Below are positions 1 through 64,000 of a stretch of DNA of 64,000 nt, piece after piece (position 1 is the stretch's first letter; every line of letters begins with the position of its first letter). The DNA comes from Pseudomonas sp. A-RE-19. Lineage in GTDB: Bacteria; Pseudomonadota; Gammaproteobacteria; Pseudomonadales; Pseudomonadaceae. Below the pieces are notes generated by a model that was given only the letters and a program-made list of their open reading frames with translations, ran no database searches and was not told the DNA's origin. A program made the position numbers and the translations under genes. The DNA lies in contig NZ_JAHBDQ010000019.1 in assembly GCF_019956555.1 (NCBI RefSeq), positions 1 to 64,000 on the forward strand. The letters are read 5' to 3'.

Positions 1-3000
1 ACTGGTCATTCACCAACGAAATATCCAGACCGGCCGCGCTCAATCCGTCGGCACCTGCCGCCTTGTCCCAGAACCCGTATTGTGGAAGGACGCTACCGGT
101 CCCGATCAGGTTGCCGAACGCGAGTGATGGGCCGTCATCCAGGAACACCAGGTTCTGGCCGATGTTGAGGGTCGCCTGGGCGCTGTCACCGTCTCCATCG
201 GTCTTGGTCGCCGTCAGCGTTATCAGATTGTCCGCCGACAGACTCGTCGAGTCGTTGGGGTTGGTGGCATCGGGATGCACCACCGCCCGGAGCTGGTCGA
301 GCGTGACGTCGCCATTGGCGGCCAAGGTGGCCGTGAACACCAGCAGGTTGGAGGTGGCCGTACGGCCTTCCACCACGCCGCCGTTGAGCGACAGGTTCAC
401 CGCCTGGCCCGAGGCCGTGTCCACCAGCCCGGAGGCCCCCGCCACCACGCCCAGTGCATAGGTCAGCGTGCCGGCGCCATCGGCGCCAAACGCCGAATTG
501 AAGTTAGCCGCAAAGTTCTTGGTGTCGTTGGTCGCCAGGACGGTCTCGTCCACCGTCAGCGTCGGCTCGGTGCCGGTGGTGCTGATGCTCGGTCCGTCGT
601 CCTTGAACACCAGGTTCTGGCCGATGTTGAGGGTCGCCTGGGCGCTGTCACCGTCCTTGTCGGTGATGGTCGCCGTCAGCGTTATCAGGTTGTCCGCCGT
701 CAGGCTCTTCGAATCATCGGGATTGGTGGTGTTGGGATGCACCACCGCCCGGAGCTGGTCGAGCGTGACGTCGCCATTGGCGGCCAAGGTGGCCGTGAAC
801 ACCAGCAGATTGGAGGTGGCCGTGCGGCCTTCCACCACGCCACCGTTGAGCGACAGGTTCACTGCCTGGCCCGAGGCCGTGTCCACCAGCCCGGAGGCAC
901 CTGCCACCACGCCCAGCGCATAGGTCAGCGTACCCGCGCCATCAGCGCCAAACGCCGAGCTGAAGTTGGCCGCAAAGTTCTGGGTGGCGTTGGTCGCCAG
1001 GACGGTCTCGTCCACCGTCAGCGTTGGCTCGGTGCCGGTGGTGCTGACGCTCGGTCCGTCGTCCTTGAACACCAGGTTCTGGCCGATGTTGAGGGTCGCC
1101 TGGGCGCTGTCACCGTCCTTGTCGGTGATGGTCGCCGTCAGCGTTATCAGGTTGTCCGCCGTCAGGCTCTTCGAATCATCGGGATTGGTGGTGTTGGGAT
1201 GCACCACCGCCCGGAGCTGGTCGAGCGTGACGTCGCCATTGGCGGCCAAGGTGGCCGTGAACACCAGCAGATTGGAGGTGGCCGTGCGGCCTTCCACCAC
1301 GCCACCGTTGAGCGACAGGTTCACTGCCTGGCCCGAGGCCGTGTCCACCAGCCCGGAGGCACCTGCCACCACGCCCAGCGCATAGGTCAGCGTACCCGCG
1401 CCATCAGCGCCAAACGCCGAGCTGAAGTTGGCCGCAAAGTTCTGGGTGGCGTTGGTCGCCAGGACGGTCTCGTCCACCGTCAGCGTTGGCTCGGTGCCGG
1501 TGGTGCTGACGCTCGGTCCGTCGTCCTTGAACACCAGGTTCTGGCCGATGTTGAGGGTCGCCTGGGCGCTGTCACCGTCCTTGTCGGTGATGGTCGCCGT
1601 CAGCGTTATCAGGTTGTCCGCCGTCAGGCTCTTCGAATCATCGGGATTGGTGGTGTTGGGATGCACCACCGCGCGGAGCTGGTCGAGCGTGACGTCGCCA
1701 TTGGCGGCCAGGGTGGCCGTGAACACCAGCAGATTGGAGGTGGCCGTGCGGCCTTCCACCACGCCACCGTTGAGTGACAGGTTCACCGCCTGGCCCGAGG
1801 CCGTGTCCACCAGTCCGGAGGCACCCGCCACCACGCCCAGCGCATAGGTCAGCGTACCCGCGCCATCAGCGCCAAACGACGAGCTGAAGTTGGCGGCAAA
1901 GCTCTGGGTGGCGTTGGTCGCCAGCACCGTCTCGTCCACTGTCAGCGTCGGCTCGGTGCCGGTGGTGCTGATGCTTGGCCCGTCGTCCTTGAACACCAGG
2001 TTCTGGCCGATGTTGAGGGTCGCCTGGGCGCTGTCGCCGTCCCCATCGGTCTTGGTCGCCGTCAGCGTCACCAGGTTGTCCGCCGTCAGACTCGTCGAGT
2101 CATCAGGATTGGTTGCATCGGGATGCACCACCGCGCGGATCTGGTCGAGCGTGACGTTGCCATTGGCGGCCACACTGACCGTGAACACCAGCAGGTTGGT
2201 CGTGGCCGTGTGGCCTTCGACCACTGTGCCGTTGAGCGACAGGTTGACCGCCTCGTGGGTGGCCGTGTCCACCAGCCCCGACGCACCGGCCACCACGCCC
2301 AGCGCATAGGTCAGCGTGCCGGCGCCATCGGCGCCAAACGCCGAGCTGAAGTTGGCGGCAAAGCTCTGGGTGGCGTTGGTCGCCAGGACTGTTTCGTCCA
2401 CTGTCAGCGTCGGCTCGGTGCCGGTGGTGCTGATGCTCGGTCCGTCGTCCTTGAACACCAGGTTCGACCCGATATTGAGGGTCGCCTGGGCGCTGTCGCC
2501 GTCCCCATCGGTCTTGGTCGCCGTCAGCGTCACCAGGTTGTCCGCCGTCAGGCTCTTCGAATCATCGGGATTGGTGGTGTCGGGATGCACCACCGCACGG
2601 AGCTGGTCGAGCGTGACGTCGCCATTGGCGGCGACGCTGACCGTGAACACCAACTGGCTGGTCGTGGCCGTGCGGCCTTCCACCACGGTGCCGTTGAGCG
2701 ACAGGTTCACCGCCTCGTGGGTGGCCGTGTCCACCAGCCCGGAGGCACCCGCGACCACGCCCAGCGCATAAGTCAGCGTACCCGCGCCATCGGCGCCAAA
2801 CGCCGAGCTGAAGTTGGCGGCAAAGCTCTGGGTGGCATTGGTCGCCAGGACGGTCTCGTCCACCGTCAGCGTCGGCTCGGTGCCGGTGGTGCTGATGCTC
2901 GGTCCGTCGTCCTTGAACACCAGGTTCGACCCGATATTGAGGGTCGCCTGGGCGCTGTCGCCGTCCCCATCGGTCTTGGTCGCCGTCAGCGTCACCAGGT

Positions 3001-5230
3001 TGTCCGCCGTCAGGCTCTTCGAATCATCGGGATTGGTGGTGTTGGGATGCACCACCGCGCGGAGCTGGTCGAGCGTGACATCGCCATTGGCGGCGACGCT
3101 GACCGTGAACACCAACTGGCTGGTCGTGGCCGTGCGGCCTTCCACCACGGTACCGTTGAGCGACAGGTTGACTGCCTCGCCCGTGGCCGTGTCCACAAGC
3201 CCGGAGGCACCCGCCACCACGCCCAGCGCATAAGTCAGCGTGCCGGCACCATCGGCGCCAAATGATGAGTTGAAGTTGGCCGCAAAGTTCTGGGTGTCGT
3301 TGGTCGCCAGGACGGTCTCGTCCACCGTCAGCGTCGGCTCGGTGCCGGTGGTGCTGACGCTCGGCCCGTCGTCCTTGAACACCAGGTTCTGGCCGATGTT
3401 GAGGGTCGCCTGGGCGCTGTCGCCGTCCCCATCGGTCTTGGTTGCCGTCAGCGTCACCAGGTTGTCCGCCGTCAGGCTCTTCGAATCATCGGGATTGGTG
3501 GCATCGGGATGCACCACCGCGCGGAGCTGGTCGAGCGTGACGTTGCCATTGGCGGCGACGCTGACCGTGAATACCAACTGGCTGGTCGTGGCCGTGCGGC
3601 CTTCCACCACTGTGCCGTTGAGCGACAGGTTGACCGCCTCGCCCGTGGCCGTGTCCACCAGTCCGGAGGCACCCGCCACCACGCCGAGCGCATAGGTCAG
3701 CGTGCCGGCGCCATCGGCGCCAAACGCCGAGGTGAAGTTGGCGGCAAAGCTCTGGGTGGCGTTGGTCGCCAGTACCGTTTCGTCCACTGTCAGCGTCGGC
3801 TCGGTGCCGGTGGTGCTGATGTTCGGCCCGTCGTCCTCGAACAGCATCCTGGAGCCGACTTCGGCGGTCGAAACAGAGGCCTGGACCAACGTGAAGCCAC
3901 CCACATCAAAATCGGCATGGGCAGTGCCCTTGGCATCGAGGGCAGCACCGTTCTCGACGAGCACGCGGTTGTGATCCGAGGCTGTGGTGTATTCAATCTG
4001 GTAGCCGGCTTTAACGCCGCTGATGGTGGCAATCCCACCAGAAATGGTAATGGTAATGCTCGTATCATTCACCGATCCGTCTGAATTCTCGATCACCTGC
4101 CCGGTGCTGATGTTGAAGACGCGAACATTGGTGATGGCAACCGACGTATCGTTCGTATAGCCGTTGATGAAATTCACGCCAGGTTCAGCCGCAGTGGTGA
4201 ATGCACTGACTTTTACGACAGCACTCTTGCCGCTTTGCAACTGCACGACGTCGAAACTGGCCATCTTCGCATTGAAGACGTCGGTAAAGTCGATGTTGGA
4301 CTCAACATCTGCTTCGTTTTGACTGAGGTTGGGAATGGTCACATCCTGCCTGGCACCGGTGACGAACGAGAAGCGGATGCCTTCCTGCTCCGTAATCATC
4401 TGATTGTTGGTACCGAAGGTGGTCGGGTTAGCCGCCTGGCTGGTAATGATCGTGTCGCCAGTGTTTATATTGGCGCCGCTTGACTGGTCTGCGGGGTCCT
4501 TGCCGGTGGCGATGATGGTGGGGTCCGTGATTCGCAAGACACCACCGACATCGACAACTGTCGGGTTCGCCTTCGTGAACATCAGGAACAGGTTCGAACC
4601 GGAGGGCACACCGGCCAGGCTGAATTCCATGTCCTGACTGGCTCCGACGTACACCTTATTCAGCAGATTGAGCGAATCATCGGGGTTCGCCGTATTTGTA
4701 TGCTGGAGCGGTTGGTACTCCACGGTCCAGATTTTGCCGCCCGAGACCGGCGATCCGGTTTCTTCGATATAGGCAGCGAATACGATCGTGCCGGTCGAGC
4801 CACCGATTCGGCCCAGAACGATGTTGTCGTTGTTCGTATCCGTATAGAGAAGGATGCTGGTGCCATTGAGGGTATCCAGGCCGCTGTCCAGGCCATTGAG
4901 CGGTGCGCCAGCGCTGTCGACGAAGCTGATATTGGTAATGCTGGCTCCGGGGTCTGCGGTGACGGAGAACGCATTGCTGCCCGTGTTGCCCGCGGCACCG
5001 GTATAGCCACTCAACGCTGCACCCGTTGCGGTACCGGCACCCAGTGCGGTCAGACGGGTGGAGAAGGTCGAGGGCAGGGACGCCAGCAGAATGTCGTTGT
5101 CGTTAGCGTCTTCCGCAGGGCTTGGCGTGGCGGTGGCGTTCTGCAGCCCGGCCGTTTCATCCAGCGTAACGTTCGCGCCGGTCCCAACGACGCTCAGAGC
5201 GTTCGCCAAATTTTGTTCCTGGATAGTCAT
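1..5230 (-). CDS. Giant repeat adhesin, type I secretion (RTX/DUF5801-like), N-terminal part
   Basis: This is the first 1743 codons of a very large secreted protein; the C-terminus lies beyond position 1. The ATG at 5230 has an AGG about 8 nt upstream. There is no Sec signal peptide, as expected for a type I secretion substrate whose signal is C-terminal. Residues 1 to about 465 are a unique Thr/Asn/Asp-rich region opening with MTIQEQNLANAL. After that come 154-residue modules, each opening with DDGPS and carrying TVDETVLATN and FGADGAGTLTYALG, which I recognise as DUF5801-type repeats of Pseudomonas adhesins. Near position 140 another DDGPS begins but continues differently (SLAFGNLIGTG), so the array ends there. 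I see no LapA-type retention module or di-alanine LapG site in the N-terminus. No secretion ABC/MFP genes are in the window. The likely role is surface adhesion or biofilm; the partner secretion system is unknown. Confidence 0.85.
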   Translation of the reverse strand, partial: MTIQEQNLANALSVVGTGANVTLDETAGLQNATATPSPAEDANDNDILLASLPSTFSTRLTALGAGTATGAALSGYTGAAGNTGSNAFSVTADPGASITNISFVDSAGAPLNGLDSGLDTLNGTSILLYTDTNNDNIVLGRIGGSTGTIVFAAYIEETGSPVSGGKIWTVEYQPLQHTNTANPDDSLNLLNKVYVGASQDMEFSLAGVPSGSNLFLMFTKANPTVVDVGGVLRITDPTIIATGKDPADQSSGANINTGDTIITSQAANPTTFGTNNQMITEQEGIRFSFVTGARQDVTIPNLSQNEADVESNIDFTDVFNAKMASFDVVQLQSGKSAVVKVSAFTTAAEPGVNFINGYTNDTSVAITNVRVFNISTGQVIENSDGSVNDTSITITISGGIATISGVKAGYQIEYTTASDHNRVLVENGAALDAKGTAHADFDVGGFTLVQASVSTAEVGSRMLFEDDGPNISTTGTEPTLTVDETVLATNATQSFAANFTSAFGADGAGTLTYALGVVAGASGLVDTATGEAVNLSLNGTVVEGRTATTSQLVFTVSVAANGNVTLDQLRAVVHPDATNPDDSKSLTADNLVTLTATKTDGDGDSAQATLNIGQNLVFKDDGPSVSTTGTEPTLTVDETVLATNDTQNFAANFNSSFGADGAGTLTYALGVVAGASGLVDTATGEAVNLSLNGTVVEGRTATTSQLVFTVSVAANGDVTLDQLRAVVHPNTTNPDDSKSLTADNLVTLTATKTDGDGDSAQATLNIGSNLVFKDDGPSISTTGTEPTLTVDETVLATNATQSFAANFSSAFGADGAGTLTYALGVVAGASGLVDTATHEAVNLSLNGTVVEGRTATTSQLVFTVSVAANGDVTLDQLRAVVHPDTTNPDDSKSLTADNLVTLTATKTDGDGDSAQATLNIGSNLVFKDDGPSISTTGTEPTLTVDETVLATNATQSFAANFSSAFGADGAGTLTYALGVVAGASGLVDTATHEAVNLSLNGTVVEGHTATTNLLVFTVSVAANGNVTLDQIRAVVHPDATNPDDSTSLTADNLVTLTATKTDGDGDSAQATLNIGQNLVFKDDGPSISTTGTEPTLTVDETVLATNATQSFAANFSSSFGADGAGTLTYALGVVAGASGLVDTASGQAVNLSLNGGVVEGRTATSNLLVFTATLAANGDVTLDQLRAVVHPNTTNPDDSKSLTADNLITLTATITDKDGDSAQATLNIGQNLVFKDDGPSVSTTGTEPTLTVDETVLATNATQNFAANFSSAFGADGAGTLTYALGVVAGASGLVDTASGQAVNLSLNGGVVEGRTATSNLLVFTATLAANGDVTLDQLRAVVHPNTTNPDDSKSLTADNLITLTATITDKDGDSAQATLNIGQNLVFKDDGPSVSTTGTEPTLTVDETVLATNATQNFAANFSSAFGADGAGTLTYALGVVAGASGLVDTASGQAVNLSLNGGVVEGRTATSNLLVFTATLAANGDVTLDQLRAVVHPNTTNPDDSKSLTADNLITLTATITDKDGDSAQATLNIGQNLVFKDDGPSISTTGTEPTLTVDETVLATNDTKNFAANFNSAFGADGAGTLTYALGVVAGASGLVDTASGQAVNLSLNGGVVEGRTATSNLLVFTATLAANGDVTLDQLRAVVHPDATNPNDSTSLSADNLITLTATKTDGDGDSAQATLNIGQNLVFLDDGPSLAFGNLIGTGSVLPQYGFWDKAAGADGLSAAGLDISLVNDQ
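141..3836 (-). repeat. Eight tandem 462-bp coding repeats inside the adhesin
   Basis: The codons for the DDGP motif recur nine times, from 140 to 3836, at an exact 462-bp interval, giving eight complete 154-codon units with no indel. The TVDET motif repeats with the same period (about 541, 1003, 1465, 1927, 2389, 2851, 3313 and 3775). The three units nearest the window start are almost identical in DNA; those further toward the N-terminus differ more, mostly by silent or conservative changes. The pattern fits in-frame tandem duplication with later gene conversion. Confidence 0.95.
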
Positions 5231-5318
5231 AGCGTTTACCTGGGCAATTGCGGTCATCTAGGCCTGACCGTTGACCTTTGGTCGCAACTATGGGTAAGCG
5301 GCGGGGATTGCGCATCGG

Positions 5319-5349
5319 CCGAAACTCCCGAGTGGGGTGGGAGTTTCGG
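5319..5349 (-). promoter_or_regulatory. Perfect 11-bp stem-loop in the adhesin leader
   Basis: Arms ccgaaactccc (5319-5329) and gggagtttcgg (5339-5349) are perfect complements around a 9-nt loop, 89 nt upstream of the adhesin start codon. No T-tract follows on either strand, so a terminator is unlikely. It could be an mRNA leader hairpin or an operator. The stretch between it and the DUF6124 leader (5350-5680) holds no ORF I would support and no clear promoter. Confidence 0.45.
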
Positions 5350-5681
5350 ACTAGTTGGGGGAGGGAGACGGGATGAGGCGGGAGGGAACGGCGGCGCCAT
5401 ATTCCGTTTGTAAATGTTCAGACCCGGGATAAATCCCAATGGATAAGCGAGATAGATCCGGTCCATTCCGGGATAGGCCGGTACACATTGGGCACCGTCC
5501 CTGGCGGAGTGGTATTCGACGAATCTTTCGATTTTTGAAAGCTTTCACGCGTTTAACGATGCGTGTTTAAAGACACTCCATGTTACTTCCCGAAGGGCTA
5601 CAAGGCCTTGCGCCGTTACCTACGGTTAAGACAGAATCCGCCGGCTTGTGCGCCTGTGGCTCGGGCCTTATCGTTTCCCTG

Positions 5682-5808
5682 TCACTGAAATCAGTGATCG
5701 GGTTTGGTAGCCCGGTTTCGTATCACGGCGCATCGCGTCACCTATTATGGTGGTCATGCGCGGGGTCCTTTCGAGGGCGCCGGGAACTGATACGACCGGT
5801 CTACCAAC
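5682..5808 (+). promoter_or_regulatory. Structured leader/operator region upstream of the DUF6124 gene
   Basis: Two nested symmetries occur here. A perfect 7-2-7 palindrome (tcactga-aa-tcagtga) lies at 5682-5697. An imperfect long inverted repeat follows: ttggtagcccggtttcgtatca (5704-5725) can be read against tgatacgaccggtctaccaa (5788-5807). A third ttggtag copy occurs near 5833. Together they could fold the transcript upstream of the ATG at 5886 into a long hairpin. It may be a cis-regulatory RNA, a small RNA or an operator; the sequence does not decide. Confidence 0.4.
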
Positions 5809-5885
5809 CCGCGTATGGCCGCCACCTTCGTTTGGTAGCGAGTGTGATGGCTCTTTTTTATAAACTCGTATCAGGAGTTTGATTT

Positions 5886-6263
5886 ATGTTCAAAGTGACG
5901 CCCAATCCACCAGACACCGATTCGCCGGACACCGATCCGGCATCCCCGTACGAATCCCTCGACTCAAAAAAGCTCAACGAAGCCGCCGAGCGCGCCCTCG
6001 ATTTCTACCTCAATCCGGCGGCGATCATGAACAACACCCCACGCAAACCCAGCACCCTGTATATGGTTGCCCCGGATGTCGACCAGGAAGCCTTGCTGGT
6101 TCAAACGTGCGAGAACCTGGCGTCGGCCAGTGTCATGGCCAGCGACATTGCTGCCATGGTGGAGGGCCCCCACCGCAATACCCTGCTGGCGCTTCAGCAG
6201 GTGATCATGCTGGGGGAACTGGCGGTGAATCGAATGCTGGATAACTTCGTTCCACCCAAGTAA
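5886..6263 (+). CDS. DUF6124 family small protein (formerly DUF3077)
   Basis: This 125-residue protein has no signal peptide or membrane segment and begins after a clear AGGAG ribosome site (atcaggagtttgattt). The N-terminus is Pro/Asp-rich and disordered-looking. The remainder looks helical, with the blocks ERALDFYLNP, CENLASASVMASDIA and LLALQQVIMLGELAVNRML, which match the DUF6124 proteins scattered in many copies through Pseudomonas genomes. The family function is unknown to me. The gene stands alone between the divergent adhesin and the convergent sucrose repressor, with its own terminator and an unusually structured leader. Confidence 0.8.
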   Translation: MFKVTPNPPDTDSPDTDPASPYESLDSKKLNEAAERALDFYLNPAAIMNNTPRKPSTLYMVAPDVDQEALLVQTCENLASASVMASDIAAMVEGPHRNTLLALQQVIMLGELAVNRMLDNFVPPK

Positions 6264-6271
6264 TCGCTCAG

Positions 6272-6308
6272 CCCTTTACCGAGAGGCTTGCCCTCGGTAA
6301 AGGGTTTT
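6272..6308 (+). terminator. Rho-independent terminator after the DUF6124 gene
   Basis: Stem arms ccctttaccgag (6272-6283) and ctcggtaaaggg (6293-6304) are a perfect 12-bp match around a 9-nt loop, followed directly by tttt. It starts 8 nt after the stop codon. The opposite strand lacks a T-tract, so it serves the plus-strand gene. Confidence 0.9.
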
Positions 6309-6314
6309 GACGGC

Positions 6315-7307
6315 TCACAATGACGTTCTGACCACCAATGGACAATCAACCGGCTGGGCTCCCGTTACCTCCAGGGCCTCGATCAGGTGCCGGGCCGCAT
6401 TGCGACCGATCTCGTAGTACGGCAATTGCACCGTGGTCAGCGGCGGGATGAACAGTTCGGCGATGCCGATCATGTTGTCATAGCCGAGCACGGCAACATC
6501 GTCAGGAATTTTCAGGCCTCGGCCCAACAACAGCTGATAGGCACAAAAGGCAATGCGGTCGTTGCCACAGATCAGAATGTCGAACTGGGGGCGACCCTCG
6601 ATGATGTGCCGGTCGAGGATGGCTGCGGTTTCAGCATAGGCGTCATGATCGGAAAGGTCGTATTGCAGGAGTGCGTCAGGCCCCAGCCCGAATGTCTGGC
6701 AGGCACGCAGCAGGCCTTTTTGCCGCAGGCCCCAGGCCAGGCTCTGTTTGGGCAGATTGATACACAGCGGGCGGCGATAGCCTTGGCTCAATGCGTGATG
6801 TACGGCTCGATACTGCCCCGTTTCGTCGTCTGGCACATAACTGACCAGGCGACTGTCATCCGCCAGGCAATTGGCGAGCACCAGGGGTTTGCTCTTCAAG
6901 CGCTCGGGAATGCTCACCTGGCGAAACCCCATGGCGCTGAAGATCAACCCGTCGGGACGGTGCGACAACATCAGGTCGATGTTCTGGTCGGTGGGCGGGT
7001 TGCTCAACAAGTTAAGGATGAACACATTCCAGCCGGCTTGCTGCGCGGTCTGTTCGATGGACAGCAGCAACTCGACCGCGAACGGTGTGGTCGCGGTGTC
7101 CAGCGCGAACACGCCGATGGTTCGCGACTGGAGGTTGTCGCCGCGCATCTTGCGCGCCGACAGGCTCGGTACGAATTGCAGTTCATCAATGGCGCGACGC
7201 ACCCGCAGAAGGGTTTCGGGGCTCAGTTTTTCCGGGTTGTTGAGCGCTCTAGAAACCGTCATCAGGGACACGCCGGCCAGCTGTGCAACGTCTTTCACTG
7301 AAGTCAT
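6315..7307 (-). CDS. LacI-family transcriptional repressor of the sucrose cluster
   Basis: This is a 330-residue LacI/GalR regulator. An N-terminal helix-turn-helix (TSVKDVAQLAGVSLMTVSRALN, residues 2-23) is followed by the hinge region and a periplasmic-binding-protein-like effector domain (IGVFALDTATTPF ... DILICGNDRIAF ... AVLGYDN). I chose the ATG at 7307; a TTG three codons upstream is possible. It lies 75 bp downstream of the GH32 gene on the same strand, so it is probably the last gene of the operon and controls its own level. The GTTAACGTTAAC palindrome at 13180-13191 is its likely operator, with sucrose or a product as inducer (inference). Compare ScrR/CscR. Confidence 0.85.
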   Translation of the reverse strand: MTSVKDVAQLAGVSLMTVSRALNNPEKLSPETLLRVRRAIDELQFVPSLSARKMRGDNLQSRTIGVFALDTATTPFAVELLLSIEQTAQQAGWNVFILNLLSNPPTDQNIDLMLSHRPDGLIFSAMGFRQVSIPERLKSKPLVLANCLADDSRLVSYVPDDETGQYRAVHHALSQGYRRPLCINLPKQSLAWGLRQKGLLRACQTFGLGPDALLQYDLSDHDAYAETAAILDRHIIEGRPQFDILICGNDRIAFCAYQLLLGRGLKIPDDVAVLGYDNMIGIAELFIPPLTTVQLPYYEIGRNAARHLIEALEVTGAQPVDCPLVVRTSL

Positions 7308-7382
7308 GCGAGGCAAGGCCGGTCAGGTTGACGCGGAATCATGACACAGGGCCCGGGCTTCTCGCGACTCGAATGACGCCGC

Positions 7383-8882
7383 TCATAGCCAGCCAGAGTC
7401 GAGCGGCCATGCCTTGGGAATCGAGACACGCCCGCCACTGCCGCTGGCAAACAGCTTCACCCCCAGACTGTCGGGCCGCGGGTAGAGGCGACTGCTGAGG
7501 CTGAAACGCCCGTTTTCGTCGAACACCTCGATGGACGAGCGATCGAGGAATACACGCAGTTCCAGTCGCTCTTGTGTCGGGTCTATCGCCACGCTGCGCT
7601 GACCGCTGACTTGCGCACCCGAGTGGCTACGGTCAAGCACCAGACGATGCAGCGATGCATCGTAGTAGAGCAGTGTTTCTTCATGACCATCATCGCTGCA
7701 ACGCAAGGCGATCCCCAAGTCCCCGGTGCAGCCGAGCAGATCCAGATGCACATGGATTTCGAGCATGTCGCCTTTCACGTCCGGCACCCACCGGGTGCCC
7801 GACTCATCCCACCAGGGCGTGCCCGGCAATGGCGCCTTGCGCAGAGCGGTGAGCTCCCGTGCCGGATACACGCAAAGGCGATCGGCGCACAGTTCAAGTT
7901 CGCGCGGCAAACCGAGCATGCCGCACCAGTGATGGGCCTGGCTCGGCATCGGGCTTTCCCACATGTCGAGCCACGCCCACACAAGGCGTCGACCATCGGC
8001 GGCCTGTAGCGTTTGCGCGGCATAGAAATCATGGCCGTTATCCAGCTCGATAAAAGGCCCGCCCGTGAAGTGCCATTCGCTGTCGAGTCGGCCCACGCGA
8101 TAGCCGGTCTGGTACTTGTTGAGCCGATCGTAACCCTGGGCTTGCATGCCCTGGGGGGAGTACAGCAGCACATCGCGTCCGTTCAGTCGGAACAGATCCG
8201 GGCACTCCCACATATAGCCATCGCCCGCGTTGCCGCTGGACACGTAGTCGAGGAACTCCCAGGCGTGCAGATCCGTGGAACGGTACAGCGGGAGCAGCGG
8301 CACATCGCCCAGACGTGCGCCGGCAATCAGGTACCAATAGTCATCTTCCTGCCATACCTTGGGGTCACGGAAGTGCATGATCGTGTCTTGCGGCGCGGTG
8401 TCGATGACGGCGCCATGCTTGACGAACCGGATGCCGTCGCTGCTGGTGGCCAGGCACTGGACTTGACGGATCGAGCGCTCGTCACCCACTTCCCCCAGCC
8501 AGGTGTGCCCGGTGTAGATCAGCGCCAGGGTATCGCCACAAACCACGGCGCTACCGGAAAAACAACCGTCACGGTCGAAGTCATCGCCGGGTGCCAGTGC
8601 TATGGGCAGATGCTGCCAATGGACCAGATCGGCACTCTTGGCGTGCCCCCAATACATCGGGCCCCATTTCGCTTCGAAAGGGTGGTGTTGATAGAACACG
8701 TGATATTCGCCACGAAAGTACACCACCCCGTTAGGGTCGTTCATCCAGCCCACTTGGGGGGCAAGATGATAACCGGGTCGATAATCGTGGATGACGCGAG
8801 ACAGGCCGTCACTCAGCGCACGCTGCGCAAGGTCAAGGGTGCAAGGCATTGGATCGCTCGGGGTATTCAAAGACATGTTCAT
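7383..8882 (-). CDS. GH32 sucrose(-6-phosphate) hydrolase / invertase
   Basis: This 499-residue glycoside hydrolase family 32 enzyme cleaves the fructosyl bond of sucrose. All three family signatures are present: WMNDPNG at residues 46-52 with nucleophile Asp49, FRDP at 171-174 (transition-state stabiliser), and ECPDL at 226-230 (acid/base Glu). The C-terminal part is the beta-sandwich domain. There is no signal peptide, so it is cytoplasmic. The ATG overlaps the stop of the ATPase gene as ATGA, indicating translational coupling. Because the neighbouring transporter is an ABC importer, which does not phosphorylate its cargo, free sucrose is a more likely substrate than sucrose-6-phosphate. 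Confidence 0.92.
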   Translation of the reverse strand: MNMSLNTPSDPMPCTLDLAQRALSDGLSRVIHDYRPGYHLAPQVGWMNDPNGVVYFRGEYHVFYQHHPFEAKWGPMYWGHAKSADLVHWQHLPIALAPGDDFDRDGCFSGSAVVCGDTLALIYTGHTWLGEVGDERSIRQVQCLATSSDGIRFVKHGAVIDTAPQDTIMHFRDPKVWQEDDYWYLIAGARLGDVPLLPLYRSTDLHAWEFLDYVSSGNAGDGYMWECPDLFRLNGRDVLLYSPQGMQAQGYDRLNKYQTGYRVGRLDSEWHFTGGPFIELDNGHDFYAAQTLQAADGRRLVWAWLDMWESPMPSQAHHWCGMLGLPRELELCADRLCVYPARELTALRKAPLPGTPWWDESGTRWVPDVKGDMLEIHVHLDLLGCTGDLGIALRCSDDGHEETLLYYDASLHRLVLDRSHSGAQVSGQRSVAIDPTQERLELRVFLDRSSIEVFDENGRFSLSSRLYPRPDSLGVKLFASGSGGRVSIPKAWPLDSGWL

Positions 8883-10024
8883 AGGGCGCGTGCTCGTACC
8901 GGGCGCAGAGGGACGCCATCCGGCAGGGTTTCAATGGCTTGTGGATGGCGCTTCAAGGCTGCGCCGTCGGCGTCGAACAGGTGCAGGTTGTGGGTGTCCA
9001 GCAGCAGCTCGACCCGATCGCCCACCTGCCAACCGGCGCTGACCTCGCAACGACAGGTCAGTGGCTCGTCCTGACCGGTATCGAGGTGCACATAGGTTTC
9101 GCTGCCCAGGTATTCGACCCCAGTCACGACGACGCCGGCGGTTCCATCCGCCGCCTTGAGCGACACGTGCTCCGGGCGAATCCCCAGGCTCAGCTGCGTG
9201 CCTGCCGCCAGGTTCGAGCTGTCGAAGGGCAGGGAGGTGATACCCAATACGAGGTTATCGACCAGGCTGGTTTCGCCTGGCGCCTGCAGGCGTGCCGGCA
9301 GAAAATTCATTCTCGGCGAACCGAGAAAACCGGCGACAAAGCGGCTGGCCGGACGCTCATAGAGTTCGCGCGGTGAGCCGACCTGTTCTACGCGACCGCC
9401 ATTGAGCACGACGATTTTGTCGGCCAGGGTCATCGCTTCCACCTGATCGTGGGTGACGTAGATCATGGTCGAACCCAGTCGGTCATGCAGCCGGGCGATT
9501 TCGTTGCGCATCTGCACCCGCAAGGAGGCATCCAGGTTGGAGAGCGGTTCATCGAACAACAAAATGTCCGGTTCCCGCGCCATGGCTCTGCCCATGGCCA
9601 CACGCTGACGCTGCCCTCCAGACAGTTCCTTGGGCTTGCGTTGCAGGAGTTTGTCCAATTGCAGGATTTGCGCAGTTTTCAGCACGCGCTCGCGCAGGCT
9701 GGTCTTTTCAGTCTTGGCCAGTTTGAGACCAAAGCTGATGTTGTCGTAGACGCTCATGTGCGGGTACAGCGCATAGGACTGAAACACCATGCCGACGCCG
9801 CGCTCGCGGGGCTCCAGGTCGTTGACCCGCCGCCCGTCGATCAGCAGGTCGCCGCCGCAGATCGAATCCAGCCCGGCGATCAGGCGTAGCAGGGTCGATT
9901 TTCCGCAGCCCGAAGGGCCGACGAACACCACGAATTCACCCGCCGCGATTTCCAGGCTGACGTCGCGAAGAATCCGCGCGCCGCCCAATTGTTTGTTCAC
10001 GTTGTCCAGTTTCAATTTGATCAC
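8879..10024 (-). CDS. Sugar ABC importer ATPase (MalK/UgpC type)
   Basis: This 381-residue ATP-binding subunit energises the sugar importer. It has Walker A GPSGCGKST (36-44), a Q-loop FQSYALYPHM, the signature LSGGQ (134-138), Walker B DILLFDEP (153-160), and the H-loop His192. A C-terminal TOBE/OB region (from about residue 240) is typical of MalK-like CUT1 ATPases. It sits between the permeases and the hydrolase, with 27 bp to the upstream permease gene. CUT1 family members handle di- and oligosaccharides, consistent with sucrose. Confidence 0.93.
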   Translation of the reverse strand: MIKLKLDNVNKQLGGARILRDVSLEIAAGEFVVFVGPSGCGKSTLLRLIAGLDSICGGDLLIDGRRVNDLEPRERGVGMVFQSYALYPHMSVYDNISFGLKLAKTEKTSLRERVLKTAQILQLDKLLQRKPKELSGGQRQRVAMGRAMAREPDILLFDEPLSNLDASLRVQMRNEIARLHDRLGSTMIYVTHDQVEAMTLADKIVVLNGGRVEQVGSPRELYERPASRFVAGFLGSPRMNFLPARLQAPGETSLVDNLVLGITSLPFDSSNLAAGTQLSLGIRPEHVSLKAADGTAGVVVTGVEYLGSETYVHLDTGQDEPLTCRCEVSAGWQVGDRVELLLDTHNLHLFDADGAALKRHPQAIETLPDGVPLRPVRARAL

Positions 10025-10051
10025 GATGCTGTTCCTTGTCTTTGTTGGGCA

Positions 10052-10894
10052 TCAACCCTTTAACGCGCCGGCAGTGAGGCCGGAAACGATTCGGCGCTGG
10101 AAGATCAGCACCAGAATCACCAGTGGGACGGTGACCAGCACCGATGCAGCCATCAACAACCCCCAAGGCAACTCATGGGGGCTGCCGCCGGAAATCAAGG
10201 CGATGGCGACCGGCACCGTGCGTTGGGTGTCGGTGAGGGTGAAGGTCAGGGCAAACAGGAACTCGTTCCACGCGGCGATGAAGGCCAATAAGCCAGTGGT
10301 GACCAGTGCGGGCCAGAGCAGCGGCAACAGCACGCGGGTCAGCGTGACCCAGGGTGAAGCGCCATCCATGATTGCCGCTTCTTCCAGTTCATGGGGCAGT
10401 TGCCCCATGAACGTGGTCAGCACCCAGACGGTGAAGGGCAGGGTGAAAATCGTGTAGCTCAGAATCAACGCCCAGGACGTGTTGTACAGGCCCAGGGCAC
10501 GGATCACTTCGAACAGCCCCGACAGCACCGCGACCTGGGGAAACATCGACACCCCAAGGACCATCATCAAGACCGTGCCACGCCCACGGAATTTCACCCG
10601 GCCCAAGGCATAGGCAGCGGTCAGGCTGAGGAACAGCGCCAGCGTCACTACACACAGCGCAACCACCAGCGAGTTACCAATCGCCCGCAAGAATGAGGCT
10701 TGGTGGAGTACCGCCGCGTAATTGGAGAAGTCGGGGTTTTCGATCCAGTAGCTCACCTCGAACAAGGCGCTGGACGGCTTCAGCGACGTCACGATGGCGT
10801 AGTAGAAGGGGAAGACCGCATACAGCAGCAACACCCCGATCAGGCACCAGAACCCGAGGCGCAACAGCGCTTTTTTCAGCAGGCGCGGGCTCAT
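10052..10894 (-). CDS. Sugar ABC importer permease (MalG type)
   Basis: This is a 280-residue inner-membrane permease with about six hydrophobic segments. The cytoplasmic EAA loop reads EEAAIMDGASPWVTLTRVLLP (about residues 172-192) and docks onto the ATPase. The C-terminus ends in LTAGALKG, as usual for MalG-type subunits. The start overlaps the end of the MalF-type gene by 4 bp. It forms the translocation channel together with the gene at 10891-11853. Confidence 0.92.
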   Translation of the reverse strand: MSPRLLKKALLRLGFWCLIGVLLLYAVFPFYYAIVTSLKPSSALFEVSYWIENPDFSNYAAVLHQASFLRAIGNSLVVALCVVTLALFLSLTAAYALGRVKFRGRGTVLMMVLGVSMFPQVAVLSGLFEVIRALGLYNTSWALILSYTIFTLPFTVWVLTTFMGQLPHELEEAAIMDGASPWVTLTRVLLPLLWPALVTTGLLAFIAAWNEFLFALTFTLTDTQRTVPVAIALISGGSPHELPWGLLMAASVLVTVPLVILVLIFQRRIVSGLTAGALKG

Positions 10895-11853
10895 GAGCGG
10901 ACCTCCAGTTGACGGCGTCCGAGGTAGAGATAAAGCATGGCGATCACCGCAACCACCAGAAACAACAGCGTCGAAGCCGCGCTGCCGTAACCGACGTCCT
11001 GGAACTCCACCAGGTGCTGGCGGGCATACACCGACATGCTCATGGTGCTCGACGAGTTCGAGGTCAGCACATAGATCACGTCGAATACCCGCAGCGAGTC
11101 GAGGATGCGGAAGATCGCCGCCACCAGCAACGCGGGCATCAGCAGGGGAAGCGTGACACGCCAGAACACCCTCAGCGGGTGAATGCCATCGACCCTGGCG
11201 GCTTCATAGCAATCGCTCGGCAACATCTGCAAGGCCGCCAGCATCAGCAGCGTGACAAACGGGACGGTCTTCCAGACGTCGACGAGGATCACCGCCCACA
11301 TCGACAGGTCCGCATCGGCCGTCCAGGCCAGGGGCGCGTCAATCAGGCCGAGGCTCAGCATCATGTGATTGATGATGCCGAACTGGTCGTTAAGCATCCA
11401 TGACCAGATCTTTGCCGAGACAATGGTCGGAATCGCCCAGGGAATCAGAATCATCGCCCGCACCAGAGAACGGCCGGTGAACTTGATGTTGAGCAGCAAC
11501 GCCACCAGCAGTCCCAGTACGACTTCCAGCCCCACTGACACCACGGTGAAATGCAAGGTGTTGCGCACCGCGTTCCACCACTGAGGATCGACCAGGATGC
11601 CCGACCAGGTGGAACCGTTGTGGAACAGATAATTGCTCAGGCCGATGAAGGATCCGCCACCGGTGTCCGACAGACTGGCGTCGGTCAGGCTGAACCAGAA
11701 TGTGCGCAGTAGCGGCCAGGCTGCGACCAGGGCCAGACAGAGCAGCATCGGTGTCAGAAACAGCCAGGCGGCGCGTACCCGGCGGCGTTGTACGGGCGTT
11801 TCCCTCGTGAGCAGAAGCTCGTCAAAGGGGGCATGGGTAGCAGAGACAGACAT
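10891..11853 (-). CDS. Sugar ABC importer permease (MalF type)
   Basis: This 320-residue inner-membrane permease carries a cytoplasmic N-terminus, an RRRVRAAWLFLTPML first membrane segment, and the EAA loop CYEAARVDGIHPLRVFWRVT near residue 215. It is the size of the short MalF-like CUT1 permeases, lacking the large periplasmic loop of E. coli MalF. It starts 21 bp after the stop of the binding-protein gene. Confidence 0.92.
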   Translation of the reverse strand: MSVSATHAPFDELLLTRETPVQRRRVRAAWLFLTPMLLCLALVAAWPLLRTFWFSLTDASLSDTGGGSFIGLSNYLFHNGSTWSGILVDPQWWNAVRNTLHFTVVSVGLEVVLGLLVALLLNIKFTGRSLVRAMILIPWAIPTIVSAKIWSWMLNDQFGIINHMMLSLGLIDAPLAWTADADLSMWAVILVDVWKTVPFVTLLMLAALQMLPSDCYEAARVDGIHPLRVFWRVTLPLLMPALLVAAIFRILDSLRVFDVIYVLTSNSSSTMSMSVYARQHLVEFQDVGYGSAASTLLFLVVAVIAMLYLYLGRRQLEVRS

Positions 11854-11874
11854 GGTGATTTCCTTCCTTGTGGC

Positions 11875-13149
11875 TTACCAGTTCCGGCGTTTGATGCGAG
11901 TGAGTTCGCTTTCCAGTTCGGCCAGCGCCTGATCGACAGGCAACTCGCCCGCCAGCACGCCATGCACCCGATCGAAGAACGCATTGGAGACCCGTGGATA
12001 GCGATCGGCGGTGATTGAGGCGGGGCGCATGACTCCATCGTTGAGAATGCTGTGCAACTGAGCGTAATAAGGCATGGCCGCGAGCAACTCGGGATCTTGA
12101 TACAGCGACTCGATAACCGGGTTATAGGCGCCTATCAGGGCACGGCGTTTTTGCTCTTGGGCACGGGTCAGGTAGCTCACCAGCTCGGCGGCAAGTTTGG
12201 GGTGGGCGCTGTAGCGCGATACCGCCAGGCCCCAGCCACCGAGGGTGGATGCATGGCTGCCGGTCTCGCCGCCGCGGGGCAGGGGAGCGACGCCGACCTT
12301 GTCTTTTACGGCACTGTCCTGGCTTTGCACCAAGGCCCAGACATAAGGCCAGTTACGCATGAACAGCGCATTTCCTGACTGGAAGACGCCACGGCCTTCT
12401 TCCTCGGTGTAGTTGAGTACGCCCCGCGGGGAGATGTCTCCCACCCAGCTTTTCGCCAGGGTCAAAGCCGTTCTTGAGGCCTGAGTGTTGACCACAATGT
12501 CGCCTTGAGGATTGACCAGTCCGCCTTCCGGTTGACTGCTGATCCATTCCAGCGCATTACACGTCAGGCCCTCGTAGGCGCGTCCCTGGAAGATGTAACC
12601 CCACGCATTGGGGTTCCCGGCATTGCGCTCGGCCTGTTGAATATTTCTGGCGGTAGCGGTCATTTCCTCCCAAGTCTGGGGAACCTGCTGGTTGTACTTC
12701 TCGAGCAAGTCCTTGCGGTAATACAGCAGGCCCGAGTCGGTGAACCACGGCATCGTCACCAACCGTCCGTTCACCGTGGCGTTATCCACTTGCGCCTGGA
12801 AGTAGCCTTGGGTCGCGTCGGCGGGAAGCACCTCGCGCAGATCCATCAAGTGTTTGGCCAACATCCCTGGCCACACCATATCGATTTGAATGATGTCGAT
12901 GTCGCTGGACTGCGCACTGAGGATCTGTTGATAGAACGACAACCTCTCGGTCGCCGAGTTAGGGGTGGAAACCACCTCGACGTTGTTGCCGGTCTGTTTC
13001 GACCACGCCTCGACAGCCTCCTTGCAAAGTTGCAACTCCGCGCCTACCGCCCCGCACGAGATCGTCAGGTTGGCTGCGCTCGAGAGGCATGGAAACCCGG
13101 CACAAAGGGTGAGCAGTGCGGCAGGAAGGAGAGATTTCAGCTGTTTCAT
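11875..13149 (-). CDS. Extracellular sugar-binding protein of the ABC importer
   Basis: This 424-residue periplasmic solute-binding protein has the signal peptide MKQLKSLLPAALLTLCAGFP ending near SSAAN. I start it at the ATG at 13149, which has a GAGGGC ribosome site and places the signal peptide at the N-terminus. The open frame runs further upstream to 13323, but that extension crosses the operator and has no coding character. Family-1 features include MVWPGMLAKHLMDL, GLLYYRKDLLEKY and GWGLAVSRYSAHPKLA. First gene of the sucrose operon; the LacI-type operator lies 31 bp upstream. Confidence 0.92.
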   Translation of the reverse strand: MKQLKSLLPAALLTLCAGFPCLSSAANLTISCGAVGAELQLCKEAVEAWSKQTGNNVEVVSTPNSATERLSFYQQILSAQSSDIDIIQIDMVWPGMLAKHLMDLREVLPADATQGYFQAQVDNATVNGRLVTMPWFTDSGLLYYRKDLLEKYNQQVPQTWEEMTATARNIQQAERNAGNPNAWGYIFQGRAYEGLTCNALEWISSQPEGGLVNPQGDIVVNTQASRTALTLAKSWVGDISPRGVLNYTEEEGRGVFQSGNALFMRNWPYVWALVQSQDSAVKDKVGVAPLPRGGETGSHASTLGGWGLAVSRYSAHPKLAAELVSYLTRAQEQKRRALIGAYNPVIESLYQDPELLAAMPYYAQLHSILNDGVMRPASITADRYPRVSNAFFDRVHGVLAGELPVDQALAELESELTRIKRRNW

Positions 13150-13179
13150 AAAGCCCTCTTTATTTTTGTTTTTAGAAAA

Positions 13180-13191
13180 GTTAACGTTAAC
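13180..13191. promoter_or_regulatory. LacI-family operator between the importer operon and the porin gene
   Basis: GTTAACGTTAAC is a perfect 12-bp palindrome centred on CpG, the hallmark of LacI/GalR operators, inside the divergent region of the operon and the porin (13150-13317). It sits 31 bp upstream of the binding-protein ATG and 127 bp upstream of the porin ATG. That position suits repression of the minus operon; control of the porin by the same site is possible but unproven. Confidence 0.7.
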
Positions 13192-13248
13192 ATCGCCAAA
13201 TGTAGCAGCGTATTTGCGATGAGGCATCCTTTTTTTCGTCAATTTTGA

Positions 13249-14895
<1,647 letters not shown>

Positions 14896-14911
14896 TATCT
14901 GCTTCATCCGC

Positions 14912-15115
14912 GTAGGAGCCAGGCTTGCCGTAATGCCAGTCAGTTAAGGAGTTGAACACCGCAGTCCCTGTGGGAGCGAGTCGGCTCGCGATAGCGGCGG
15001 GTCAGCTGACATTGATGCTGAATATACCGCCGTCATCGCGAGCAGGCTCGCTCCCACATTAGTTGCGCACCTTAACTGACTGGCATTGAGGCTTGCCGCA
15101 CCGCTGGCTCCTACG
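14912..15115. repeat. Three nested inverted repeats: REPIN inside two outer palindromes
   Basis: The outermost arms are gtaggagccaggcttgcc and an interrupted gcttgccgcaccgctggctcctac. Inside them, aatgccagtcagttaagg (14932-14949) and ccttaactgactggcatt (15070-15087) are perfect 18-bp complements. At the centre lies a REP pair: tgtgggagcgagtcggctcgcgat (from 14970) against atcgcgagcaggctcgctcccaca (to 15058), which is the common Pseudomonas REPIN motif. The outer right arm touches the stop codon of the metallophosphoesterase gene (15111). It may act as a transcript-end stabiliser between the convergent genes. Confidence 0.85.
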
Positions 15116-17084
15116 GGGCAGTTCTTCCACGCCGAATCACGATGGGCTGCTCGATCAACTGCGGTTCGAGCGCACCCGAGGCTGGCACGAAGCGCGGGCC
15201 AGTGCTTTCAGGCGTTGCTCGCAACCTCCAGGTGCGCTGCACCTTCGCCAGTTTGGCGACTCCCGATGCCACGGACCAGCGCCGGCAGACCTTCTCCAGC
15301 TTGAGCGGGTAAATGGTGAGTTGATCGCCTTTGAAGTGCATACGCAGGAAGCATTTATGGTCGGCGATGCGTTGCGAGGAAAAAACCACCTCGCTATGCA
15401 GCCCCCATAAAGTGTTGCCCATCACCATCCAGGCACCGAACAGCAGGCCTCCCAAACTTCCCCCGAGCACCAATGTCTCCAACAGGAACAACAAAACCTG
15501 GTACAGGTTTTCCACCTCGAACTGCAAGTAGTAGATGTTGACACGGCCCATGAGCCACAGCAGTCCGACCGCCAGTCCCAGGTGAAGCAACCCGTGAACG
15601 GCTCCGATGCCGTAGGCGAGTTTTCGGCTGCGCTTGACCCCGGCGGCTGAGAGCACTGCGCAGCCCAGCACAATGATCACGGCGAACATCACCGACGAAG
15701 GACTGTGTGCCAGGACCAGGAACAGCTGTCGCCAAACCTCGGGGATGTTGGGAATAGACGCTTGGAGGCCAGACAATACCTCCACCAGGCTGCGGTTATC
15801 TCGCGCCGGATGGGGTACTTTGCTGGCGCTTTGCACCATCCAGTCGAACAGCAGGTACAAGATGGCCAGCATGCCGCAGAACGGGAGGTTGTGAGTGGGT
15901 AGTCGCCATGCCCGATTACGCAGCTGCCTGGAGGTCTTTTTGTCCGGGTAGACCGCCGCCAGCTCGTAGTGCTGCCGGATTCCGCCGACGTTGATCGGCT
16001 TGGGTGGATCCGGAAGCTGATGCGTGCCATGCAGGAAGGCGCCACCGCCTCCGCAGGTGATGCGCTGCGGCGCCGGGGTGCCGGCTTTTGGCTGGTAGCG
16101 CGCGTAGTGGTGCGAATCTCCGGCCAAGACCACCGCCAAATGGTCACCCAAGAGCTGCTCGATCTCGCGCAGGCTGCGGAAGCGGGTCGTCTGGGTTTCG
16201 ATCGAGGGCAAAGCCTTGCTCTCCTCGCGAGCCAGCCGTTCGGCCTCGTCCACCCAACTCGGCTCGGGCGTGCAGAGGATCACCCGGTCGCCTGGCTGCA
16301 GTTTGGTGAGCATCTGTTCGAAGTATTGTTTCTGCTGGCGGTCGATCATGGACTCCAATTGCAGGTCCAGACCCCAGACCCACCAGCCATTGGGCAGCTG
16401 CAGCACGTAGTAACTGGTGCGCTGGCGGGTTTCCCAGCCGCCAATGGGCTTGTGCTCGCAAAACAGTTGGGAGAAACCGCGCAGGCCGTCATACCAATCG
16501 TGGTTGCCAGGCGTCGCCACCATCCACGGCGCACCCGGCTGCGACACGGGCTGATCCTGCTCCTTGGGGCGCACCTTGGGTACCGGCGCGGGAAAGGCGG
16601 CGCGGAAGGGGTCCTGAAAGCGGGTGCGGTAGCCGGATTGGGCCGGTGTGGGATAGACCTGATCGCCGCCGAGCAGCAGCACGTCGCCGCGCGGCAGCGT
16701 GAGCTCCGGCAACTGGACATCACGGCTGACACACAGTGCCATGGAATAGGTGGAGTCCCAGCCATCGCCGGTATCGGCCAGATAGTCGATCCACACGTCA
16801 CCGTCGGCAGCCACCTGGATGGGCGGGTTAGAGCCCGGAGGGTTAAGCATGGCCAGCACGTCGCGTGGGTCCGCGAAGGCACCCATTGTGGAGGCCACGG
16901 CCGTTTGTATACCCGTGCGCATCAGCTGCAACGGGCCTAGCCAGTTGACCATCGGCTCCTGGGTGTAAAGCTCGATGCGACTATTGGGCGCGGGGGAGTG
17001 TGTGGCACGGGTCATAGCGAGGGGCGAAGAGTGCGGCGTAAGCGCATCTCCTGCGCGAAACTCAATCGAATGCTCCTTCATCAT
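15111..17084 (-). CDS. Membrane-anchored calcineurin-like metallophosphoesterase
   Basis: This 657-residue protein carries the metal-binding blocks of the calcineurin-like phosphoesterase fold: ADTGDGWDS (about 106), LLGGDQVYP (about 137), GNHDWYDG (about 193), and AGDSHHYAR (about 318). A CGGGGAFLHGTH block follows. The C-terminal third (from about 395) holds several hydrophobic segments (NLPFCGMLAILYLLFDWM, SVMFAVIIVLGCAVLSAAG, VLLFLLETLVLGGSLGGLLFG), so it is tied to the inner membrane. There is no N-terminal signal peptide. Substrate is unknown. A GGAGG ribosome site precedes two adjacent ATGs; the start may be one codon later. It is monocistronic by position. Confidence 0.8.
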   Translation of the reverse strand: MMKEHSIEFRAGDALTPHSSPLAMTRATHSPAPNSRIELYTQEPMVNWLGPLQLMRTGIQTAVASTMGAFADPRDVLAMLNPPGSNPPIQVAADGDVWIDYLADTGDGWDSTYSMALCVSRDVQLPELTLPRGDVLLLGGDQVYPTPAQSGYRTRFQDPFRAAFPAPVPKVRPKEQDQPVSQPGAPWMVATPGNHDWYDGLRGFSQLFCEHKPIGGWETRQRTSYYVLQLPNGWWVWGLDLQLESMIDRQQKQYFEQMLTKLQPGDRVILCTPEPSWVDEAERLAREESKALPSIETQTTRFRSLREIEQLLGDHLAVVLAGDSHHYARYQPKAGTPAPQRITCGGGGAFLHGTHQLPDPPKPINVGGIRQHYELAAVYPDKKTSRQLRNRAWRLPTHNLPFCGMLAILYLLFDWMVQSASKVPHPARDNRSLVEVLSGLQASIPNIPEVWRQLFLVLAHSPSSVMFAVIIVLGCAVLSAAGVKRSRKLAYGIGAVHGLLHLGLAVGLLWLMGRVNIYYLQFEVENLYQVLLFLLETLVLGGSLGGLLFGAWMVMGNTLWGLHSEVVFSSQRIADHKCFLRMHFKGDQLTIYPLKLEKVCRRWSVASGVAKLAKVQRTWRLRATPESTGPRFVPASGALEPQLIEQPIVIRRGRTAP

Positions 17085-17179
17085 CCAGCCTCCATTGCTG
17101 TAACGAGTTCAGGTACCTCGGAAAGGTGAATGTTTTGCCGGCAGATTCAGGATAGGTCAGTTATGCGACGGCCGCCGCT

Positions 17180-17998
17180 TCATAGCCTGAAGGAGAGGCT
17201 GTCGTGAACAGTTCCCGAAAACATTGTCTCTACCGGACCGATGAGAAAGACAGGCCCCACACCATCCCATTGAACCGTTACGGTTCCGCCATCACATTCG
17301 ACCTCAACGCAATGGTCCAGCAAGCCACGACGAATGCCGTTAACAGCGGCGCCGCAAGAGCAGGAGCCGGAACCGAGCGCAATGCCAGCGCCGCGCTCCC
17401 AAATGCGCAACCGAATGTGATTGCGGTTAATGATCTGGACGAAATGCACGTTCGTCCTGAGGGGGAAGAGCGGGTTGGTTTCGATGCTCGGTCCGATGGT
17501 CGCTATATCAACGGCGGTCAGGTCATCCACAAAATAGGTGCAGTGCGGATTGCCCATGCTGGTCGCCGCTGGGCCACCCGCCAGTGGCAAAACAGCCGTA
17601 TCCAGTTCCAGAGCCAGGGGAATATCCGACCAGCCGAAAAGCGGCGCCCCCATGTTGACTGAAATGGTGCCGGTTGCGGTTCGTTCGCAAGCGAGCAGAC
17701 CACGGTTGGTTCGCAGCGTTATCGACGTAGTATTTGCTTCGCGCATCAGCAGATCCGCGGCGCCCCGTGTTGCGCTGCCACAAGCATCCAGCGTGGAACC
17801 ATCGGCATTCCAAAACATCAAGCGCGCAACCGCATCATCGCAATCGAGCATCACCGCGATTTGATTGAATCCGACACCTCGGTGCCGATCACCCATTCGC
17901 CGAGCCAGGGTGCTTGTCATTGGATTGGCCGCGTTTCGCGAGTCCACAATGACGAAATCATCGCCATTGGCGTGCATTTTATGAAAACTCAGTGGCAT
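17180..17998 (-). CDS. Diaminopimelate epimerase-like protein with altered second active site
   Basis: This 272-residue DapF-fold protein would be expected to interconvert LL- and meso-diaminopimelate. I start it at 17998 because AGGA lies 7 nt upstream; the ATG at 18022 lacks a ribosome site. The first catalytic block is NADGSTLDACGSATR with Cys73. The second block, normally ACGSGAC, reads LGSGSCSC: aligned without gaps, Ser210 takes the catalytic cysteine position, with Cys213 and Cys215 nearby. The sequence style (GVGFNQ, GSATR, ERGAG) recalls alphaproteobacterial DapF. It is not beside lysA or other lysine genes. It may be a second, specialised epimerase or isomerase, or an inactive paralogue. 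Confidence 0.75.
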   Translation of the reverse strand: MPLSFHKMHANGDDFVIVDSRNAANPMTSTLARRMGDRHRGVGFNQIAVMLDCDDAVARLMFWNADGSTLDACGSATRGAADLLMREANTTSITLRTNRGLLACERTATGTISVNMGAPLFGWSDIPLALELDTAVLPLAGGPAATSMGNPHCTYFVDDLTAVDIATIGPSIETNPLFPLRTNVHFVQIINRNHIRLRIWERGAGIALGSGSCSCGAAVNGIRRGLLDHCVEVECDGGTVTVQWDGVGPVFLIGPVETMFSGTVHDSLSFRL

Positions 17999-18100
17999 CA
18001 ATAGATCCTGGCGACGAGACATAGAGTGAATTGACGTTTAAAGACGATTCAGCCCCATAAAGAAATAGACCCGCCAGAATAGCGGGTCCGAAAGGGGAGA

Positions 18101-19840
18101 TCAGAGTTTCGGTAACTGCCCGACGCGCCCGAGCATTTCGGTCACGATCTGCAGGTCCAGCAGGAACTGGTCGACGGTCTTGAACTCGTTGTCGTTGTGG
18201 CCGGTGTACTTGAGTTCGGGCCTGGCCAGACCGAATTGCACGCCATTGGGCAGCTCATGGACCGAGGTGGCGCCGGCGGAGGTGCCGAACTTGTGTTCCA
18301 TGCCGAGGTTTTCGCTGGCCACGGCCAGCAGGGCCTTGACCCATTCACCCTCAGGGTTGCGGTGCATCGGCTCGGCGATCGAGTAGTCGAAGTCCGCCGC
18401 AATGTGGGTCTTGTTCTTCCAGGCGCCAAGCTTTTCGGCGATAGCGGTCTTGAGTGCTTCCGGGGACTTGCCCACCGGCACGCGCAGGTTGACCGCGAGC
18501 TTGAAGGCTTTTTCATCCATCCCGACATAGGTCAGGGAGGTGGTCAGCGGTCCCATGAAGGCATCGGAAAAGCCGACCCCCAATTTGCCACCCAGGTAGT
18601 CCAGCCCCCAGTTGTCGGCGGCGTAGCGGGCGGCGTCGGTGATGTGGTTGTGCTTGAGTGCGACTTTGCCATCGAGGCTGTTGATGAAGTCCAGCATCCT
18701 TGCCACCGGGTTGACGCCTGACTCGGGCTCGGAGGAGTGGGCGGAAACGCCAGTGACCGTAAGCTTGACGTCCTTGCCCGCGACCTTGGCGGTCACGTCG
18801 AAGTTGCCGCCATTGCGCTTGGCATAATCGCTGCCGGCCTTCTGCAGGCGGGTGGCCAGTTCGGCGGGTTTGTCGGTCACGAGGGTGGCGACCGACGTCG
18901 AAGGAATCTGGTTGGTGGCCAGCCCACCCGTCATTGAGGTGATTTCGGCGCCTTTGCCCTCTGCGGCCCGCCGGGCAAAGTTCGCCATGACGGTGCCGTA
19001 GCCTTTCTCGGCAATCACCACGGGGTAGCCGCCGTCCAGCGCCAGGTTGTAGTTGGGTGTCGGGTTGCGTTCGAAGTAATAAGGGATGGCGTCGCCGGTG
19101 GTTTCTTCTGTGGTGTCTACCAGCAGCTTGAAATTCCTGGCCAGCGGCAGCTTTTCTTCCTTGATGATTTTCATGGCGTAGAGCGTCACCACGATGCCGT
19201 TCTTGTCATCCTCGGTGCCCCGGCCATACATGCGGTCGCCGACCAGGGTGACCTTGAACGGATCGAGTCGGGTGCCGTCTTTCAGGACCCAGTTTTCCGG
19301 CGTCACGGGCACTACATCGGCATGCGCGTGAATGCCCACGACTTCGTCGCCGTTGCCTGCGAGGGAGATTTCATAGACGCGGTTGTCGATGTTGCGAAAA
19401 TTCAGGTTGAAGGCCTGGGCAAGGCCTTTGAGCTTGTCGGCGATCTTGATGAATTCGGGATTATCGTGCTGAGCGACGCCGTCCACACGGAAGGTCGGGA
19501 TGGCCACCAGCTCGTGTAGCGTCTCGGTGGCAGCGCTGCCGTATTTCACCCGTGCGTAGAGGCCAAGCAGGCGATGGATCTCGTTCTGCTGTTCAGGGGA
19601 AAGGGTCTTGTTGCCCTGAAAGGCACTGATTGCCGCGCCGAGGTCGTCGGTTTTGGCAAGCTCACTGTTGGCCACGCGTTCCAGGAACTGCCTGAAATCC
19701 GTGACCGGTGCGTCACTGAACGTCTTGAGGATCGTCGCGCTCTGTTGCGGGGTGATGTTGGCGTGCGCTGACAGGGTGAACGACGAAAGGCTGGCCAGTA
19801 TCAGGGTTGTCGTGGCCAGGTGTTTGAATGAGAAATCCAT
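18101..19840 (-). CDS. Secreted M20 family dipeptidase
   Basis: This 579-residue metallopeptidase has a signal peptide (ATTTLILASLSSFTLSAHA) and so acts in the periplasm or outside. M20 zinc-site blocks are present: HAHADVVPV (about 171), YGRGTEDDKNG (about 211) and DTTEETTGD (about 239), with a later His block near the C-terminus (SAGATSVHEL). A dimerisation domain is inserted between. Its arrangement resembles PepV-type dipeptidases. It is flanked by the DapF-like gene (102 bp away, same strand) and a long palindrome upstream. The physiological peptide is unknown; recycling of murein or external peptides is possible. Confidence 0.85.
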   Translation of the reverse strand: MDFSFKHLATTTLILASLSSFTLSAHANITPQQSATILKTFSDAPVTDFRQFLERVANSELAKTDDLGAAISAFQGNKTLSPEQQNEIHRLLGLYARVKYGSAATETLHELVAIPTFRVDGVAQHDNPEFIKIADKLKGLAQAFNLNFRNIDNRVYEISLAGNGDEVVGIHAHADVVPVTPENWVLKDGTRLDPFKVTLVGDRMYGRGTEDDKNGIVVTLYAMKIIKEEKLPLARNFKLLVDTTEETTGDAIPYYFERNPTPNYNLALDGGYPVVIAEKGYGTVMANFARRAAEGKGAEITSMTGGLATNQIPSTSVATLVTDKPAELATRLQKAGSDYAKRNGGNFDVTAKVAGKDVKLTVTGVSAHSSEPESGVNPVARMLDFINSLDGKVALKHNHITDAARYAADNWGLDYLGGKLGVGFSDAFMGPLTTSLTYVGMDEKAFKLAVNLRVPVGKSPEALKTAIAEKLGAWKNKTHIAADFDYSIAEPMHRNPEGEWVKALLAVASENLGMEHKFGTSAGATSVHELPNGVQFGLARPELKYTGHNDNEFKTVDQFLLDLQIVTEMLGRVGQLPKL

Positions 19841-19995
19841 TGTTGGAGCATTCCTTTGCAGGCGATTTGTGGGAAATATCTGGTCGATGAGTCAGAAACT
19901 TCTCCAAACTAACACCACGAGGGAGTGGTACGGGAGTCCTGGAAACGGGATCTGTCGCACAAAAATGCAAAAGCGACGCAGAAACGAAAAAACCG

Positions 19996-20103
19996 GGAAC
20001 CTCCCCAATGCTTTTCGTAGGAGCCAGGCTTGCCGGCGAAAGCACCCTTAAGGACGCCTTCGCCGGCAAGCCTGGCTCCTACGAAAAGCATTGGAGAGGT
20101 TCC
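19996..20103. repeat. 108-bp near-perfect palindrome (REP-like)
   Basis: The left half runs ggaacctcc-ccaatgcttttcgtagg ... and the right half mirrors it over about 44 nt, from ttcgccggcaagcctggctc to attggagaggttcc, around a 20-nt centre. The core taggagccaggcttgccggcga is a motif repeated in Pseudomonas intergenic DNA; a related core forms the outer arms at 14912-15115. It lies between the 3' end of the CapA-like gene and the 5' end of the dipeptidase gene, both on minus. A function as mRNA 3'-end hairpin for the CapA-like transcript is plausible. Confidence 0.88.
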
Positions 20104-20129
20104 CTGGGCTTTCACATGTACAGACTCTC

Positions 20130-21242
20130 CTACCAATGCAACCCGAAGGCATTTTTCGCACCCGGCTGGAGGCTGCAGCCCAAGTGTGCGCACTCGCGAG
20201 AAAGGGTGTCGTGCAGCCATTGACGGTCATCCCCTTCGGCGCGACTGATGCGAAAGCGACGCAGGTGAGTGGGTATCAGGTCCAGCGACTGCAGATGCCC
20301 GCCCGGGGCCAGCGAGGCAAAGTACAGAAGACCCAGGTCGCCGCGAAAGGCTGTGTGGCCCTCGATGCCTTCGTAATCGTTCAGCAGATCACCGCAGCCA
20401 TAGAGAATCAGGTGTTCGCGGTACACCTCGATGCCCTTGACGTGGTGTGAGGAATGCCCGTGCACCAGGTCAACTCCGGCCTCGTCGATCAAGGCATGGG
20501 CGAACCGGACCTGCTCATGTGGAATCTCGAACCCCCAGTTGCCACCCCAGTGAATGGAGGCAACCACCAGATCCCCCGGATGCTTGTACTTGAGTATCCG
20601 TTCGGCCACAGGGCGCAGGCTGTGCATCGACAGATCCTCCAGCCGCGCAATGCCTGCGCGCTTATCCGTAGCGGCCCAGTTCGATGGAATGCCGCTGTCG
20701 GGTGCGCCGAGGCCAAACACCAGCAAGCGCCGCCCGTCAGGCTGCGGCAGCACGGCGGGCGCTTCGACCGATTGCCGGTTGCGCCCGGCGCCGGCGCTGC
20801 GCATACCGTTGTTCGATAGGGTGTCCAGCGTATCGGCCAGGCCGGCTGCCCCCCAGTCCAGCACATGATTGTTGGCCAATACGCAGCAGTCGATGCCGGC
20901 TGCGCTGATGGCCGGGACGTTCTCCGGGGTCATGCGGTAATTGATGCCTTTGGGCTCCGGGGATCCGCGGCGGGACACCGCCGTTTCCAGATTGATGATG
21001 CGTGCGTGTGGCTGGCGAAGTTCGAACTCATCCAGCGCAATGCCCCAGATGTAGGGGAAGTCGACGGGGAGGGGAATCGGGCCATTGAGTCTTTCTGCCA
21101 GCCGGACGTAATCGCCGGCGTTCTTGACGTAGGCTTCGTAAAGCCGCGGATCGCCAGGATGCGGCAGTACTGCGTCGATGCCGCGGGCGGTCATGACATC
21201 GCCGGCGAGAAACAGCTTCAGTGAATCGGTAACAGCTGCCAT
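20130..21242 (-). CDS. CapA family protein (poly-gamma-glutamate capsule-type)
   Basis: This is a 370-residue protein of the CapA/PgsA metallophosphatase-like fold. Blocks seen are LFLAGDVMTARGID (about 9), INLETAVSRRG (about 82), VLANNHVLDWG (about 123), VASIHWGGNWGFE (about 223) and VHGHSSHHVKGIE (about 256), including the Asp, Asn/His and His residues usual for the family. There is no signal peptide or membrane anchor, unlike capsule-assembly CapA, and no capB/capC partners are nearby. It is therefore a stand-alone member of unknown substrate. The ATG follows GGAGG. Confidence 0.85.
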   Translation of the reverse strand: MAAVTDSLKLFLAGDVMTARGIDAVLPHPGDPRLYEAYVKNAGDYVRLAERLNGPIPLPVDFPYIWGIALDEFELRQPHARIINLETAVSRRGSPEPKGINYRMTPENVPAISAAGIDCCVLANNHVLDWGAAGLADTLDTLSNNGMRSAGAGRNRQSVEAPAVLPQPDGRRLLVFGLGAPDSGIPSNWAATDKRAGIARLEDLSMHSLRPVAERILKYKHPGDLVVASIHWGGNWGFEIPHEQVRFAHALIDEAGVDLVHGHSSHHVKGIEVYREHLILYGCGDLLNDYEGIEGHTAFRGDLGLLYFASLAPGGHLQSLDLIPTHLRRFRISRAEGDDRQWLHDTLSRECAHLGCSLQPGAKNAFGLHW

Positions 21243-21440
21243 GGCATCCTCCAGGATCAGGAGTAAGCATCTGTTTTAAAACAAATATATTTTTGTTTCG
21301 GGCTTCCCAGACGAAGCGAAAGTTGATAAATTTGCGCGCGTTCTTGCAGAGGGCCTTACAGGGCTTGCAGCGCAAGGACGCAGCATCTCGATGTTGCCCG
21401 CCAGCTGAAAACTCAGTGCCGGGCACTCGCAGCAACAGAT

Positions 21441-21515
21441 AGGGGCGTCGCCAAGCGGTAAGGCAGCAGGTTTTGATCCTGCCATGCGTTGGTTCGAATC
21501 CAGCCGCCCCTGCCA
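21441..21515 (+). tRNA. tRNA-Gln (anticodon UUG)
   Basis: The 75-nt cloverleaf includes the encoded CCA end. Acceptor arms aggggcg and cgcccct (21505-21511) pair perfectly with discriminator G. The D-loop has ccaagcggtaagg, the anticodon arm is gcagg-ttttgat-cctgc with anticodon TTG, and the T-arm has the ggttcgaatcc core. It reads CAA (and by wobble CAG). It stands alone, with a terminator about 70 nt downstream. The preceding 200 bp (21243-21440) hold nothing else I can support. Confidence 0.95.
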
Positions 21516-21586
21516 TTTTCCTTATACTCATCCAAGTATGGCTCCGCCGGCAGGTATTGCTGGAGTCCAGGATGATTGTCTTTACA

Positions 21587-21622
21587 GAAAACGCCAATGC
21601 CGATCCGGCCTGGCGTTTTTTT
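21587..21622 (+). terminator. Rho-independent terminator downstream of tRNA-Gln
   Basis: Arms aaaacgcca (21588-21596) and tggcgtttt (21611-21619) pair around a 14-nt loop that itself contains a short ccg/cgg pair, followed by ttt. It ends the tRNA transcript before the convergent rlhA gene. Confidence 0.8.
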
Positions 21623-21716
21623 ATGTCTGCAAATCCCTCTTGGTGACGCCTTTGACATTCAGCCGTCTGGCGAGCTGTAGCGAGCGCGGCGCCGTGGCGG
21701 CACGCTCGCCATTCAC

Positions 21717-23717
21717 CTAGTGGGGCGCGCGAGGGATGGTCTTGAGCAGGTCTTCAGGGCTGATGTGGCCGACGACCGGCTGCACCCCGCTGCCCGGTTG
21801 TGGCAAGTCAAGGATGTGCCCCTTCATCTTGCCGATCACGTGCATCTCGCAAGGCTTGCAGTCGAATTTCAGCGTCAGCACCTCGTCACCGTGCACCAGT
21901 TGCATCGGCGCAACCTTGGTGCGCACGCCGGTGACACCCTTGGCCTGCTTGGGGCAGAGGTTGAAGGAGAAGCGCAGGCAGTGCTTGGTGATCATCACCG
22001 GCACTTCGCCGGTTTCCTCGTGAGCCTCATAGGCCGCGTCGATCAACTTGACGCCGTGACGGTGATAGAAGTCGCGGGCTTTCTGGTTGTAGACGTTGGC
22101 CAGGAACGACAGATGCGACTCCGGGTACACCGGTGGCGGATTGGTCTCGGCCTTGCGACCACCCCGTGGATGGGCATTGATGCGGGCCTCGGTCAGTGCT
22201 TCGATGACTTCGCGGCGCAAGGCCTTGAGCTGCGAGTTGGGGATGAAATGCGCCTGCGGTGCATCCAGCTCGATCGCCGTGGCGTGATACTGAGTGGTGC
22301 CCAGTTGGCCGAGCAGGTCGTGCAGTTGTTCCAGGGCCTGTTCCGGCTTGTTGGCCAGACCGAACGGACCGTCCAGGGCGACACTGGCGCTAACACCTTC
22401 CTCACTGGTGGCGGTCAACGTCAGGCGATCCTCGCGCAGGCGAGCGACCCAGGCAACCCCCACCCGGCGCTCGGCGGAGGTCTTGAGCAGGGCCTGCTGC
22501 CAGTTGTGGTCCAGATTACGGTTCAACGGGTGGTTCGGCCGCAACTGGTGCAGCCCCTTGGGCATCTCGTTGGGCTCGACGCGGTAGCGGTAGCGCTTTT
22601 CACCATCATCGATGAACTCGCCCTTGGGCTCGGCAATGTTGGTACGCCAGCCCACCACCTCGCGCTTGACCAGCACATTGAGGCCGTCGCCGTTGGACAG
22701 CGGCTCTTGGGTGACCACCAGCAGGTCGCGCTTGCCGACTTTCTCCACGACGCCCACCGGCAGGCCGGTGAAGGTGGGTGTGTCGAAGGCGCCGATGTCG
22801 ATCTTGCGATCGCTGACGAAGTAGTCGGTGCTGCCGCGGTGGAAGGTCTTTTCCGGGTCGGGCAGGAAGAAGTGCGCGGTGCGGCCGCTGGAAGCGCGGG
22901 CCAGGTCCGGGCGGTCTTCGAGGACCTCGTCCAGGCGCTGGCGATAGTAGGCGGTGATGTTCTTCACATAGCCCATGTCCTTGTAGCGCCCCTCGATCTT
23001 GAACGAGCGGACGCCGGCTTCCACCAGCGCGCGGATGTTGGCGCTCTGGTTGTTGTCCTTCATCGACAGCAGGTGTTTTTCGTAAGCGATCACACCGCCT
23101 TTTTCGTCCTTGAGGGTATACGGCAGACGACAAGCCTGGGAGCAGTCACCACGGTTGGCGCTGCGGCCGGTCTGCGCGTGGGAAATGTTGCACTGGCCGG
23201 AGAACGCCACGCACAGCGCTCCGTGGATAAAGAACTCGATCGCCGCATCGGTCTCGTCGGCGATGGCGCGGATCTCTTTGAGGTTCAGCTCGCGGGCCAG
23301 TACCAGTTGGGAGAAGCCGGCCTGGTCGAGGAACTTCGCCCGCGCCAGGGTGCGGATGTCGGTCTGGGTGCTGGCGTGCAGCTCGATCGGCGGTATATCC
23401 AGCTCCATCACGCCCAGGTCCTGGACGATCAGCGCATCGACGCCGGCGTCGTACAACTGGTGGATCAGCTTGCGGGCCGGCTCCAGCTCGTTGTCGTGCA
23501 GGATCGTGTTGATGGTGGTGAACACCCGGGCGTGGTAGCGACGGGCGAATTCCACCAATTGGGCGATATCGCTCACCTCGTTACAGGCGTTGTGGCGGGC
23601 GCCGAAGCTCGGGCCCCCGATGTACACGGCGTCGGCGCCATGCAGGATGGCCTCGCGGGCGATGGCCACGTCGCGGGCGGGACTGAGCAATTCCAGATGA
23701 TGTTTAGGCAGGGACAT
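21717..23717 (-). CDS. rlhA: 23S rRNA cytidine-2501 hydroxylase, U32 peptidase-like
   Basis: This 666-residue U32-family protein matches E. coli RlhA (YdcP) along its whole length and in size, not the shorter TrhP/YegQ. It is predicted to hydroxylate C2501 of 23S rRNA in the peptidyl-transferase centre. Recognisable blocks are LLSPARDVAIAREAI, AVYIGGPSFGARHNA, ELHASTQTDIRT, the cysteine-containing FSGQCNISHAQTGR-SANRGDCSQACRLPY segment (about 171-200), SFKIEGRYKDMGYVKN, and a C-terminal pair KHCLRFSFNLCPK and FDCKPCEMHVIGK. The conserved cysteines are thought to bind an iron-sulfur cluster. It is monocistronic, 110 bp downstream of acoR on the same strand; its ribosome site is weak. Confidence 0.93.
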   Translation of the reverse strand: MSLPKHHLELLSPARDVAIAREAILHGADAVYIGGPSFGARHNACNEVSDIAQLVEFARRYHARVFTTINTILHDNELEPARKLIHQLYDAGVDALIVQDLGVMELDIPPIELHASTQTDIRTLARAKFLDQAGFSQLVLARELNLKEIRAIADETDAAIEFFIHGALCVAFSGQCNISHAQTGRSANRGDCSQACRLPYTLKDEKGGVIAYEKHLLSMKDNNQSANIRALVEAGVRSFKIEGRYKDMGYVKNITAYYRQRLDEVLEDRPDLARASSGRTAHFFLPDPEKTFHRGSTDYFVSDRKIDIGAFDTPTFTGLPVGVVEKVGKRDLLVVTQEPLSNGDGLNVLVKREVVGWRTNIAEPKGEFIDDGEKRYRYRVEPNEMPKGLHQLRPNHPLNRNLDHNWQQALLKTSAERRVGVAWVARLREDRLTLTATSEEGVSASVALDGPFGLANKPEQALEQLHDLLGQLGTTQYHATAIELDAPQAHFIPNSQLKALRREVIEALTEARINAHPRGGRKAETNPPPVYPESHLSFLANVYNQKARDFYHRHGVKLIDAAYEAHEETGEVPVMITKHCLRFSFNLCPKQAKGVTGVRTKVAPMQLVHGDEVLTLKFDCKPCEMHVIGKMKGHILDLPQPGSGVQPVVGHISPEDLLKTIPRAPH

Positions 23718-23827
23718 ATTTTTTTAGTCGGGCTTGTCACGGTCGAGGTGCGCATTGTAGCGGCGAAACGTTCGACCGGCACCCGTATGCTGCCCGATGG
23801 CCAGCGAGCCGCCGGATGAAGCTGTGG

Positions 23828-25714
23828 TCAGCCTCTGCCAGGCATGTCGATGTCATGTTGATGCACCCGTCGATACAGCGTTGCCCGGGAGATGCCCAAA
23901 GCCTTGGCCGCGGCGGTGGGTTTCCAGCGATGACGCACGAGGGCATCGATGAGTGCCTGGCGTTCCGGGCTGGTGCAGCGTTCCACGGTGTCAGCTGAAG
24001 TCGGGTCATTGAGTCGACGGCCGGGCAGGTGCTCGGGCAAGTCACTCAACAGAATCAAGTGGGTCTCGCACACCGCGCAGGCGTAACGCAGTACGTGTCG
24101 CAGTTCGCGCACATTGCCCGGCCAGCGATAGCCGAGCAGGCATTCCAGTGCGGCGCTTCCCAGTTGCATCGATACCTCGCAGGCCGACGACTCTTCTTCG
24201 AGTATCCGGTTGATCAAGGCCAGTCGATCACTGCGTTCGCGCAACGGCGGCAATTGGAACCGCGCACCACTGAGGCGAAAGTACAAGTCCTCGCGAAACG
24301 CCCCGCAGCTCACCAGTGCTTCCAGATCGCGGTGGCTCGCGCAGACGACCTGAATGTCTATCGCTTTGCTTTGTGACGCTCCCAGGGGCGCCACTTCGCC
24401 TTCGGCTAAAACCCGCAGTAACCGGGTTTGCAGGGGCAGGGGCATATCGCCGATTTCATCGAGAAACAGGGTGCCGCCATCGGCCTGTTCCAGCAGACCT
24501 TGCATGCCTTTACTCGAAGCACCGGTGAAGGCGCCGGCCACATAACCAAACAGCTCGCTTTCGATCAGGTTTTCCGGAATCGCTGCGCAGTTCACCGCGA
24601 TAAAAGGCCGCTCACGGCGCAGACTGGCCTGGTGCAGCTGGCGGGCAAAGACTTCCTTGCCGGAACCGGTTTCGCCCTGGATCAGTACCGGCAAATTACG
24701 GTCCTTGACCCGCACTGCAAGGCGCAGGCTATCTTCCAGACGCGGGTCGAGTTCGGCGGGTGACAGTACCCGACGCACAGGGTTGTGTTTCACCTGCCGT
24801 GGCGCGCTGAGTCGTCCATGTAAGGCATGGCGACCACCCTGGCAGTGAAGCAGGCAGAGCGATTCGTCCCTGGCTCGATGCAATAACGGCTGATCGAATA
24901 CTTGGCCGATGTGTTCCGGCAACTGACCAAGGGTTTGCACCAGCCACTGACGCGCCGCGGGGTTCAGTGCCTGCAGGCATCCGTCATCGTCCCAGGCGAG
25001 CAGGTAATCGGGTTGGCTGTCGACGTAGCCCGGGCTGTTGTGTGCCCGCAGTACCCAGTAACCCTGGGCACTGTTCATGAAAAACGCTTGTTCTATTTCC
25101 CGTGCGCTCTGCACCACCATCTGCCGGATCAGGTGTTGCGAACGGCGGTCGTCCGGAGAACGTACCGCAGACACATCAAGCACCCCAAGCAGTTCGCCCC
25201 GAGGGTCGAAGACCGGAGCGGCAGAGCAGGTGAGTCCGATAAACGCAGCGCGGAAGTGATCCCGCTTGTGCACCGTGACCGGTGTTCGTGCGGTCAGCAC
25301 CGCGGCCACGCCACAGGTGCCTTCCTCGCCTTCTGACCAGCAGGTGCCCAGGTACAGGCCGGCTTTACGGCAATCATTACGGATGGAGGTTTCCACGCGG
25401 TAGTCGATGGTCTGGCCCTGGGCGTCGGTGAGCAACACGCAGTAGTCGGCACCGCGCACGCGACCGTGGAGGCGGGCAACTTCTTCGCTGGCGATGCGCA
25501 GGAACAGTTCGGAGCGTTCTCGACACTCCTGCAGTACGTTCTGCGAAAGGATCCGTGGCCCTTGCAATGAGCCGGGGTCCAGGTGGTGTTGCTCCATGGA
25601 GCGGCGCCAGGAATCCAGTATCAAGTCCGGCACTGGCAATTGCGGCAGGTGCGCTGCGTTCTTCAAAACACGGCTGACGCAATCCACGTGCGCCTTCGAG
25701 TGTGCGGAAAGCAT
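23828..25714 (-). CDS. acoR: Sigma-54-dependent activator of acetoin catabolism
   Basis: This 628-residue enhancer-binding protein has an N-terminal sensor region with a GAF-like domain (about 60-210), an AAA+ domain with Walker A GETGSGKE (347-354), sigma-54 contact loop GAFTGA (394-399) and Walker B GGTLFLDE (413-420), and a C-terminal Fis-type helix-turn-helix ending [20 protein letters not shown]. It should hydrolyse ATP to open sigma-54 promoter complexes when acetoin is present. It is transcribed divergently from acoXABC; two matching inverted repeats and a -24/-12 promoter lie in the shared region. The ATG follows GGAGG. Confidence 0.92.
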
Positions 25715-25807
25715 TTAAGGCCTCCGGTTCGATCTTCTTTTAGTTGTGCGGGCTATTAAGCGCCGTTCACGGACGGTCGACAAGCATCGGTTCACCCACT
25801 GCGAAGG

Positions 25808-25867
25808 TGAGACGCGACGTCTCAAGGTCTCACCACAAACCCGTGCAGGCTGAAATGGGACGTCTCA
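25808..25867. promoter_or_regulatory. Two putative AcoR enhancer boxes
   Basis: Box 1 is TGAGACG-CGA-CGTCTCA at 25808-25824, a perfect 7-3-7 inverted repeat. Box 2 is TGAAATG-GGA-CGTCTCA at 25851-25867, with the same geometry and an identical right arm. Their centres are 43 bp apart, about four helical turns, and lie about 145 and 100 bp upstream of the predicted sigma-54 promoter, the usual place for enhancer-binding sites. Assignment to AcoR is by position (inference). Confidence 0.65.
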
Positions 25868-25895
25868 ACCGAGCGTGATCCCAATCCCTGAAAGT

Positions 25896-25909
25896 GCGGT
25901 CAAGACCGC
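25896..25909. promoter_or_regulatory. Additional palindrome between enhancer boxes and promoter
   Basis: GCGGTC-AA-GACCGC is a perfect 6-2-6 inverted repeat between the AcoR boxes and the -24 element. Its sequence differs from the boxes, so a second regulator is possible. It could also influence DNA bending where IHF often acts, although I find no good IHF consensus. Confidence 0.3.
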
Positions 25910-25944
25910 TCTGGAACAGGCCTTCTGGCGATTTATTGCCGATC

Positions 25945-25960
25945 TGGCACCGGCCTTGCT
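25945..25960 (+). promoter_or_regulatory. Sigma-54 (-24/-12) promoter of the acetoin operon
   Basis: TGGCAC-N5-TTGCT matches the sigma-54 consensus TGGCAC-N5-TTGCW exactly. Transcription would start near 25972, some 90 nt upstream of acoX. Orientation is toward acoX and it is paired with an AAA+ activator encoded divergently. Confidence 0.88.
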
Positions 25961-26013
25961 CTAGCCCCTGCAACCAGTACGACTGGCAACCCGATAATAA
26001 CAAGAGGTGCCCT

Positions 26014-26064
26014 ATGTCCTCCTGCCGAGGCTTTTACCCTGCTTTATCTGTGGTGGCGACATGA
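26014..26064 (+). CDS. Possible 16-codon leader ORF coupled to acoX
   Basis: An ATG at 26014 with a strong AAGAGG site 7-8 nt upstream opens a 16-residue frame (MSSCRGFYPALSVVAT) whose TGA overlaps the acoX ATG as ATGA. Its ribosome site looks better than that of acoX itself (GGTGG). This would couple acoX translation to the short ORF. Conservation is unknown; it may be a chance frame. Confidence 0.35.
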   Translation: MSSCRGFYPALSVVAT

Positions 26065-27161
26065 GTCGCTTGCCCCTGACCGTCGGCATCATTGCCAATC
26101 CGGCGTCCGGCCGGGACGTACGGCGCCTGACGGCGAATGCCGGGCTGTTTTCCAGCACCGACAAGGTCTCGGTGATCCAACGGCTGTTAGCGGCTTTTGG
26201 CGCCACCGGTGTCGAGCGAGTGCTGATGCCCACCGACATGACTGGCATCGCCGCTGCGGTGAAGAAGAACAGTCATGGCCGCCAGGCGCGGGACAGCCAC
26301 TGGCCAACCCTGGAGTTCCTGGAACTTACCTTGCGCCAGAGCGTGGCGGACACTCGCCAGGCCGCGCGCTGGATGGCTGAACGCGGCGTGTCGCTGATCG
26401 CCGTGCTCGGCGGTGACGGCACCCACAAAGCGGTGGCCGCCGAAGTCGGCGACATTCCACTGCTGACCCTGTCGACGGGGACTAACAATGCCTTCCCGGA
26501 ACTGCGTGAAGCCACCAGTGCCGGGCTGGCCGGCGGGCTATTCGCCTGCGGACGGATAGCGCCCGAAATCGCTTTGCGTCGCAATAAACGCCTGCTGGTG
26601 CGGATTCCGAGCCGCGACGTGTGCGAAGTGGCATTGGTGGACGTGGCGGTGTCCTCGCTGCCCTTTATCGGCGCCCGTGCAATCAGCCGTGGGATCGATC
26701 TGGCGCAGGTGTTTGTCACCTTCGCCGAGCCTCAATCCATTGGCATCTCGGCCCTCTGCGGATTGTGGTTTCCGGTATCGCGCCAAGCCCCCAATGGCGC
26801 CTGGATGCGCCTTGATCCGCAATCATCCGAAGCCTTGCTGGTGCCCCTGGCGCCCGGCCTTTTGCAAGGCTGCGGCGTACTCGCGGCCGGTAGCCTTGAA
26901 CCCGGCGTCGCCCATCGTCTGTGCCTGAGCAGCGGCACCCTGGCCCTGGATGGCGAGCGGGAAATCGAATTCAACGCCCATGACTTACCCACCGTTACCC
27001 TCGATGCCGGCGGCCCGCTGAGCATCGATGTCAATGCGGCGTTGGCCTATGCAGCGCAGGAGCGGCTGCTGGCCATCGACCGTGAACACCCGCAACACCC
27101 TCTGAACCTTGAGTCTCAAGACACCCTGGAGAATAAAAATGTCGATACAGCTGACCGCTGA
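26061..27161 (+). CDS. acoX: AcoX, NAD-kinase-like protein of the acetoin operon
   Basis: This 366-residue protein has the ATP-NAD kinase fold: VGIIANPASGRDVRR near the N-terminus and AVLGGDGTHKAVA with STGTNNAFP around residues 115-145. AcoX proteins are regularly the first gene of aco operons, but their role is unsettled and acetoin cleavage does not need it in the cases I know. I use the ATG at 26061; an in-frame GTG at 26007 would add 18 residues of uncharacteristic sequence. It overlaps the start of acoA by 23 bp. Confidence 0.85.
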   Translation: MSRLPLTVGIIANPASGRDVRRLTANAGLFSSTDKVSVIQRLLAAFGATGVERVLMPTDMTGIAAAVKKNSHGRQARDSHWPTLEFLELTLRQSVADTRQAARWMAERGVSLIAVLGGDGTHKAVAAEVGDIPLLTLSTGTNNAFPELREATSAGLAGGLFACGRIAPEIALRRNKRLLVRIPSRDVCEVALVDVAVSSLPFIGARAISRGIDLAQVFVTFAEPQSIGISALCGLWFPVSRQAPNGAWMRLDPQSSEALLVPLAPGLLQGCGVLAAGSLEPGVAHRLCLSSGTLALDGEREIEFNAHDLPTVTLDAGGPLSIDVNAALAYAAQERLLAIDREHPQHPLNLESQDTLENKNVDTADR

Positions 27162-28116
27162 TCAATTGCTGCATGCCTATCGGGTGATGCGCACCATCCG
27201 CGTCTTTGAAGAGCGCTTGCACGTGGAGTTCGCCACCGGCGAGATTCCCGGTTTCGTCCATCTTTATGCCGGTGAAGAGGCCTCGGCCGCCGGTGTCATG
27301 GCGCACTTGGGGGATGACGACTGCATCGCGTCCAACCACCGTGGCCATGGTCATTGCATCGCCAAGGGCGTTGATGTGCACGGGATGATGGCCGAGATCT
27401 ACGGCAAGAAAACCGGGGTCTGTCAGGGCAAGGGCGGCTCCATGCACATTGCCGATTTCGAGAAGGGCATGCTCGGTGCCAACGGCATCGTCGGAGCCGG
27501 CGCACCGTTGGTTGTAGGGGCGGCGCTGGCAGCCAAGCTCAAGGGGACCGACGGCGTCGCCGTGGTGTTCTTTGGCGACGGCGGTTCCAACGAAGGCGCG
27601 GTGTTCGAAGCGATGAACATGGCCTCGGTGTGGAACCTGCCGTGCCTGTTCATTGCCGAGAACAACGGCTATGCCGAGGCCACGGCGTCCAACTGGTCGG
27701 TGGCCTGCGATCACATCGCCGACCGCGCGGCCGGTTTCGGCATGCCTGGGGTCACCGTCGATGGCTTCGATTTTTTCGCCGTTCACGAAGCTGCCGGTGC
27801 CGCAGTGGAGCGGGCCCGAGCCGGTGAAGGACCGTCGCTGATCGAGGTCAAGCTGACTCGCTACTACGGTCACTTCGAGGGCGACGCCCAGACCTACCGG
27901 GCACCGGATGAGGTCAAGTATTTCCGCGAGCACAACGACTGCCTGATGCAGTTTCGCGAACGCACCACCCGGACCGGTTTGATCGATGCCAGCCAGTTGG
28001 ACCAGATCGACAGCGAAGTGGACCTGCTGATCGAAAATGCCGTGCGCAAGGCCAAGGCCGACCCCAAACCGAGCGCGGCCGACTTGCTCACCGACGTCTA
28101 CGTTTCCTATCCCTGA
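27139..28116 (+). CDS. acoA: Acetoin dehydrogenase E1 alpha subunit
   Basis: This 325-residue thiamine-diphosphate-dependent alpha subunit cleaves acetoin with AcoB, giving acetaldehyde and an acetyl group passed to AcoC. The ThDP/Mg2+ motif GDGGSNEGAVFEAMN-(12)-FIAENN is at about residues 140-175. HRGHGHCIAKG and GKGGSMHI are typical E1-alpha blocks. The ATG at 27139 has GGAG upstream; the frame also opens 30 nt earlier but inside acoX without a ribosome site. Confidence 0.95.
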   Translation: MSIQLTADQLLHAYRVMRTIRVFEERLHVEFATGEIPGFVHLYAGEEASAAGVMAHLGDDDCIASNHRGHGHCIAKGVDVHGMMAEIYGKKTGVCQGKGGSMHIADFEKGMLGANGIVGAGAPLVVGAALAAKLKGTDGVAVVFFGDGGSNEGAVFEAMNMASVWNLPCLFIAENNGYAEATASNWSVACDHIADRAAGFGMPGVTVDGFDFFAVHEAAGAAVERARAGEGPSLIEVKLTRYYGHFEGDAQTYRAPDEVKYFREHNDCLMQFRERTTRTGLIDASQLDQIDSEVDLLIENAVRKAKADPKPSAADLLTDVYVSYP

Positions 28117-28148
28117 ACGCCCCTATAACAAGAATCGAGACCTTCATC

Positions 28149-29168
28149 ATGGCGAGAAAAATCAGTTATCAGCAGGCTATCAACGAAGCCCTGGCCCAGG
28201 AAATGCGCCGCGACCCCAGCGTGTTCATCATGGGGGAAGATGTCGCCGGCGGTGCCGGTGCTCCTGGTGAAAACGACGCCTGGGGCGGGGTGCTGGGCGT
28301 GACCAAGGGCCTCTATCACCAATTCCCCGGACGCGTGCTGGACACGCCGCTGTCGGAGTTGGGTTATGTCGGTGCCGCGGTCGGCGCAGCGACCTGCGGC
28401 GTACGCCCGGTGTGTGAATTGATGTTTGTCGACTTTGCCGGTTGCTGCCTGGACCAGATCCTCAATCAGGCGGCCAAGTTTCGCTACATGTTCGGTGGCA
28501 AGGCCTCCACCCCGTTGGTGATTCGCACCATGGTCGGCGCGGGCCTGCGGGCAGCCGCCCAACACTCGCAAATGCTCACATCGCTGTGGACCCACATCCC
28601 CGGGCTGAAAGTCGTCTGCCCGTCATCGCCTTATGACGCCAAGGGCCTGTTGATCCAGGCTATCCGCGACAACGATCCGGTCATCTTCTGTGAACACAAA
28701 CTGCTCTACAGCATGCAGGGCGAGGTGCCGGAAGAGCTCTATACCATCCCTTTCGGTGAAGCCAACTTCCTGCGCGATGGCAAGGACGTGACCCTGGTTT
28801 CCTATGGGCGCACGGTCAATACGGCAATGGACGCAGCCCGCAGCCTGGCAGGGCGAGGCATTGACTGTGAGGTCATCGACCTGCGCACCACCAGCCCGCT
28901 GGATGAAGACAGCATTCTCGAAAGCGTGGAAAAGACCGGGCGCCTGGTAGTGATCGACGAGGCCAACCCGCGCTGTTCCATGGCCACCGACATCTCGGCC
29001 CTGGTGGCGCAAAAAGCGTTCGCCTCGCTCAAGGCGCCCATCGAAATGGTCACTGCGCCGCACACGCCAGTGCCATTCTCCGACGCCCTGGAAGACCTCT
29101 ATATCCCTGACGCGGCGAAGATCGAAAATGCCGTGCTCAAATTGATCGAGTGGAGCAAGCGTTCATGA
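28149..29168 (+). CDS. acoB: Acetoin dehydrogenase E1 beta subunit
   Basis: This 339-residue transketolase-like beta subunit pairs with AcoA in an alpha2-beta2 E1 component. It begins ARKISYQQAINEALAQEM, contains the FIMGEDVAGGAG block that includes the catalytic Glu, and ends with a transketolase C-terminal domain (DVTLVSYGRTVNTAMDAA, VIDEANPRCSMATDI). It starts 32 bp after acoA and overlaps acoC by ATGA. Confidence 0.95.
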   Translation: MARKISYQQAINEALAQEMRRDPSVFIMGEDVAGGAGAPGENDAWGGVLGVTKGLYHQFPGRVLDTPLSELGYVGAAVGAATCGVRPVCELMFVDFAGCCLDQILNQAAKFRYMFGGKASTPLVIRTMVGAGLRAAAQHSQMLTSLWTHIPGLKVVCPSSPYDAKGLLIQAIRDNDPVIFCEHKLLYSMQGEVPEELYTIPFGEANFLRDGKDVTLVSYGRTVNTAMDAARSLAGRGIDCEVIDLRTTSPLDEDSILESVEKTGRLVVIDEANPRCSMATDISALVAQKAFASLKAPIEMVTAPHTPVPFSDALEDLYIPDAAKIENAVLKLIEWSKRS

Positions 29169-30277
29169 GCCAGATCCATACCCTGACCATGCCCAAGTGG
29201 GGCTTGTCCATGACCGAAGGCCGGGTCGATGTCTGGCTCAAGGAGGAGGGCCAGGCGATCGCCAAGGGCGATGAAGTGCTCGACGTGGAAACCGACAAAA
29301 TTTCCAGCAGCGTCGAGGCACCGTTTTCCGGTGTGCTGCGCCGTCAGATCGCGCGCCAGGATGAAACCCTCGCGGTCGGTGCATTACTCGGCATCGTGGT
29401 CGATGGCGAAGCCAGCGAGACCGAAATCGATGCGGTGATCGAGCAGTTCCAGGCCGCGTTCGTGCCGGGGGACGGTGCCGAGGAGGACTGTGGGCCGAAG
29501 CCACAGAAGGTCGAACTGGACGGGCGGCTGATCCGTTACTTCGAGCGCGGCGAAGGCGGGGTGCCGTTGCTGCTGGTGCACGGATTTGGCGGCGACCTGA
29601 ACAACTGGATGTTCAATCATGAAGCATTGGCCGCCGAGCGCCGGGTGATTGCTCTGGATTTGCCGGGCCATGGCGAGTCGACCAAACAGCTGGCGCGTGG
29701 AGATCTGGATGAGCTGAGCGGGGAGTTGCTGGCACTGCTCGATCATCTGGATATTCCCGTGGCGCATCTGGTGGGGCATTCCATGGGCGGTGCGGTGTCG
29801 CTCAACACTGCGCGTCTGGCACCCCATCGGGTGCGTTCCCTGAGCTTGATCGGCAGCGCCGGTCTGGGCGCGGAAATCAACGGCGAATACCTGCAAGGTT
29901 TTGTTGAGGCGGCCAGCCGCAATGCCCTTAAACCACAGTTGGTGCAGCTGTTCTCCGACCCCGAACTGGTCAATCGGCAGATGCTCGAAGACATGCTCAA
30001 GTACAAGCGCCTGGAAGGGGTGGACGCGGCCCTGCGCCAGCTGGTTTCGGGGTTGTTCAAAGAAGGACGGCAACAGTTCGATCTGCGCGGCGTGGTGCAA
30101 GAAAACCGGCAGCCGGTGTTGCTGATCTGGGGCAGTGACGACGCGATCATTCCTGCGGCCCACAGCGTTGGGCTGACCGCCCGGGTCGAAATCCTGCCGG
30201 GTCAGGCGCACATGGTGCAGATGGAAGCGGCCGAGCAGGTCAATCGGCTGATTCTGGACTTTGTCCAACAACACTGA
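29165..30277 (+). CDS. acoC: Acetoin dehydrogenase E2: lipoyl acetyltransferase with alpha/beta-hydrolase domain
   Basis: This is a 370-residue two-domain protein. Residues 1-80 are a lipoyl domain with the lipoylated Lys45 in VETDKIS. Residues 115-370 form an alpha/beta hydrolase with nucleophile Ser206 in GHSMGG, aspartate in IWGSDDAI and His in PGQAHMVQME. There is no peripheral-subunit-binding domain and no CAT-type catalytic domain, as usual for the AcoC type with hydrolase fold. It transfers the acetyl group to CoA. The ATG at 29165 overlaps the acoB stop. Confidence 0.93.
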   Translation: MSQIHTLTMPKWGLSMTEGRVDVWLKEEGQAIAKGDEVLDVETDKISSSVEAPFSGVLRRQIARQDETLAVGALLGIVVDGEASETEIDAVIEQFQAAFVPGDGAEEDCGPKPQKVELDGRLIRYFERGEGGVPLLLVHGFGGDLNNWMFNHEALAAERRVIALDLPGHGESTKQLARGDLDELSGELLALLDHLDIPVAHLVGHSMGGAVSLNTARLAPHRVRSLSLIGSAGLGAEINGEYLQGFVEAASRNALKPQLVQLFSDPELVNRQMLEDMLKYKRLEGVDAALRQLVSGLFKEGRQQFDLRGVVQENRQPVLLIWGSDDAIIPAAHSVGLTARVEILPGQAHMVQMEAAEQVNRLILDFVQQH

Positions 30278-30337
30278 TGCCTACCTTGGCGACCATTTGC
30301 TGGGCGCCAGGGTCAACGATTTCAAGGAGATTTCAAG

Positions 30338-31432
30338 ATGAGCCTTTCAATTGATCCGACCCGCAGCATGCGTGCCGCTGTCTGGCATGGCCGTCACGAT
30401 ATCCGTGTCGAAGACGTTCCGTTGCCGATGTCGCCACCCACGGGCTGGGTGCAGATTCGCGTGCAATGGTGCGGTATTTGCGGTTCCGACCTGCATGAAT
30501 ACGTGGCCGGACCAGTGTTCATTCCAGTGGACGCGCCGCACCCGCTGACCGGAATCAAGGGACAGTGCATTCTCGGTCATGAGTTCTGTGGCGAGATCGT
30601 CGAAATCGGAGCCGGTGTCCAAGGGTTCAGTGTTGGCGAACCGGTGGCAGCCGACGCCTGTCAGCACTGTGGCACGTGTTACTACTGCACCCATGGGTTG
30701 TACAACATTTGCGAGAACCTGGCCTTCACCGGGCTGATGAACAATGGTGCGTTCGCCGAGTTGGTCAACGTGCCGGCCAACCTGCTTTACAAGTTGCCGG
30801 CCAACTTTCCCGCTGAAGCCGGGGCGCTGATCGAACCGCTGGCAGTGGGCATGCACGCGGTGAAAAAGGCCGGGAGTTTGCTGGGAAAAAATGTGGTGGT
30901 GGTTGGCGCGGGAACCATCGGCCTGTGCACCATCATGTGTGCCAAGGCTGCTGGTGCGGCCCAGGTCATCGCCCTGGAAATGTCAGGCGCGCGCAAGGCG
31001 AAGGCTCTGGAGGTCGGGGCGAGCCATGTGCTAGACCCCAATGAATGCGACGCTCTGGCAGAGGTGAGGCGGCTGACTGGCGGGCTTGGGGCAGATGTCA
31101 GCTTCGAATGCATCGGCAACAAACACACGGCCAAGCTTGCTATCGACCTCATCCGCAAGGCCGGCACGTGTGTGCTGGTGGGCATTTTCGAGGAACCCAG
31201 CGAGTTCAACTTCTTCGAGCTGGTCGCCACCGAAAAACAGGTGCTGGGTGCACTCGCCTACAACGGTGAGTTTGCCGATGTGATCGCCTTTATTGCCGAC
31301 GGCCGGCTGGACATCACGCCGCTGGTCACCGGGCGCATTCAGCTGGAACAGATCGTCGGGCACGGCTTTGAGGAATTGGTTAACAACAAGGAGCACAACG
31401 TGAAAATCATCGTGTCACCCGCTCGAATCTGA
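30338..31432 (+). CDS. 2,3-butanediol dehydrogenase, zinc-dependent
   Basis: This 364-residue medium-chain alcohol dehydrogenase carries catalytic zinc ligands Cys48 (GICGSDLHEY) and His81/Glu82 (GHEF), a structural zinc loop DACQHCGTCYYCTHGLYNIC and the NAD Rossmann motif VVVGAGTIG. It would oxidise (R,R)- or meso-butanediol to acetoin, feeding the AcoABC complex. It is 60 bp downstream of acoC with a GGAG site and is the last gene of the operon. The E3 subunit gene (acoL) is absent from the operon. Confidence 0.9.
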   Translation: MSLSIDPTRSMRAAVWHGRHDIRVEDVPLPMSPPTGWVQIRVQWCGICGSDLHEYVAGPVFIPVDAPHPLTGIKGQCILGHEFCGEIVEIGAGVQGFSVGEPVAADACQHCGTCYYCTHGLYNICENLAFTGLMNNGAFAELVNVPANLLYKLPANFPAEAGALIEPLAVGMHAVKKAGSLLGKNVVVVGAGTIGLCTIMCAKAAGAAQVIALEMSGARKAKALEVGASHVLDPNECDALAEVRRLTGGLGADVSFECIGNKHTAKLAIDLIRKAGTCVLVGIFEEPSEFNFFELVATEKQVLGALAYNGEFADVIAFIADGRLDITPLVTGRIQLEQIVGHGFEELVNNKEHNVKIIVSPARI

Positions 31433-31490
31433 GGCACCGGCACGGAGCGATTGACGATGGTCCAGCCTGCATAAAAAACCTTCTGCGAAC

Positions 31491-31523
31491 CCTTGCGATG
31501 ATTCTATGGATTTCATCGCAAGG
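31491..31523. promoter_or_regulatory. Hairpin between the acetoin operon and the TonB receptor gene
   Basis: ccttgcgatg (31491-31500) and catcgcaagg (31514-31523) are perfect 10-bp complements with a 13-nt loop, 59 bp after the dehydrogenase stop. There is no T-tract on the plus strand, so it is not a classical terminator. It may stabilise the 3' end or be an operator. Confidence 0.45.
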
Positions 31524-31590
31524 ATCGCCCCATGAATCATTCAAGGTGAGCCAGTTAACGTATTTACTGCAAATACATCGCATCATACAA

Positions 31591-31605
31591 TGAGAAGTAT
31601 TATCA
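31591..31605. promoter_or_regulatory. Fur box
   Basis: TGAGAAG-T-ATTATCA matches the 7-1-7 Fur consensus TGATAAT-N-ATTATCA at 12 of 14 defined positions, the right arm exactly. It lies 62 bp upstream of the receptor start, a promoter-proximal position suited to iron-dependent repression. Confidence 0.7.
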
Positions 31606-31666
31606 CTAACTCATCGAGTGCGACGTCTTGAGCCATCCCCACCCCTTTGCCCGCCGCAAGGTCTTC

Positions 31667-33754
31667 ATGAAACACGCGTTGCCAACGCTCTCCTGCGTGA
31701 TGTTTGCCAGCCCTCTATGGGCACAGGAACCGCTGGAGCTGCCGACCACTGATATTCAGGCAAGCCGCGTCAGCCAAGACACTGGCTACACCACTTCTCA
31801 AGCCAGCACGGCGAGCAAAAGCAATGTGCCGATCAAGGAAGAGGCGCAATCGGTCAATGTGGTAACTCAACAGACCCTGGCCGACTATCAGGTGCGCTCG
31901 CTGGACGAGGCCATGAAGTTCGTCAGCGGTGTCAGCCAGGGCAACACCCTGGGGAACTCCCGGGACTCGCTGGTCAAGCGCGGTTTCGGCACCAATGATG
32001 ACGGGTCGATCCTGCGCGACGGCGTGCGTTCCAATCTGGGGCACAACTTCAGCGCCACGACGGATCGTATCGAAGTGCTCAAAGGGCCTGCTTCGATGTT
32101 GTACGGCGCGCTGGAGCCCGGCGGATTGATCAACGTGATCAGCAAGAAGCCTGAATACACGCAGAGCACGACCCTGAGCGGCTCGGCCTACAGCGAAGGC
32201 GGCGGCACCCTGGCGGTGGACACCACCGGGCCGCTGGGAGAGACAGGCCTGGCCTATCGCCTGATTGCCGAACGTGGCCATGAGGATTACTGGCGCAACT
32301 ACGGCGTGAACGAGAGCACCCTGGTCGCGCCATCGCTGAGCTGGACCGGCGACCGCGCCAGTCTGACCCTGAGCTACGAATACAATGATTATTCCGACCC
32401 CTTCGATCGCGGCACCGTGTTCACCAACGGTCATCCGGCCGACATCGACTACGACAAACGTCTCGACGAAAAGTGGGCTAAAAGCGTCGGTATCCGTGAA
32501 GTGGCCACCGCGCGTTTCGAATATCAGCTGAGTGACGATTGGAAAACCCGCGTCACCTACGGCTGGAACAACAACCGCTACAGCCTCTCGATTGCCCAGC
32601 CGAGCTCGTTGACCGGCAACAATCTGCGCCGTGCCGCCAATGGCGCTCACTACGACGATGAGACTCGTTACGCCAGCTGGGATTTCATCGGCCAACAGGA
32701 ACTGTTCGGCCAACGCCATGACCTGCTGGTTGGCGCGGATACCGAAGCGTCCGACCAATTCCGTGGCAAAACCTACCGCAATACCGCGCAGTCTGGCTTC
32801 GACATTACGTCGCCGGTTTATGGTCGTCTGGCCGAGCCCAGCCTCGTCAGCGCTGCTCAAAGCGACCTGAGCAACCAACTGACCTCCAGCTCCGTGTACT
32901 TCAAGGATAACTGGCACCTCGATGACCGCTGGATCCTGGTCCTCGGCGGTCGTCAGCAGCATTACGATCAGTACAGCGATCAGGGCCGCGGCAGCAGCTA
33001 TACCGTCAACCGCGACGATAACGGCGATGCCTTCGTGCCATTTATGGGCCTGGTCTACAAAGCCACTGATACCTTGTCGCTGTACGGCAACTACAGCCGT
33101 TCGTTCAAGCCCAATACCGATGTCGACGATGCCGGCCACACCTTCGATCCGGAGGAGGGCCGCAGCTACGAGGTCGGCGCGAAGTACGACCCGCTGCCGG
33201 GGCTGAACATCAACCTGGCGCTGTTCGACATCGTCAAGAAAAACGTCGTGACCACCCAGACGGTCGATGGCGCCAGCCTCTCGGAGGCGGCGGGCAAGGT
33301 CGGTTCACAGGGCCTGGAACTGGATATCACCGGGCGCGTGGCCGAGCGTTGGGACCTGATCGGCACCTACGCTTACACCCACACGGAAATCCTCGATGAT
33401 CCAGATGACGAAGGTCACCGCCTCGCCAACGCGCCGAAGCACACCGCGAGCCTGTACCTCACGCATCACCTGAACATCCCTGCGGAGTTCGGGGCCTGGC
33501 ATACCGGTGCTGGCGCACGTTACGTCGGCGAGCGCGCCGCCAACAACGCCAACGATTTCTGGCTGAGCAGCTACACCGTGGCCGATGCCTTCGTGCGTTG
33601 GGAATCGCCGATGTTCGGGTACAAGACCTCGCTGCAATTCAACGTCGACAATCTGTTCGACAAACAGTACTACCCGTCTTCCACCGGCAGCCAACTGGCG
33701 GTCAACGTCGGCGAACCGCGCACGGCACGGCTCAGTGCCAGTGTGACCTTCTGA
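31667..33754 (+). CDS. TonB-dependent ferric-siderophore receptor
   Basis: This 695-residue outer-membrane receptor has the signal peptide MKHALPTLSCVMFASPLWAQ. A plug domain follows (VPIKEEAQSVNVVTQQTLAD, VKRGFGTND, IEVLKGPASMLYG, EPGGLINVISKKP), then a 22-strand-type barrel ending with the terminal Phe in RLSASVTF. I start at 31667 (AAGG 7 nt upstream); a TTG at 31628 would place a charged stretch before the signal peptide. No STN signalling domain and no FecI/FecR genes are present, so it is regulated by Fur only. The siderophore is not identifiable; no biosynthetic genes are close. Confidence 0.92.
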   Translation: MKHALPTLSCVMFASPLWAQEPLELPTTDIQASRVSQDTGYTTSQASTASKSNVPIKEEAQSVNVVTQQTLADYQVRSLDEAMKFVSGVSQGNTLGNSRDSLVKRGFGTNDDGSILRDGVRSNLGHNFSATTDRIEVLKGPASMLYGALEPGGLINVISKKPEYTQSTTLSGSAYSEGGGTLAVDTTGPLGETGLAYRLIAERGHEDYWRNYGVNESTLVAPSLSWTGDRASLTLSYEYNDYSDPFDRGTVFTNGHPADIDYDKRLDEKWAKSVGIREVATARFEYQLSDDWKTRVTYGWNNNRYSLSIAQPSSLTGNNLRRAANGAHYDDETRYASWDFIGQQELFGQRHDLLVGADTEASDQFRGKTYRNTAQSGFDITSPVYGRLAEPSLVSAAQSDLSNQLTSSSVYFKDNWHLDDRWILVLGGRQQHYDQYSDQGRGSSYTVNRDDNGDAFVPFMGLVYKATDTLSLYGNYSRSFKPNTDVDDAGHTFDPEEGRSYEVGAKYDPLPGLNINLALFDIVKKNVVTTQTVDGASLSEAAGKVGSQGLELDITGRVAERWDLIGTYAYTHTEILDDPDDEGHRLANAPKHTASLYLTHHLNIPAEFGAWHTGAGARYVGERAANNANDFWLSSYTVADAFVRWESPMFGYKTSLQFNVDNLFDKQYYPSSTGSQLAVNVGEPRTARLSASVTF

Positions 33755-33849
33755 TCGCATTGTTGTGCCACGCTGCCCCCGTTCTGCCTGTGAAACCCGG
33801 CGGAGCGGGAGGGCGATCATCTTCAACCCCGACGACGCTTCAGGCGTCG

Positions 33850-34143
33850 TCATCCCTCAGCCGAAACCTGCGGCTCATGTACTGCGTTCTCCGCTGAAGA
33901 GAAATGGGCAGGATATTGAGCGCTGATTAATCGCAAGTGCTCGATGGCCTCCAGGTACTTACGATCGGCACACTGTTTTTTCTTCTGATATTGGGTGAAC
34001 TTTTCCGCATCCATGTCGGGCTGATCGAGAAGATCAAGAGCGGCGCGGCTCAAATTGCAGGCTTCGCTGAACAGTTGTTCGTTACGTTCAAGCGCCAGAT
34101 TCAGGCAGGCTGTTGCTTGATCGGAAGCCATCGTACCGTTCAT
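33850..34143 (-). CDS. Small hypothetical protein
   Basis: This 97-residue, probably helical, cytoplasmic protein (charged, no signal peptide, no hydrophobic segment) starts at an ATG with a good GAGGT site 7 nt upstream. I do not recognise a family. Its ALERNEQLFSEACNLSRAALDLL segment resembles in style the short helical proteins abundant in Pseudomonas. Its stop lies in a gacgacgc/gcgtcgtc hairpin (33831-33851) that separates it from the convergent receptor gene. It is 82 bp from the end of the EPS operon's last gene and divergent from nothing; probably its own unit. Confidence 0.6.
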   Translation of the reverse strand: MNGTMASDQATACLNLALERNEQLFSEACNLSRAALDLLDQPDMDAEKFTQYQKKKQCADRKYLEAIEHLRLISAQYPAHFSSAENAVHEPQVSAEG

Positions 34144-34225
34144 TGTTGCGACCTCTTTATCGGCGAGTTCTTGTTTTTGTACCCTTGACCTGGAGGGTCT
34201 GGGCGATCAACTTCAAAATCGAGGG

Positions 34226-35698
34226 TTATCTACCGCGGCGCCACACCTTGAGGTAGTCCACGCTGAAGGTGGAGGGCAGATCGGCGTCGTCGACAACGCC
34301 GAACCAATGCCACATCGCCTCGCTGTCAAAGAGGATCTGCATCGGGAAGAACCAGTGGGTGTTCTTTGCCTCTCGCACCAGCACGCCGTCCACGTACCAG
34401 CGCAAGGTATCGGGCTGCCAGTCAAACCCGTAGACATGGAATGCGTCGGCGAAGCGCCATGGGCTGATCCAGCTGCTGCCATTGCTCACATGCCGGGTGC
34501 TTTGCGGTGTGGCCCAAACGTGGGCGTTCATGTTGTACAGATGGTCGAAGGTGCCGTTTTTGGTCTTGCCGCCGATTTCGAAGATGTCGATTTCCGTGGC
34601 GTTGTCGGCAAGCCCCGTCCACGCTAACCAGAACGCGCTGGAGCCTGCCGAATCCATCGGTTTGGCGCGTGCTTCGTAGTAGCCGTAAAAACTGCGCTCG
34701 ATCGTGCGGACCATTGCCGAGCTATAGCCTTGGTAGCCTAAGCGGACGTACTTTTGCGGCACGATCTCTTTGCGGAAAACGATGTTGAGGTTGCCATCGC
34801 TCAGGTAGGCATTGTTCGGCGTGAACAGCGCCGGCTTACGCCCCAGCGAATCAGTGCCCGTGGCATCGTTGACGTGCCAGCGACTCGCGTTAAGGGTCGT
34901 GCCGTCGAAGTCGTCGGAAAAACGTGTGTCCAGAATCCAATGGCCGACATTGGCCTGATCGGACAGTGGCAGGTCAGCGTTGCGCCGTTCCGGTATCGGT
35001 CCCAGGGGGCCGACGCGGGTCCAGGAATTGGCCGCCTTGGGGACGGCGACTGACCATTTTTCCGCCAGATACTGAAACACCTGCTGCCGTTCTTCCAGGG
35101 AGGCCAGGTGACGGTCGTACACCAACACTTCCGCGATGTCGCCGTGCAAGTCTTCGATGCTGCCGACCACGTTCCGCCCCACCGCATACGGGCCGATGGG
35201 CACGTCGTTGAGTTCCAGAAAAAACAGGGTCGAATCATAGGCGCTGGTCTGTTGCACGCTGATAGCGAAATTCGGTGCCACGTTGTCGTTATCGGCAACC
35301 CGCGGGCGCGAGCTGAACAGCCGCTGCCAGGTATCGCCGCCGCTTTGCCCGGTCAGTCGGCGTGACACGATCAGTACGGTCACCGGGCCGTTTGCAGCGC
35401 GAATCGACTTGCCCAGGAAGGCCGAAGCGCCGCCAAAACGCACCACCGAATGGCCATTCATGGCGTTTTCCACACGCAACGGTCGCGCGGCACTTGCGGC
35501 ATCGTCCACGGTAACGTCGTTGGCCTTGCCGGACTTGTCGTGCCAGCGCAGGAGACGGCTGTGAGCATCGAGGGTCATCTTCGAGGTGTCTGCTGCGTCA
35601 AGCCACAGGACCAGGCCGTCGGCCAGCGGCTGGGAGGGTGCTCCCGACGCGTTGCAAACAACCGCTGCCAGGACGATCAGCAGAAAATACCTGGACAT
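34226..35698 (-). CDS. Secreted GH16 beta-glucanase-like hydrolase of the EPS operon
   Basis: This 490-residue protein has the signal peptide SRYFLLIVLAAVVCNASGA. An N-terminal LamG/concanavalin-like domain (LVLWLDAADTSKM ... IAEVLVYDRHLASLEERQQV, about 30-220) precedes a GH16 catalytic domain with the EIDIFE motif near residue 370 (nucleophile and acid/base Glu) and aromatic blocks FWLAWTG and YGFDWQPD. I chose the ATG at 35698 with AAGGGGG upstream; an earlier ATG would overlap the galE stop as ATGA. GH16 enzymes cut beta-1,3/1,4-glucans or galactans. As the last gene of the EPS operon it probably trims or releases the polymer made by the cluster. Confidence 0.88.
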   Translation of the reverse strand: MSRYFLLIVLAAVVCNASGAPSQPLADGLVLWLDAADTSKMTLDAHSRLLRWHDKSGKANDVTVDDAASAARPLRVENAMNGHSVVRFGGASAFLGKSIRAANGPVTVLIVSRRLTGQSGGDTWQRLFSSRPRVADNDNVAPNFAISVQQTSAYDSTLFFLELNDVPIGPYAVGRNVVGSIEDLHGDIAEVLVYDRHLASLEERQQVFQYLAEKWSVAVPKAANSWTRVGPLGPIPERRNADLPLSDQANVGHWILDTRFSDDFDGTTLNASRWHVNDATGTDSLGRKPALFTPNNAYLSDGNLNIVFRKEIVPQKYVRLGYQGYSSAMVRTIERSFYGYYEARAKPMDSAGSSAFWLAWTGLADNATEIDIFEIGGKTKNGTFDHLYNMNAHVWATPQSTRHVSNGSSWISPWRFADAFHVYGFDWQPDTLRWYVDGVLVREAKNTHWFFPMQILFDSEAMWHWFGVVDDADLPSTFSVDYLKVWRRGR

Positions 35699-35709
35699 GG
35701 CCCCCTTGT

Positions 35710-36774
35710 TCATACCCATTGTTTTAACGCAATCGACGCCAATAATTCGGGTTGCGACCGGTATCCCTGCGGATTGCACAACTGCCATCGCCAGGTGTCG
35801 ATGATCATCTGCATCAGGTCGCGTTGCGCGTGCCAGCCCAGTTCACGCCAGGCCTTGGAGGGATCGGCCCAGCATTGAGCGATATCGCCGGCGCGGCGCG
35901 GGGCGAATCGGAAGGGGATGGTGACACCGGTAATGTCCTCGAAACTGCGGATGATCTGCAGGACGCTATAGCCAATGCCGGTTCCCAGGTTCCAGACATG
36001 GATGCCGTTTCTGCGCTGCAACGCCTGCAGCGCTTTGAGGTGACCATCGGCAAGGTCGACCACATGGACATAATCGCGCACGCACGTGCCGTCGACGGTG
36101 GGATAGTCGCCGCCGAACACGGTGAGTTCGGGCGCTCGACCAATCGCGACCTGTGTCAGGCAAGGCAGCAGGTTGTTGGGCCGGCCATTGGGGTTTTCCC
36201 CGATCAGCCCGCTTTCGTGAGCGCCTATCGGGTTGAAATAGCGCAGCACAGCGATGCTCCAGCGTGGATCGGAAAGGCACAGATCGGTGAGCAATTCTTC
36301 GATCATGAGCTTGGTGCGGCCGTATGGATTGACCGGTTTGCCCGTGCCCAGATCTTCGATGATCGGTATTTTCCGGGGGGCGCCATACACAGTGGCCGAC
36401 GAGCTGAACACCAGCTTGAAGACTTCGGATCGGGCCATCGCGTGGCAAAGATTGAGCGTGCCGACCACATTGTTGGCGTAATACTCCAGCGGCTGTCGAA
36501 CACTTTCCTCCACGGATTTGAGGCCGGCAAAATGCATCACGGCATCGATGTCGTATCGGCTGAAAATATCGTCGAGCAGCTTCGTATCGCGAATGTCGCC
36601 TTCGATGAAATCGACCCGTATACGGGTCAAGAATTCCAGGCGTTTGAGCGATTCCCGGCAGCTGTTACACAGATTATCGAGCACCAGTACCTGTTGACCG
36701 GCGTCGATCAGGGCCAAGGCGGTATGGGAGCCGATGTAACCGGCCCCGCCAGTAATCAGCGTGGTTTTTTGCAT
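35710..36774 (-). CDS. galE: UDP-glucose 4-epimerase
   Basis: This 354-residue SDR epimerase interconverts UDP-glucose and UDP-galactose. It has the NAD motif TGGAGYIGSH (8-17), catalytic SSSATVYG and YGRTK (Tyr/Lys), and the CVRDYVHVVDLADGH block. It is slightly longer than E. coli GalE (338). It lies 114 bp downstream of the flippase gene and its stop abuts the GH16 gene, so it is likely the EPS cluster's supply of galactose or GalNAc donor. Confidence 0.93.
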   Translation of the reverse strand: MQKTTLITGGAGYIGSHTALALIDAGQQVLVLDNLCNSCRESLKRLEFLTRIRVDFIEGDIRDTKLLDDIFSRYDIDAVMHFAGLKSVEESVRQPLEYYANNVVGTLNLCHAMARSEVFKLVFSSSATVYGAPRKIPIIEDLGTGKPVNPYGRTKLMIEELLTDLCLSDPRWSIAVLRYFNPIGAHESGLIGENPNGRPNNLLPCLTQVAIGRAPELTVFGGDYPTVDGTCVRDYVHVVDLADGHLKALQALQRRNGIHVWNLGTGIGYSVLQIIRSFEDITGVTIPFRFAPRRAGDIAQCWADPSKAWRELGWHAQRDLMQMIIDTWRWQLCNPQGYRSQPELLASIALKQWV

Positions 36775-36888
36775 GATGAGGCGTTCCTGTCACAACGAGA
36801 TTGCGCGAGTCAGGGGAATGTGGCCGGGCAGGTGAAGGTTGTTCGCAGGTGTCCTGAATTCACTGAGGGAGCCGCTATGCCACTGAAC

Positions 36889-38307
36889 TCAGCGGGTGGT
36901 GAAAACCGATTTGAATTCTTGCGGCCAGCGCGGGTGCATTACGCTATACGCCACGGCATAGCTCAGCGCGCCAACCACGATGTTGCAGATCAGGTGCAGG
37001 TAGCCTTGAAAACCCAATCGGGAAGAAACCATCAGGACGATCGCTGCCATGACGAGCGAGGCAATCATGCTGCGATAGTTGGTTTCGAAAAACAGCCGCC
37101 AGCCATAGCCGATTGCGCTGTTCAATCCGCGGATTTGCAGTGGCGTGATCATCACCATCCGGGCCAGCAGGGCCAGGGCGGCGGCCATGCCGCCATAGAG
37201 GTTGCCGAAGCTATAGACCAACGCCAGTGCCAGTAGCGTGGTTGCCACTTCGGCCTTGATGGTCAGGTGGCTGTGATTGACCGCGACCAGTGCGGTCGTG
37301 GCGAACATGGCGGTATTGCCGATGGCTGCCGTGCACGCAAGCACTTGCAGCAAGGGAATGGCCTCGGTCCATTTGGCGCCGAAGATCAACAGGATCAGGT
37401 CCTGCGCCGTGAGTGCGACGCCGATGAACAGGGGCGTCAGCAGGAAGCCGCTGACGGCGGTCGAATCGCTGATGATCGCGCGCAACCGTGATGGATCGGC
37501 GCTACGCCGGGCAAACACCGGCAGCGCATAGCTCATCAGACCGTGATAGATCGCCGTACGCGGCAGATCGATGATGCGCATCGCCATGTTGAACATGCCC
37601 ACCGCATTGGTGCCGGCCGTCATGCCCAAGACCACGGTGACCCCGCGCTGTAGCGTTTGCGAACTCAGTGCGTTGATGGCAACCGGTGCGCCGGCCTTCA
37701 ACAGTTCGCGCAAGAACGGGCCGTCAATATGAAAGGCAATGCGTCGCGGGTCTGCGCGCATCAATACGATAATGGACACGAACTCCATGATCAGTGCCTG
37801 GGCAATGACCGCCCAGGCCCCAAACCCCCAAAGCGCGACAGCGATGCCGCCGACGCCACCACACACCTTGCCCAGTAACGTGCGCGACGCCAGCGTCCTG
37901 AAGTTGCCGGTACGGCGCATTTGCGCCACATAAACCCGCGCCATCATGGTGAACAGGATTTTCACCGAGGCCACCGCCGTCATCCATTGCAGCACCGGGT
38001 CGGGCGTGTACAGCATCACCGCGCCCGAGATGACGACGATGGACACCAGGCTGACGAGTACCGCCGCCCAGAAGGCCGTGCTGATGTGTTTGTCCTCCAG
38101 CCGCTCGAGTCGTACCAGCGGGTCTTCCAGAACCGATGAATAAATCAGGCCGATCAACTCGACGATGGCAATGATGACCGTGCCCACACCCAACTCTGCG
38201 GGCGACAGCAGCCTGGCATACGCGACAAAGGTAATCATCGACAGGAAAATCAGGCCGAATTTCTCGGTGAAGATCCAGATCAATGTAACCAGACGGAGAT
38301 TGGCCAT
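36889..38307 (-). CDS. Wzx-type oligosaccharide flippase
   Basis: This 472-residue polytopic membrane protein of the MOP/polysaccharide-transport superfamily has about 12-14 hydrophobic segments, beginning RLVTLIWIFTEKFGLIFLSMITFVAYARLLSP, a classical Wzx/lipopolysaccharide-flippase opening. It would move undecaprenyl-linked repeat units across the inner membrane. Start at 38307 (MANLRL) is preferred because the membrane domain begins there; its ribosome site is weak and a start at 38373, inside the glycosyltransferase gene, is possible. Confidence 0.88.
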   Translation of the reverse strand: MANLRLVTLIWIFTEKFGLIFLSMITFVAYARLLSPAELGVGTVIIAIVELIGLIYSSVLEDPLVRLERLEDKHISTAFWAAVLVSLVSIVVISGAVMLYTPDPVLQWMTAVASVKILFTMMARVYVAQMRRTGNFRTLASRTLLGKVCGGVGGIAVALWGFGAWAVIAQALIMEFVSIIVLMRADPRRIAFHIDGPFLRELLKAGAPVAINALSSQTLQRGVTVVLGMTAGTNAVGMFNMAMRIIDLPRTAIYHGLMSYALPVFARRSADPSRLRAIISDSTAVSGFLLTPLFIGVALTAQDLILLIFGAKWTEAIPLLQVLACTAAIGNTAMFATTALVAVNHSHLTIKAEVATTLLALALVYSFGNLYGGMAAALALLARMVMITPLQIRGLNSAIGYGWRLFFETNYRSMIASLVMAAIVLMVSSRLGFQGYLHLICNIVVGALSYAVAYSVMHPRWPQEFKSVFTTR

Positions 38308-38320
38308 GGCGGATATCGGT

Positions 38321-39274
38321 TCAATGAGCGGTGGTTGACGCAGTTTCCTTGCGCAATGATCGGGCGCATGCATAGAGGTAGCGCAATGTCGGTTTGCCGT
38401 CGGCGAAGATCAGCGTTTGCCAGGAATACTCCAGCATTCGCCGATACACATCGATCACCTGGGCATGCTCGCCAAGGCGGGAAAACGCATTGAGAAAGTC
38501 GGTGTGGTTGCCCAGCACGAAGTTGATCCGTTGCTGCTTGCTTAGCTGCGCGCCATAGCGGGCGAGGTACACCTCGATGAACCTGATCTTGTTCGGGTAG
38601 TACTTTTTCGGTTGCGAGGTTATGTTGCCGCTGTTGACCGTGCGCTGCAGCAGCACCTGTGGCACCGTATGGAGCTCCCAGTGTTCGGCGATCCGGGTCC
38701 ACATGAGGCGGTCTTCGGCGTAGCGCAGGCTGGCATCGAAGCCGCCGAGTTGCATGATCACGTCGCGCTTGACCAGCGCGGCGGATACGCCATTGACGAC
38801 GTTGGCGTGGATGAAATCGTAGAAATGCCTGCCGTTCTTGCGCCGGTTTTCCACTTGCCGCCTACCGTCGCTGTAATTGATCTGCACGTAGCAATCTATC
38901 AGCCCCACCGGCCGTCCCTGACGACTGAGTTCGTCATACAGTGCCAGTTGTTGCTCCAGCTTTTGCGGATGCCATTTGTCATCTGCATCGAGAAACGCCA
39001 CAAGCGTCTCTTCAGTGTGCTGCAATCCGTGGTTGCGGGCGCTGGCCTGGCCTTCGTTGGCTTGCTGCAACAGCGTCAGGCGAAACGGCGCCACGAAGTC
39101 TTTGACCCGTTGTGGTCCCTCGTCGGTGGAACCATCGTCGATGACGATGACGTGATCGGGCAGTCGGGTTTGCCCGACCAGGGACGCCAGTGTTGGCTCA
39201 ATGCTGTCGGCGGCGTTGTACATCGGAATGACGACACAGACCGAACAAGGTGATTGGGAGGGGGTGTTCAGCAC
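38321..39274 (-). CDS. Glycosyltransferase family 2
   Basis: This 317-residue GT-A enzyme has the N-terminal block VCVVIPMYNAADSIEPTLASL, VIDDGSTDEG and the metal-binding VAFLDADDKWHP (DAD). It is soluble with no membrane helices. It adds one sugar to the lipid-linked EPS repeat unit; donor and linkage cannot be read from sequence. It overlaps the polymerase gene by 7 bp. Confidence 0.92.
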   Translation of the reverse strand: MLNTPSQSPCSVCVVIPMYNAADSIEPTLASLVGQTRLPDHVIVIDDGSTDEGPQRVKDFVAPFRLTLLQQANEGQASARNHGLQHTEETLVAFLDADDKWHPQKLEQQLALYDELSRQGRPVGLIDCYVQINYSDGRRQVENRRKNGRHFYDFIHANVVNGVSAALVKRDVIMQLGGFDASLRYAEDRLMWTRIAEHWELHTVPQVLLQRTVNSGNITSQPKKYYPNKIRFIEVYLARYGAQLSKQQRINFVLGNHTDFLNAFSRLGEHAQVIDVYRRMLEYSWQTLIFADGKPTLRYLYACARSLRKETASTTAH

Positions 39275-40602
39275 TTGCTTTTCTCCTTGGACATCGTGTC
39301 GGCGGGTACGCCCTCGAGCGCGACACCCTCTTCAGGTGTGAAAGGACGTGTTGCCAGGCCAGGGCGTTTGACGTGGTGGTGCCGGAATGACAGGGCCAGG
39401 ATGCAGAACACCAGAAACTCTGCGGAGCGGTAGTTGGGAACGACATACGCTACATAGTTGGTGAGCATGAACGATCCGATGATGACCATCGCGCTGGCGT
39501 GAAACCGTGCCGATTGATCTGCCATCACCGCCCGATAATGCTTGATCAGCGACTCGAGCAGCATGAGGATCAGCGCTGTCAGCTGAATGACACCGCCGTT
39601 GAGCAAGGTTTCCATGTAACCGCTGTGGGCATTGCCGATGTAACCCCAACGGTTGATGAATGCCTCGGCGTTCGGGCTGGACCAGAAGGCGCCGAAGCCG
39701 TAACCGTTGAGGAATTCAGCGTCGATCAGTGGTGTGAGCAGGTCCCAGATCAGGGTGCGGTCGGTGAGTGATGAGTCACGGCCGATCAGCTCCAGCAGCA
39801 ACGCATAATTGCCGTAGAGAAAGAAACAGATCAGCACATAGACAATCGTCGTACCGAGGAACGCGGGCACCGAGCGGTTGACGTGCAAGCGGATCAACGT
39901 GAGGAAGTACCAATAGCTCGCCGTGCCGGCAACGATCATCGCTATGGCGGTGGCGGATTGGGCCAGCGCAATGGCGATCAACGAGAATATCGAGCAGATG
40001 ATGGCCCAGGGATTGCGCTGACGGATCATCGGCAGCAGTAACAGAATGGCAATCGCGTTGATCCGGGCACCGGCATTTTTTTCCGGGAAAATCCCTTTGA
40101 ACGCACCATCGCGAATACCGCCGTCAATGAAAGCGATGTCAGGCCTGAACAGCGCGAATACCAAGCCGAACAACGCAGCGGCGCCGAGGGTGCAGCCGAG
40201 CATGAAGGCGATTTTTTCGAGGCTGTAGTTGTAGGCGACGAAGCCTGCGAAGAACACCACGCTGATCAACGCCACAAAACGCTTGAAACTTAACATCGGG
40301 TCGTAGGACCAACTGATCGATACGGCCAGGGCAAGCATGAACACCAGCAGAAAGCAGTTATTACGGTAAAAACTTTTGCTGATGAAGACCTTGTTGCGGA
40401 TGAAGAAGAACAGCGGCACCAGCAAGGTGATCAGGCCACAGATCTGGTTCACCACATTGCCTTCGAGGTCTTTTTCGGCTACGTCCAGATTCGCCACATC
40501 GGCCAGCCCGAAAAAAAATCCGATCACCTGAATGTAGAACAGCACACCGAACAACGTGAAGGCGTCGCGCAAAGTGGTGTACCTGACTTCCAGTGTGTTC
40601 AT
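39268..40602 (-). CDS. O-antigen ligase/Wzy-like EPS polymerase
   Basis: This 444-residue polytopic protein has about 10-12 membrane segments and a large periplasmic loop around residues 285-340 (GYGFGAFWSSPNAEAFINRWGYIGNAHSGYME in two overlapping blocks). The H in GNAHSGY is the signature seen in the O-antigen ligase/Wzy_C family. It should join flipped repeat units in the periplasm. It is sandwiched between GT genes with 4- and 7-bp overlaps. Confidence 0.88.
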   Translation of the reverse strand: MNTLEVRYTTLRDAFTLFGVLFYIQVIGFFFGLADVANLDVAEKDLEGNVVNQICGLITLLVPLFFFIRNKVFISKSFYRNNCFLLVFMLALAVSISWSYDPMLSFKRFVALISVVFFAGFVAYNYSLEKIAFMLGCTLGAAALFGLVFALFRPDIAFIDGGIRDGAFKGIFPEKNAGARINAIAILLLLPMIRQRNPWAIICSIFSLIAIALAQSATAIAMIVAGTASYWYFLTLIRLHVNRSVPAFLGTTIVYVLICFFLYGNYALLLELIGRDSSLTDRTLIWDLLTPLIDAEFLNGYGFGAFWSSPNAEAFINRWGYIGNAHSGYMETLLNGGVIQLTALILMLLESLIKHYRAVMADQSARFHASAMVIIGSFMLTNYVAYVVPNYRSAEFLVFCILALSFRHHHVKRPGLATRPFTPEEGVALEGVPADTMSKEKSKC

Positions 40603-41711
40603 GACGACTGGCTCCCAAGCAATGCGTCGAGATAGGTTTTCACAGCGCAGGCGCTCACGAAGCGGCCAGCGGCATCGATGCGCGCTTGCCGGTTTGAATC
40701 ACGCGGCAACGTCAGTTCTGCGGCAATGGCCTGTGCCAGTGCCGCAGGATCGTCGACCGCCACCAGCGGAGCGATTGCGCCATTGTCGAGGATCTCTTGC
40801 GGGCCATAGGGGCAACGGGTCGACACCACCGGAGTGCCAGTGGACATGGCCTCGACCAGCGCATTGGGGCTGCCTTCGAAACGCGACGACAGCACAAAAC
40901 AATCGGCCGCCGCCACTTCCGCCAATGGATCGCGGGTATAGCCCGGCAGATCGAACCGGTCGATCACGCCCAAGGCGCGAGCCTGTTCGAGCAACTCGGC
41001 CCTGAGCACACCTTCGCCGAAAATGATCAATCGGGTATTGGGATCGGGCAGTCGGGCGAAGGCATCGAGCAATACGTCAAAGCCTTTTTGCCGTGCCAGA
41101 CGACCGACGGCGACAATCACCGGGGCGGATTTTTCGAGCAACCAGCGGTGGCTCGGATGTCCCGGCGCTCTGTCGCGAAAATCGTTGTCGAGCACCGGAT
41201 TGTCGGCGACGGTGACATCCTGTCGGCGCGTGATGGTGGTGTCGACCAGGTCTTGGGCGACGCCGCGCGAGACGCAGATCACCGGATTGGGGATGAGACG
41301 ATACAGCAGCGGTGCCATCAGATACGCTGCCCGCACCGTCAACGCAGGATTGACATGTTTGTCATGGGAAAACGCGTTGCGCTCGCTGACGTGCAGGCGT
41401 GCCAGAGTCCCTGACAGCGCGGCAGCGGCGATGGCCACCACGTTGACGTGGGTGAGGGCGGCCAGTAGTGCGTCAAAGCGATTGCGACGAAGAAAACGTG
41501 CCAGTGCCGGCACCGCCCTGGAGCTGCGCACACTGTGCAACTCGACCTGTTTGACCCTTGGGTCGAGGCGCGCCGAGTTCACACCCGCGCCGGTGAGCAT
41601 CAGCAAGGTCACGTCATTGCCGGCGTCGGTCAGTGCACTGGCGAGGCGCGCCATCATCTTTTCGGCTCCACCCCCGCCCAAGTCCTGCAGGATAATCAGC
41701 AGCCTTTTCAT
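40599..41711 (-). CDS. Glycosyltransferase family 4
   Basis: This 370-residue GT-B retaining enzyme has an N-terminal acceptor domain (LLIILQDLGGGGAEKMMARL) and a C-terminal donor domain with VGRLARQKGFDVLLDA and the E-x7-E motif in RFEGSPNALVEAMSTG. I start it at the ATG at 41711, which forms an ATGA overlap with the upstream GT gene, rather than three codons earlier. It belongs to the EPS repeat-unit assembly line; sugar unknown. Confidence 0.92.
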   Translation of the reverse strand: MKRLLIILQDLGGGGAEKMMARLASALTDAGNDVTLLMLTGAGVNSARLDPRVKQVELHSVRSSRAVPALARFLRRNRFDALLAALTHVNVVAIAAAALSGTLARLHVSERNAFSHDKHVNPALTVRAAYLMAPLLYRLIPNPVICVSRGVAQDLVDTTITRRQDVTVADNPVLDNDFRDRAPGHPSHRWLLEKSAPVIVAVGRLARQKGFDVLLDAFARLPDPNTRLIIFGEGVLRAELLEQARALGVIDRFDLPGYTRDPLAEVAAADCFVLSSRFEGSPNALVEAMSTGTPVVSTRCPYGPQEILDNGAIAPLVAVDDPAALAQAIAAELTLPRDSNRQARIDAAGRFVSACAVKTYLDALLGSQSS

Positions 41712-42787
41712 TGATTCCATACCCGGTAGTACGCCTGCGCGGCGTATTGACTGGTGTACTGTCGGACGGCGTCAGCGGCCACCTGGCCGCTTGGCGCAGC
41801 CTGGCCTTGGGAGGTCAGGCTGCGCAGCATCCCTTCGGCCAGCGCCGATACGTCATTGACCTTGACCAACTGGCCGAGGCGACCGTTATCAAGCAGTTCT
41901 CTGGGCCCGGTCTGGCAGTCGCAGGCCAGCACTGGCGTGCCCAGCGCCAAGGCCTCGATCAGTACGGTCGGCAAGCCCTCATGAAAGGAACTCAGGATCA
42001 GCAATCGGGCCTTTCTGATCAATGGATACGGATTGCTCATGAAACCGGTGAAATGCACCCGGCTTTCAATGCCCAGGCGGCCTGCCTGTGAAGTCAGCTC
42101 GGCGAGCTGCGGGCCATCGCCGATGATCACCAAATCCGGCAGTGCAGCGCTGCGTAATGCCAAGGCGTAGGCGTCGAGCAGCAGATGGAAACCTTTCGGT
42201 TCCACCAGGCGCCCCACACCTAACCAGTACTCGGCCGGCAAGCCGGAGATCGAAGGTGTTTGTGCGGCACTGAGCAATTGATCGGTGACGACCGCATTGG
42301 GGCAATAGCGAATGCGCTGACGACCCCAGGGCACCAGATCGGCGAGGGACTGGCGCAGGCCATTGGAAACCGTCACTACCTGACCGTTGCCACAGAGGTA
42401 CAACGCATAGAGCAGACGCAGGGTCGCGGGACTGATCTTTTGTTCGCTGCAATCGAGTGCCGCATGACGGCTATAGATGACCTTGCATGGGCTACCCAAA
42501 GTGGCAAACCAGGTACAAAGATTGGCCTGTTCCTTGGCGGCGATGAGGTGGGTCACCCGTTCACGGCGAATAATCCGGCGCAGCAGTACGATGGACTTGA
42601 GCAGGCCGACGATTCCATTACCGCCGCCATTGAGGGTGGCAGTCCCTTCATCGTCCGGCGTGTCGCCGTTCATGACGAAATAACTGACACGCTGGCCATC
42701 CTCGAGAAACTGCCTGGCCAGGCGTTGCTGGACACGCTCGAGGCCACCATCGGGCTTGAAGTCCTTGAGGATGAACAGGATATGCAT
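41708..42787 (-). CDS. Glycosyltransferase family 4
   Basis: This 359-residue GT-B retaining enzyme has HILFILKDFKPDGGLERVQQ at the N-terminus, the donor-site block LGVGRLVEPKGFHLLLDA and an E-x7-E motif in FHEGLPTVLIEALALG. It is a paralogue of the next gene in the operon, indicating at least two GT4 steps in the repeat unit. Spacing to the GT26 gene upstream is 23 bp. Confidence 0.92.
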   Translation of the reverse strand: MHILFILKDFKPDGGLERVQQRLARQFLEDGQRVSYFVMNGDTPDDEGTATLNGGGNGIVGLLKSIVLLRRIIRRERVTHLIAAKEQANLCTWFATLGSPCKVIYSRHAALDCSEQKISPATLRLLYALYLCGNGQVVTVSNGLRQSLADLVPWGRQRIRYCPNAVVTDQLLSAAQTPSISGLPAEYWLGVGRLVEPKGFHLLLDAYALALRSAALPDLVIIGDGPQLAELTSQAGRLGIESRVHFTGFMSNPYPLIRKARLLILSSFHEGLPTVLIEALALGTPVLACDCQTGPRELLDNGRLGQLVKVNDVSALAEGMLRSLTSQGQAAPSGQVAADAVRQYTSQYAAQAYYRVWNQ

Positions 42788-42810
42788 GGTGGGTGCTCGG
42801 TGCCGGGTGC

Positions 42811-43518
42811 TCAGGGATAAGTGATATTGATGGTCACTTTTCGCCGAGCGATCATCAGCAATAGATGAACAAAATTGGTCGGGTAATCGATCAGGTAGCG
42901 TTTGATGGTGTGCGGTTCGCGGTACATTCGATAGAACGCACGCAGGTGCAGGCGGTTGATCGGCTCCGGGTAGTAATGATGGGTGGCCGTGGCCTCTTGG
43001 CGAATGAAACCGCCACAGGTAAATGCCACACCGGTGAAGCCGGCGCGCAGGGCATCCTGCTCGAACTGCTCTTGAAGCCCGGCACCCAGGCCTACGATCA
43101 GGATGTTTGCTTGACTGCGGCAGATGTCTGCTTGAATGCGCGCGGCCTGCGGTGCATCGAAATAGCCGTTGTGATAACCGGCGATGATCAACGCCGGGTA
43201 GCGAGCTTTGATCTTATCGATGAACCGCTCCAGTTCGGCTTGTCTGGCACCGACAAAATAGAGGCGTTTGCCCTGTTTCTCGGCACAACTGAAGACAGAG
43301 TCGGCGATGGATGTGAAGTCAAAACTGACCCGGCCGATCGTGCGGCCGGTGATTCGCGACATGAACGTGGACATCAGCATGCCGTCGCAAAAATAGGCGA
43401 TGGAAGTCGGGTGTCGATCGAACAGACTGCCGATGGACGCAAAATTGATGAAGGAAAATGCCTTGTTGGCGTCCAGCAGATTCGGTGCGTAATGCCCGAT
43501 CAATTCCAGGTCGATCAT
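42811..43518 (-). CDS. WecG/TagA/CpsF family glycosyltransferase (GT26)
   Basis: This 235-residue protein shows the family pattern: an N-terminal block with LDANKAFSFINFAS and a later YFVGARQAELERF ... LIIAGYHNGYF ... LIVGLGAGLQEQF. GT26 enzymes add ManNAc, GlcA or similar residues to lipid-linked intermediates at the cytoplasmic face (TagA, WecG, GumM). Its place immediately after the initiating transferase suggests it adds an early sugar, but donor specificity is not predictable. Confidence 0.88.
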   Translation of the reverse strand: MIDLELIGHYAPNLLDANKAFSFINFASIGSLFDRHPTSIAYFCDGMLMSTFMSRITGRTIGRVSFDFTSIADSVFSCAEKQGKRLYFVGARQAELERFIDKIKARYPALIIAGYHNGYFDAPQAARIQADICRSQANILIVGLGAGLQEQFEQDALRAGFTGVAFTCGGFIRQEATATHHYYPEPINRLHLRAFYRMYREPHTIKRYLIDYPTNFVHLLLMIARRKVTINITYP

Positions 43519-43530
43519 TTGCCTGACTCC

Positions 43531-44922
43531 CTAATAAATGTCTTTTGAGAACAACGTGAAAGGGGTCTTGACGAGAATTTTGATGTCGAGCCACAGCGAC
43601 CATTGATTGATGTAGTTGAGGTCCTGGGCGACGCGCTGCTGCATTTTTTCCAGCGTCTGGGTTTCACCTCGATGGCCGGTGATCTGGGCCAACCCGGTGA
43701 TTCCCGGCTTGAGGCGATGACGGGCCATGTAGGCGCGTACCTTGCCGGTGTAGTAAATGTTGTGCGTGACTGCGTGTGGTCGCGGGCCGACCAGGGCCAT
43801 ATCGCCGCACAGCACGTTGAATAGCTGCGGTAGCTCGTCGATGGAGCTTCGGCGCAAAAAACGCCCAAGCGCAGTGATGCGGTCATCCTCACGGGTGGCC
43901 TGGCGGACTTCGTTGTCGTCGTGCAGACGCATCGACCGGAACTTCCAGACCTTGATCACCTCAGCGTTACAGCCGTAACGATTCTGCTTGAACAGCACCG
44001 GGCCGGGCGAGGAAAGCTTGACGGCTGCCGCCACGATCAGCAGCAAGGGGCTGAGCACAATAATGGCCACGGCGGCCAGGCTGCGTTCGAACAGTTCTTT
44101 GCAGAGCAGGCTGCCGGGGTGCGAACTGATGAGGCTTTCATTGAGGTAGATGGCCGGCATTCGCTCGATTTCCGAGATCGACTGATTGAGCAACACCATG
44201 CTGCCGAAATCAGGGATCCAGACCACGTCGACGTTCATGTCCAGAAGGTCGATGTACAGGGCTTCGATGATGGCGGCCTGGGCCAGGGGCAGGACGATAT
44301 AAACGCGGCGTACATGCAGGCGGGCGATGATTTCGCGAACCTCGTCGATGCGTCCCAGCAGCGGCAGAATGCTCGGTGCCGGGCCTGTATGGTCGGGGGT
44401 TGCGATAAAGCCCAGTAGCGGTACGCGATTGCGTCTGGACAGTTTTCTCGCCAGCGTGTTCGCGGTCGGGCAAGTGCCGATGATGACCGCGCGGCGCTCA
44501 TTGCAGAGTTTGCGCGAATGCAGCCGGGCCAGATTATGCAGGGGCAAAAAGCTCGCCGCCTGGATCAGGTAACCCAGCACGGCCCAGATGATGATCACTT
44601 GACGCGAGAAAATCGCGCTGGTCTGGGTGACGAAGGCAATGCTGATCAGAACGGCCAGCAAAATCATCCAGGCCGCCAGCAGCCGAGCGAGGCCCGATAA
44701 CCACTCATGACGCTTGTGGTAAACCTGCATGACGCTGTAGATCGGAACCGAACCGAGGACGGTGAGAATCATCAGAACGCGGTATTCACTGGTCAGGCTG
44801 CCGACTCGCCAGTTCACGAGCACCATCAACAGCAGGTTGACCAGGCTGAGTGCGCACAGCCATTGGCCCCAGAAGGTCAGGCCCCGGCGGTGTGCCATTT
44901 GAGCGGTGTATAGCGATGTCAT
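43531..44922 (-). CDS. Undecaprenyl-phosphate hexose-1-phosphate transferase (WcaJ/GumD-like)
   Basis: This 463-residue initiating transferase loads the first sugar phosphate, typically glucose, onto undecaprenyl phosphate. It has an N-terminal set of four membrane segments, a central CoA-binding-like domain (VIIGTCPTANTLARKL) and a C-terminal bacterial sugar-transferase domain from about residue 275: FKQNRYGCNAEVIKVWKFRSM, LRRSSIDELPQLFNVL and GPRPHAV. The GGAG site lies 8 nt before the ATG at 44922. It is the committed step of the EPS pathway. Confidence 0.92.
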   Translation of the reverse strand: MTSLYTAQMAHRRGLTFWGQWLCALSLVNLLLMVLVNWRVGSLTSEYRVLMILTVLGSVPIYSVMQVYHKRHEWLSGLARLLAAWMILLAVLISIAFVTQTSAIFSRQVIIIWAVLGYLIQAASFLPLHNLARLHSRKLCNERRAVIIGTCPTANTLARKLSRRNRVPLLGFIATPDHTGPAPSILPLLGRIDEVREIIARLHVRRVYIVLPLAQAAIIEALYIDLLDMNVDVVWIPDFGSMVLLNQSISEIERMPAIYLNESLISSHPGSLLCKELFERSLAAVAIIVLSPLLLIVAAAVKLSSPGPVLFKQNRYGCNAEVIKVWKFRSMRLHDDNEVRQATREDDRITALGRFLRRSSIDELPQLFNVLCGDMALVGPRPHAVTHNIYYTGKVRAYMARHRLKPGITGLAQITGHRGETQTLEKMQQRVAQDLNYINQWSLWLDIKILVKTPFTLFSKDIY

Positions 44923-45062
44923 CGGCTCAACTCCGGGCATGGGTTGGACATCGGCGTCAAATACTGCACGCCCTCGTTCCCGTATGCTGGTGTAGCTCGA
45001 CTGAGGTGAAGCGGCTTTTTGCTGAGTGTTGGAAGGAGGCTATCGGAGATACAGCGCAGGTA

Positions 45063-47309
45063 TTACCTGGTCATGTAGTCGTAGTTCTGAAACGTATCGG
45101 AATGGCTATAGCCATGCTTGCGAGCCTTGCGCAGATCAACCTGGTTAAGCACTACACCAAACACTGGCGCATGGCTCTGCTGCAATATCGCAAGGCATTT
45201 CTGCACTTGGCTGACAGGCGTGCTTTCGGCCTTTATCACGTAGATCACCGCGTCCGAGTGCTTGGCCAGCAACAGCGCGTCGCTGACCGCCTGCGCAGGC
45301 GGGGAGTCGATGATGATGCGTTGGTACCGCGACTTCAGCGCCTCAAGCAGCGGGGCCAGGCGCGGTGAGCTGAGCAGGTCCAGCGGTGGGGGCGAAAGCT
45401 TTCCGGCCGGCAGCATGTCGAGATTACCGACAGAGCGGATACAGTCTTCGAGCCGCGCAGTACCCGCCAGGACATTGGCCAACCCCGGGCTGTCTGCCGG
45501 AAAATCGAAGTTGAGCGAAAGGCTGGGTTTGCGCATGTCGGCGTCGATCAACAGGACACGCTCCAGCTTGGCGAGTGAGTAGGCCAGGTTGTTGGCGATT
45601 GTGCTTTTACCTTCATCGGCCATGGTCGAGGCAACGAGGACCACCCGAGCCGGCATTTCGCCGCTGTGCAACATCAACCAGGTACGCAAGTTGCGAATGG
45701 TCTCGCAAAAACGCGGATGGTCGTTGTCATCGAACAGTCGCGCCAGTTGCCGGCGGCTTTTCTTCGTGACCAGCGGCACCACGCTGAGCAGGGGCACGTT
45801 AAGCGCGTTTTCGACGGCTTCGTCGGTCTTGAAGGTTTTGTTCAGCGTTTCGGACAGTAATGCCAGCACGACGCCAAACAGCGCAGATACGACGGCGACG
45901 ATCGCCATGATCAGTTTTTTACGGGGTTTGCTCGGTTCCAAAGGAGCAATCGCGGGGTCAACAATGCGCGCTTTGGTGGAATCCATGTCTGAGGTGGCCG
46001 CAGTTTCCTTCAAGCGGGTGATGAAGGTTTCATACAGCGCGCGACTGCTGTCGACTTCACGCTGGTACTCACGCAGCTGGAATTCCTTGCGCGAGATCTC
46101 CTGTATCTGCGCCTTGTTGCTGTTGAATGATTTGCGCAGTGAACTTTCATTGGCCTGGGATAATTGGTATCCATGTTCAATGCCGGCCACCACCTGCTGA
46201 ACCTGCAGGCGCAGACTGTCGGTGGCCATGCGCAACTCGGCGCGAGCGGCGATAAGGGTCGGATGTTTTGGACCGTAGCGCCCCGACAGCTCTTCGACCT
46301 TGGCTTGGGCCTTGGCCTGTTGAGCCTGGAACTTCTGCACCAAAGGGTTACTCAAGACGGCGGGCACACTGGAGAGTTTGCTCAGGTCGCCATTGCTCAG
46401 GGCCTGTACCTGACGGTACTGGCTCTCGGCTTCTGCCAGGTTACGGCGGGCATCGATCATGCGATTGCCGGTCATTTCCAGTTCATTGGCGCTAATGGTG
46501 GCGACACCGTCGACATCGACCAGGCCTTGTGCTTCCCGGTAGGCCTGAAGCTTGTTTTCGGCAGTGCGCAGATTATTGCGCAACTCGATCAGGCGTGAGT
46601 TCATCCAGCTGGTGCTGGTCTGCGAGGACTTCAGGCTATTGTCGAGCTGGCTATCGATGAAGCCTTGGGCAATCGCATTGGCGGTCGCTGCAGCGAGGCC
46701 GGGGTCGGGTTGCTCCACCTCTATATTGATCAGTTGGCTCTTGCCGACGAATTTAACGTTGGTGCGCTGCATGAGGTTCTGTGTGACCTCATTGAAAATA
46801 TCGGTTTCAGAGGGCGTCTCCTGCACGGGTATCAAAAGGCCGAGTGCTGGCAGCCACTGGCCAGGATCAAGGCTTGCCAACCATTTTCGCGGCGTAAACC
46901 ATGGCTCCGGTTGCTGGCGTGGATCGGTCACCGGGTTAGTGGTGAGGTTCAGCTTTTTGACCGCGCGTTCGGCCAGATCCCGCGATTGCAGAAGCGCCAG
47001 TTGCGTCTGCAAGTAATCGACGGTACCGGAGCTCGAATCCGTGACTTGCTGGAAGGCCAACAGCGGTGGCGTTTTTTCTTTGATCAGCAGGGTGGTGCTG
47101 CCGATGTACTGCGAGGGAATGAACGACAGCGTGGTCATCGCCAGTGCACAGCCAAGCAGTGTCACCCAGCCGATTTTCCAACGAGCGCGCCAGATCACCC
47201 TCCAGTATTTGAGCAGGTCAATGGTGTCCTTTTCCTCGCTGTACAGCTGATGCTGAGACAGATGCGACTGGAGCGGACGTTCGACATAGATGCTTGGGCT
47301 ATTGTCCAT
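45063..47309 (-). CDS. Polysaccharide co-polymerase / tyrosine autokinase (Wzc-like)
   Basis: This 748-residue protein combines a Wzz chain-length domain and a cytoplasmic BY-kinase. Two membrane segments (about 40 and 455) frame a long coiled-coil-rich periplasmic region with a GNVR-type block (EFQLREYQREVDSSRALYE). The kinase has Walker A ADEGKST (about 565), Walker A' VLLIDADMRKP and Walker B IIIDSPPA. The C-terminal tail holds only three tyrosines (GYSHSDTFQNYDY), a modest cluster. It controls chain length and export with the adjacent export protein. No cognate tyrosine phosphatase gene is in the operon. Confidence 0.92.
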   Translation of the reverse strand: MDNSPSIYVERPLQSHLSQHQLYSEEKDTIDLLKYWRVIWRARWKIGWVTLLGCALAMTTLSFIPSQYIGSTTLLIKEKTPPLLAFQQVTDSSSGTVDYLQTQLALLQSRDLAERAVKKLNLTTNPVTDPRQQPEPWFTPRKWLASLDPGQWLPALGLLIPVQETPSETDIFNEVTQNLMQRTNVKFVGKSQLINIEVEQPDPGLAAATANAIAQGFIDSQLDNSLKSSQTSTSWMNSRLIELRNNLRTAENKLQAYREAQGLVDVDGVATISANELEMTGNRMIDARRNLAEAESQYRQVQALSNGDLSKLSSVPAVLSNPLVQKFQAQQAKAQAKVEELSGRYGPKHPTLIAARAELRMATDSLRLQVQQVVAGIEHGYQLSQANESSLRKSFNSNKAQIQEISRKEFQLREYQREVDSSRALYETFITRLKETAATSDMDSTKARIVDPAIAPLEPSKPRKKLIMAIVAVVSALFGVVLALLSETLNKTFKTDEAVENALNVPLLSVVPLVTKKSRRQLARLFDDNDHPRFCETIRNLRTWLMLHSGEMPARVVLVASTMADEGKSTIANNLAYSLAKLERVLLIDADMRKPSLSLNFDFPADSPGLANVLAGTARLEDCIRSVGNLDMLPAGKLSPPPLDLLSSPRLAPLLEALKSRYQRIIIDSPPAQAVSDALLLAKHSDAVIYVIKAESTPVSQVQKCLAILQQSHAPVFGVVLNQVDLRKARKHGYSHSDTFQNYDYMTR

Positions 47310-47311
47310 GA

Positions 47312-47845
47312 TTAGAAAAAGCCTTGTGCAATGGATATGGTGTCACCGGGGGCGATGGCGGTGCTGCGCGTGACCGTGTCGGTCAGTGGTGGCGAGCCAT
47401 CACCGCGCACGATGGTCACCCGCTTGATCGAAGCGCGCTCGGTCAGGCCACCGCCCAGGGCGATGGCTTTCTCCAGTGTCAGCCCGGGCTCGAATGGATA
47501 GCTGCCGGGTTTCTGCACCTCTCCATTGATGTAGAACGAGCGATAGGTAATCAGGTTGAGGCTGACCTTGGGGTCGACCAGGTAACCTTGTTTGAGTCCA
47601 TCGACGATGATCTTTTCCACCTGATTGGGGGTGAGCCCCTTGGCGGCAATCTCACCCAGAAATGGATAGGAAAACATTCCGGCATCGTTGAGACGGATTT
47701 TCTCGAAGCTCAGATCCCGCTCACCGAATACGGTGATACGCAATACATCGCCGGCCGCCAGTTTGTACTGGGCGCCGGTGTCTGCTGCAAAAGTCGCGGG
47801 CAACAGCCACGGCACGAACAACAAGCCAAGCATTCGCGAGTTCAT
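47312..47845 (-). CDS. Short polysaccharide export protein (OPX) without lipobox
   Basis: This 177-residue protein has the signal peptide SRMLGLLFVPWLLPATFA, a polysaccharide-export (PES) domain (YKLAAGDVLRITVFGERDLS ... MFSYPFLGEI) and one SLBB-type domain (YINGEVQKPGSYPFEPGLTLEKAIALGGGL in two blocks). There is no lipobox cysteine and no C-terminal helix to cross the outer membrane, unlike Wza (about 380 residues). Such short OPX proteins are paired with a separate outer-membrane barrel, here the gene 12 bp upstream. An AGAGG site precedes the ATG. Confidence 0.9.
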   Translation of the reverse strand: MNSRMLGLLFVPWLLPATFAADTGAQYKLAAGDVLRITVFGERDLSFEKIRLNDAGMFSYPFLGEIAAKGLTPNQVEKIIVDGLKQGYLVDPKVSLNLITYRSFYINGEVQKPGSYPFEPGLTLEKAIALGGGLTERASIKRVTIVRGDGSPPLTDTVTRSTAIAPGDTISIAQGFF

Positions 47846-47857
47846 GGGGAAAACCTC

Positions 47858-49018
47858 TTAGAGACTTACGTTGAAGCTGAGCAAGAAGATGTTGCGTTCA
47901 AAACTATGATTGTCGGCATCGGAGTTGTCGTTGCGGTAGCGATAGCCCAAACCGATATCCAGCCAGCGGCGCATCGCGTATTCCACGGCGAGGTTGTATT
48001 CATGAAGGTTGTCGGTGCGGCTCTGGCCCTCGTACTCATAGCGGGACAACCCTGCTTCAGCCACCGTGGTGATGCGTTCTGTCCAGCCATGACGCCAGCC
48101 GAACAGGGCAGAGCTGGTCTTTACCGCGTCAGCCCCATCGTCGCCTTCGGCCACGGCCTGGTGGGCAACAAATGAAAAGGTGGAGTAGGTTCGTGGTTTC
48201 CATCGCAGATCCACTTGCCAGGTCGGGTTATTGAGGTCTTTGACACTGCTGTCATCGAAGTTCTTGCGCTCATAACCCACGCGGACTTTGCCGCTGGTGC
48301 GGGCGGTGAAATCCCATTCGGCACCGGCAAGAACCGCATCGGATGTGCTATTGAGGCGACTGTCCGATAGCAGGTAGTCGAAGACAGTGTGGTCGTACTC
48401 CAGCAGGCCACGGGTGTTGCTGCCTATGCGGTGGTACCAGGTGGTGGTCAGGCCGGTGGTATTGCGCTCTTTGTCGTCATTGATGCCGTCGGCATTGTCG
48501 TAGCGAAGTTGAGCGTAACTTGCGCCCAGATCGATCTGATTGTCAGCGCTCCTGGCGCCAAAGGTATAGAGGCCATTGACGCGGTTAGTGCGAATCTTGT
48601 CATTGATGCCTTCGACCGCGGTCGACGTCGTACGCTCATATTTACGCGATTCCGCTTCAAGTTTCAGTCGATGGCGGTCAGTGAATTCCATGATGCTGTT
48701 GAGGCGCACACGCTGTGCGGTATTCGAGGCATCCGAATGGTCATGATAAATGTTCCGGGTAGGCTGCCAGATAAGTCGGGTAGCACTGTTGCGGTCTTCA
48801 GCCTTGAGCTCGAAAGAGGGCGCCAATCGGGTCACCATGGAAGACTGTCGCCCCCGCTCCAGTTCCCGGAAATTGTCATCATAACTTTCTGAAAACAGCA
48901 GCGTGGGCGTGAAGTCAAATCCATAGACCTTAATGGGTTGAGGATCGAGACCCCAGGCCGTTCCGGGAGATAAATAGATCATGATCAGTGCGAAAGGGCC
49001 GTGGGTCTTAAGGGTCAT
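47858..49018 (-). CDS. Outer-membrane beta-barrel protein of EPS export
   Basis: This 386-residue protein has the signal peptide LIMIYLSPGTAWG and a chain of alternating beta-strands (LLEYDHTVFDYLL, KVRVGYERKNF, DIGLGYRYRND) ending in a terminal NIFLLSFNVSL. It belongs to the large-barrel family found next to short OPX genes (BBP2-like; compare VpsM of Vibrio cholerae or EpsL-type). It probably forms the outer-membrane pore for the polymer. It is the first structural gene of the EPS operon; an AGGAG site lies upstream of the ATG and an ops-like element in its leader. Confidence 0.82.
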   Translation of the reverse strand: MTLKTHGPFALIMIYLSPGTAWGLDPQPIKVYGFDFTPTLLFSESYDDNFRELERGRQSSMVTRLAPSFELKAEDRNSATRLIWQPTRNIYHDHSDASNTAQRVRLNSIMEFTDRHRLKLEAESRKYERTTSTAVEGINDKIRTNRVNGLYTFGARSADNQIDLGASYAQLRYDNADGINDDKERNTTGLTTTWYHRIGSNTRGLLEYDHTVFDYLLSDSRLNSTSDAVLAGAEWDFTARTSGKVRVGYERKNFDDSSVKDLNNPTWQVDLRWKPRTYSTFSFVAHQAVAEGDDGADAVKTSSALFGWRHGWTERITTVAEAGLSRYEYEGQSRTDNLHEYNLAVEYAMRRWLDIGLGYRYRNDNSDADNHSFERNIFLLSFNVSL

Positions 49019-49082
49019 ATCATTGCTCCTGGGGATGAACCCGATGACTATAGACCGGAAAAAACAGGGGTGAATGTGATCG

Positions 49083-49095
49083 GCACGCTGCCAGG
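49083..49095 (-). promoter_or_regulatory. ops-like element in the EPS operon leader
   Basis: On the minus strand this reads CCTGGCAGCGTGC, close to the RfaH recruitment element (GGCGGTAGCGTGC), matching 9 of the last 11 positions. It lies about 65 nt upstream of the first structural gene and downstream of an RfaH-like gene on the same strand, as expected for an RfaH-controlled operon. The rest of the interval 49019-49265 is AT-rich with no ORF. Confidence 0.45.
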
Positions 49096-49265
49096 TGAAA
49101 TCAAAAATGGCTTCATGAAAGAGGCTGCTAAGTTGATTGATTAACTTGTCCAGGAGTGACGAATTAAAGAGGCATTAATGTCAGGCTTGGAATGCAGTGC
49201 CAGGCTTAATGAGCTCAGGGTTAATCATGTTGCTTGTTGAATGCGCTGCTGCAGATAATGTGTCG

Positions 49266-49793
49266 CTAAACTTTAAGTTGAGGTTGTGATCGTTCAATGT
49301 CAGTTAGCGGGACGCGAACATGCTGCTCTCTATTCAGAAAGTGAAGCAGTATCATGACTCGCTCGTCACCCAACATGCTCAGGAAAATACCTTCGAGTGT
49401 CGACAGTGGTCCTTTGGTTATTTGCAGTGTTTCGCCGGGTTTGAATAATTGGGATTCAGACATTGCTGATAACTTTAAACACCGGGTACGCAGATGCTCG
49501 ATGACATCGTCAGGAACCATCGCCGGGCCATGATTGAAATCGACGATGCGGCTGACACCACGGGTAGAACGCAAAGGCGCCCACTTGTCGTCACGACTCA
49601 GCTGAATGAAAAGGTACCCCGGAAAGAGGGATTCAAGGGTTTTATGGGGTTTGCCATGAATCAGGCGCTGGCTGATGATTTGCGGGCAAAAAATGACATA
49701 GTTTTGTCGCAATAAATTGACTTGTGCCCGTTCGTCCTGACGCGGCTTGCATTGCAAAAGATACCAATTAGAACCTTGGGTACTCGTCAGCAT
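49266..49793 (-). CDS. RfaH/NusG-like transcription antiterminator
   Basis: This 175-residue NusG paralogue has the NGN-domain opening NWYLLQCKPRQDERAQVNL, the SLFPGYLFIQL core and a C-terminal KOW-like region (FKPGETLQITKGPLSTLEGIFL). It lacks the acidic N-terminal extras of NusG and resembles RfaH in length (E. coli 162). RfaH-type factors ride RNA polymerase through long polysaccharide operons after loading at an ops sequence. Located 247 bp upstream of the EPS operon on the same strand, it is the likely operon-specific elongation factor. Confidence 0.88.
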   Translation of the reverse strand: MLTSTQGSNWYLLQCKPRQDERAQVNLLRQNYVIFCPQIISQRLIHGKPHKTLESLFPGYLFIQLSRDDKWAPLRSTRGVSRIVDFNHGPAMVPDDVIEHLRTRCLKLSAMSESQLFKPGETLQITKGPLSTLEGIFLSMLGDERVMILLHFLNREQHVRVPLTDIERSQPQLKV

Positions 49794-50525
49794 TCTGGCA
49801 AGCTCCGTAACATTGGTTTACGCATGCCTGTTCGTGCATCAGGGATGCCATTACGCTTTCGGCGAAGGCTATTGAGGTGTCGCGAAAGTGTTAAGTTTCT
49901 AAAACGGTGTATCAATTATGAAGCAGGTAAGATGCGAATAACGGCAAGAGCGAAAGTTTGGTCAATAATTTGGCGTTCTCATTGGGGCGCATCTAGGGTT
50001 CTATTCGCTTTACAGCTTTGTAATCAGAACTCTTAATGAAAAATGTAAGCATGACTTAACGCTATAAGTGATATCGCCTTCGGTGAGAGGCGGGGATGCT
50101 CTTTATGATGGCCAAAGCTACCGCATGGTCCGAACCTTCGGCCCTTTAAAAACAAGTACTTTCGATCATGCCCTTAAAAGCAGGCGGCAACAGGAATCTG
50201 CTAAGTCAACTTCCGTCGAATAGACGTCGACCCTGTTAGGTATTGATCACTCAAGGCGGCCTGTCAAATGTCACTAGTCAAAAATATAGCCTTCTGTCCA
50301 ATAATCTATTCAAAAGCGTCAACTATTTGTTTTGAAAGGGGTTTTTATTGTTGGTGTGCAAGGATGGTTTGGTAAGAAGGCGCTGAAACAGGGAGCGCTG
50401 CGCTGATGAAACGCCCAGGCGGCTGGAATGCGCCGGTGATTGCTCAGCGGCGCTTGTTGAATACAGATTCGAAAGAGTGTCAAAAAACCGATAAAGGCCA
50501 CACAGGAGTTGTTGCGCAGCTTTTC
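49794..50525. other. Gene-free AT-richer boundary region
   Basis: No ORF here has a ribosome site plus coding character; the 60-65-codon frames at 50319-50603 are unconvincing. The stretch is visibly richer in A and T than either flank and contains poly-T and poly-A runs (for example ttgttttgaaaggggttttta near 50326). It should hold the promoter of the RfaH-like gene (minus) and the end of the ebo-linked operon. I see no tRNA, transposase or direct-repeat scar. Confidence 0.6.
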
Positions 50526-51581
50526 TTAGAGCTGCACCCGCCGCAGTCGGCCGCTCAACGGAGCGACCCTGTTATCTGGTGTGGGCAGTGGCCGGTCGGT
50601 TAATCCCATGCCTTCGCTCACCAGTACCGCATCCTGCACCAGGCACAGGTTGGAAGGCGTATCCAGACCGCGGGCGAGCACGGCGACCTCGGCGGTTTGC
50701 AGATTGCAACTGAGCAGTCGACCGGTGAAACGGGTAAAGCCGCCATGGAGGGGTTCGCCGTTCCAGTCCGGCGGCAAGGGTTGCTGCAGGCGGTCGCAGA
50801 GTTCCAGGACCAGCACGTTGCCCTTCGGACACAGTGCCAGTCCGGTGGGCAGTTGCAGGCCGCGAATCAGGAGCTCGATCTGCCCGCTGGCGGGCCAGAC
50901 CCGAATCACCTGGCCTGCCTTGTCGGCAAAATTGATGCCCTTGCGCGCAGGGTCGCCCTGCAGCTCTCCGGAGAACAGGCTGATCAGCACGGCGTCGGTC
51001 GCCGGTTCGTACACCAGGGTCACGGGAACGGCTTCCTGGCCTTGATCCAGTTCGGGCAACTGGACCAGCACGCGCTCGTCCTGTCCGCTGATGAACTCCA
51101 CCAGCTGATTGGTATCGGGTTTGACCGCCAGCCAACTGCGGCGAGTCGGGTGGTAACACAGCGCATTCAGATTGCCACGGCTGTGAAACACCGGCTCGGG
51201 CGGGGTGTATTGCAGGTCCAGCAGTTTGGAACCCTCGACATAATCGGTCTGGCTGACCAGGCAGCGCCCGTCACCGCAGGCGATGTCCGAAAGCCCCATG
51301 ATTTCATCGCGCAGCATACGGGCCTGCATGTTCATGGCGCGAAAACCTTGCGCCAGTATTTCGCGGGGCAGATAGGCGCCGGGTCTGTGTGGATCCGGTC
51401 GCAGTCGACTGATACGGCCGCTGAAGGTCTGGTCCGGCCGGCCGGAGCCGGCTTCGGCCAGCAGCAGGCTGCCATCGGCCTGCACACAAAGGCCCCGAGG
51501 GTTCAGCAGGCCTTCAGCGATGATAGTACTCGGGCGCAACGTTTCAGTCGGTTGCGCCGGGATGTGAATGGGAACGGGCAT
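50526..51581 (-). CDS. ScyD/ScyE-like beta-propeller (NHL-type) protein
   Basis: This is a 351-residue protein built of repeated blade-like segments. The opening AEGLLNPRGLCVQADGSLLL-AEAGSG and later IRGLQLPTGLALCPKGNVLV and ARGLDTPSNLCLVQDAVLV each follow the 'GL-x-P-x-G/N-L' pattern of NHL/SMP-30-type propellers and of the ScyD/ScyE family from scytonemin clusters. There is no signal peptide. I choose the ATG at 51581 with GGAGAGAG upstream. It is the last gene of the ebo-linked operon, 31 bp after the 602-residue unknown. Catalytic function is not established. Confidence 0.7.
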   Translation of the reverse strand: MPVPIHIPAQPTETLRPSTIIAEGLLNPRGLCVQADGSLLLAEAGSGRPDQTFSGRISRLRPDPHRPGAYLPREILAQGFRAMNMQARMLRDEIMGLSDIACGDGRCLVSQTDYVEGSKLLDLQYTPPEPVFHSRGNLNALCYHPTRRSWLAVKPDTNQLVEFISGQDERVLVQLPELDQGQEAVPVTLVYEPATDAVLISLFSGELQGDPARKGINFADKAGQVIRVWPASGQIELLIRGLQLPTGLALCPKGNVLVLELCDRLQQPLPPDWNGEPLHGGFTRFTGRLLSCNLQTAEVAVLARGLDTPSNLCLVQDAVLVSEGMGLTDRPLPTPDNRVAPLSGRLRRVQL

Positions 51582-51612
51582 AAGGGCTCTCTCCATGAAT
51601 AAGGGGGCACGA

Positions 51613-53421
51613 CTACTGCGGCGGCTGCCACGGTTCACCGGTGAGATAGGCCCGGAGCAGCGCCCGCTGGCAGGGCGACATCGAGCGCACCACCGGCATG
51701 AACAGGGTGGTGCCTTTGTAGGCGTCCGAGGTTCGGGCGAGGATGGGGTTTTTGGCGCCCATGACCGCGTCGGGTTGATTGAGCGGGATGTAGCGTGACA
51801 TGGCGGGGAAGGCCAGGTAGTGAAAACGCAAGACGTTCGGGTACATCAGCTCCCAGGTGATGGTGGTGCCCGCGGGGATGCCGAAGTCGGTCTGTGCGTA
51901 TTTGCGAAAGCTGGTGAAGTAGCCACCGCTTTTAAAGCCGTTGATCGCGTAGGTCAGGGCGACAAAGCCCGCCTGGGCGGCAGTACCCGGTTTGACGGTG
52001 ACAGGGAAACTGACTGCGAGCTGGCCGGGTTCTACGGTCAGCGAGGCCGGAAACTCGAGGAAATTCCAGTACTGCGGATTTTTGTATACCGCAGGTGGAC
52101 TGGCTTTCAGGTCGATTTCGGTGGCTTTGGGGACCGGGCCGCCCAGACACCTCACCTGCAGGGTGATCGACAGGCCATTGGGGTAGTCCTCCAGATAAAC
52201 GTTGCGCTGATCGGCATACACCCGATAAGTCGATTCGATTGCGTTTAGCGTGGTTTCGGCAACTTCGTCGGGTGCGGTGATGGCCAACTCGTTGGTCCGC
52301 GCCGCTTCCTGTTGGCTAGTACTCAGGGGCAGGTCGACGATGCCACCATACACGTAGTAGTTGAATAACGGACTCGTTGTCGGGTCGAGGGTGGTCAGGG
52401 TGGTTGTGCCTGCAGAGATAGTGACGAGACCGTAATCCGCGTTGGGCCCGATGGGGCTGGTGATGTCGTCTCTGACGGCCCTGAAGGTTTGCTTCGGGAT
52501 GACGTTCACCATGTCGATGCTCAGGATGCCGCTGTCGCCCAGATCGGCATAGCCAGTGCTCTTGGTGCTCTGGTTGACCAGCTGCCGGCCCGGCTGACAG
52601 TTCTTCGGTTCGTCCGCGAAGGCCGGAGCCAGTGTACCGATGACCCGGCCGATGCTCGGGTTGGGGGTGTATCGGCCGGCGGCGTAATCGGCATCCAGTT
52701 GCTCGGTGGTCATCGTGGGGCACATCTCGAACATGACAAAGCGCAGGACAATGCCTGTCGCACCCGGCGCCTGGATGATCGATCGCAGGCCACTGCTGTT
52801 CTCGTTCCAGCTGACGATGCTGCTCAGGGGAAAGGTCAACTGAAACGTGCCGCTGAGGCGGAAAGAACCCGGCGCATCCATCTCCTCTGGCTCCAACACC
52901 CGCATTTTGACATCCAGGCTGCTGCAGACCGTGTTCGCGCGAATCAGCAATTGGATGTCGCTGTTACCGCCAATTTGCAGACCGCCAACGAATATCTGGG
53001 TGGTGTTTGTGGCGGTGGGGTCCAGGTCCACCATCATCGGGCCGGAAACGGGCCCCTGTCCGGTCACCGGGTCCACCGAACCGAGCAGATAGACCGGCTG
53101 GCCCACCATATCGCCGGTGGTGTTGATGCTGCCCGGACTACCCTGCGAACTGATCAAGGCGTTCTGCATGTCGACGACATGCTGCCCGTAGTGATTCCAG
53201 CCGCCAGCGGTGTAGTAGTCGCCGTCGGGCGCGTTGATCATGTTGTTCAACTGGTCGTCGGTGTAAGACTGGGCACTCGGTGCCAGGGTCGAGGTGGTCA
53301 GGTCGAAGAGCGGCCATTTCTCATTGCCGTCGTAAGGGATGGTAGGGGAGTTGTTCGGCAGGCTGACGTCCGTGCGGATGCCGCCCCAGAAATTCAGCCG
53401 TGGTCCATTGAGAATGCTCAT
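51613..53421 (-). CDS. Large unknown protein, paralogue A of the ebo-linked pair
   Basis: This 602-residue protein of no recognised family has no signal peptide or membrane segment and is rich in Thr, Ser, Asn and Pro with many short beta-like stretches. Its ends resemble those of the 796-residue protein at 55740-58130: N-terminal MSILNGPRLNFWG versus MSVLNFPRIYLNG, and C-terminal AMSRYIPLN / VVRSMSPCQRALL versus IMSKFMPLN / ITRDMSQSRRAVL. A TITWELMYP block also has a counterpart. It starts 3 bp after the c-type haem protein gene, so co-translation is likely. The role is unknown; a partner of the haem protein is an inference from the alternating order. Confidence 0.8.
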   Translation of the reverse strand: MSILNGPRLNFWGGIRTDVSLPNNSPTIPYDGNEKWPLFDLTTSTLAPSAQSYTDDQLNNMINAPDGDYYTAGGWNHYGQHVVDMQNALISSQGSPGSINTTGDMVGQPVYLLGSVDPVTGQGPVSGPMMVDLDPTATNTTQIFVGGLQIGGNSDIQLLIRANTVCSSLDVKMRVLEPEEMDAPGSFRLSGTFQLTFPLSSIVSWNENSSGLRSIIQAPGATGIVLRFVMFEMCPTMTTEQLDADYAAGRYTPNPSIGRVIGTLAPAFADEPKNCQPGRQLVNQSTKSTGYADLGDSGILSIDMVNVIPKQTFRAVRDDITSPIGPNADYGLVTISAGTTTLTTLDPTTSPLFNYYVYGGIVDLPLSTSQQEAARTNELAITAPDEVAETTLNAIESTYRVYADQRNVYLEDYPNGLSITLQVRCLGGPVPKATEIDLKASPPAVYKNPQYWNFLEFPASLTVEPGQLAVSFPVTVKPGTAAQAGFVALTYAINGFKSGGYFTSFRKYAQTDFGIPAGTTITWELMYPNVLRFHYLAFPAMSRYIPLNQPDAVMGAKNPILARTSDAYKGTTLFMPVVRSMSPCQRALLRAYLTGEPWQPPQ

Positions 53422-53424
53422 GAT

Positions 53425-54729
53425 CTATTCCTCGTCCTTGGTGGTTTTGCCGACAGGCGCATTGGCGAATTTGAACAGGTAGGAAAAGTCGGCCTTGTAG
53501 GGGCTCTTGACCGGTGTCGCCATGGAGTGGCAGTTCATGCAGCTGCTGTTGGGCTGGATGTAGCTCTCCATGGTCACGTTGGCCGACAGCGCCGGTGTCG
53601 GCTGGCCCAGTGGGTTACTGGGGTTGTCCGGCATCAGCGGGCGCTGGGTGGTGATGAGCTGGTAGTACTTCAACACGCTTTTTTGCAGGCCCGGGTCGGT
53701 GCGGTAATTGGTGTTCACCCCGTTGGTGATCTCGGCAATCGGGGTAAACCGGTTCAGCGGGTTCGGGGTCTGGAACGTGGTGCCGGGTTTGGGCACGCAG
53801 ACCAGATGCGCGCCTTGAGTCTGCCAGTCGCAGGGTGATTGGTTGAGGGAGGCGGCGGGGGCGGCGGGGTTGAAGTAGGAATAGGCCGTGCCGGAGGTCG
53901 GCTGGTCGACCCATTTGCCGTTCACCAGCACCTTGGGCGGAACGTTGTCGATCTGCTCGAAGGTCGACCAGATCCACTGCGGATAGCCATTCACCTTGGT
54001 GATGATGTGCAAGCCCACCAGGCCCAGGTAGGCCTCGGTGACACCGACACGCTGGCCTTGGTCATCGAACTTGGCCACGCGCGCCAGCATCGTCAGGTAG
54101 CGGCTGGCGTTGTCACTGGTCGTGAGGATGCGCCAGCTCGATTTGACCTCGATGACCCCATAGGGAAAGTTGATGTTGTTGGCTCTGGAAACGACATTAG
54201 CGTTATAGAAACTATTGGTGACGATGTAGTTGTAAGAGGTCTCGTTGGCCGAGATGTCGTAGTAGGTCGGGTTGCCGGCCTGGTCGATCAGCCAGCCGCC
54301 GACGGCCTGGTCGACAGCATTCACCTGAGTGCTGTTCTTCAGTGCGGCGATGTTGATGATGCCCAGGCTTTTTGCGGTCTGCGGGGTATTCCACGGGCCA
54401 GGGTTGGCCCCTTGCGGCAGAAAGATTTCCTCCACGGTCTTGTAGGTCTGCCAGACGGTATAGCCGGGATCCCCAGGCTGTTTGTTGCAGTCGGGATCAC
54501 CTCGCTGCCCGTCCTGCGCGGGCCAGTTCAAGGCGATGAACATCTGCCAGCTGTATTGATCGAACTGGTCCTGACTGGCGGTGGCGGCCGGCGCGGTGCT
54601 GGGAGGCTGGCAGCTCAGGCTGGTGGCCTGCGTCGACGGCATGGCCTGTTCCCGGGCCTGCACCAGGGTTAGCCCCGGCAGGCTGGTCAGGCCCAGTAAC
54701 ATCACGGTGAAACGGAGTGTGGTTTTCAT
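53425..54729 (-). CDS. Periplasmic single-haem c-type protein, paralogue A
   Basis: This 434-residue exported protein has the signal peptide TTLRFTVMLLGLTSLPGLTLVQA. A roughly 350-residue domain of unknown fold is followed by one CXXCH haem site, CMNCH at residue 397, near the C-terminus. It shares blocks with the protein at 58141-59280: SWQMFIALNWPA versus WNWFVCLNQPA, VEVKSSWR-type versus WELKSAW, and GLHIITKVNGYPQWIWSTFEQ versus GLHVINKLNPGWVWTTFEN. The arrangement suggests a periplasmic electron-transfer or oxidase subunit. I cannot identify the distal haem ligand. Confidence 0.82.
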   Translation of the reverse strand: MKTTLRFTVMLLGLTSLPGLTLVQAREQAMPSTQATSLSCQPPSTAPAATASQDQFDQYSWQMFIALNWPAQDGQRGDPDCNKQPGDPGYTVWQTYKTVEEIFLPQGANPGPWNTPQTAKSLGIINIAALKNSTQVNAVDQAVGGWLIDQAGNPTYYDISANETSYNYIVTNSFYNANVVSRANNINFPYGVIEVKSSWRILTTSDNASRYLTMLARVAKFDDQGQRVGVTEAYLGLVGLHIITKVNGYPQWIWSTFEQIDNVPPKVLVNGKWVDQPTSGTAYSYFNPAAPAASLNQSPCDWQTQGAHLVCVPKPGTTFQTPNPLNRFTPIAEITNGVNTNYRTDPGLQKSVLKYYQLITTQRPLMPDNPSNPLGQPTPALSANVTMESYIQPNSSCMNCHSMATPVKSPYKADFSYLFKFANAPVGKTTKDEE

Positions 54730-54748
54730 GGCGATCCTTCGTCATTGG

Positions 54749-55672
54749 TCAGGGTTTGCGCTGCATGAGCTTGTTCCACTGCGCCTTGTGCCCGTTGCTC
54801 TGTGAAGCCGGTGGCTCGAACAATTGGCAGGGCGGCGGATTCGCCGGGCACATCGCGGCCACCTGCGCCCAGGTCTTGGCCGGGTCCGGTTTGGCGATGC
54901 GGAAGTTGGTGTAGTTCTGGCTGACGATGGGCGCATTGGCGACGCTGGTGTCACCGGAGAAAAAGAACGACTGGGGATGCCGGTAGGGCGGTTGTCCTGA
55001 CAGTTGTTTGAAAAAGGCGTAGCCGAACAGGATGGGACCTTGCGGCGAGTCGAGGTCCAGGGCGTAGGCCTGCACGCTGCCATCGAGGTTTTTGCTGCGC
55101 TCGGCGCTGTAGGGCAGGTGCTGGATGAAATCTTGCCGCGGCGGATGATTCATTGGCGAAAACATGCAACAGGCCGGCATGTCCTTGGGGCGGTCTTGCG
55201 GATAGGTCAGAAAGTACGCCTTATTGCCCAGGGACACGAAGGAGCAGGTGTAGTTGTTGTTCTTGATCGGGAAGATCGGCAGACAGTATTTCTCGTAGTG
55301 CTCCATCATGGCGCCGAAGCCGTCGCCATCCGGCGGGATATAGGCGGTGTCGTAGTAGCTGGTGCCTCGGGAGACGGTGTAGTCCGCCGGGGTGAGGGTC
55401 GAGGGTGGGTTGCTGTAGGGCGGCGGGTTTTTTTCGTAGTTGTGCATCACCCGGTACATGGTCCAGTCACTGATCCAGTAGGCCGGAAAAAACGGATCGG
55501 AAGGGTCGTTCGGTGCGCGTTTGGCGATGCAGTTGCCGTTCTGGGCATTGCACCCTTCGGTGTTATGCACCCCCATGGTGAAGTAGACGGCGCCACTGTC
55601 CTCCTGGGCAAAAAGGGAGGGGCTGAGCAGCAGGGTCAGCAGCAACAGTCGATTCAAGATGCTGGCTTTCAT
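54749..55672 (-). CDS. Cysteine-rich secreted protein of unknown function
   Basis: This 307-residue exported protein has the signal peptide MKASILNRLLLLTLLLSPSLFA; the start at 55672 is fixed by AGGAG and by the position of the signal peptide. The mature part has about nine cysteines (EGCNAQNGNC, KYCLP, YTCSF, PACCMF, AAMCP, PPCQL), consistent with disulfides in the periplasm, plus several Tyr/Pro-rich stretches. No family is recognised. It lies between the two paralogue sets, 19 bp from the next gene and 67 bp from the previous one. Confidence 0.72.
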   Translation of the reverse strand: MKASILNRLLLLTLLLSPSLFAQEDSGAVYFTMGVHNTEGCNAQNGNCIAKRAPNDPSDPFFPAYWISDWTMYRVMHNYEKNPPPYSNPPSTLTPADYTVSRGTSYYDTAYIPPDGDGFGAMMEHYEKYCLPIFPIKNNNYTCSFVSLGNKAYFLTYPQDRPKDMPACCMFSPMNHPPRQDFIQHLPYSAERSKNLDGSVQAYALDLDSPQGPILFGYAFFKQLSGQPPYRHPQSFFFSGDTSVANAPIVSQNYTNFRIAKPDPAKTWAQVAAMCPANPPPCQLFEPPASQSNGHKAQWNKLMQRKP

Positions 55673-55739
55673 ATGACACTCCTGTGAAGTGCCGGGTGAC
55701 AGGTTCGTCACCCGGTGGTCCTGCTCGAATGTTGCTGTT

Positions 55740-58130
55740 TCAGACTTGCTTGTAGTCGCTCATGCTGAGAGGGACAGGGGGGTAATTGCGTTTCACCAGG
55801 GACTGTGCCCAGAGCTCCAGAACGGCGCGTCGGCTTTGCGACATGTCGCGGGTGATGGGCATGGCGAGTGTGCTTTCCTCCTGATATTCCTTGCTGATCA
55901 ACACAATGAGCTGGTCGATGGCGCCTTCGATTCGCTCCAGGGAATTGAGTGGCATGAATTTGCTCATGATCGGGTACAGGTAATAGAAGGGCTGCAGGAT
56001 GCGTGGGTAGATGAAGCTTTCCCAGATCAGGACCCGGGCCTCGGGTTTGGTGTAGATCTGGTTCCATTCGTTGACGAAGTCCTGCTGCAGTTTCGGCTCC
56101 AGCGGCAGCACACGCAAAGGCGCCATGAAGTCGGTATAGGCGTCCGTGTAGTTGAAACTGAAAGGGATCTCGGGAGGCTGTTCACCCTCCTGCACGAAGA
56201 AGCGCAGGGTCGGGAAGCCAGGGGCCCGGCCTTTAACGGTCAGTCGTGCGATGCCCTTGGCGTCGGTCTGTATCTGCGTCACGCAATAATTCACGGTGCT
56301 GTTCTGGAGATCCTGCAGCTTGCCTTCCATGGGGACGGGATTGTTGAAGCTCAGGCTGGGGGCCAGGGAAACCGAGGCGGGTGTCGAGAGGTATTGTTGA
56401 TAGGTGACGGGGATCGGCACCTCGGAGGGCGCCTCGGCGTGTAATGCCATGAGCCGGCGGCCACTGCCTGTGCTTGCCTGGCTGTGTTCGCTGGGGGCAT
56501 CGATGAATTGCGGCAGATTGGATTTGTTCTTTTTGCGGTTCAGCGGATAGTCGTAGAACAGCGTGAAGTCGGCCTTGTTGCTGAACGCCAGGTAGTAATC
56601 GCTGGTACTCAACATGAAGGCGTTGTCGTACTCCGCCACCCAGAGCACGGTGCCGGCCGGCGCCGGAAGGCCGTCGTATTGCACCATGATCTGCAGTGTT
56701 CTGCTGTCTCCCACATCGATGAAACTGGCGCTTTCCACCACCTCGGCGGTCCACATCTGCTGGGTAGCGGCCTGCGTCGGTGTTGTGCCCTGCAGTTGCA
56801 GTTCCAGCGATCCGGTTTGCAGCTTTTTCCTGGCGCCGGGGTTGAGCGTCAAATCCAGGATGCCGGAGCGTTTGTCGAAGGCTGCCTGTCGATACTGTTC
56901 GAAGCCGAAACTGGTCAGGGGGCTGAATTGGCCTGCGTCGTTTATCCCCAGTACGTAATTGCCTGCCTGGAATTTCTCCGCCACCGGAATGTTAGCGTTG
57001 CTGTCGAGCGGATAGAACGGGAAGGCGGTCGAGAGATCCAGCGACAGGGTATCGCTGTCAGGCTGGACCTGGGCCGAGATCACTCCCAGCTGTATTTCTA
57101 CGCCGGGGGGAAGGGGCGTATCGCCAGGTGAGGTCTTGTAAGGGCTGATGGCGGAGGCGGGGACCAGGCGCCGTCCCGCCGGCGCGGTCGGGAACTCATC
57201 CTCAAACCACAGGCCCAGGGTGCCGGCAGTGCGACTGTAGGCCGGGTTGAAGAAAATATCGGCAACGTTATCCAGGCCTTTTTGATACATCGCCTGCACG
57301 TTCGCCTGTATCTGCGGGTCTGTGGAATGGGTGTTGATGGGGGGGTAATCGTTGAAAATGCCGTTTCTGTCGTAGCAGGTCAGGTAGGTGGAGAACCTGA
57401 ACATCAGCCCCTTGGCGTGTTGTTGGTCCATCTGTTCCTGGAGGTCTTTGAGCAGTTGCGAGTCGCCAATTACCCACTGCAGGTTCTCTTTGGGAAAGCA
57501 GGTCTGCCACGTCGTGGTGACATAGATCAGGCCACCCAACGCCCCCCAGTTGAAGTTCAGAAAGCGATCGAGCATCCGGTGCTGACGCTTGAGCGTCACG
57601 CCGCACTGATCGTCACCCAGCACCAGCTTGTCGAAGTACAGCGCGGTGAAGGTGTTCTGCCAGGGGCTGACGTCGACGAATCGGGCGGGGGTGGGATTCG
57701 TGCTGCCAAGGGGGTTGCCGAACAGTTGGTAAGCCTTGTCGATCAGCGGATCCTGGTCGACGTAACCACCGCCAGGAAGCTCGCCGCCAATGATCACGGA
57801 CCGGGTCTGGTCATAGCTGACGGTGCCGCAGGCGTTGTCGCCGAACAGGTCCCATTCGGCGGGAATCATCGGGTAGCTTTGCGGGTTGGCATTGCCCGGC
57901 ACTTGCAGAACATAAGCAGGTACATCGCTCATCGCCAGGGGGGCGATGGTCCAGGGCATCAAGGTGCTGGCGGCATTCTCGGGATCGATGCCGTATTCAG
58001 CGAGAAACCGCCAGTTCATCTGCATCTTGACCGCGTCGTAGAGCGGAAGTACGTCGTTGTTATTGGCCGTTGGCGGGTTCCAGAACATATGGCCGTTGAG
58101 GTAGATGCGGGGGAAATTCAATACGCTCAT
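55740..58130 (-). CDS. Large unknown protein, paralogue B of the ebo-linked pair
   Basis: This 796-residue protein has no signal peptide and no recognised family. I start it at 58130, with AAGGAG 6 nt upstream; an earlier frame start at 58178 would sit in the preceding gene. It shares its N-terminal MS-LN-PR motif and C-terminal PIMSKFMPLN and MPITRDMSQSRRAVLELW blocks with the 602-residue protein but is 190 residues longer in the middle. Many Asp/Pro/Gly turns suggest beta-rich modules (VQYDGLPAPAGTVLWVAEY). It begins 10 bp after the haem protein stop. Confidence 0.8.
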   Translation of the reverse strand: MSVLNFPRIYLNGHMFWNPPTANNNDVLPLYDAVKMQMNWRFLAEYGIDPENAASTLMPWTIAPLAMSDVPAYVLQVPGNANPQSYPMIPAEWDLFGDNACGTVSYDQTRSVIIGGELPGGGYVDQDPLIDKAYQLFGNPLGSTNPTPARFVDVSPWQNTFTALYFDKLVLGDDQCGVTLKRQHRMLDRFLNFNWGALGGLIYVTTTWQTCFPKENLQWVIGDSQLLKDLQEQMDQQHAKGLMFRFSTYLTCYDRNGIFNDYPPINTHSTDPQIQANVQAMYQKGLDNVADIFFNPAYSRTAGTLGLWFEDEFPTAPAGRRLVPASAISPYKTSPGDTPLPPGVEIQLGVISAQVQPDSDTLSLDLSTAFPFYPLDSNANIPVAEKFQAGNYVLGINDAGQFSPLTSFGFEQYRQAAFDKRSGILDLTLNPGARKKLQTGSLELQLQGTTPTQAATQQMWTAEVVESASFIDVGDSRTLQIMVQYDGLPAPAGTVLWVAEYDNAFMLSTSDYYLAFSNKADFTLFYDYPLNRKKNKSNLPQFIDAPSEHSQASTGSGRRLMALHAEAPSEVPIPVTYQQYLSTPASVSLAPSLSFNNPVPMEGKLQDLQNSTVNYCVTQIQTDAKGIARLTVKGRAPGFPTLRFFVQEGEQPPEIPFSFNYTDAYTDFMAPLRVLPLEPKLQQDFVNEWNQIYTKPEARVLIWESFIYPRILQPFYYLYPIMSKFMPLNSLERIEGAIDQLIVLISKEYQEESTLAMPITRDMSQSRRAVLELWAQSLVKRNYPPVPLSMSDYKQV

Positions 58131-58140
58131 GTCATGCTCC

Positions 58141-59280
58141 TTAGCGTTGCCACTGGGCGCGTTTGAGCGACCAGACAAAGTCCAGTTTGTTGTAACCGAC
58201 GAAGGCCGATTCCGGCAGGAGGGCGGTGGGGTAGACGATGCCGCCCTGTTCTTTCATGGCGAAGTTGAAATAGCCCTTTTTCGCCGAATATGCGGCGGTG
58301 TCGTGGCAGGCAAAGCACGACGACTGGCTCTGAAAAGCTGACTCCAGCTGAGAGTTGGCCAGCAAGGTCGGGTTGGTCTTGGACTGGACTGCGATCAGTT
58401 CGTACTGCGACAACCCGGGATATTGAGCCTGGAATTGGCTATTGACGGGCTTGGCAGCGGCTATCGGCCCGGTGCTGTTGGTCATCGGAGTGGGTGGGAT
58501 GGCGTTGGTGACGGTGTACTTGCTGTTGTTAATGTTTTCGAAAGTGGTCCAGACCCAGCCGGGATTCAGTTTGTTGATGACATGCAAGCCGCTCAGCGCT
58601 GCATAGCCGACCTGGTATTTACCGTCTTGCAGGTAATAGGCCTGGGCGATGTAGTAACCGTCGTTTTCCAGGGTCTGTTTGTAAGTCGCGTCGGAGCCGA
58701 TCCACAGCCAGGCGGATTTCAACTCCCAGGCGGTGGAGGGGAACTCCAGGTTACTGGTCAAGGCCGCCTGGCCGTTCATGTTGTAGACCTGGCGTTGCAC
58801 GATGTAATCGAAAGTGCCTTCGCCCATCAGCAGCTGAAAGCGCACGGGTTTGCCTGTTTCTGGCGCCGGCACCGCACCGCCCATTTCCAGAATCATGCCA
58901 TCGACCTGTTGCGTGGCGTTGAGGTTATGGAAGATTCGGGACAGGTCCATTCCCTGCGCCTTGGCTTGAGTCAGCACCGCGTCCGGGGGCGGCACGGGTG
59001 TGCCATAAGGGGCGGGTTTGGCGCCATTGATCAGGTAGACCTGGTCGGAGGGTTTCATGGACTCCCACTCGAGGTTGGGGCTTCCCGCCGCGGCGGGCTG
59101 GTTCAGGCAGACGAACCAGTTCCAGGCCAGGGTCTCGGGACTCTGGGCAAACTCGGTTCGGGTCTTGTCGACGTTTCCTCCAAACTGCAGGAAGTTGCTG
59201 CAGTCGAAGGTACTCGGGGTCTGAGCCTGAGCCAAACCGGCCAGTGCACTCAGAACTGTTATAGAAATGGCGCGCCGCAT
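58141..59280 (-). CDS. Periplasmic single-haem c-type protein, paralogue B
   Basis: This 379-residue exported protein has the signal peptide MRRAISITVLSALAGLAQAQ and one CXXCH site, CFACH at residue 322, followed by 54 residues. The N-terminal 310 residues share blocks with the 434-residue haem protein (see GLHVINKLNPGWVWTTFE and the 'V/I-F/Y-L-x-x-GA-x-P' segment). GGAG precedes the ATG, which lies 22 bp inside the end of eboF. This overlap physically ties the haem genes to the ebo operon. Likely periplasmic redox partner; the substrate is unknown. Confidence 0.85.
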   Translation of the reverse strand: MRRAISITVLSALAGLAQAQTPSTFDCSNFLQFGGNVDKTRTEFAQSPETLAWNWFVCLNQPAAAGSPNLEWESMKPSDQVYLINGAKPAPYGTPVPPPDAVLTQAKAQGMDLSRIFHNLNATQQVDGMILEMGGAVPAPETGKPVRFQLLMGEGTFDYIVQRQVYNMNGQAALTSNLEFPSTAWELKSAWLWIGSDATYKQTLENDGYYIAQAYYLQDGKYQVGYAALSGLHVINKLNPGWVWTTFENINNSKYTVTNAIPPTPMTNSTGPIAAAKPVNSQFQAQYPGLSQYELIAVQSKTNPTLLANSQLESAFQSQSSCFACHDTAAYSAKKGYFNFAMKEQGGIVYPTALLPESAFVGYNKLDFVWSLKRAQWQR

Positions 59281-60704
59281 GGAAGCTCCTTGGCATTGGC
59301 CAGGTCGGTGTGTGGGTGCCCCAGGAAATGCTGTAGGAGCAGTTGTTTCACCGCCGTGGCCGCAAGGTGCTGCGGCAACGGCAGATCACAATTGGTGATG
59401 AGCAGCGGGCCGGTCTTCTCGCTGCCGGGCAGGCGGCCATGGCTGCCGCGGACCAGACGGGTGTCCAGCGGAATCAGGTCCATGTAGTAGCGAAAGCCAA
59501 GCTTTTTCTGCAGCAGGCGGCGCGCCACTTTCAATTTGGGGAAGCGAATGGCCGGGTCGATGAACAGCTCCAGCGGGTCGTAGCCGGGCTTGCGATGGAT
59601 GTCCACGGTACGGGCAAAGTCGGGTGCCTTGCGATCGTCAAACCAGTAGTAGTAATCGAACCAGTAGCCCGGCGCCGCCACGGTCACCAGCTCGCCGCTG
59701 CGGGGATGGTCCAGCTGGCAGGCCCGTTGTTCGGCTTTATCCAAAACCTGCTCGATGCCGGGCTGGCGCTGCAACAGCGCTTTGACGCGAGGTATGTCTT
59801 GCGCCTGCTTCACGTAGACATGCGCGATCTGATGATCGACCACGGCAAAGGCTGCGCTGGCGCCAGGGTCAAGCAATTCCCAGGTGAGCGATTGGCGCAC
59901 CTGCAACAAGCCTTCCGAGCGCAACAGCCGGTTGATGGAAACAGATTGCTGCACGGCTTCGATCCCATACTCGGATAACAGCATTACCGCCGCGCCTTGC
60001 TCCTGGGCAAAGGTCAGCAGGCGACCCACTTCACTGTCGATGGCCCGCACCTCGTCGGCAATCGACGGATGATCGGGGCCCAGACGCTGCAGGCTGTAGT
60101 CGAGATGCGGCAGGTAAACCAATTGCAGGTCGGGTCGGTCGAGCTGGAATTCGGCGATGGCGCAGTCGACGATCCAGCGGCTCGACGCGATGCCGGCTGC
60201 CGGGCCCCAGAAGCTTGGAAAGGGGAACTCGCCGATCTGCTGCTCGATACGTTCATGCAACGAGGCCGGGGACGAATACAGACCGAACATTTTGCGGCCA
60301 TCGGCCGGGTAGTGCGGGCGTGGGGTGATGGCGGCATCCACGTCCGCATACATGTTGTACCACCAGAACAGCTGGCTGCAGCGAAACCCGGGGAGCTCAC
60401 GCTTGAGCTGCTGCCAGACTTTTTCACCCTGGATCAGTGCGTTGGGTTGCAGCCAGAAACGTACTTCGGCCTGGTCGCGAAAATACCAGCCATTGCCCAC
60501 GATGCCGTGCTCGGACGGTGGCAGACCGGTGAGGATCGAGGCTTGCACCGTAGACGTGACGGCCGGAAACACCGGTTGCAGGCTGGCCATTTTTGCCGTT
60601 TTCAACAGGGCATTGATGTGAGGCGTCGCCGCCCCCAACAGCGCCGGTGTCAGCGCAACCACGTTGATCAGCAGCAGCGGTTGACGCGAGTGATCAGAGG
60701 GCAT
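59259..60704 (-). CDS. eboF: EboF-like alkaline phosphatase superfamily protein
   Basis: This 481-residue member of the nucleotide pyrophosphatase/phosphodiesterase branch of the alkaline phosphatase superfamily has LLLINVVALTPALLGAATPH at the N-terminus, a nucleophile segment FPAVTSTVQASILTG, SEHGIVGNGWYFRD, and metal-site blocks YLPHLDYSLQR and MLLSEYGIEAV. I start it at 60704, where it overlaps eboE by 11 bp; the open frame upstream has no coding character. The order after EboE matches ebo clusters. There is no clear signal peptide, and the phosphoester substrate is unknown. Confidence 0.82.
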   Translation of the reverse strand: MPSDHSRQPLLLINVVALTPALLGAATPHINALLKTAKMASLQPVFPAVTSTVQASILTGLPPSEHGIVGNGWYFRDQAEVRFWLQPNALIQGEKVWQQLKRELPGFRCSQLFWWYNMYADVDAAITPRPHYPADGRKMFGLYSSPASLHERIEQQIGEFPFPSFWGPAAGIASSRWIVDCAIAEFQLDRPDLQLVYLPHLDYSLQRLGPDHPSIADEVRAIDSEVGRLLTFAQEQGAAVMLLSEYGIEAVQQSVSINRLLRSEGLLQVRQSLTWELLDPGASAAFAVVDHQIAHVYVKQAQDIPRVKALLQRQPGIEQVLDKAEQRACQLDHPRSGELVTVAAPGYWFDYYYWFDDRKAPDFARTVDIHRKPGYDPLELFIDPAIRFPKLKVARRLLQKKLGFRYYMDLIPLDTRLVRGSHGRLPGSEKTGPLLITNCDLPLPQHLAATAVKQLLLQHFLGHPHTDLANAKELPCGAPFL

Positions 60705-61926
60705 CGGCGTACGCCTCCCGCGTCTGGGATTGCAGCAATTGTCGCTGGCGCAATTGGTCTTCGACCCAGCGCAGTTCGGCGGCGATCCCCTGGAGTTGGG
60801 CGTGCTCGGTCGTGGGCCGCAGCTGGGCGGGCAGGACGCCCCAGCTGTAGGTTTCCACTTCCAGCACGGGACGAAAATCCGGATGGTCTGCCAGGAAGTC
60901 GAAGGTCTGCGACAGGGCGATCTGACTGCCACTGAGCTCGGGCAGCAGCAAGTGTTCGCTGAACAGCGGAATGTGGAAATGAATCCTCAGCTCGGGGTAT
61001 TGCCCCGGAATATTTGCGCAATCGTCGAGCGCGGCGGGAAGGTCGGCCCAGGCCAATAACCGGTCCTGCGCATCACGGGCTTTCACTTGATGCAGGTAGG
61101 TGGTTTCGGCGAAGTCGCTCAAGGTCTTGAGGACGTGTTCGCGCCGATCATTGTCTTGAGAGGGCAGGCGACAGATCAGGGCGTTGGACAGCTGAATCTT
61201 GCCCACGGGCACCCGGGCCTGACGCAGCTTTTCCAGTGACCGATAACAATGTTCGAAGACCACGGCCTGGTGGCAGACATCAAAACACAGCGCCAAATAG
61301 TCATGGTTCGGGTCCGTGGCTTGGCAGCGGTGGAAAAAGGCGATCGCCTGGTCGGTGTTTTCCAGCACGCAGTCGGGCTCCATCTCCAGGCAGAACACGA
61401 TCTTCTTGCCCGTCTCCAAATGCAGCCTGGCCAGTGAGGCGGTGAGCTGGCGCAGTTGATACTCGGCACGCCGCTGTAAGGCCGGGCTCCAACTGGCGGC
61501 ATAACCCAGCGGCACAGTGGATATCACGCCCTGTTTACAGTCCGGCGGCAAGGCAGCCGCGAGAATCCGCGCCAGATTCAGGCTGTACGCCAGCCGTTTC
61601 GGATCAGCCCAACTGGGCAAATAGACCTCGGCTTTCACGGCGCCCTGATGAAACTGGCCGTAGGGAAAGCCGTTAAGCGAGGTCAGGCGTAGCCCGCAAC
61701 GTTGCAGCAGGCTCAGGAACTCCGTGCGAGCCGACGCCTGTTGTAATTCGGCCGCGGCGAGAGCGCTGATCCACAGGCCACTGTCCTGCTCGGTCAGCCC
61801 GCGCAGGGTTCGCACGCCCTGAAAATGCTGTTCGATGGATGACCGTAGTCCCGCCAGGTCACGGGTCGGGTGCACATTGCTGCAATAACCGACCTGCGCG
61901 GCAGCCCAACCCGTGCCGGCACTCAT
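60694..61926 (-). CDS. eboE: EboE, metabolite traffic protein (TIM-barrel, sugar-isomerase-like)
   Basis: This 410-residue protein resembles xylose isomerase/endonuclease IV-like TIM barrels. The N-terminal VGYCSNVHPTRDLAGL is a hallmark of EboE; later blocks are LTSLNGFPYGQFH, KAEVYLPSW, CLEMEPDCVLENT and LCFDVCHQAVVFEH, with acidic and His residues expected at a metal site. The ATG overlaps the eboB stop as ATGA. The family is implicated in moving or processing a precursor for export in ebo pathways; the exact reaction is unknown. Confidence 0.88.
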   Translation of the reverse strand: MSAGTGWAAAQVGYCSNVHPTRDLAGLRSSIEQHFQGVRTLRGLTEQDSGLWISALAAAELQQASARTEFLSLLQRCGLRLTSLNGFPYGQFHQGAVKAEVYLPSWADPKRLAYSLNLARILAAALPPDCKQGVISTVPLGYAASWSPALQRRAEYQLRQLTASLARLHLETGKKIVFCLEMEPDCVLENTDQAIAFFHRCQATDPNHDYLALCFDVCHQAVVFEHCYRSLEKLRQARVPVGKIQLSNALICRLPSQDNDRREHVLKTLSDFAETTYLHQVKARDAQDRLLAWADLPAALDDCANIPGQYPELRIHFHIPLFSEHLLLPELSGSQIALSQTFDFLADHPDFRPVLEVETYSWGVLPAQLRPTTEHAQLQGIAAELRWVEDQLRQRQLLQSQTREAYADAL

Positions 61927-62807
61927 TTGATCACCGGTTCCTGGCCGCGCAGAGCGGAGTTGTCCTGCCACTGCCGACGCTGGTCGATGGGCAGCGGGGT
62001 GCTGACGAGGGCTTTGTCCAGTTGGCCGCTTTGGGCAAAAAAGTCCACCGGGTTGTGGAATAGCACCTGTTCGACCTGGGCTTCGGTGAAGCCGGCAGCC
62101 AGCATTGCCTGGCCCGTTTTGGGCACCTTGAGCGGATCGCTGATCCCCCAGTCGGCGGCGCTGTTGACCACCATTTTTTCGGTGCCGTATTCCTGCAACA
62201 GGGCGACCATGCGCTGTTCCGACATCTTGGTGTTGGGGTAGATGGAATGGCCGCGCCAACAGTCGCTGTCCAGCACCAGGGGCAGGGTCAGTTCGTTGAG
62301 GTGGTCGATGATCACCAGGTGCTCGGCAATCCCCACTTCACGAATCACCGCCAGGGTGCGTTTGGTGCCACCGATCTTGTCGCGGTGCGGGGTGTGTACC
62401 AGTACCGGCAAATTGAATTGCTTGGCCAGTTCCAGCTGAGCGGCGAGAAAGCGATCCTCCTCCGGGGTGATGTCGTCGTAGCCGATTTCGCCGACCGCCA
62501 CGACGCCGTCTTTCACCAGATAGCGCGGCAGAATCTCCAGCACTTCATTGGCCACCGACAGGTCATTGGCCTCCTTGGGGTTGAGGCCGATGGTGCAGAA
62601 GTGATGGATGCCGAACATGCTGGCGCGAAAGCGCTCCCAGCCCAACAGGGTATCGAAGTAATCGATGAAACTGCCGACACTGGTCCTGGCCTGGCCCTGC
62701 CAGAAGGCCGGTTCGATAACCCCGGTGATGCCGGCAGCGGCCATGTTCTGGTAGTCATCGGTGGTGCGGCTGACCATATGAATATGCGGGTCGAAGTACT
62801 TGAGCAT
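61923..62807 (-). CDS. eboB: EboB, TatD-family metal-dependent hydrolase
   Basis: This 294-residue amidohydrolase-like protein has the metal ligands FDPHIHM (residues 5-11), AVGEIGYDD (Glu, about 105), VLVHTPHRDK (His, about 137) and VIIDHLNE (His, about 169). The opening YFDPHIHMVSRTTDDYQNMAAAG recalls the EboB branch rather than DNA-repair TatD. It starts 41 bp after eboA and is followed by eboE with a 4-bp overlap. Substrate unknown. Confidence 0.87.
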   Translation of the reverse strand: MLKYFDPHIHMVSRTTDDYQNMAAAGITGVIEPAFWQGQARTSVGSFIDYFDTLLGWERFRASMFGIHHFCTIGLNPKEANDLSVANEVLEILPRYLVKDGVVAVGEIGYDDITPEEDRFLAAQLELAKQFNLPVLVHTPHRDKIGGTKRTLAVIREVGIAEHLVIIDHLNELTLPLVLDSDCWRGHSIYPNTKMSEQRMVALLQEYGTEKMVVNSAADWGISDPLKVPKTGQAMLAAGFTEAQVEQVLFHNPVDFFAQSGQLDKALVSTPLPIDQRRQWQDNSALRGQEPVIK

Positions 62808-62848
62808 GGTGAATCCTCGTCAAGGGGAGGGAACCGTTGAGCATCGGT

Positions 62849-63616
62849 TCAGAGAGGTGCGGTCAGGTGCTCACGCCATTGCGGCGGCAAGCGGTGCTGC
62901 TGACTCAGGCCGACCAGACGCTGGTGTTGCGCCGGGCTGAGCAGGTTGAAGTCAATCACCCGGGACAGCCCGGCGGACACCGTTCGTTCGGCAGCGAGCT
63001 GTTCGTCCAGCAGGTCGAGGGCCAGTTGGTTGAGGGTGACGCTTTGTCGTTGCGTCAGGCCAAGCAGGCGTCGTACGTCGAGCCCCATGCCCAGTGCCTT
63101 CAGCACCAGTTGATGGAAGGCCCGTTCACTGTAGTGACGCGATGGGTAGAGGGTGTCCAGGGCGAGGGCGGCAAACACCTGGCTGTTACTGGTACGCCCG
63201 GCCTGCAACGCCAACTCCACGCAGAGCCCATCGCTATCGAGCCAGTCGAGGGCCTTCAGGGTGGCGATTTTTTCCTGATCGTCGCCCCACAGAAACAACT
63301 GGCGCAGTAAGGGCAGTTGTCCGGTGAGCGGTTGTTGCTCCAGGACCTGAGCCAGCAACAACGCCCGCGCCAGTTGGACGTTGCTCCAGCCGCAATTGTC
63401 GGGCAGCGCATGCTCCTTGAGGCTGCGCTTGCACTGGCTGCTCAAGAGCGCGGCAGTGTTGGCGTCCGGGCGTTGGTCAAGCCGCTCCTGTGCCTGACGC
63501 CACCACTGCAACTCGACATCATCGAGCTGTTGGGTGAGCGCCTGGCGTTGGTCGGCGAGGCAGTCGTGACGCATTTCGAGGGCTGCTGATGGCGACGCGG
63601 TGACGTCCATGTTCAT
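62849..63616 (-). CDS. eboA: EboA-domain protein
   Basis: This is a 255-residue all-helical, cytoplasmic-looking protein. The block WSNVQLARALLLAQVL, then ATLKALDWLDSDG, VFAALALDTLYPSRHYSERAF and HQLVLKALGMGLDV are the pattern of EboA-domain proteins, with the conserved Leu/Arg helices. The ATG at 63616 overlaps the eboC stop as ATGA. A longer open frame to 63985 is a shadow of eboC. No enzymatic activity is known. Confidence 0.82.
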   Translation of the reverse strand: MNMDVTASPSAALEMRHDCLADQRQALTQQLDDVELQWWRQAQERLDQRPDANTAALLSSQCKRSLKEHALPDNCGWSNVQLARALLLAQVLEQQPLTGQLPLLRQLFLWGDDQEKIATLKALDWLDSDGLCVELALQAGRTSNSQVFAALALDTLYPSRHYSERAFHQLVLKALGMGLDVRRLLGLTQRQSVTLNQLALDLLDEQLAAERTVSAGLSRVIDFNLLSPAQHQRLVGLSQQHRLPPQWREHLTAPL

Positions 63617-64000
63617 GTCGGTTTGATCCAGCGCTGGAAGTGTGGAAGCAGGAAAAACACCAGAACACATAACAGGCTGCCCAGCGGCTGGTTGGCCACC
63701 GCCAGCACCAGGGCATCGAACAGCGGCAGGGCCGCCAGGCCGGCGCCGATAAAGGCGCGGACCTGGCGTTGCCGTGGGTTGGCCAGGTGGCGCCAGTAGT
63801 GCCAGCCCAGCCAGCCAAGCCAGAGCAGCAACACTGGCCAAAACCAGACATTGTCGGCATAGATCGCCAGGGCCAACGGGCTCAGCATCAGGATCAGGGG
63901 GAGGCGACTGAGCAATTGATTGCGGTGTTCCTGGCGGGCCAGGTAGGTCAGGCCGCTGATGTAGACGCCCAGCAAAATGGCGCAAAGCCAGATCGGTTCC
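63613..64000 (-). CDS. eboC: EboC, UbiA-like prenyltransferase family protein, 3' part
   Basis: The C-terminal 128 codons of a polytopic membrane protein run off the right edge; the frame is open through position 64000. Sequence seen: EPIWLCAILLGVYISGLTYL, then LPLILMLSPLALAIYADNVWFWPVLLLWL, AFIGAGLAALPLFDALVLAVANQPL and LLCVLVFFLLPHF, i.e. at least four hydrophobic segments. GLTYLAR-QEH and the Asp before A-L-V match the end of UbiA-type EboC proteins. As an integral-membrane member it may link the cytoplasmic ebo enzymes to export. Confidence 0.8.
   Translation of the reverse strand, partial: EPIWLCAILLGVYISGLTYLARQEHRNQLLSRLPLILMLSPLALAIYADNVWFWPVLLLWLGWLGWHYWRHLANPRQRQVRAFIGAGLAALPLFDALVLAVANQPLGSLLCVLVFFLLPHFQRWIKPT

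What the first reader, a model, noticed from the sequence alone, without database searches (positions are those of the whole stretch)
50526..64000. ebo/edb operon fused to a six-gene haem/unknown module
Seen: eboC-A-B-E-F are followed without a break by a c-type haem protein (eboF overlaps it by 22 bp), a 796-aa unknown, a Cys-rich secreted protein, a second haem protein, a 602-aa unknown and a ScyD/ScyE-like propeller. All 11 genes are on one strand with spacings from -22 to +67 bp. Known: in cyanobacteria the ebo genes take part in getting a scytonemin monomer to the periplasm, and a homologous 'EDB' cluster in P. fluorescens NZI7 is, as I recall, needed to repel nematodes. Inference: the downstream genes may finish the exported compound by haem-based oxidation in the periplasm, an arrangement I do not know to be described.
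Basis: partly seen in the sequence, partly recalled or inferred. Interest (0 to 1): 0.88.

Follow-up and report, generated by a model that had tools for sequence, protein, structure and literature searches.

The report
EDB operon with split VioB-like enzymes
A Pseudomonas operon resembling the known worm-repelling EDB cluster carries, beside its metabolite-export genes, two proteins related to one half of the enzyme that joins tryptophan-derived units in violacein, each paired with a haem protein; similar half-enzymes sit beside such export genes in three bacterial phyla.

Summary
In detail: one strand, 11 genes, gaps of -22 to +67 bp. eboC completes and a VTT-eboD fusion lies just past the window end. 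The arrangement matches the EDB cluster of P. fluorescens NZI7 as far as held papers describe it, so ebo plus extra exported proteins is not new. What appears new is the identity of the two large "unknowns": both are homologues of the N-terminal half of VioB (chromopyrrolic-acid synthase type), each preceded by a CXXCH haem-type protein. In 248 Pseudomonadaceae genomes the VioB-like genes occur in exactly the 11 that carry eboE, within about 5 kb of it. Elsewhere, VioB-N-like genes followed by a separate ferritin-like (VioB C-half) gene adjoin ebo genes in Mycetohabitans, Gloeothece (cyanobacterium; eboB and eboD only) and Aureibacter (Bacteroidota); the Cys-rich protein recurs near them in four non-Pseudomonas lineages. 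The 11 EDB-bearing genomes lack the ferritin-like half. Best reading: a tryptophan-derived repellent whose VioB-like step uses haem partners, with ebo/VTT export. Coupling chemistry is inferred. The VioB-like proteins lack export signals, so a fully periplasmic finish is only partly supported. AlphaFold models were too poor to use.

The parts
63613..64000 (-). eboC (UbiA-like), C-terminal part; the gene starts at 64503 and is preceded by the VTT-eboD fusion (64500-66386, outside the window)
62849..63616 (-). eboA
   Evidence: NCBIfam EboA_domain 134.8 bits, cut-off 50; start read
61923..62807 (-). eboB (TatD-like hydrolase)
   Evidence: Pfam TatD_DNase 46.5 bits, cut-off 27
60694..61926 (-). 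eboE
   Evidence: NCBIfam TIM_EboE 403.6 bits, cut-off 250
59259..60704 (-). eboF (phosphodiesterase/pyrophosphatase)
   Evidence: Pfam Phosphodiest 207.4 bits, cut-off 23
58141..59280 (-). hem1: Sec-like N-terminus, one C-terminal CXXCH; groups with the Gloeothece haem-type protein
55740..58130 (-). vb1 (796 aa): VioB N-half-like, no signal-like N-terminus
   Evidence: TIGR04492 in 14 of 14 members, best E 3.3e-11, far below the equivalog cut-off
54749..55672 (-). cysS (307 aa): Cys-rich, Sec-like N-terminus, 54-58% identical over the matched part to proteins in Mycetohabitans and Gloeothece
53425..54729 (-). hem2 (434 aa): Sec-like N-terminus, one C-terminal CXXCH, distant relative of hem1
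51613..53421 (-). vb2 (602 aa): VioB N-half-like, distant relative of vb1, no signal-like N-terminus
   Evidence: TIGR04492 in 8 of 11 members; hhalign to vb1 98.3%, E 1.2e-14
50526..51581 (-). prop: beta-propeller, weakly like ScyE family/NHL, no clear signal peptide
   Evidence: NF033206 58.3 bits, cut-off 80

Best explanation
This is an EDB-type operon for a tryptophan-derived, cell-associated anti-grazing compound. SHOWN here: ebo genes A-F (EboD fused to a VTT/DedA-type membrane domain) are followed by two units, hem1-vb1 and cysS-hem2-vb2, and a propeller. vb1 and vb2 are homologues of the N-terminal half of VioB/chromopyrrolic-acid synthase; no PF12902 ferritin-like half was found in the genome. 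hem1, hem2 and CysS have Sec-like N-termini, vb1 and vb2 do not. INFERRED: vb1 and vb2 act on an indole-pyruvate-imine-type intermediate in the cytoplasm (a VioB-like oxidation or coupling), the ebo proteins and VTT domain move the product across the inner membrane, perhaps on a lipid carrier, and hem1, hem2 and CysS oxidise or finish it in the periplasm. In related ebo loci a VioB-N-like protein is paired with a separate ferritin-like protein; in Pseudomonas a c-type haem protein stands in that place.
For: VioB profile hits: vb1 14 of 14, vb2 8 of 11; Gloeothece vb1-like E 2.1e-16. A 1016-aa VioB-like protein (G641) aligns with vb1 and vb2 in its N half and carries the ferritin-like half. Of 8 plasmid records covering at least 80% of that protein, 8 have it as two adjacent genes, 'hypothetical' and 'ferritin-like'; ebo genes adjoin in 5 of the 8. 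The hem-vb1 pair is shared with Gloeothece, both trees agreeing (0.958 and 0.947). PF12902 in 0 of 11 EDB genomes. Co-occurrence 11/11. Literature: EDB expressed in E. coli gives indole compounds, and a review concludes that the cluster turns external tryptophan into repellents (PMC9655573 passage); [quoted passage not shown] VioB dimerises indole-pyruvate imine and uses haem b (PMC9705886 passage).
Against: Full VioB score not approached (27.3 and 17.5 against 1250 bits); 3 of 11 vb2 members miss even E 0.01; a whole-genome search with the VioB profile did not report the window's own vb1 (2 of 5 first-look candidates scored). No amino-acid oxidase family was matched among the operon's proteins. 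vb proteins and their adjacent haem proteins appear to sit in different compartments, which weakens direct partnership. The compounds named in the review passage are indoles and isoindoles, not dimers. Haem binding was not tested. Structure predictions failed (pLDDT 47.1 and 41.8). 11 of 15 non-Pseudomonas ebo loci scanned lack a VioB-N-like gene, and G395 has the CysS/VioB-N/ferritin set without EboE.
Confidence: 0.5

Rival explanations
1. Known EDB cluster making simple indoles: the six genes are accessory (handling, protection or export of indole-3-aldehyde-type products); the VioB resemblance is inherited but no VioB-like oxidation or coupling takes place.
For: Products named in the review are indole-3-aldehyde, an indolyl-oxoacetamide and isoindoles (PMC9655573 passage). 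VioB scores are far below the equivalog cut-off. No amino-acid oxidase family matched in the operon.
Against: Conserved pairing of VioB-N-like genes with a haem-type or ferritin-like partner over several lineages and their repeated linkage to ebo.
Confidence: 0.25
2. One reading: the compound is exported by ebo and finished wholly in the periplasm by a complex of haem protein plus VioB-like protein, the latter exported without its own signal peptide.
For: hem1, hem2, cysS have Sec-like N-termini; hem lies directly upstream of vb with 10-12 bp (hem1-vb1, 13 loci) and 3 bp (hem2-vb2, 10 loci) gaps, and 68 bp in Gloeothece; final oxidative dimerisation by ScyE is placed in the periplasm in scytonemin (PMC6282210).
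Against: vb1 and vb2 N-termini are not hydrophobic in any of the 13 and 10 loci measured.
Confidence: 0.15
3. hem1 and hem2 are generic electron acceptors or peroxide-handling c-type proteins; they have no dedicated role with the VioB-like proteins.
For: Relatives of the haem protein sit beside unrelated oxidoreductases in 4 of 10 hand-picked plasmid loci: GMC/sorbitol dehydrogenase (L042), molybdenum hydroxylase (L033), tyrosinase (L032), LodA-type plus ferritin-like (L041); and they occur in 16 Pseudomonadaceae genomes without eboE.
Against: hem2 orthologue-level scores (over 700 bits) occur only in the 11 ebo genomes of 248, and hem1 and vb1 group with the Gloeothece pair in parallel.
Confidence: 0.1

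Closest known systems
EDB cluster of Pseudomonas fluorescens NZI7
   Same: Pseudomonas ebo cluster joined to further ORFs, some with signal peptides; its product repels C. elegans (PMC6282210, PMC5736907, PMC4406715 passages)
   Different: Not compared gene for gene: the two primary papers are not held and I did not look for the NZI7 genome
ebo cluster of scytonemin-producing cyanobacteria
   Same: ebo genes; export of an indole-containing monomer before final oxidation (PMC6282210 passages)
   Different: scytonemin loci use ScyE; here two haem/VioB-like units, CysS and a VTT-EboD fusion, and a propeller without a clear signal peptide
VioB / RebD / StaD chromopyrrolic acid synthases
   Same: vb1 and vb2 match the N-terminal half of the VioB profile
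   Different: no ferritin-like half, separate CXXCH protein, no VioA/RebO-type oxidase matched in the operon
UptA/DedA (VTT) undecaprenyl-phosphate transporters
   Same: VTT domain fused to EboD (Pfam over cut-off); stand-alone VTT genes next to or near VioB-N-like genes in two other genomes, G395 and G755
   Different: UptA equivalog score 16.9 against 250; flipping activity untested

Membership tests
ebo cluster | EboE and EboA above NCBIfam cut-offs; TatD, phosphodiesterase, UbiA and DHQ-synthase-like members in one operon | tested here: met
   EboE 403.6/250, EboA domain 134.8/50 (the longer EboA_family model is below its cut-off, 75.2/320); Pfam TatD, Phosphodiest, UbiA, DHQ_synthase; the EboC equivalog itself is below cut-off, 85.5/250
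EDB cluster | ebo plus further ORFs with signal peptides in Pseudomonas | tested here: met
   description from PMC6282210 passage
EDB cluster | repels C. elegans; GacS control | not testable with these tools
   reported for NZI7 (PMC4406715 passage)
VioB / chromopyrrolic acid synthase | full-length equivalog score (TIGR04492, 1250 bits) | tested here: not met
   27.3 and 17.5 bits
VioB / chromopyrrolic acid synthase | homology to the N-terminal half | tested here: met
   14 of 14 vb1, 8 of 11 vb2 at E<=0.01; shared N- and C-terminal positions in 14 sequences, 6 of them from Pseudomonadaceae
VioB / chromopyrrolic acid synthase | ferritin-like PF12902 half | tested here: not met
   absent from vb1/vb2 and from 11 of 11 EDB genomes
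VioB / chromopyrrolic acid synthase | dimerises indole-pyruvate imine; haem b | not testable with these tools
   reported for VioB (PMC9705886 passage)
c-type haem protein | CXXCH and export signal | tested here: met
   one CXXCH in 15 of 15 aligned family members; hydrophobic N-termini by simple hydropathy; no Pfam cytochrome family matched; haem binding itself untested
ScyE family | NF033206 cut-off of 80 bits | tested here: not met
   58.3 bits
ScyE family | periplasmic signal peptide | tested here: inconclusive
   first-25-residue hydropathy -0.03 to 1.54 in 12 propellers, below hem and cysS, but eboF reaches 1.97 by the same measure
VTT/DedA | Pfam VTT_dom over cut-off | tested here: met
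   44.0 against 33.9 bits in the eboD fusion

The most novel reading that the evidence does not exclude
ebo clusters in at least three phyla carry a split, uncharacterised VioB-type oxidative coupling enzyme (VioB-N-like protein plus a separately encoded ferritin-like or c-type haem partner), defining a family of exported, predator-deterring coupled aromatic metabolites. In Pseudomonas the ferritin-like half has been replaced by haem proteins, moving part of the oxidation outside the inner membrane, and a VTT domain recycles the lipid carrier.
Probability: 0.3. Interest if true: 0.82.

Novelty: new variant of a known kind. Interest (0 to 1): 0.62.

Why it matters
The ebo genes are widespread, but what they export outside scytonemin makers is little known. 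Linkage to a split VioB-type enzyme in Pseudomonadota, Cyanobacteriota and Bacteroidota points to a chemical class (tryptophan-imine-derived products) and gives testable gene pairs. It also offers a mechanism for the worm-repelling EDB trait and a natural dissection of VioB, whose structure was described as missing in a 2021 review (PMC9705886 passage).

Tried and rejected
AlphaFold for vb1 and hem1 gave pLDDT 47.1 and 41.8, so no fold search was run. Sequence search of solved structures found nothing at E 1 for vb1, hem1, hem2 or cysS (vb2 not searched); the fused G641 protein hit only 3hl1, a ferritin-like protein.

A recent tandem duplication of hem-vb was considered and rejected: hem1 groups with Gloeothece hem and a Rhizobium relative (0.958, 0.952), hem2 elsewhere, though deep nodes of that tree are weak. 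A split of the VioB-N tree into haem-type and ferritin-partnered sides has support 1.000 and 1.000/100 after adding two sequences and trimming, but the position of G755 is unstable (0.809, then 0.114/60) and its contig holds a ferritin-like fragment, so the split is not a perfect rule.

An RsmA-type hairpin in the leader before eboD was suspected because a GGA lies near -32 in 11 of 12 leaders (L019 lacks it); four leaders folded no better than shuffles (z -0.06 to -0.49), so it is not claimed.

Megablast of the 13,475-base stretch against plasmids found one record, a 3% ebo match. The VioB family search in 274 class genomes found 4 genomes with weak matches, none over the cut-off, and missed the window's own vb1. 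A naive enrichment P of 5e-15 for eboE and the split pair sharing a plasmid record is given little weight: records are related and large, and it takes 47 eboE records without checking that all five counted records are among them. Signal peptides were judged by simple hydropathy only; eboF scores 1.76-1.97 by that measure, overlapping hem1 and hem2, so it separates vb1 and vb2 (at most 0.77) but not every protein.
Full report
OBSERVATION. The eleven genes are present on one strand with the stated order and spacing. The window cuts eboC; the fetched continuation shows eboC starting at 64503 and, with a 4-bp overlap, a 628-aa eboD whose N-terminus is a VTT domain (Pfam 44.0 bits, cut-off 33.9). 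The operon is therefore eboD-C-A-B-E-F-hem1-vb1-cysS-hem2-vb2-prop.

IDENTITY OF THE UNKNOWNS. vb1 and vb2 match no Pfam family but match the N-terminal half of NCBIfam VioB: vb1 in 14 of 14 members (best E 3.3e-11), vb2 in 8 of 11 at E 0.01 (best 5.9e-7). The scores are far below the equivalog cut-off, so they are not VioB. They are related to each other (hhalign 98.3%, E 1.2e-14), and hem1 to hem2 (99.6%, E 8.4e-25). A 1016-aa protein from another gammaproteobacterium (G641) holds both halves: its N part aligns with vb1 (E 1e-11) and vb2 (E 4e-7), it matches VioB (E 7e-15), and its C part is ferritin-like. Fourteen VioB-N-like sequences, 6 of them from Pseudomonadaceae, share N-terminal (M, L, R, G, NN in 14 of 14) and C-terminal (P-x-M, M, R, R in 14 of 14) positions.

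CONSERVATION IN PSEUDOMONADACEAE. One pattern-based scan with vb1 gave 14 loci; all 14 are syntenic with ebo. L010 is cut by its contig end and entered only the vb1 and hem1 alignments; L017 has broken frames and was left out of alignments; L016 and L019 lack cysS-hem2-vb2 and also the VTT part of eboD. That joint absence, in two possibly related species, suggests VTT, cysS, hem2 and vb2 form a sub-unit. In 248 family genomes eboE occurs in 11; vb1, with a second match at vb2, occurs in the same 11, within about 5 kb of eboE, and in no other. hem2 at orthologue level (over 700 bits) is in the same 11; weaker relatives bring the total to 27. In 299 phylum genomes eboE is in 3 and vb1 in 2; the third eboE genome (G427) has eboA-B-D-E-F-C alone.

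OUTSIDE PSEUDOMONAS. cysS was found in 4 plasmid records and in 3 of 299 phylum genomes, of which one, G395, is not Pseudomonas. Near each: Gloeothece verrucosa PCC 7822 (58%): hem-vb1-like pair, divergent eboB (56%) and eboD (48%), a second VioB-N-like gene, a PF12902 ferritin-like gene, cysS; no EboE on that plasmid. Mycetohabitans endofungorum B3 and HKI 0403 (54%): VioB-N-like, ferritin-like, eboD, cysS, eboE-C-A-B-F (for HKI 0403 the VioB-N-like gene by annotation, position and only). Azospirillum B510 (44%): VioB-N-like, ferritin-like, cysS, with ebo on the same circular plasmid over 300 kb away. G395: VTT, cysS, VioB-N-like, ferritin-like, with no EboE in that genome. M. endofungorum HKI 0402 (L056) keeps VioB-N-like, ferritin-like and ebo but only a shortened cysS remnant. 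A search with the fused G641 protein found 169 plasmid records, most of those listed matching the ferritin half only; 8 cover at least 80% of it, all 8 as two adjacent genes. Of these 8, ebo genes adjoin in 5 (three Mycetohabitans; Aureibacter tunicatorum with eboA-B-C-D-E-F; Gloeothece with eboB and eboD only), ebo is on the same plasmid in 1 (B510 pAB510b), and none is near in 2 (B510 pAB510e, A. oryzae). G755 has a VioB-N-like gene, a VTT gene and a ferritin-like fragment on one 3.9-kb contig and an ebo set (D fragment, E, C, A, F, B) on another, so linkage there cannot be told. G641 shows no EboE, but is 85% complete. Against: of 15 non-Pseudomonas ebo loci scanned with profiles, 11 have no VioB-N-like, ferritin-like, hem or cysS gene; of the 4 that do, L029, L052 and L069 were reached by searching for those genes, so this is not a rate.

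PARTNERS. Ferritin-like PF12902 is absent from all 11 EDB genomes searched. In the VioB-N tree vb1, vb2 and Gloeothece vb1-like (haem-partnered) fall with G755 on one side of a long branch and the ferritin-partnered ones on the other (1.000; 1.000/100 after trimming and adding two). Gloeothece vb1-like and hem group with Pseudomonas vb1 (0.947) and hem1 (0.958) in parallel. Ten relatives of the haem protein on plasmids were inspected by hand-picking from the hits: 4 neighbour oxidoreductases, 2 lie in TOMM-type clusters, 2 show none and 2 are unannotated. A redox-partner role is an inference.

COMPARTMENTS. By simple hydropathy of the first 25 residues hem1 (1.92-2.45, 13 loci), hem2 (1.76-2.61, 10) and cysS (1.93-2.93, 11) look exported; vb1 (0.38-0.77, 13) and vb2 (0.21-0.50, 10) do not; prop (-0.03 to 1.54, 12) probably does not. 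eboF reaches 1.97, so the measure is crude. Hence the proposal of a cytoplasmic VioB-like step and a periplasmic finish, both inferred; the tight hem-vb pairing across compartments is unexplained.

LITERATURE. Klicki 2018 (PMC6282210; passages) shows that ebo mutants retain scytonemin monomer in the cytoplasm, discusses lipid carriers, and says that EDB holds a full ebo cluster with other signal-peptide ORFs. A review (PMC9655573; passages) reports that EDB expressed in E. coli gives isoindoles, an indolyl-oxoacetamide and indole-3-aldehyde, the last two moderately repellent. PMC4406715 (passage) reports GacS control and PMC5736907 (passages) a poorly diffusible or cell-associated repellent. 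PMC9705886 (passages) gives VioB chemistry, haem b and the lack of a structure. PMC10784701, PMC10851217, PMC9235831 and PMC5133447 were seen as passages. Burlinson 2013 and Zhou 2022 were not held, so they may already name the VioB relation. Searches of the held open-access library that combined ebo or EDB terms with VioB, ferritin-like or chromopyrrolic listed no paper holding both ebo and VioB terms.

VERDICT. A known cluster type (EDB/ebo) with a new reading of its unexplained genes and a linkage seen in three phyla: new variant of a known kind.

Noticed in passing
43531-49793, minus strand: Directly downstream on the same strand lie a NusG/RfaH-like gene and polysaccharide export/assembly-like genes (named by eye, not family-searched); Klicki 2018 mentions capsule-export genes just upstream of EDB in NZI7.
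   Followed up: no
L005 4500-6389 (window 64500-66389): eboD is fused to a VTT domain; a Salipiger plasmid (L064 6130-8031) has the same kind of fusion in an ebo cluster without VioB-like genes.
   Followed up: partly
L016, L019: In-frame loss of the VTT part of eboD coincides with absence of cysS-hem2-vb2.
   Followed up: partly
L005, about 6390-6560: A TTGCAAA block 158-170 bases before eboD, followed by a TAnnnT-like hexamer, occurs in 10 of 12 leaders (not L008, L014), a possible operon promoter; a GGA near -32 is in 11 of 12 but the leader hairpin is not significant.
   Followed up: partly
L030, L031: Relatives of the haem protein sit in Gloeothece clusters annotated with TOMM leader-binding proteins (and SagB in L030).
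   Followed up: no
L052 1-1592: A LodA/GoxA-type oxidase and a tryptophan-halogenase-like flavoprotein lie a few kb upstream of the Mycetohabitans VioB-N/ferritin/ebo operon; possible amino-acid oxidase source.
   Followed up: no
G000:C14:48301-49557: A further hem2-like protein (E 6.5e-54) elsewhere in the window's genome, away from ebo.
   Followed up: no
55740-58130 against L006, L016, L019: vb1 is 87-89% identical to three loci but 63-76% to the other ten, while hem1 is 92% identical to L007 whose vb1 is 76%: the gene looks mosaic.
   Followed up: no
L073 (G755:C383): The genome whose small contig holds VioB-N-like, VTT and ferritin-like genes also has an ebo set on another contig.
   Followed up: partly
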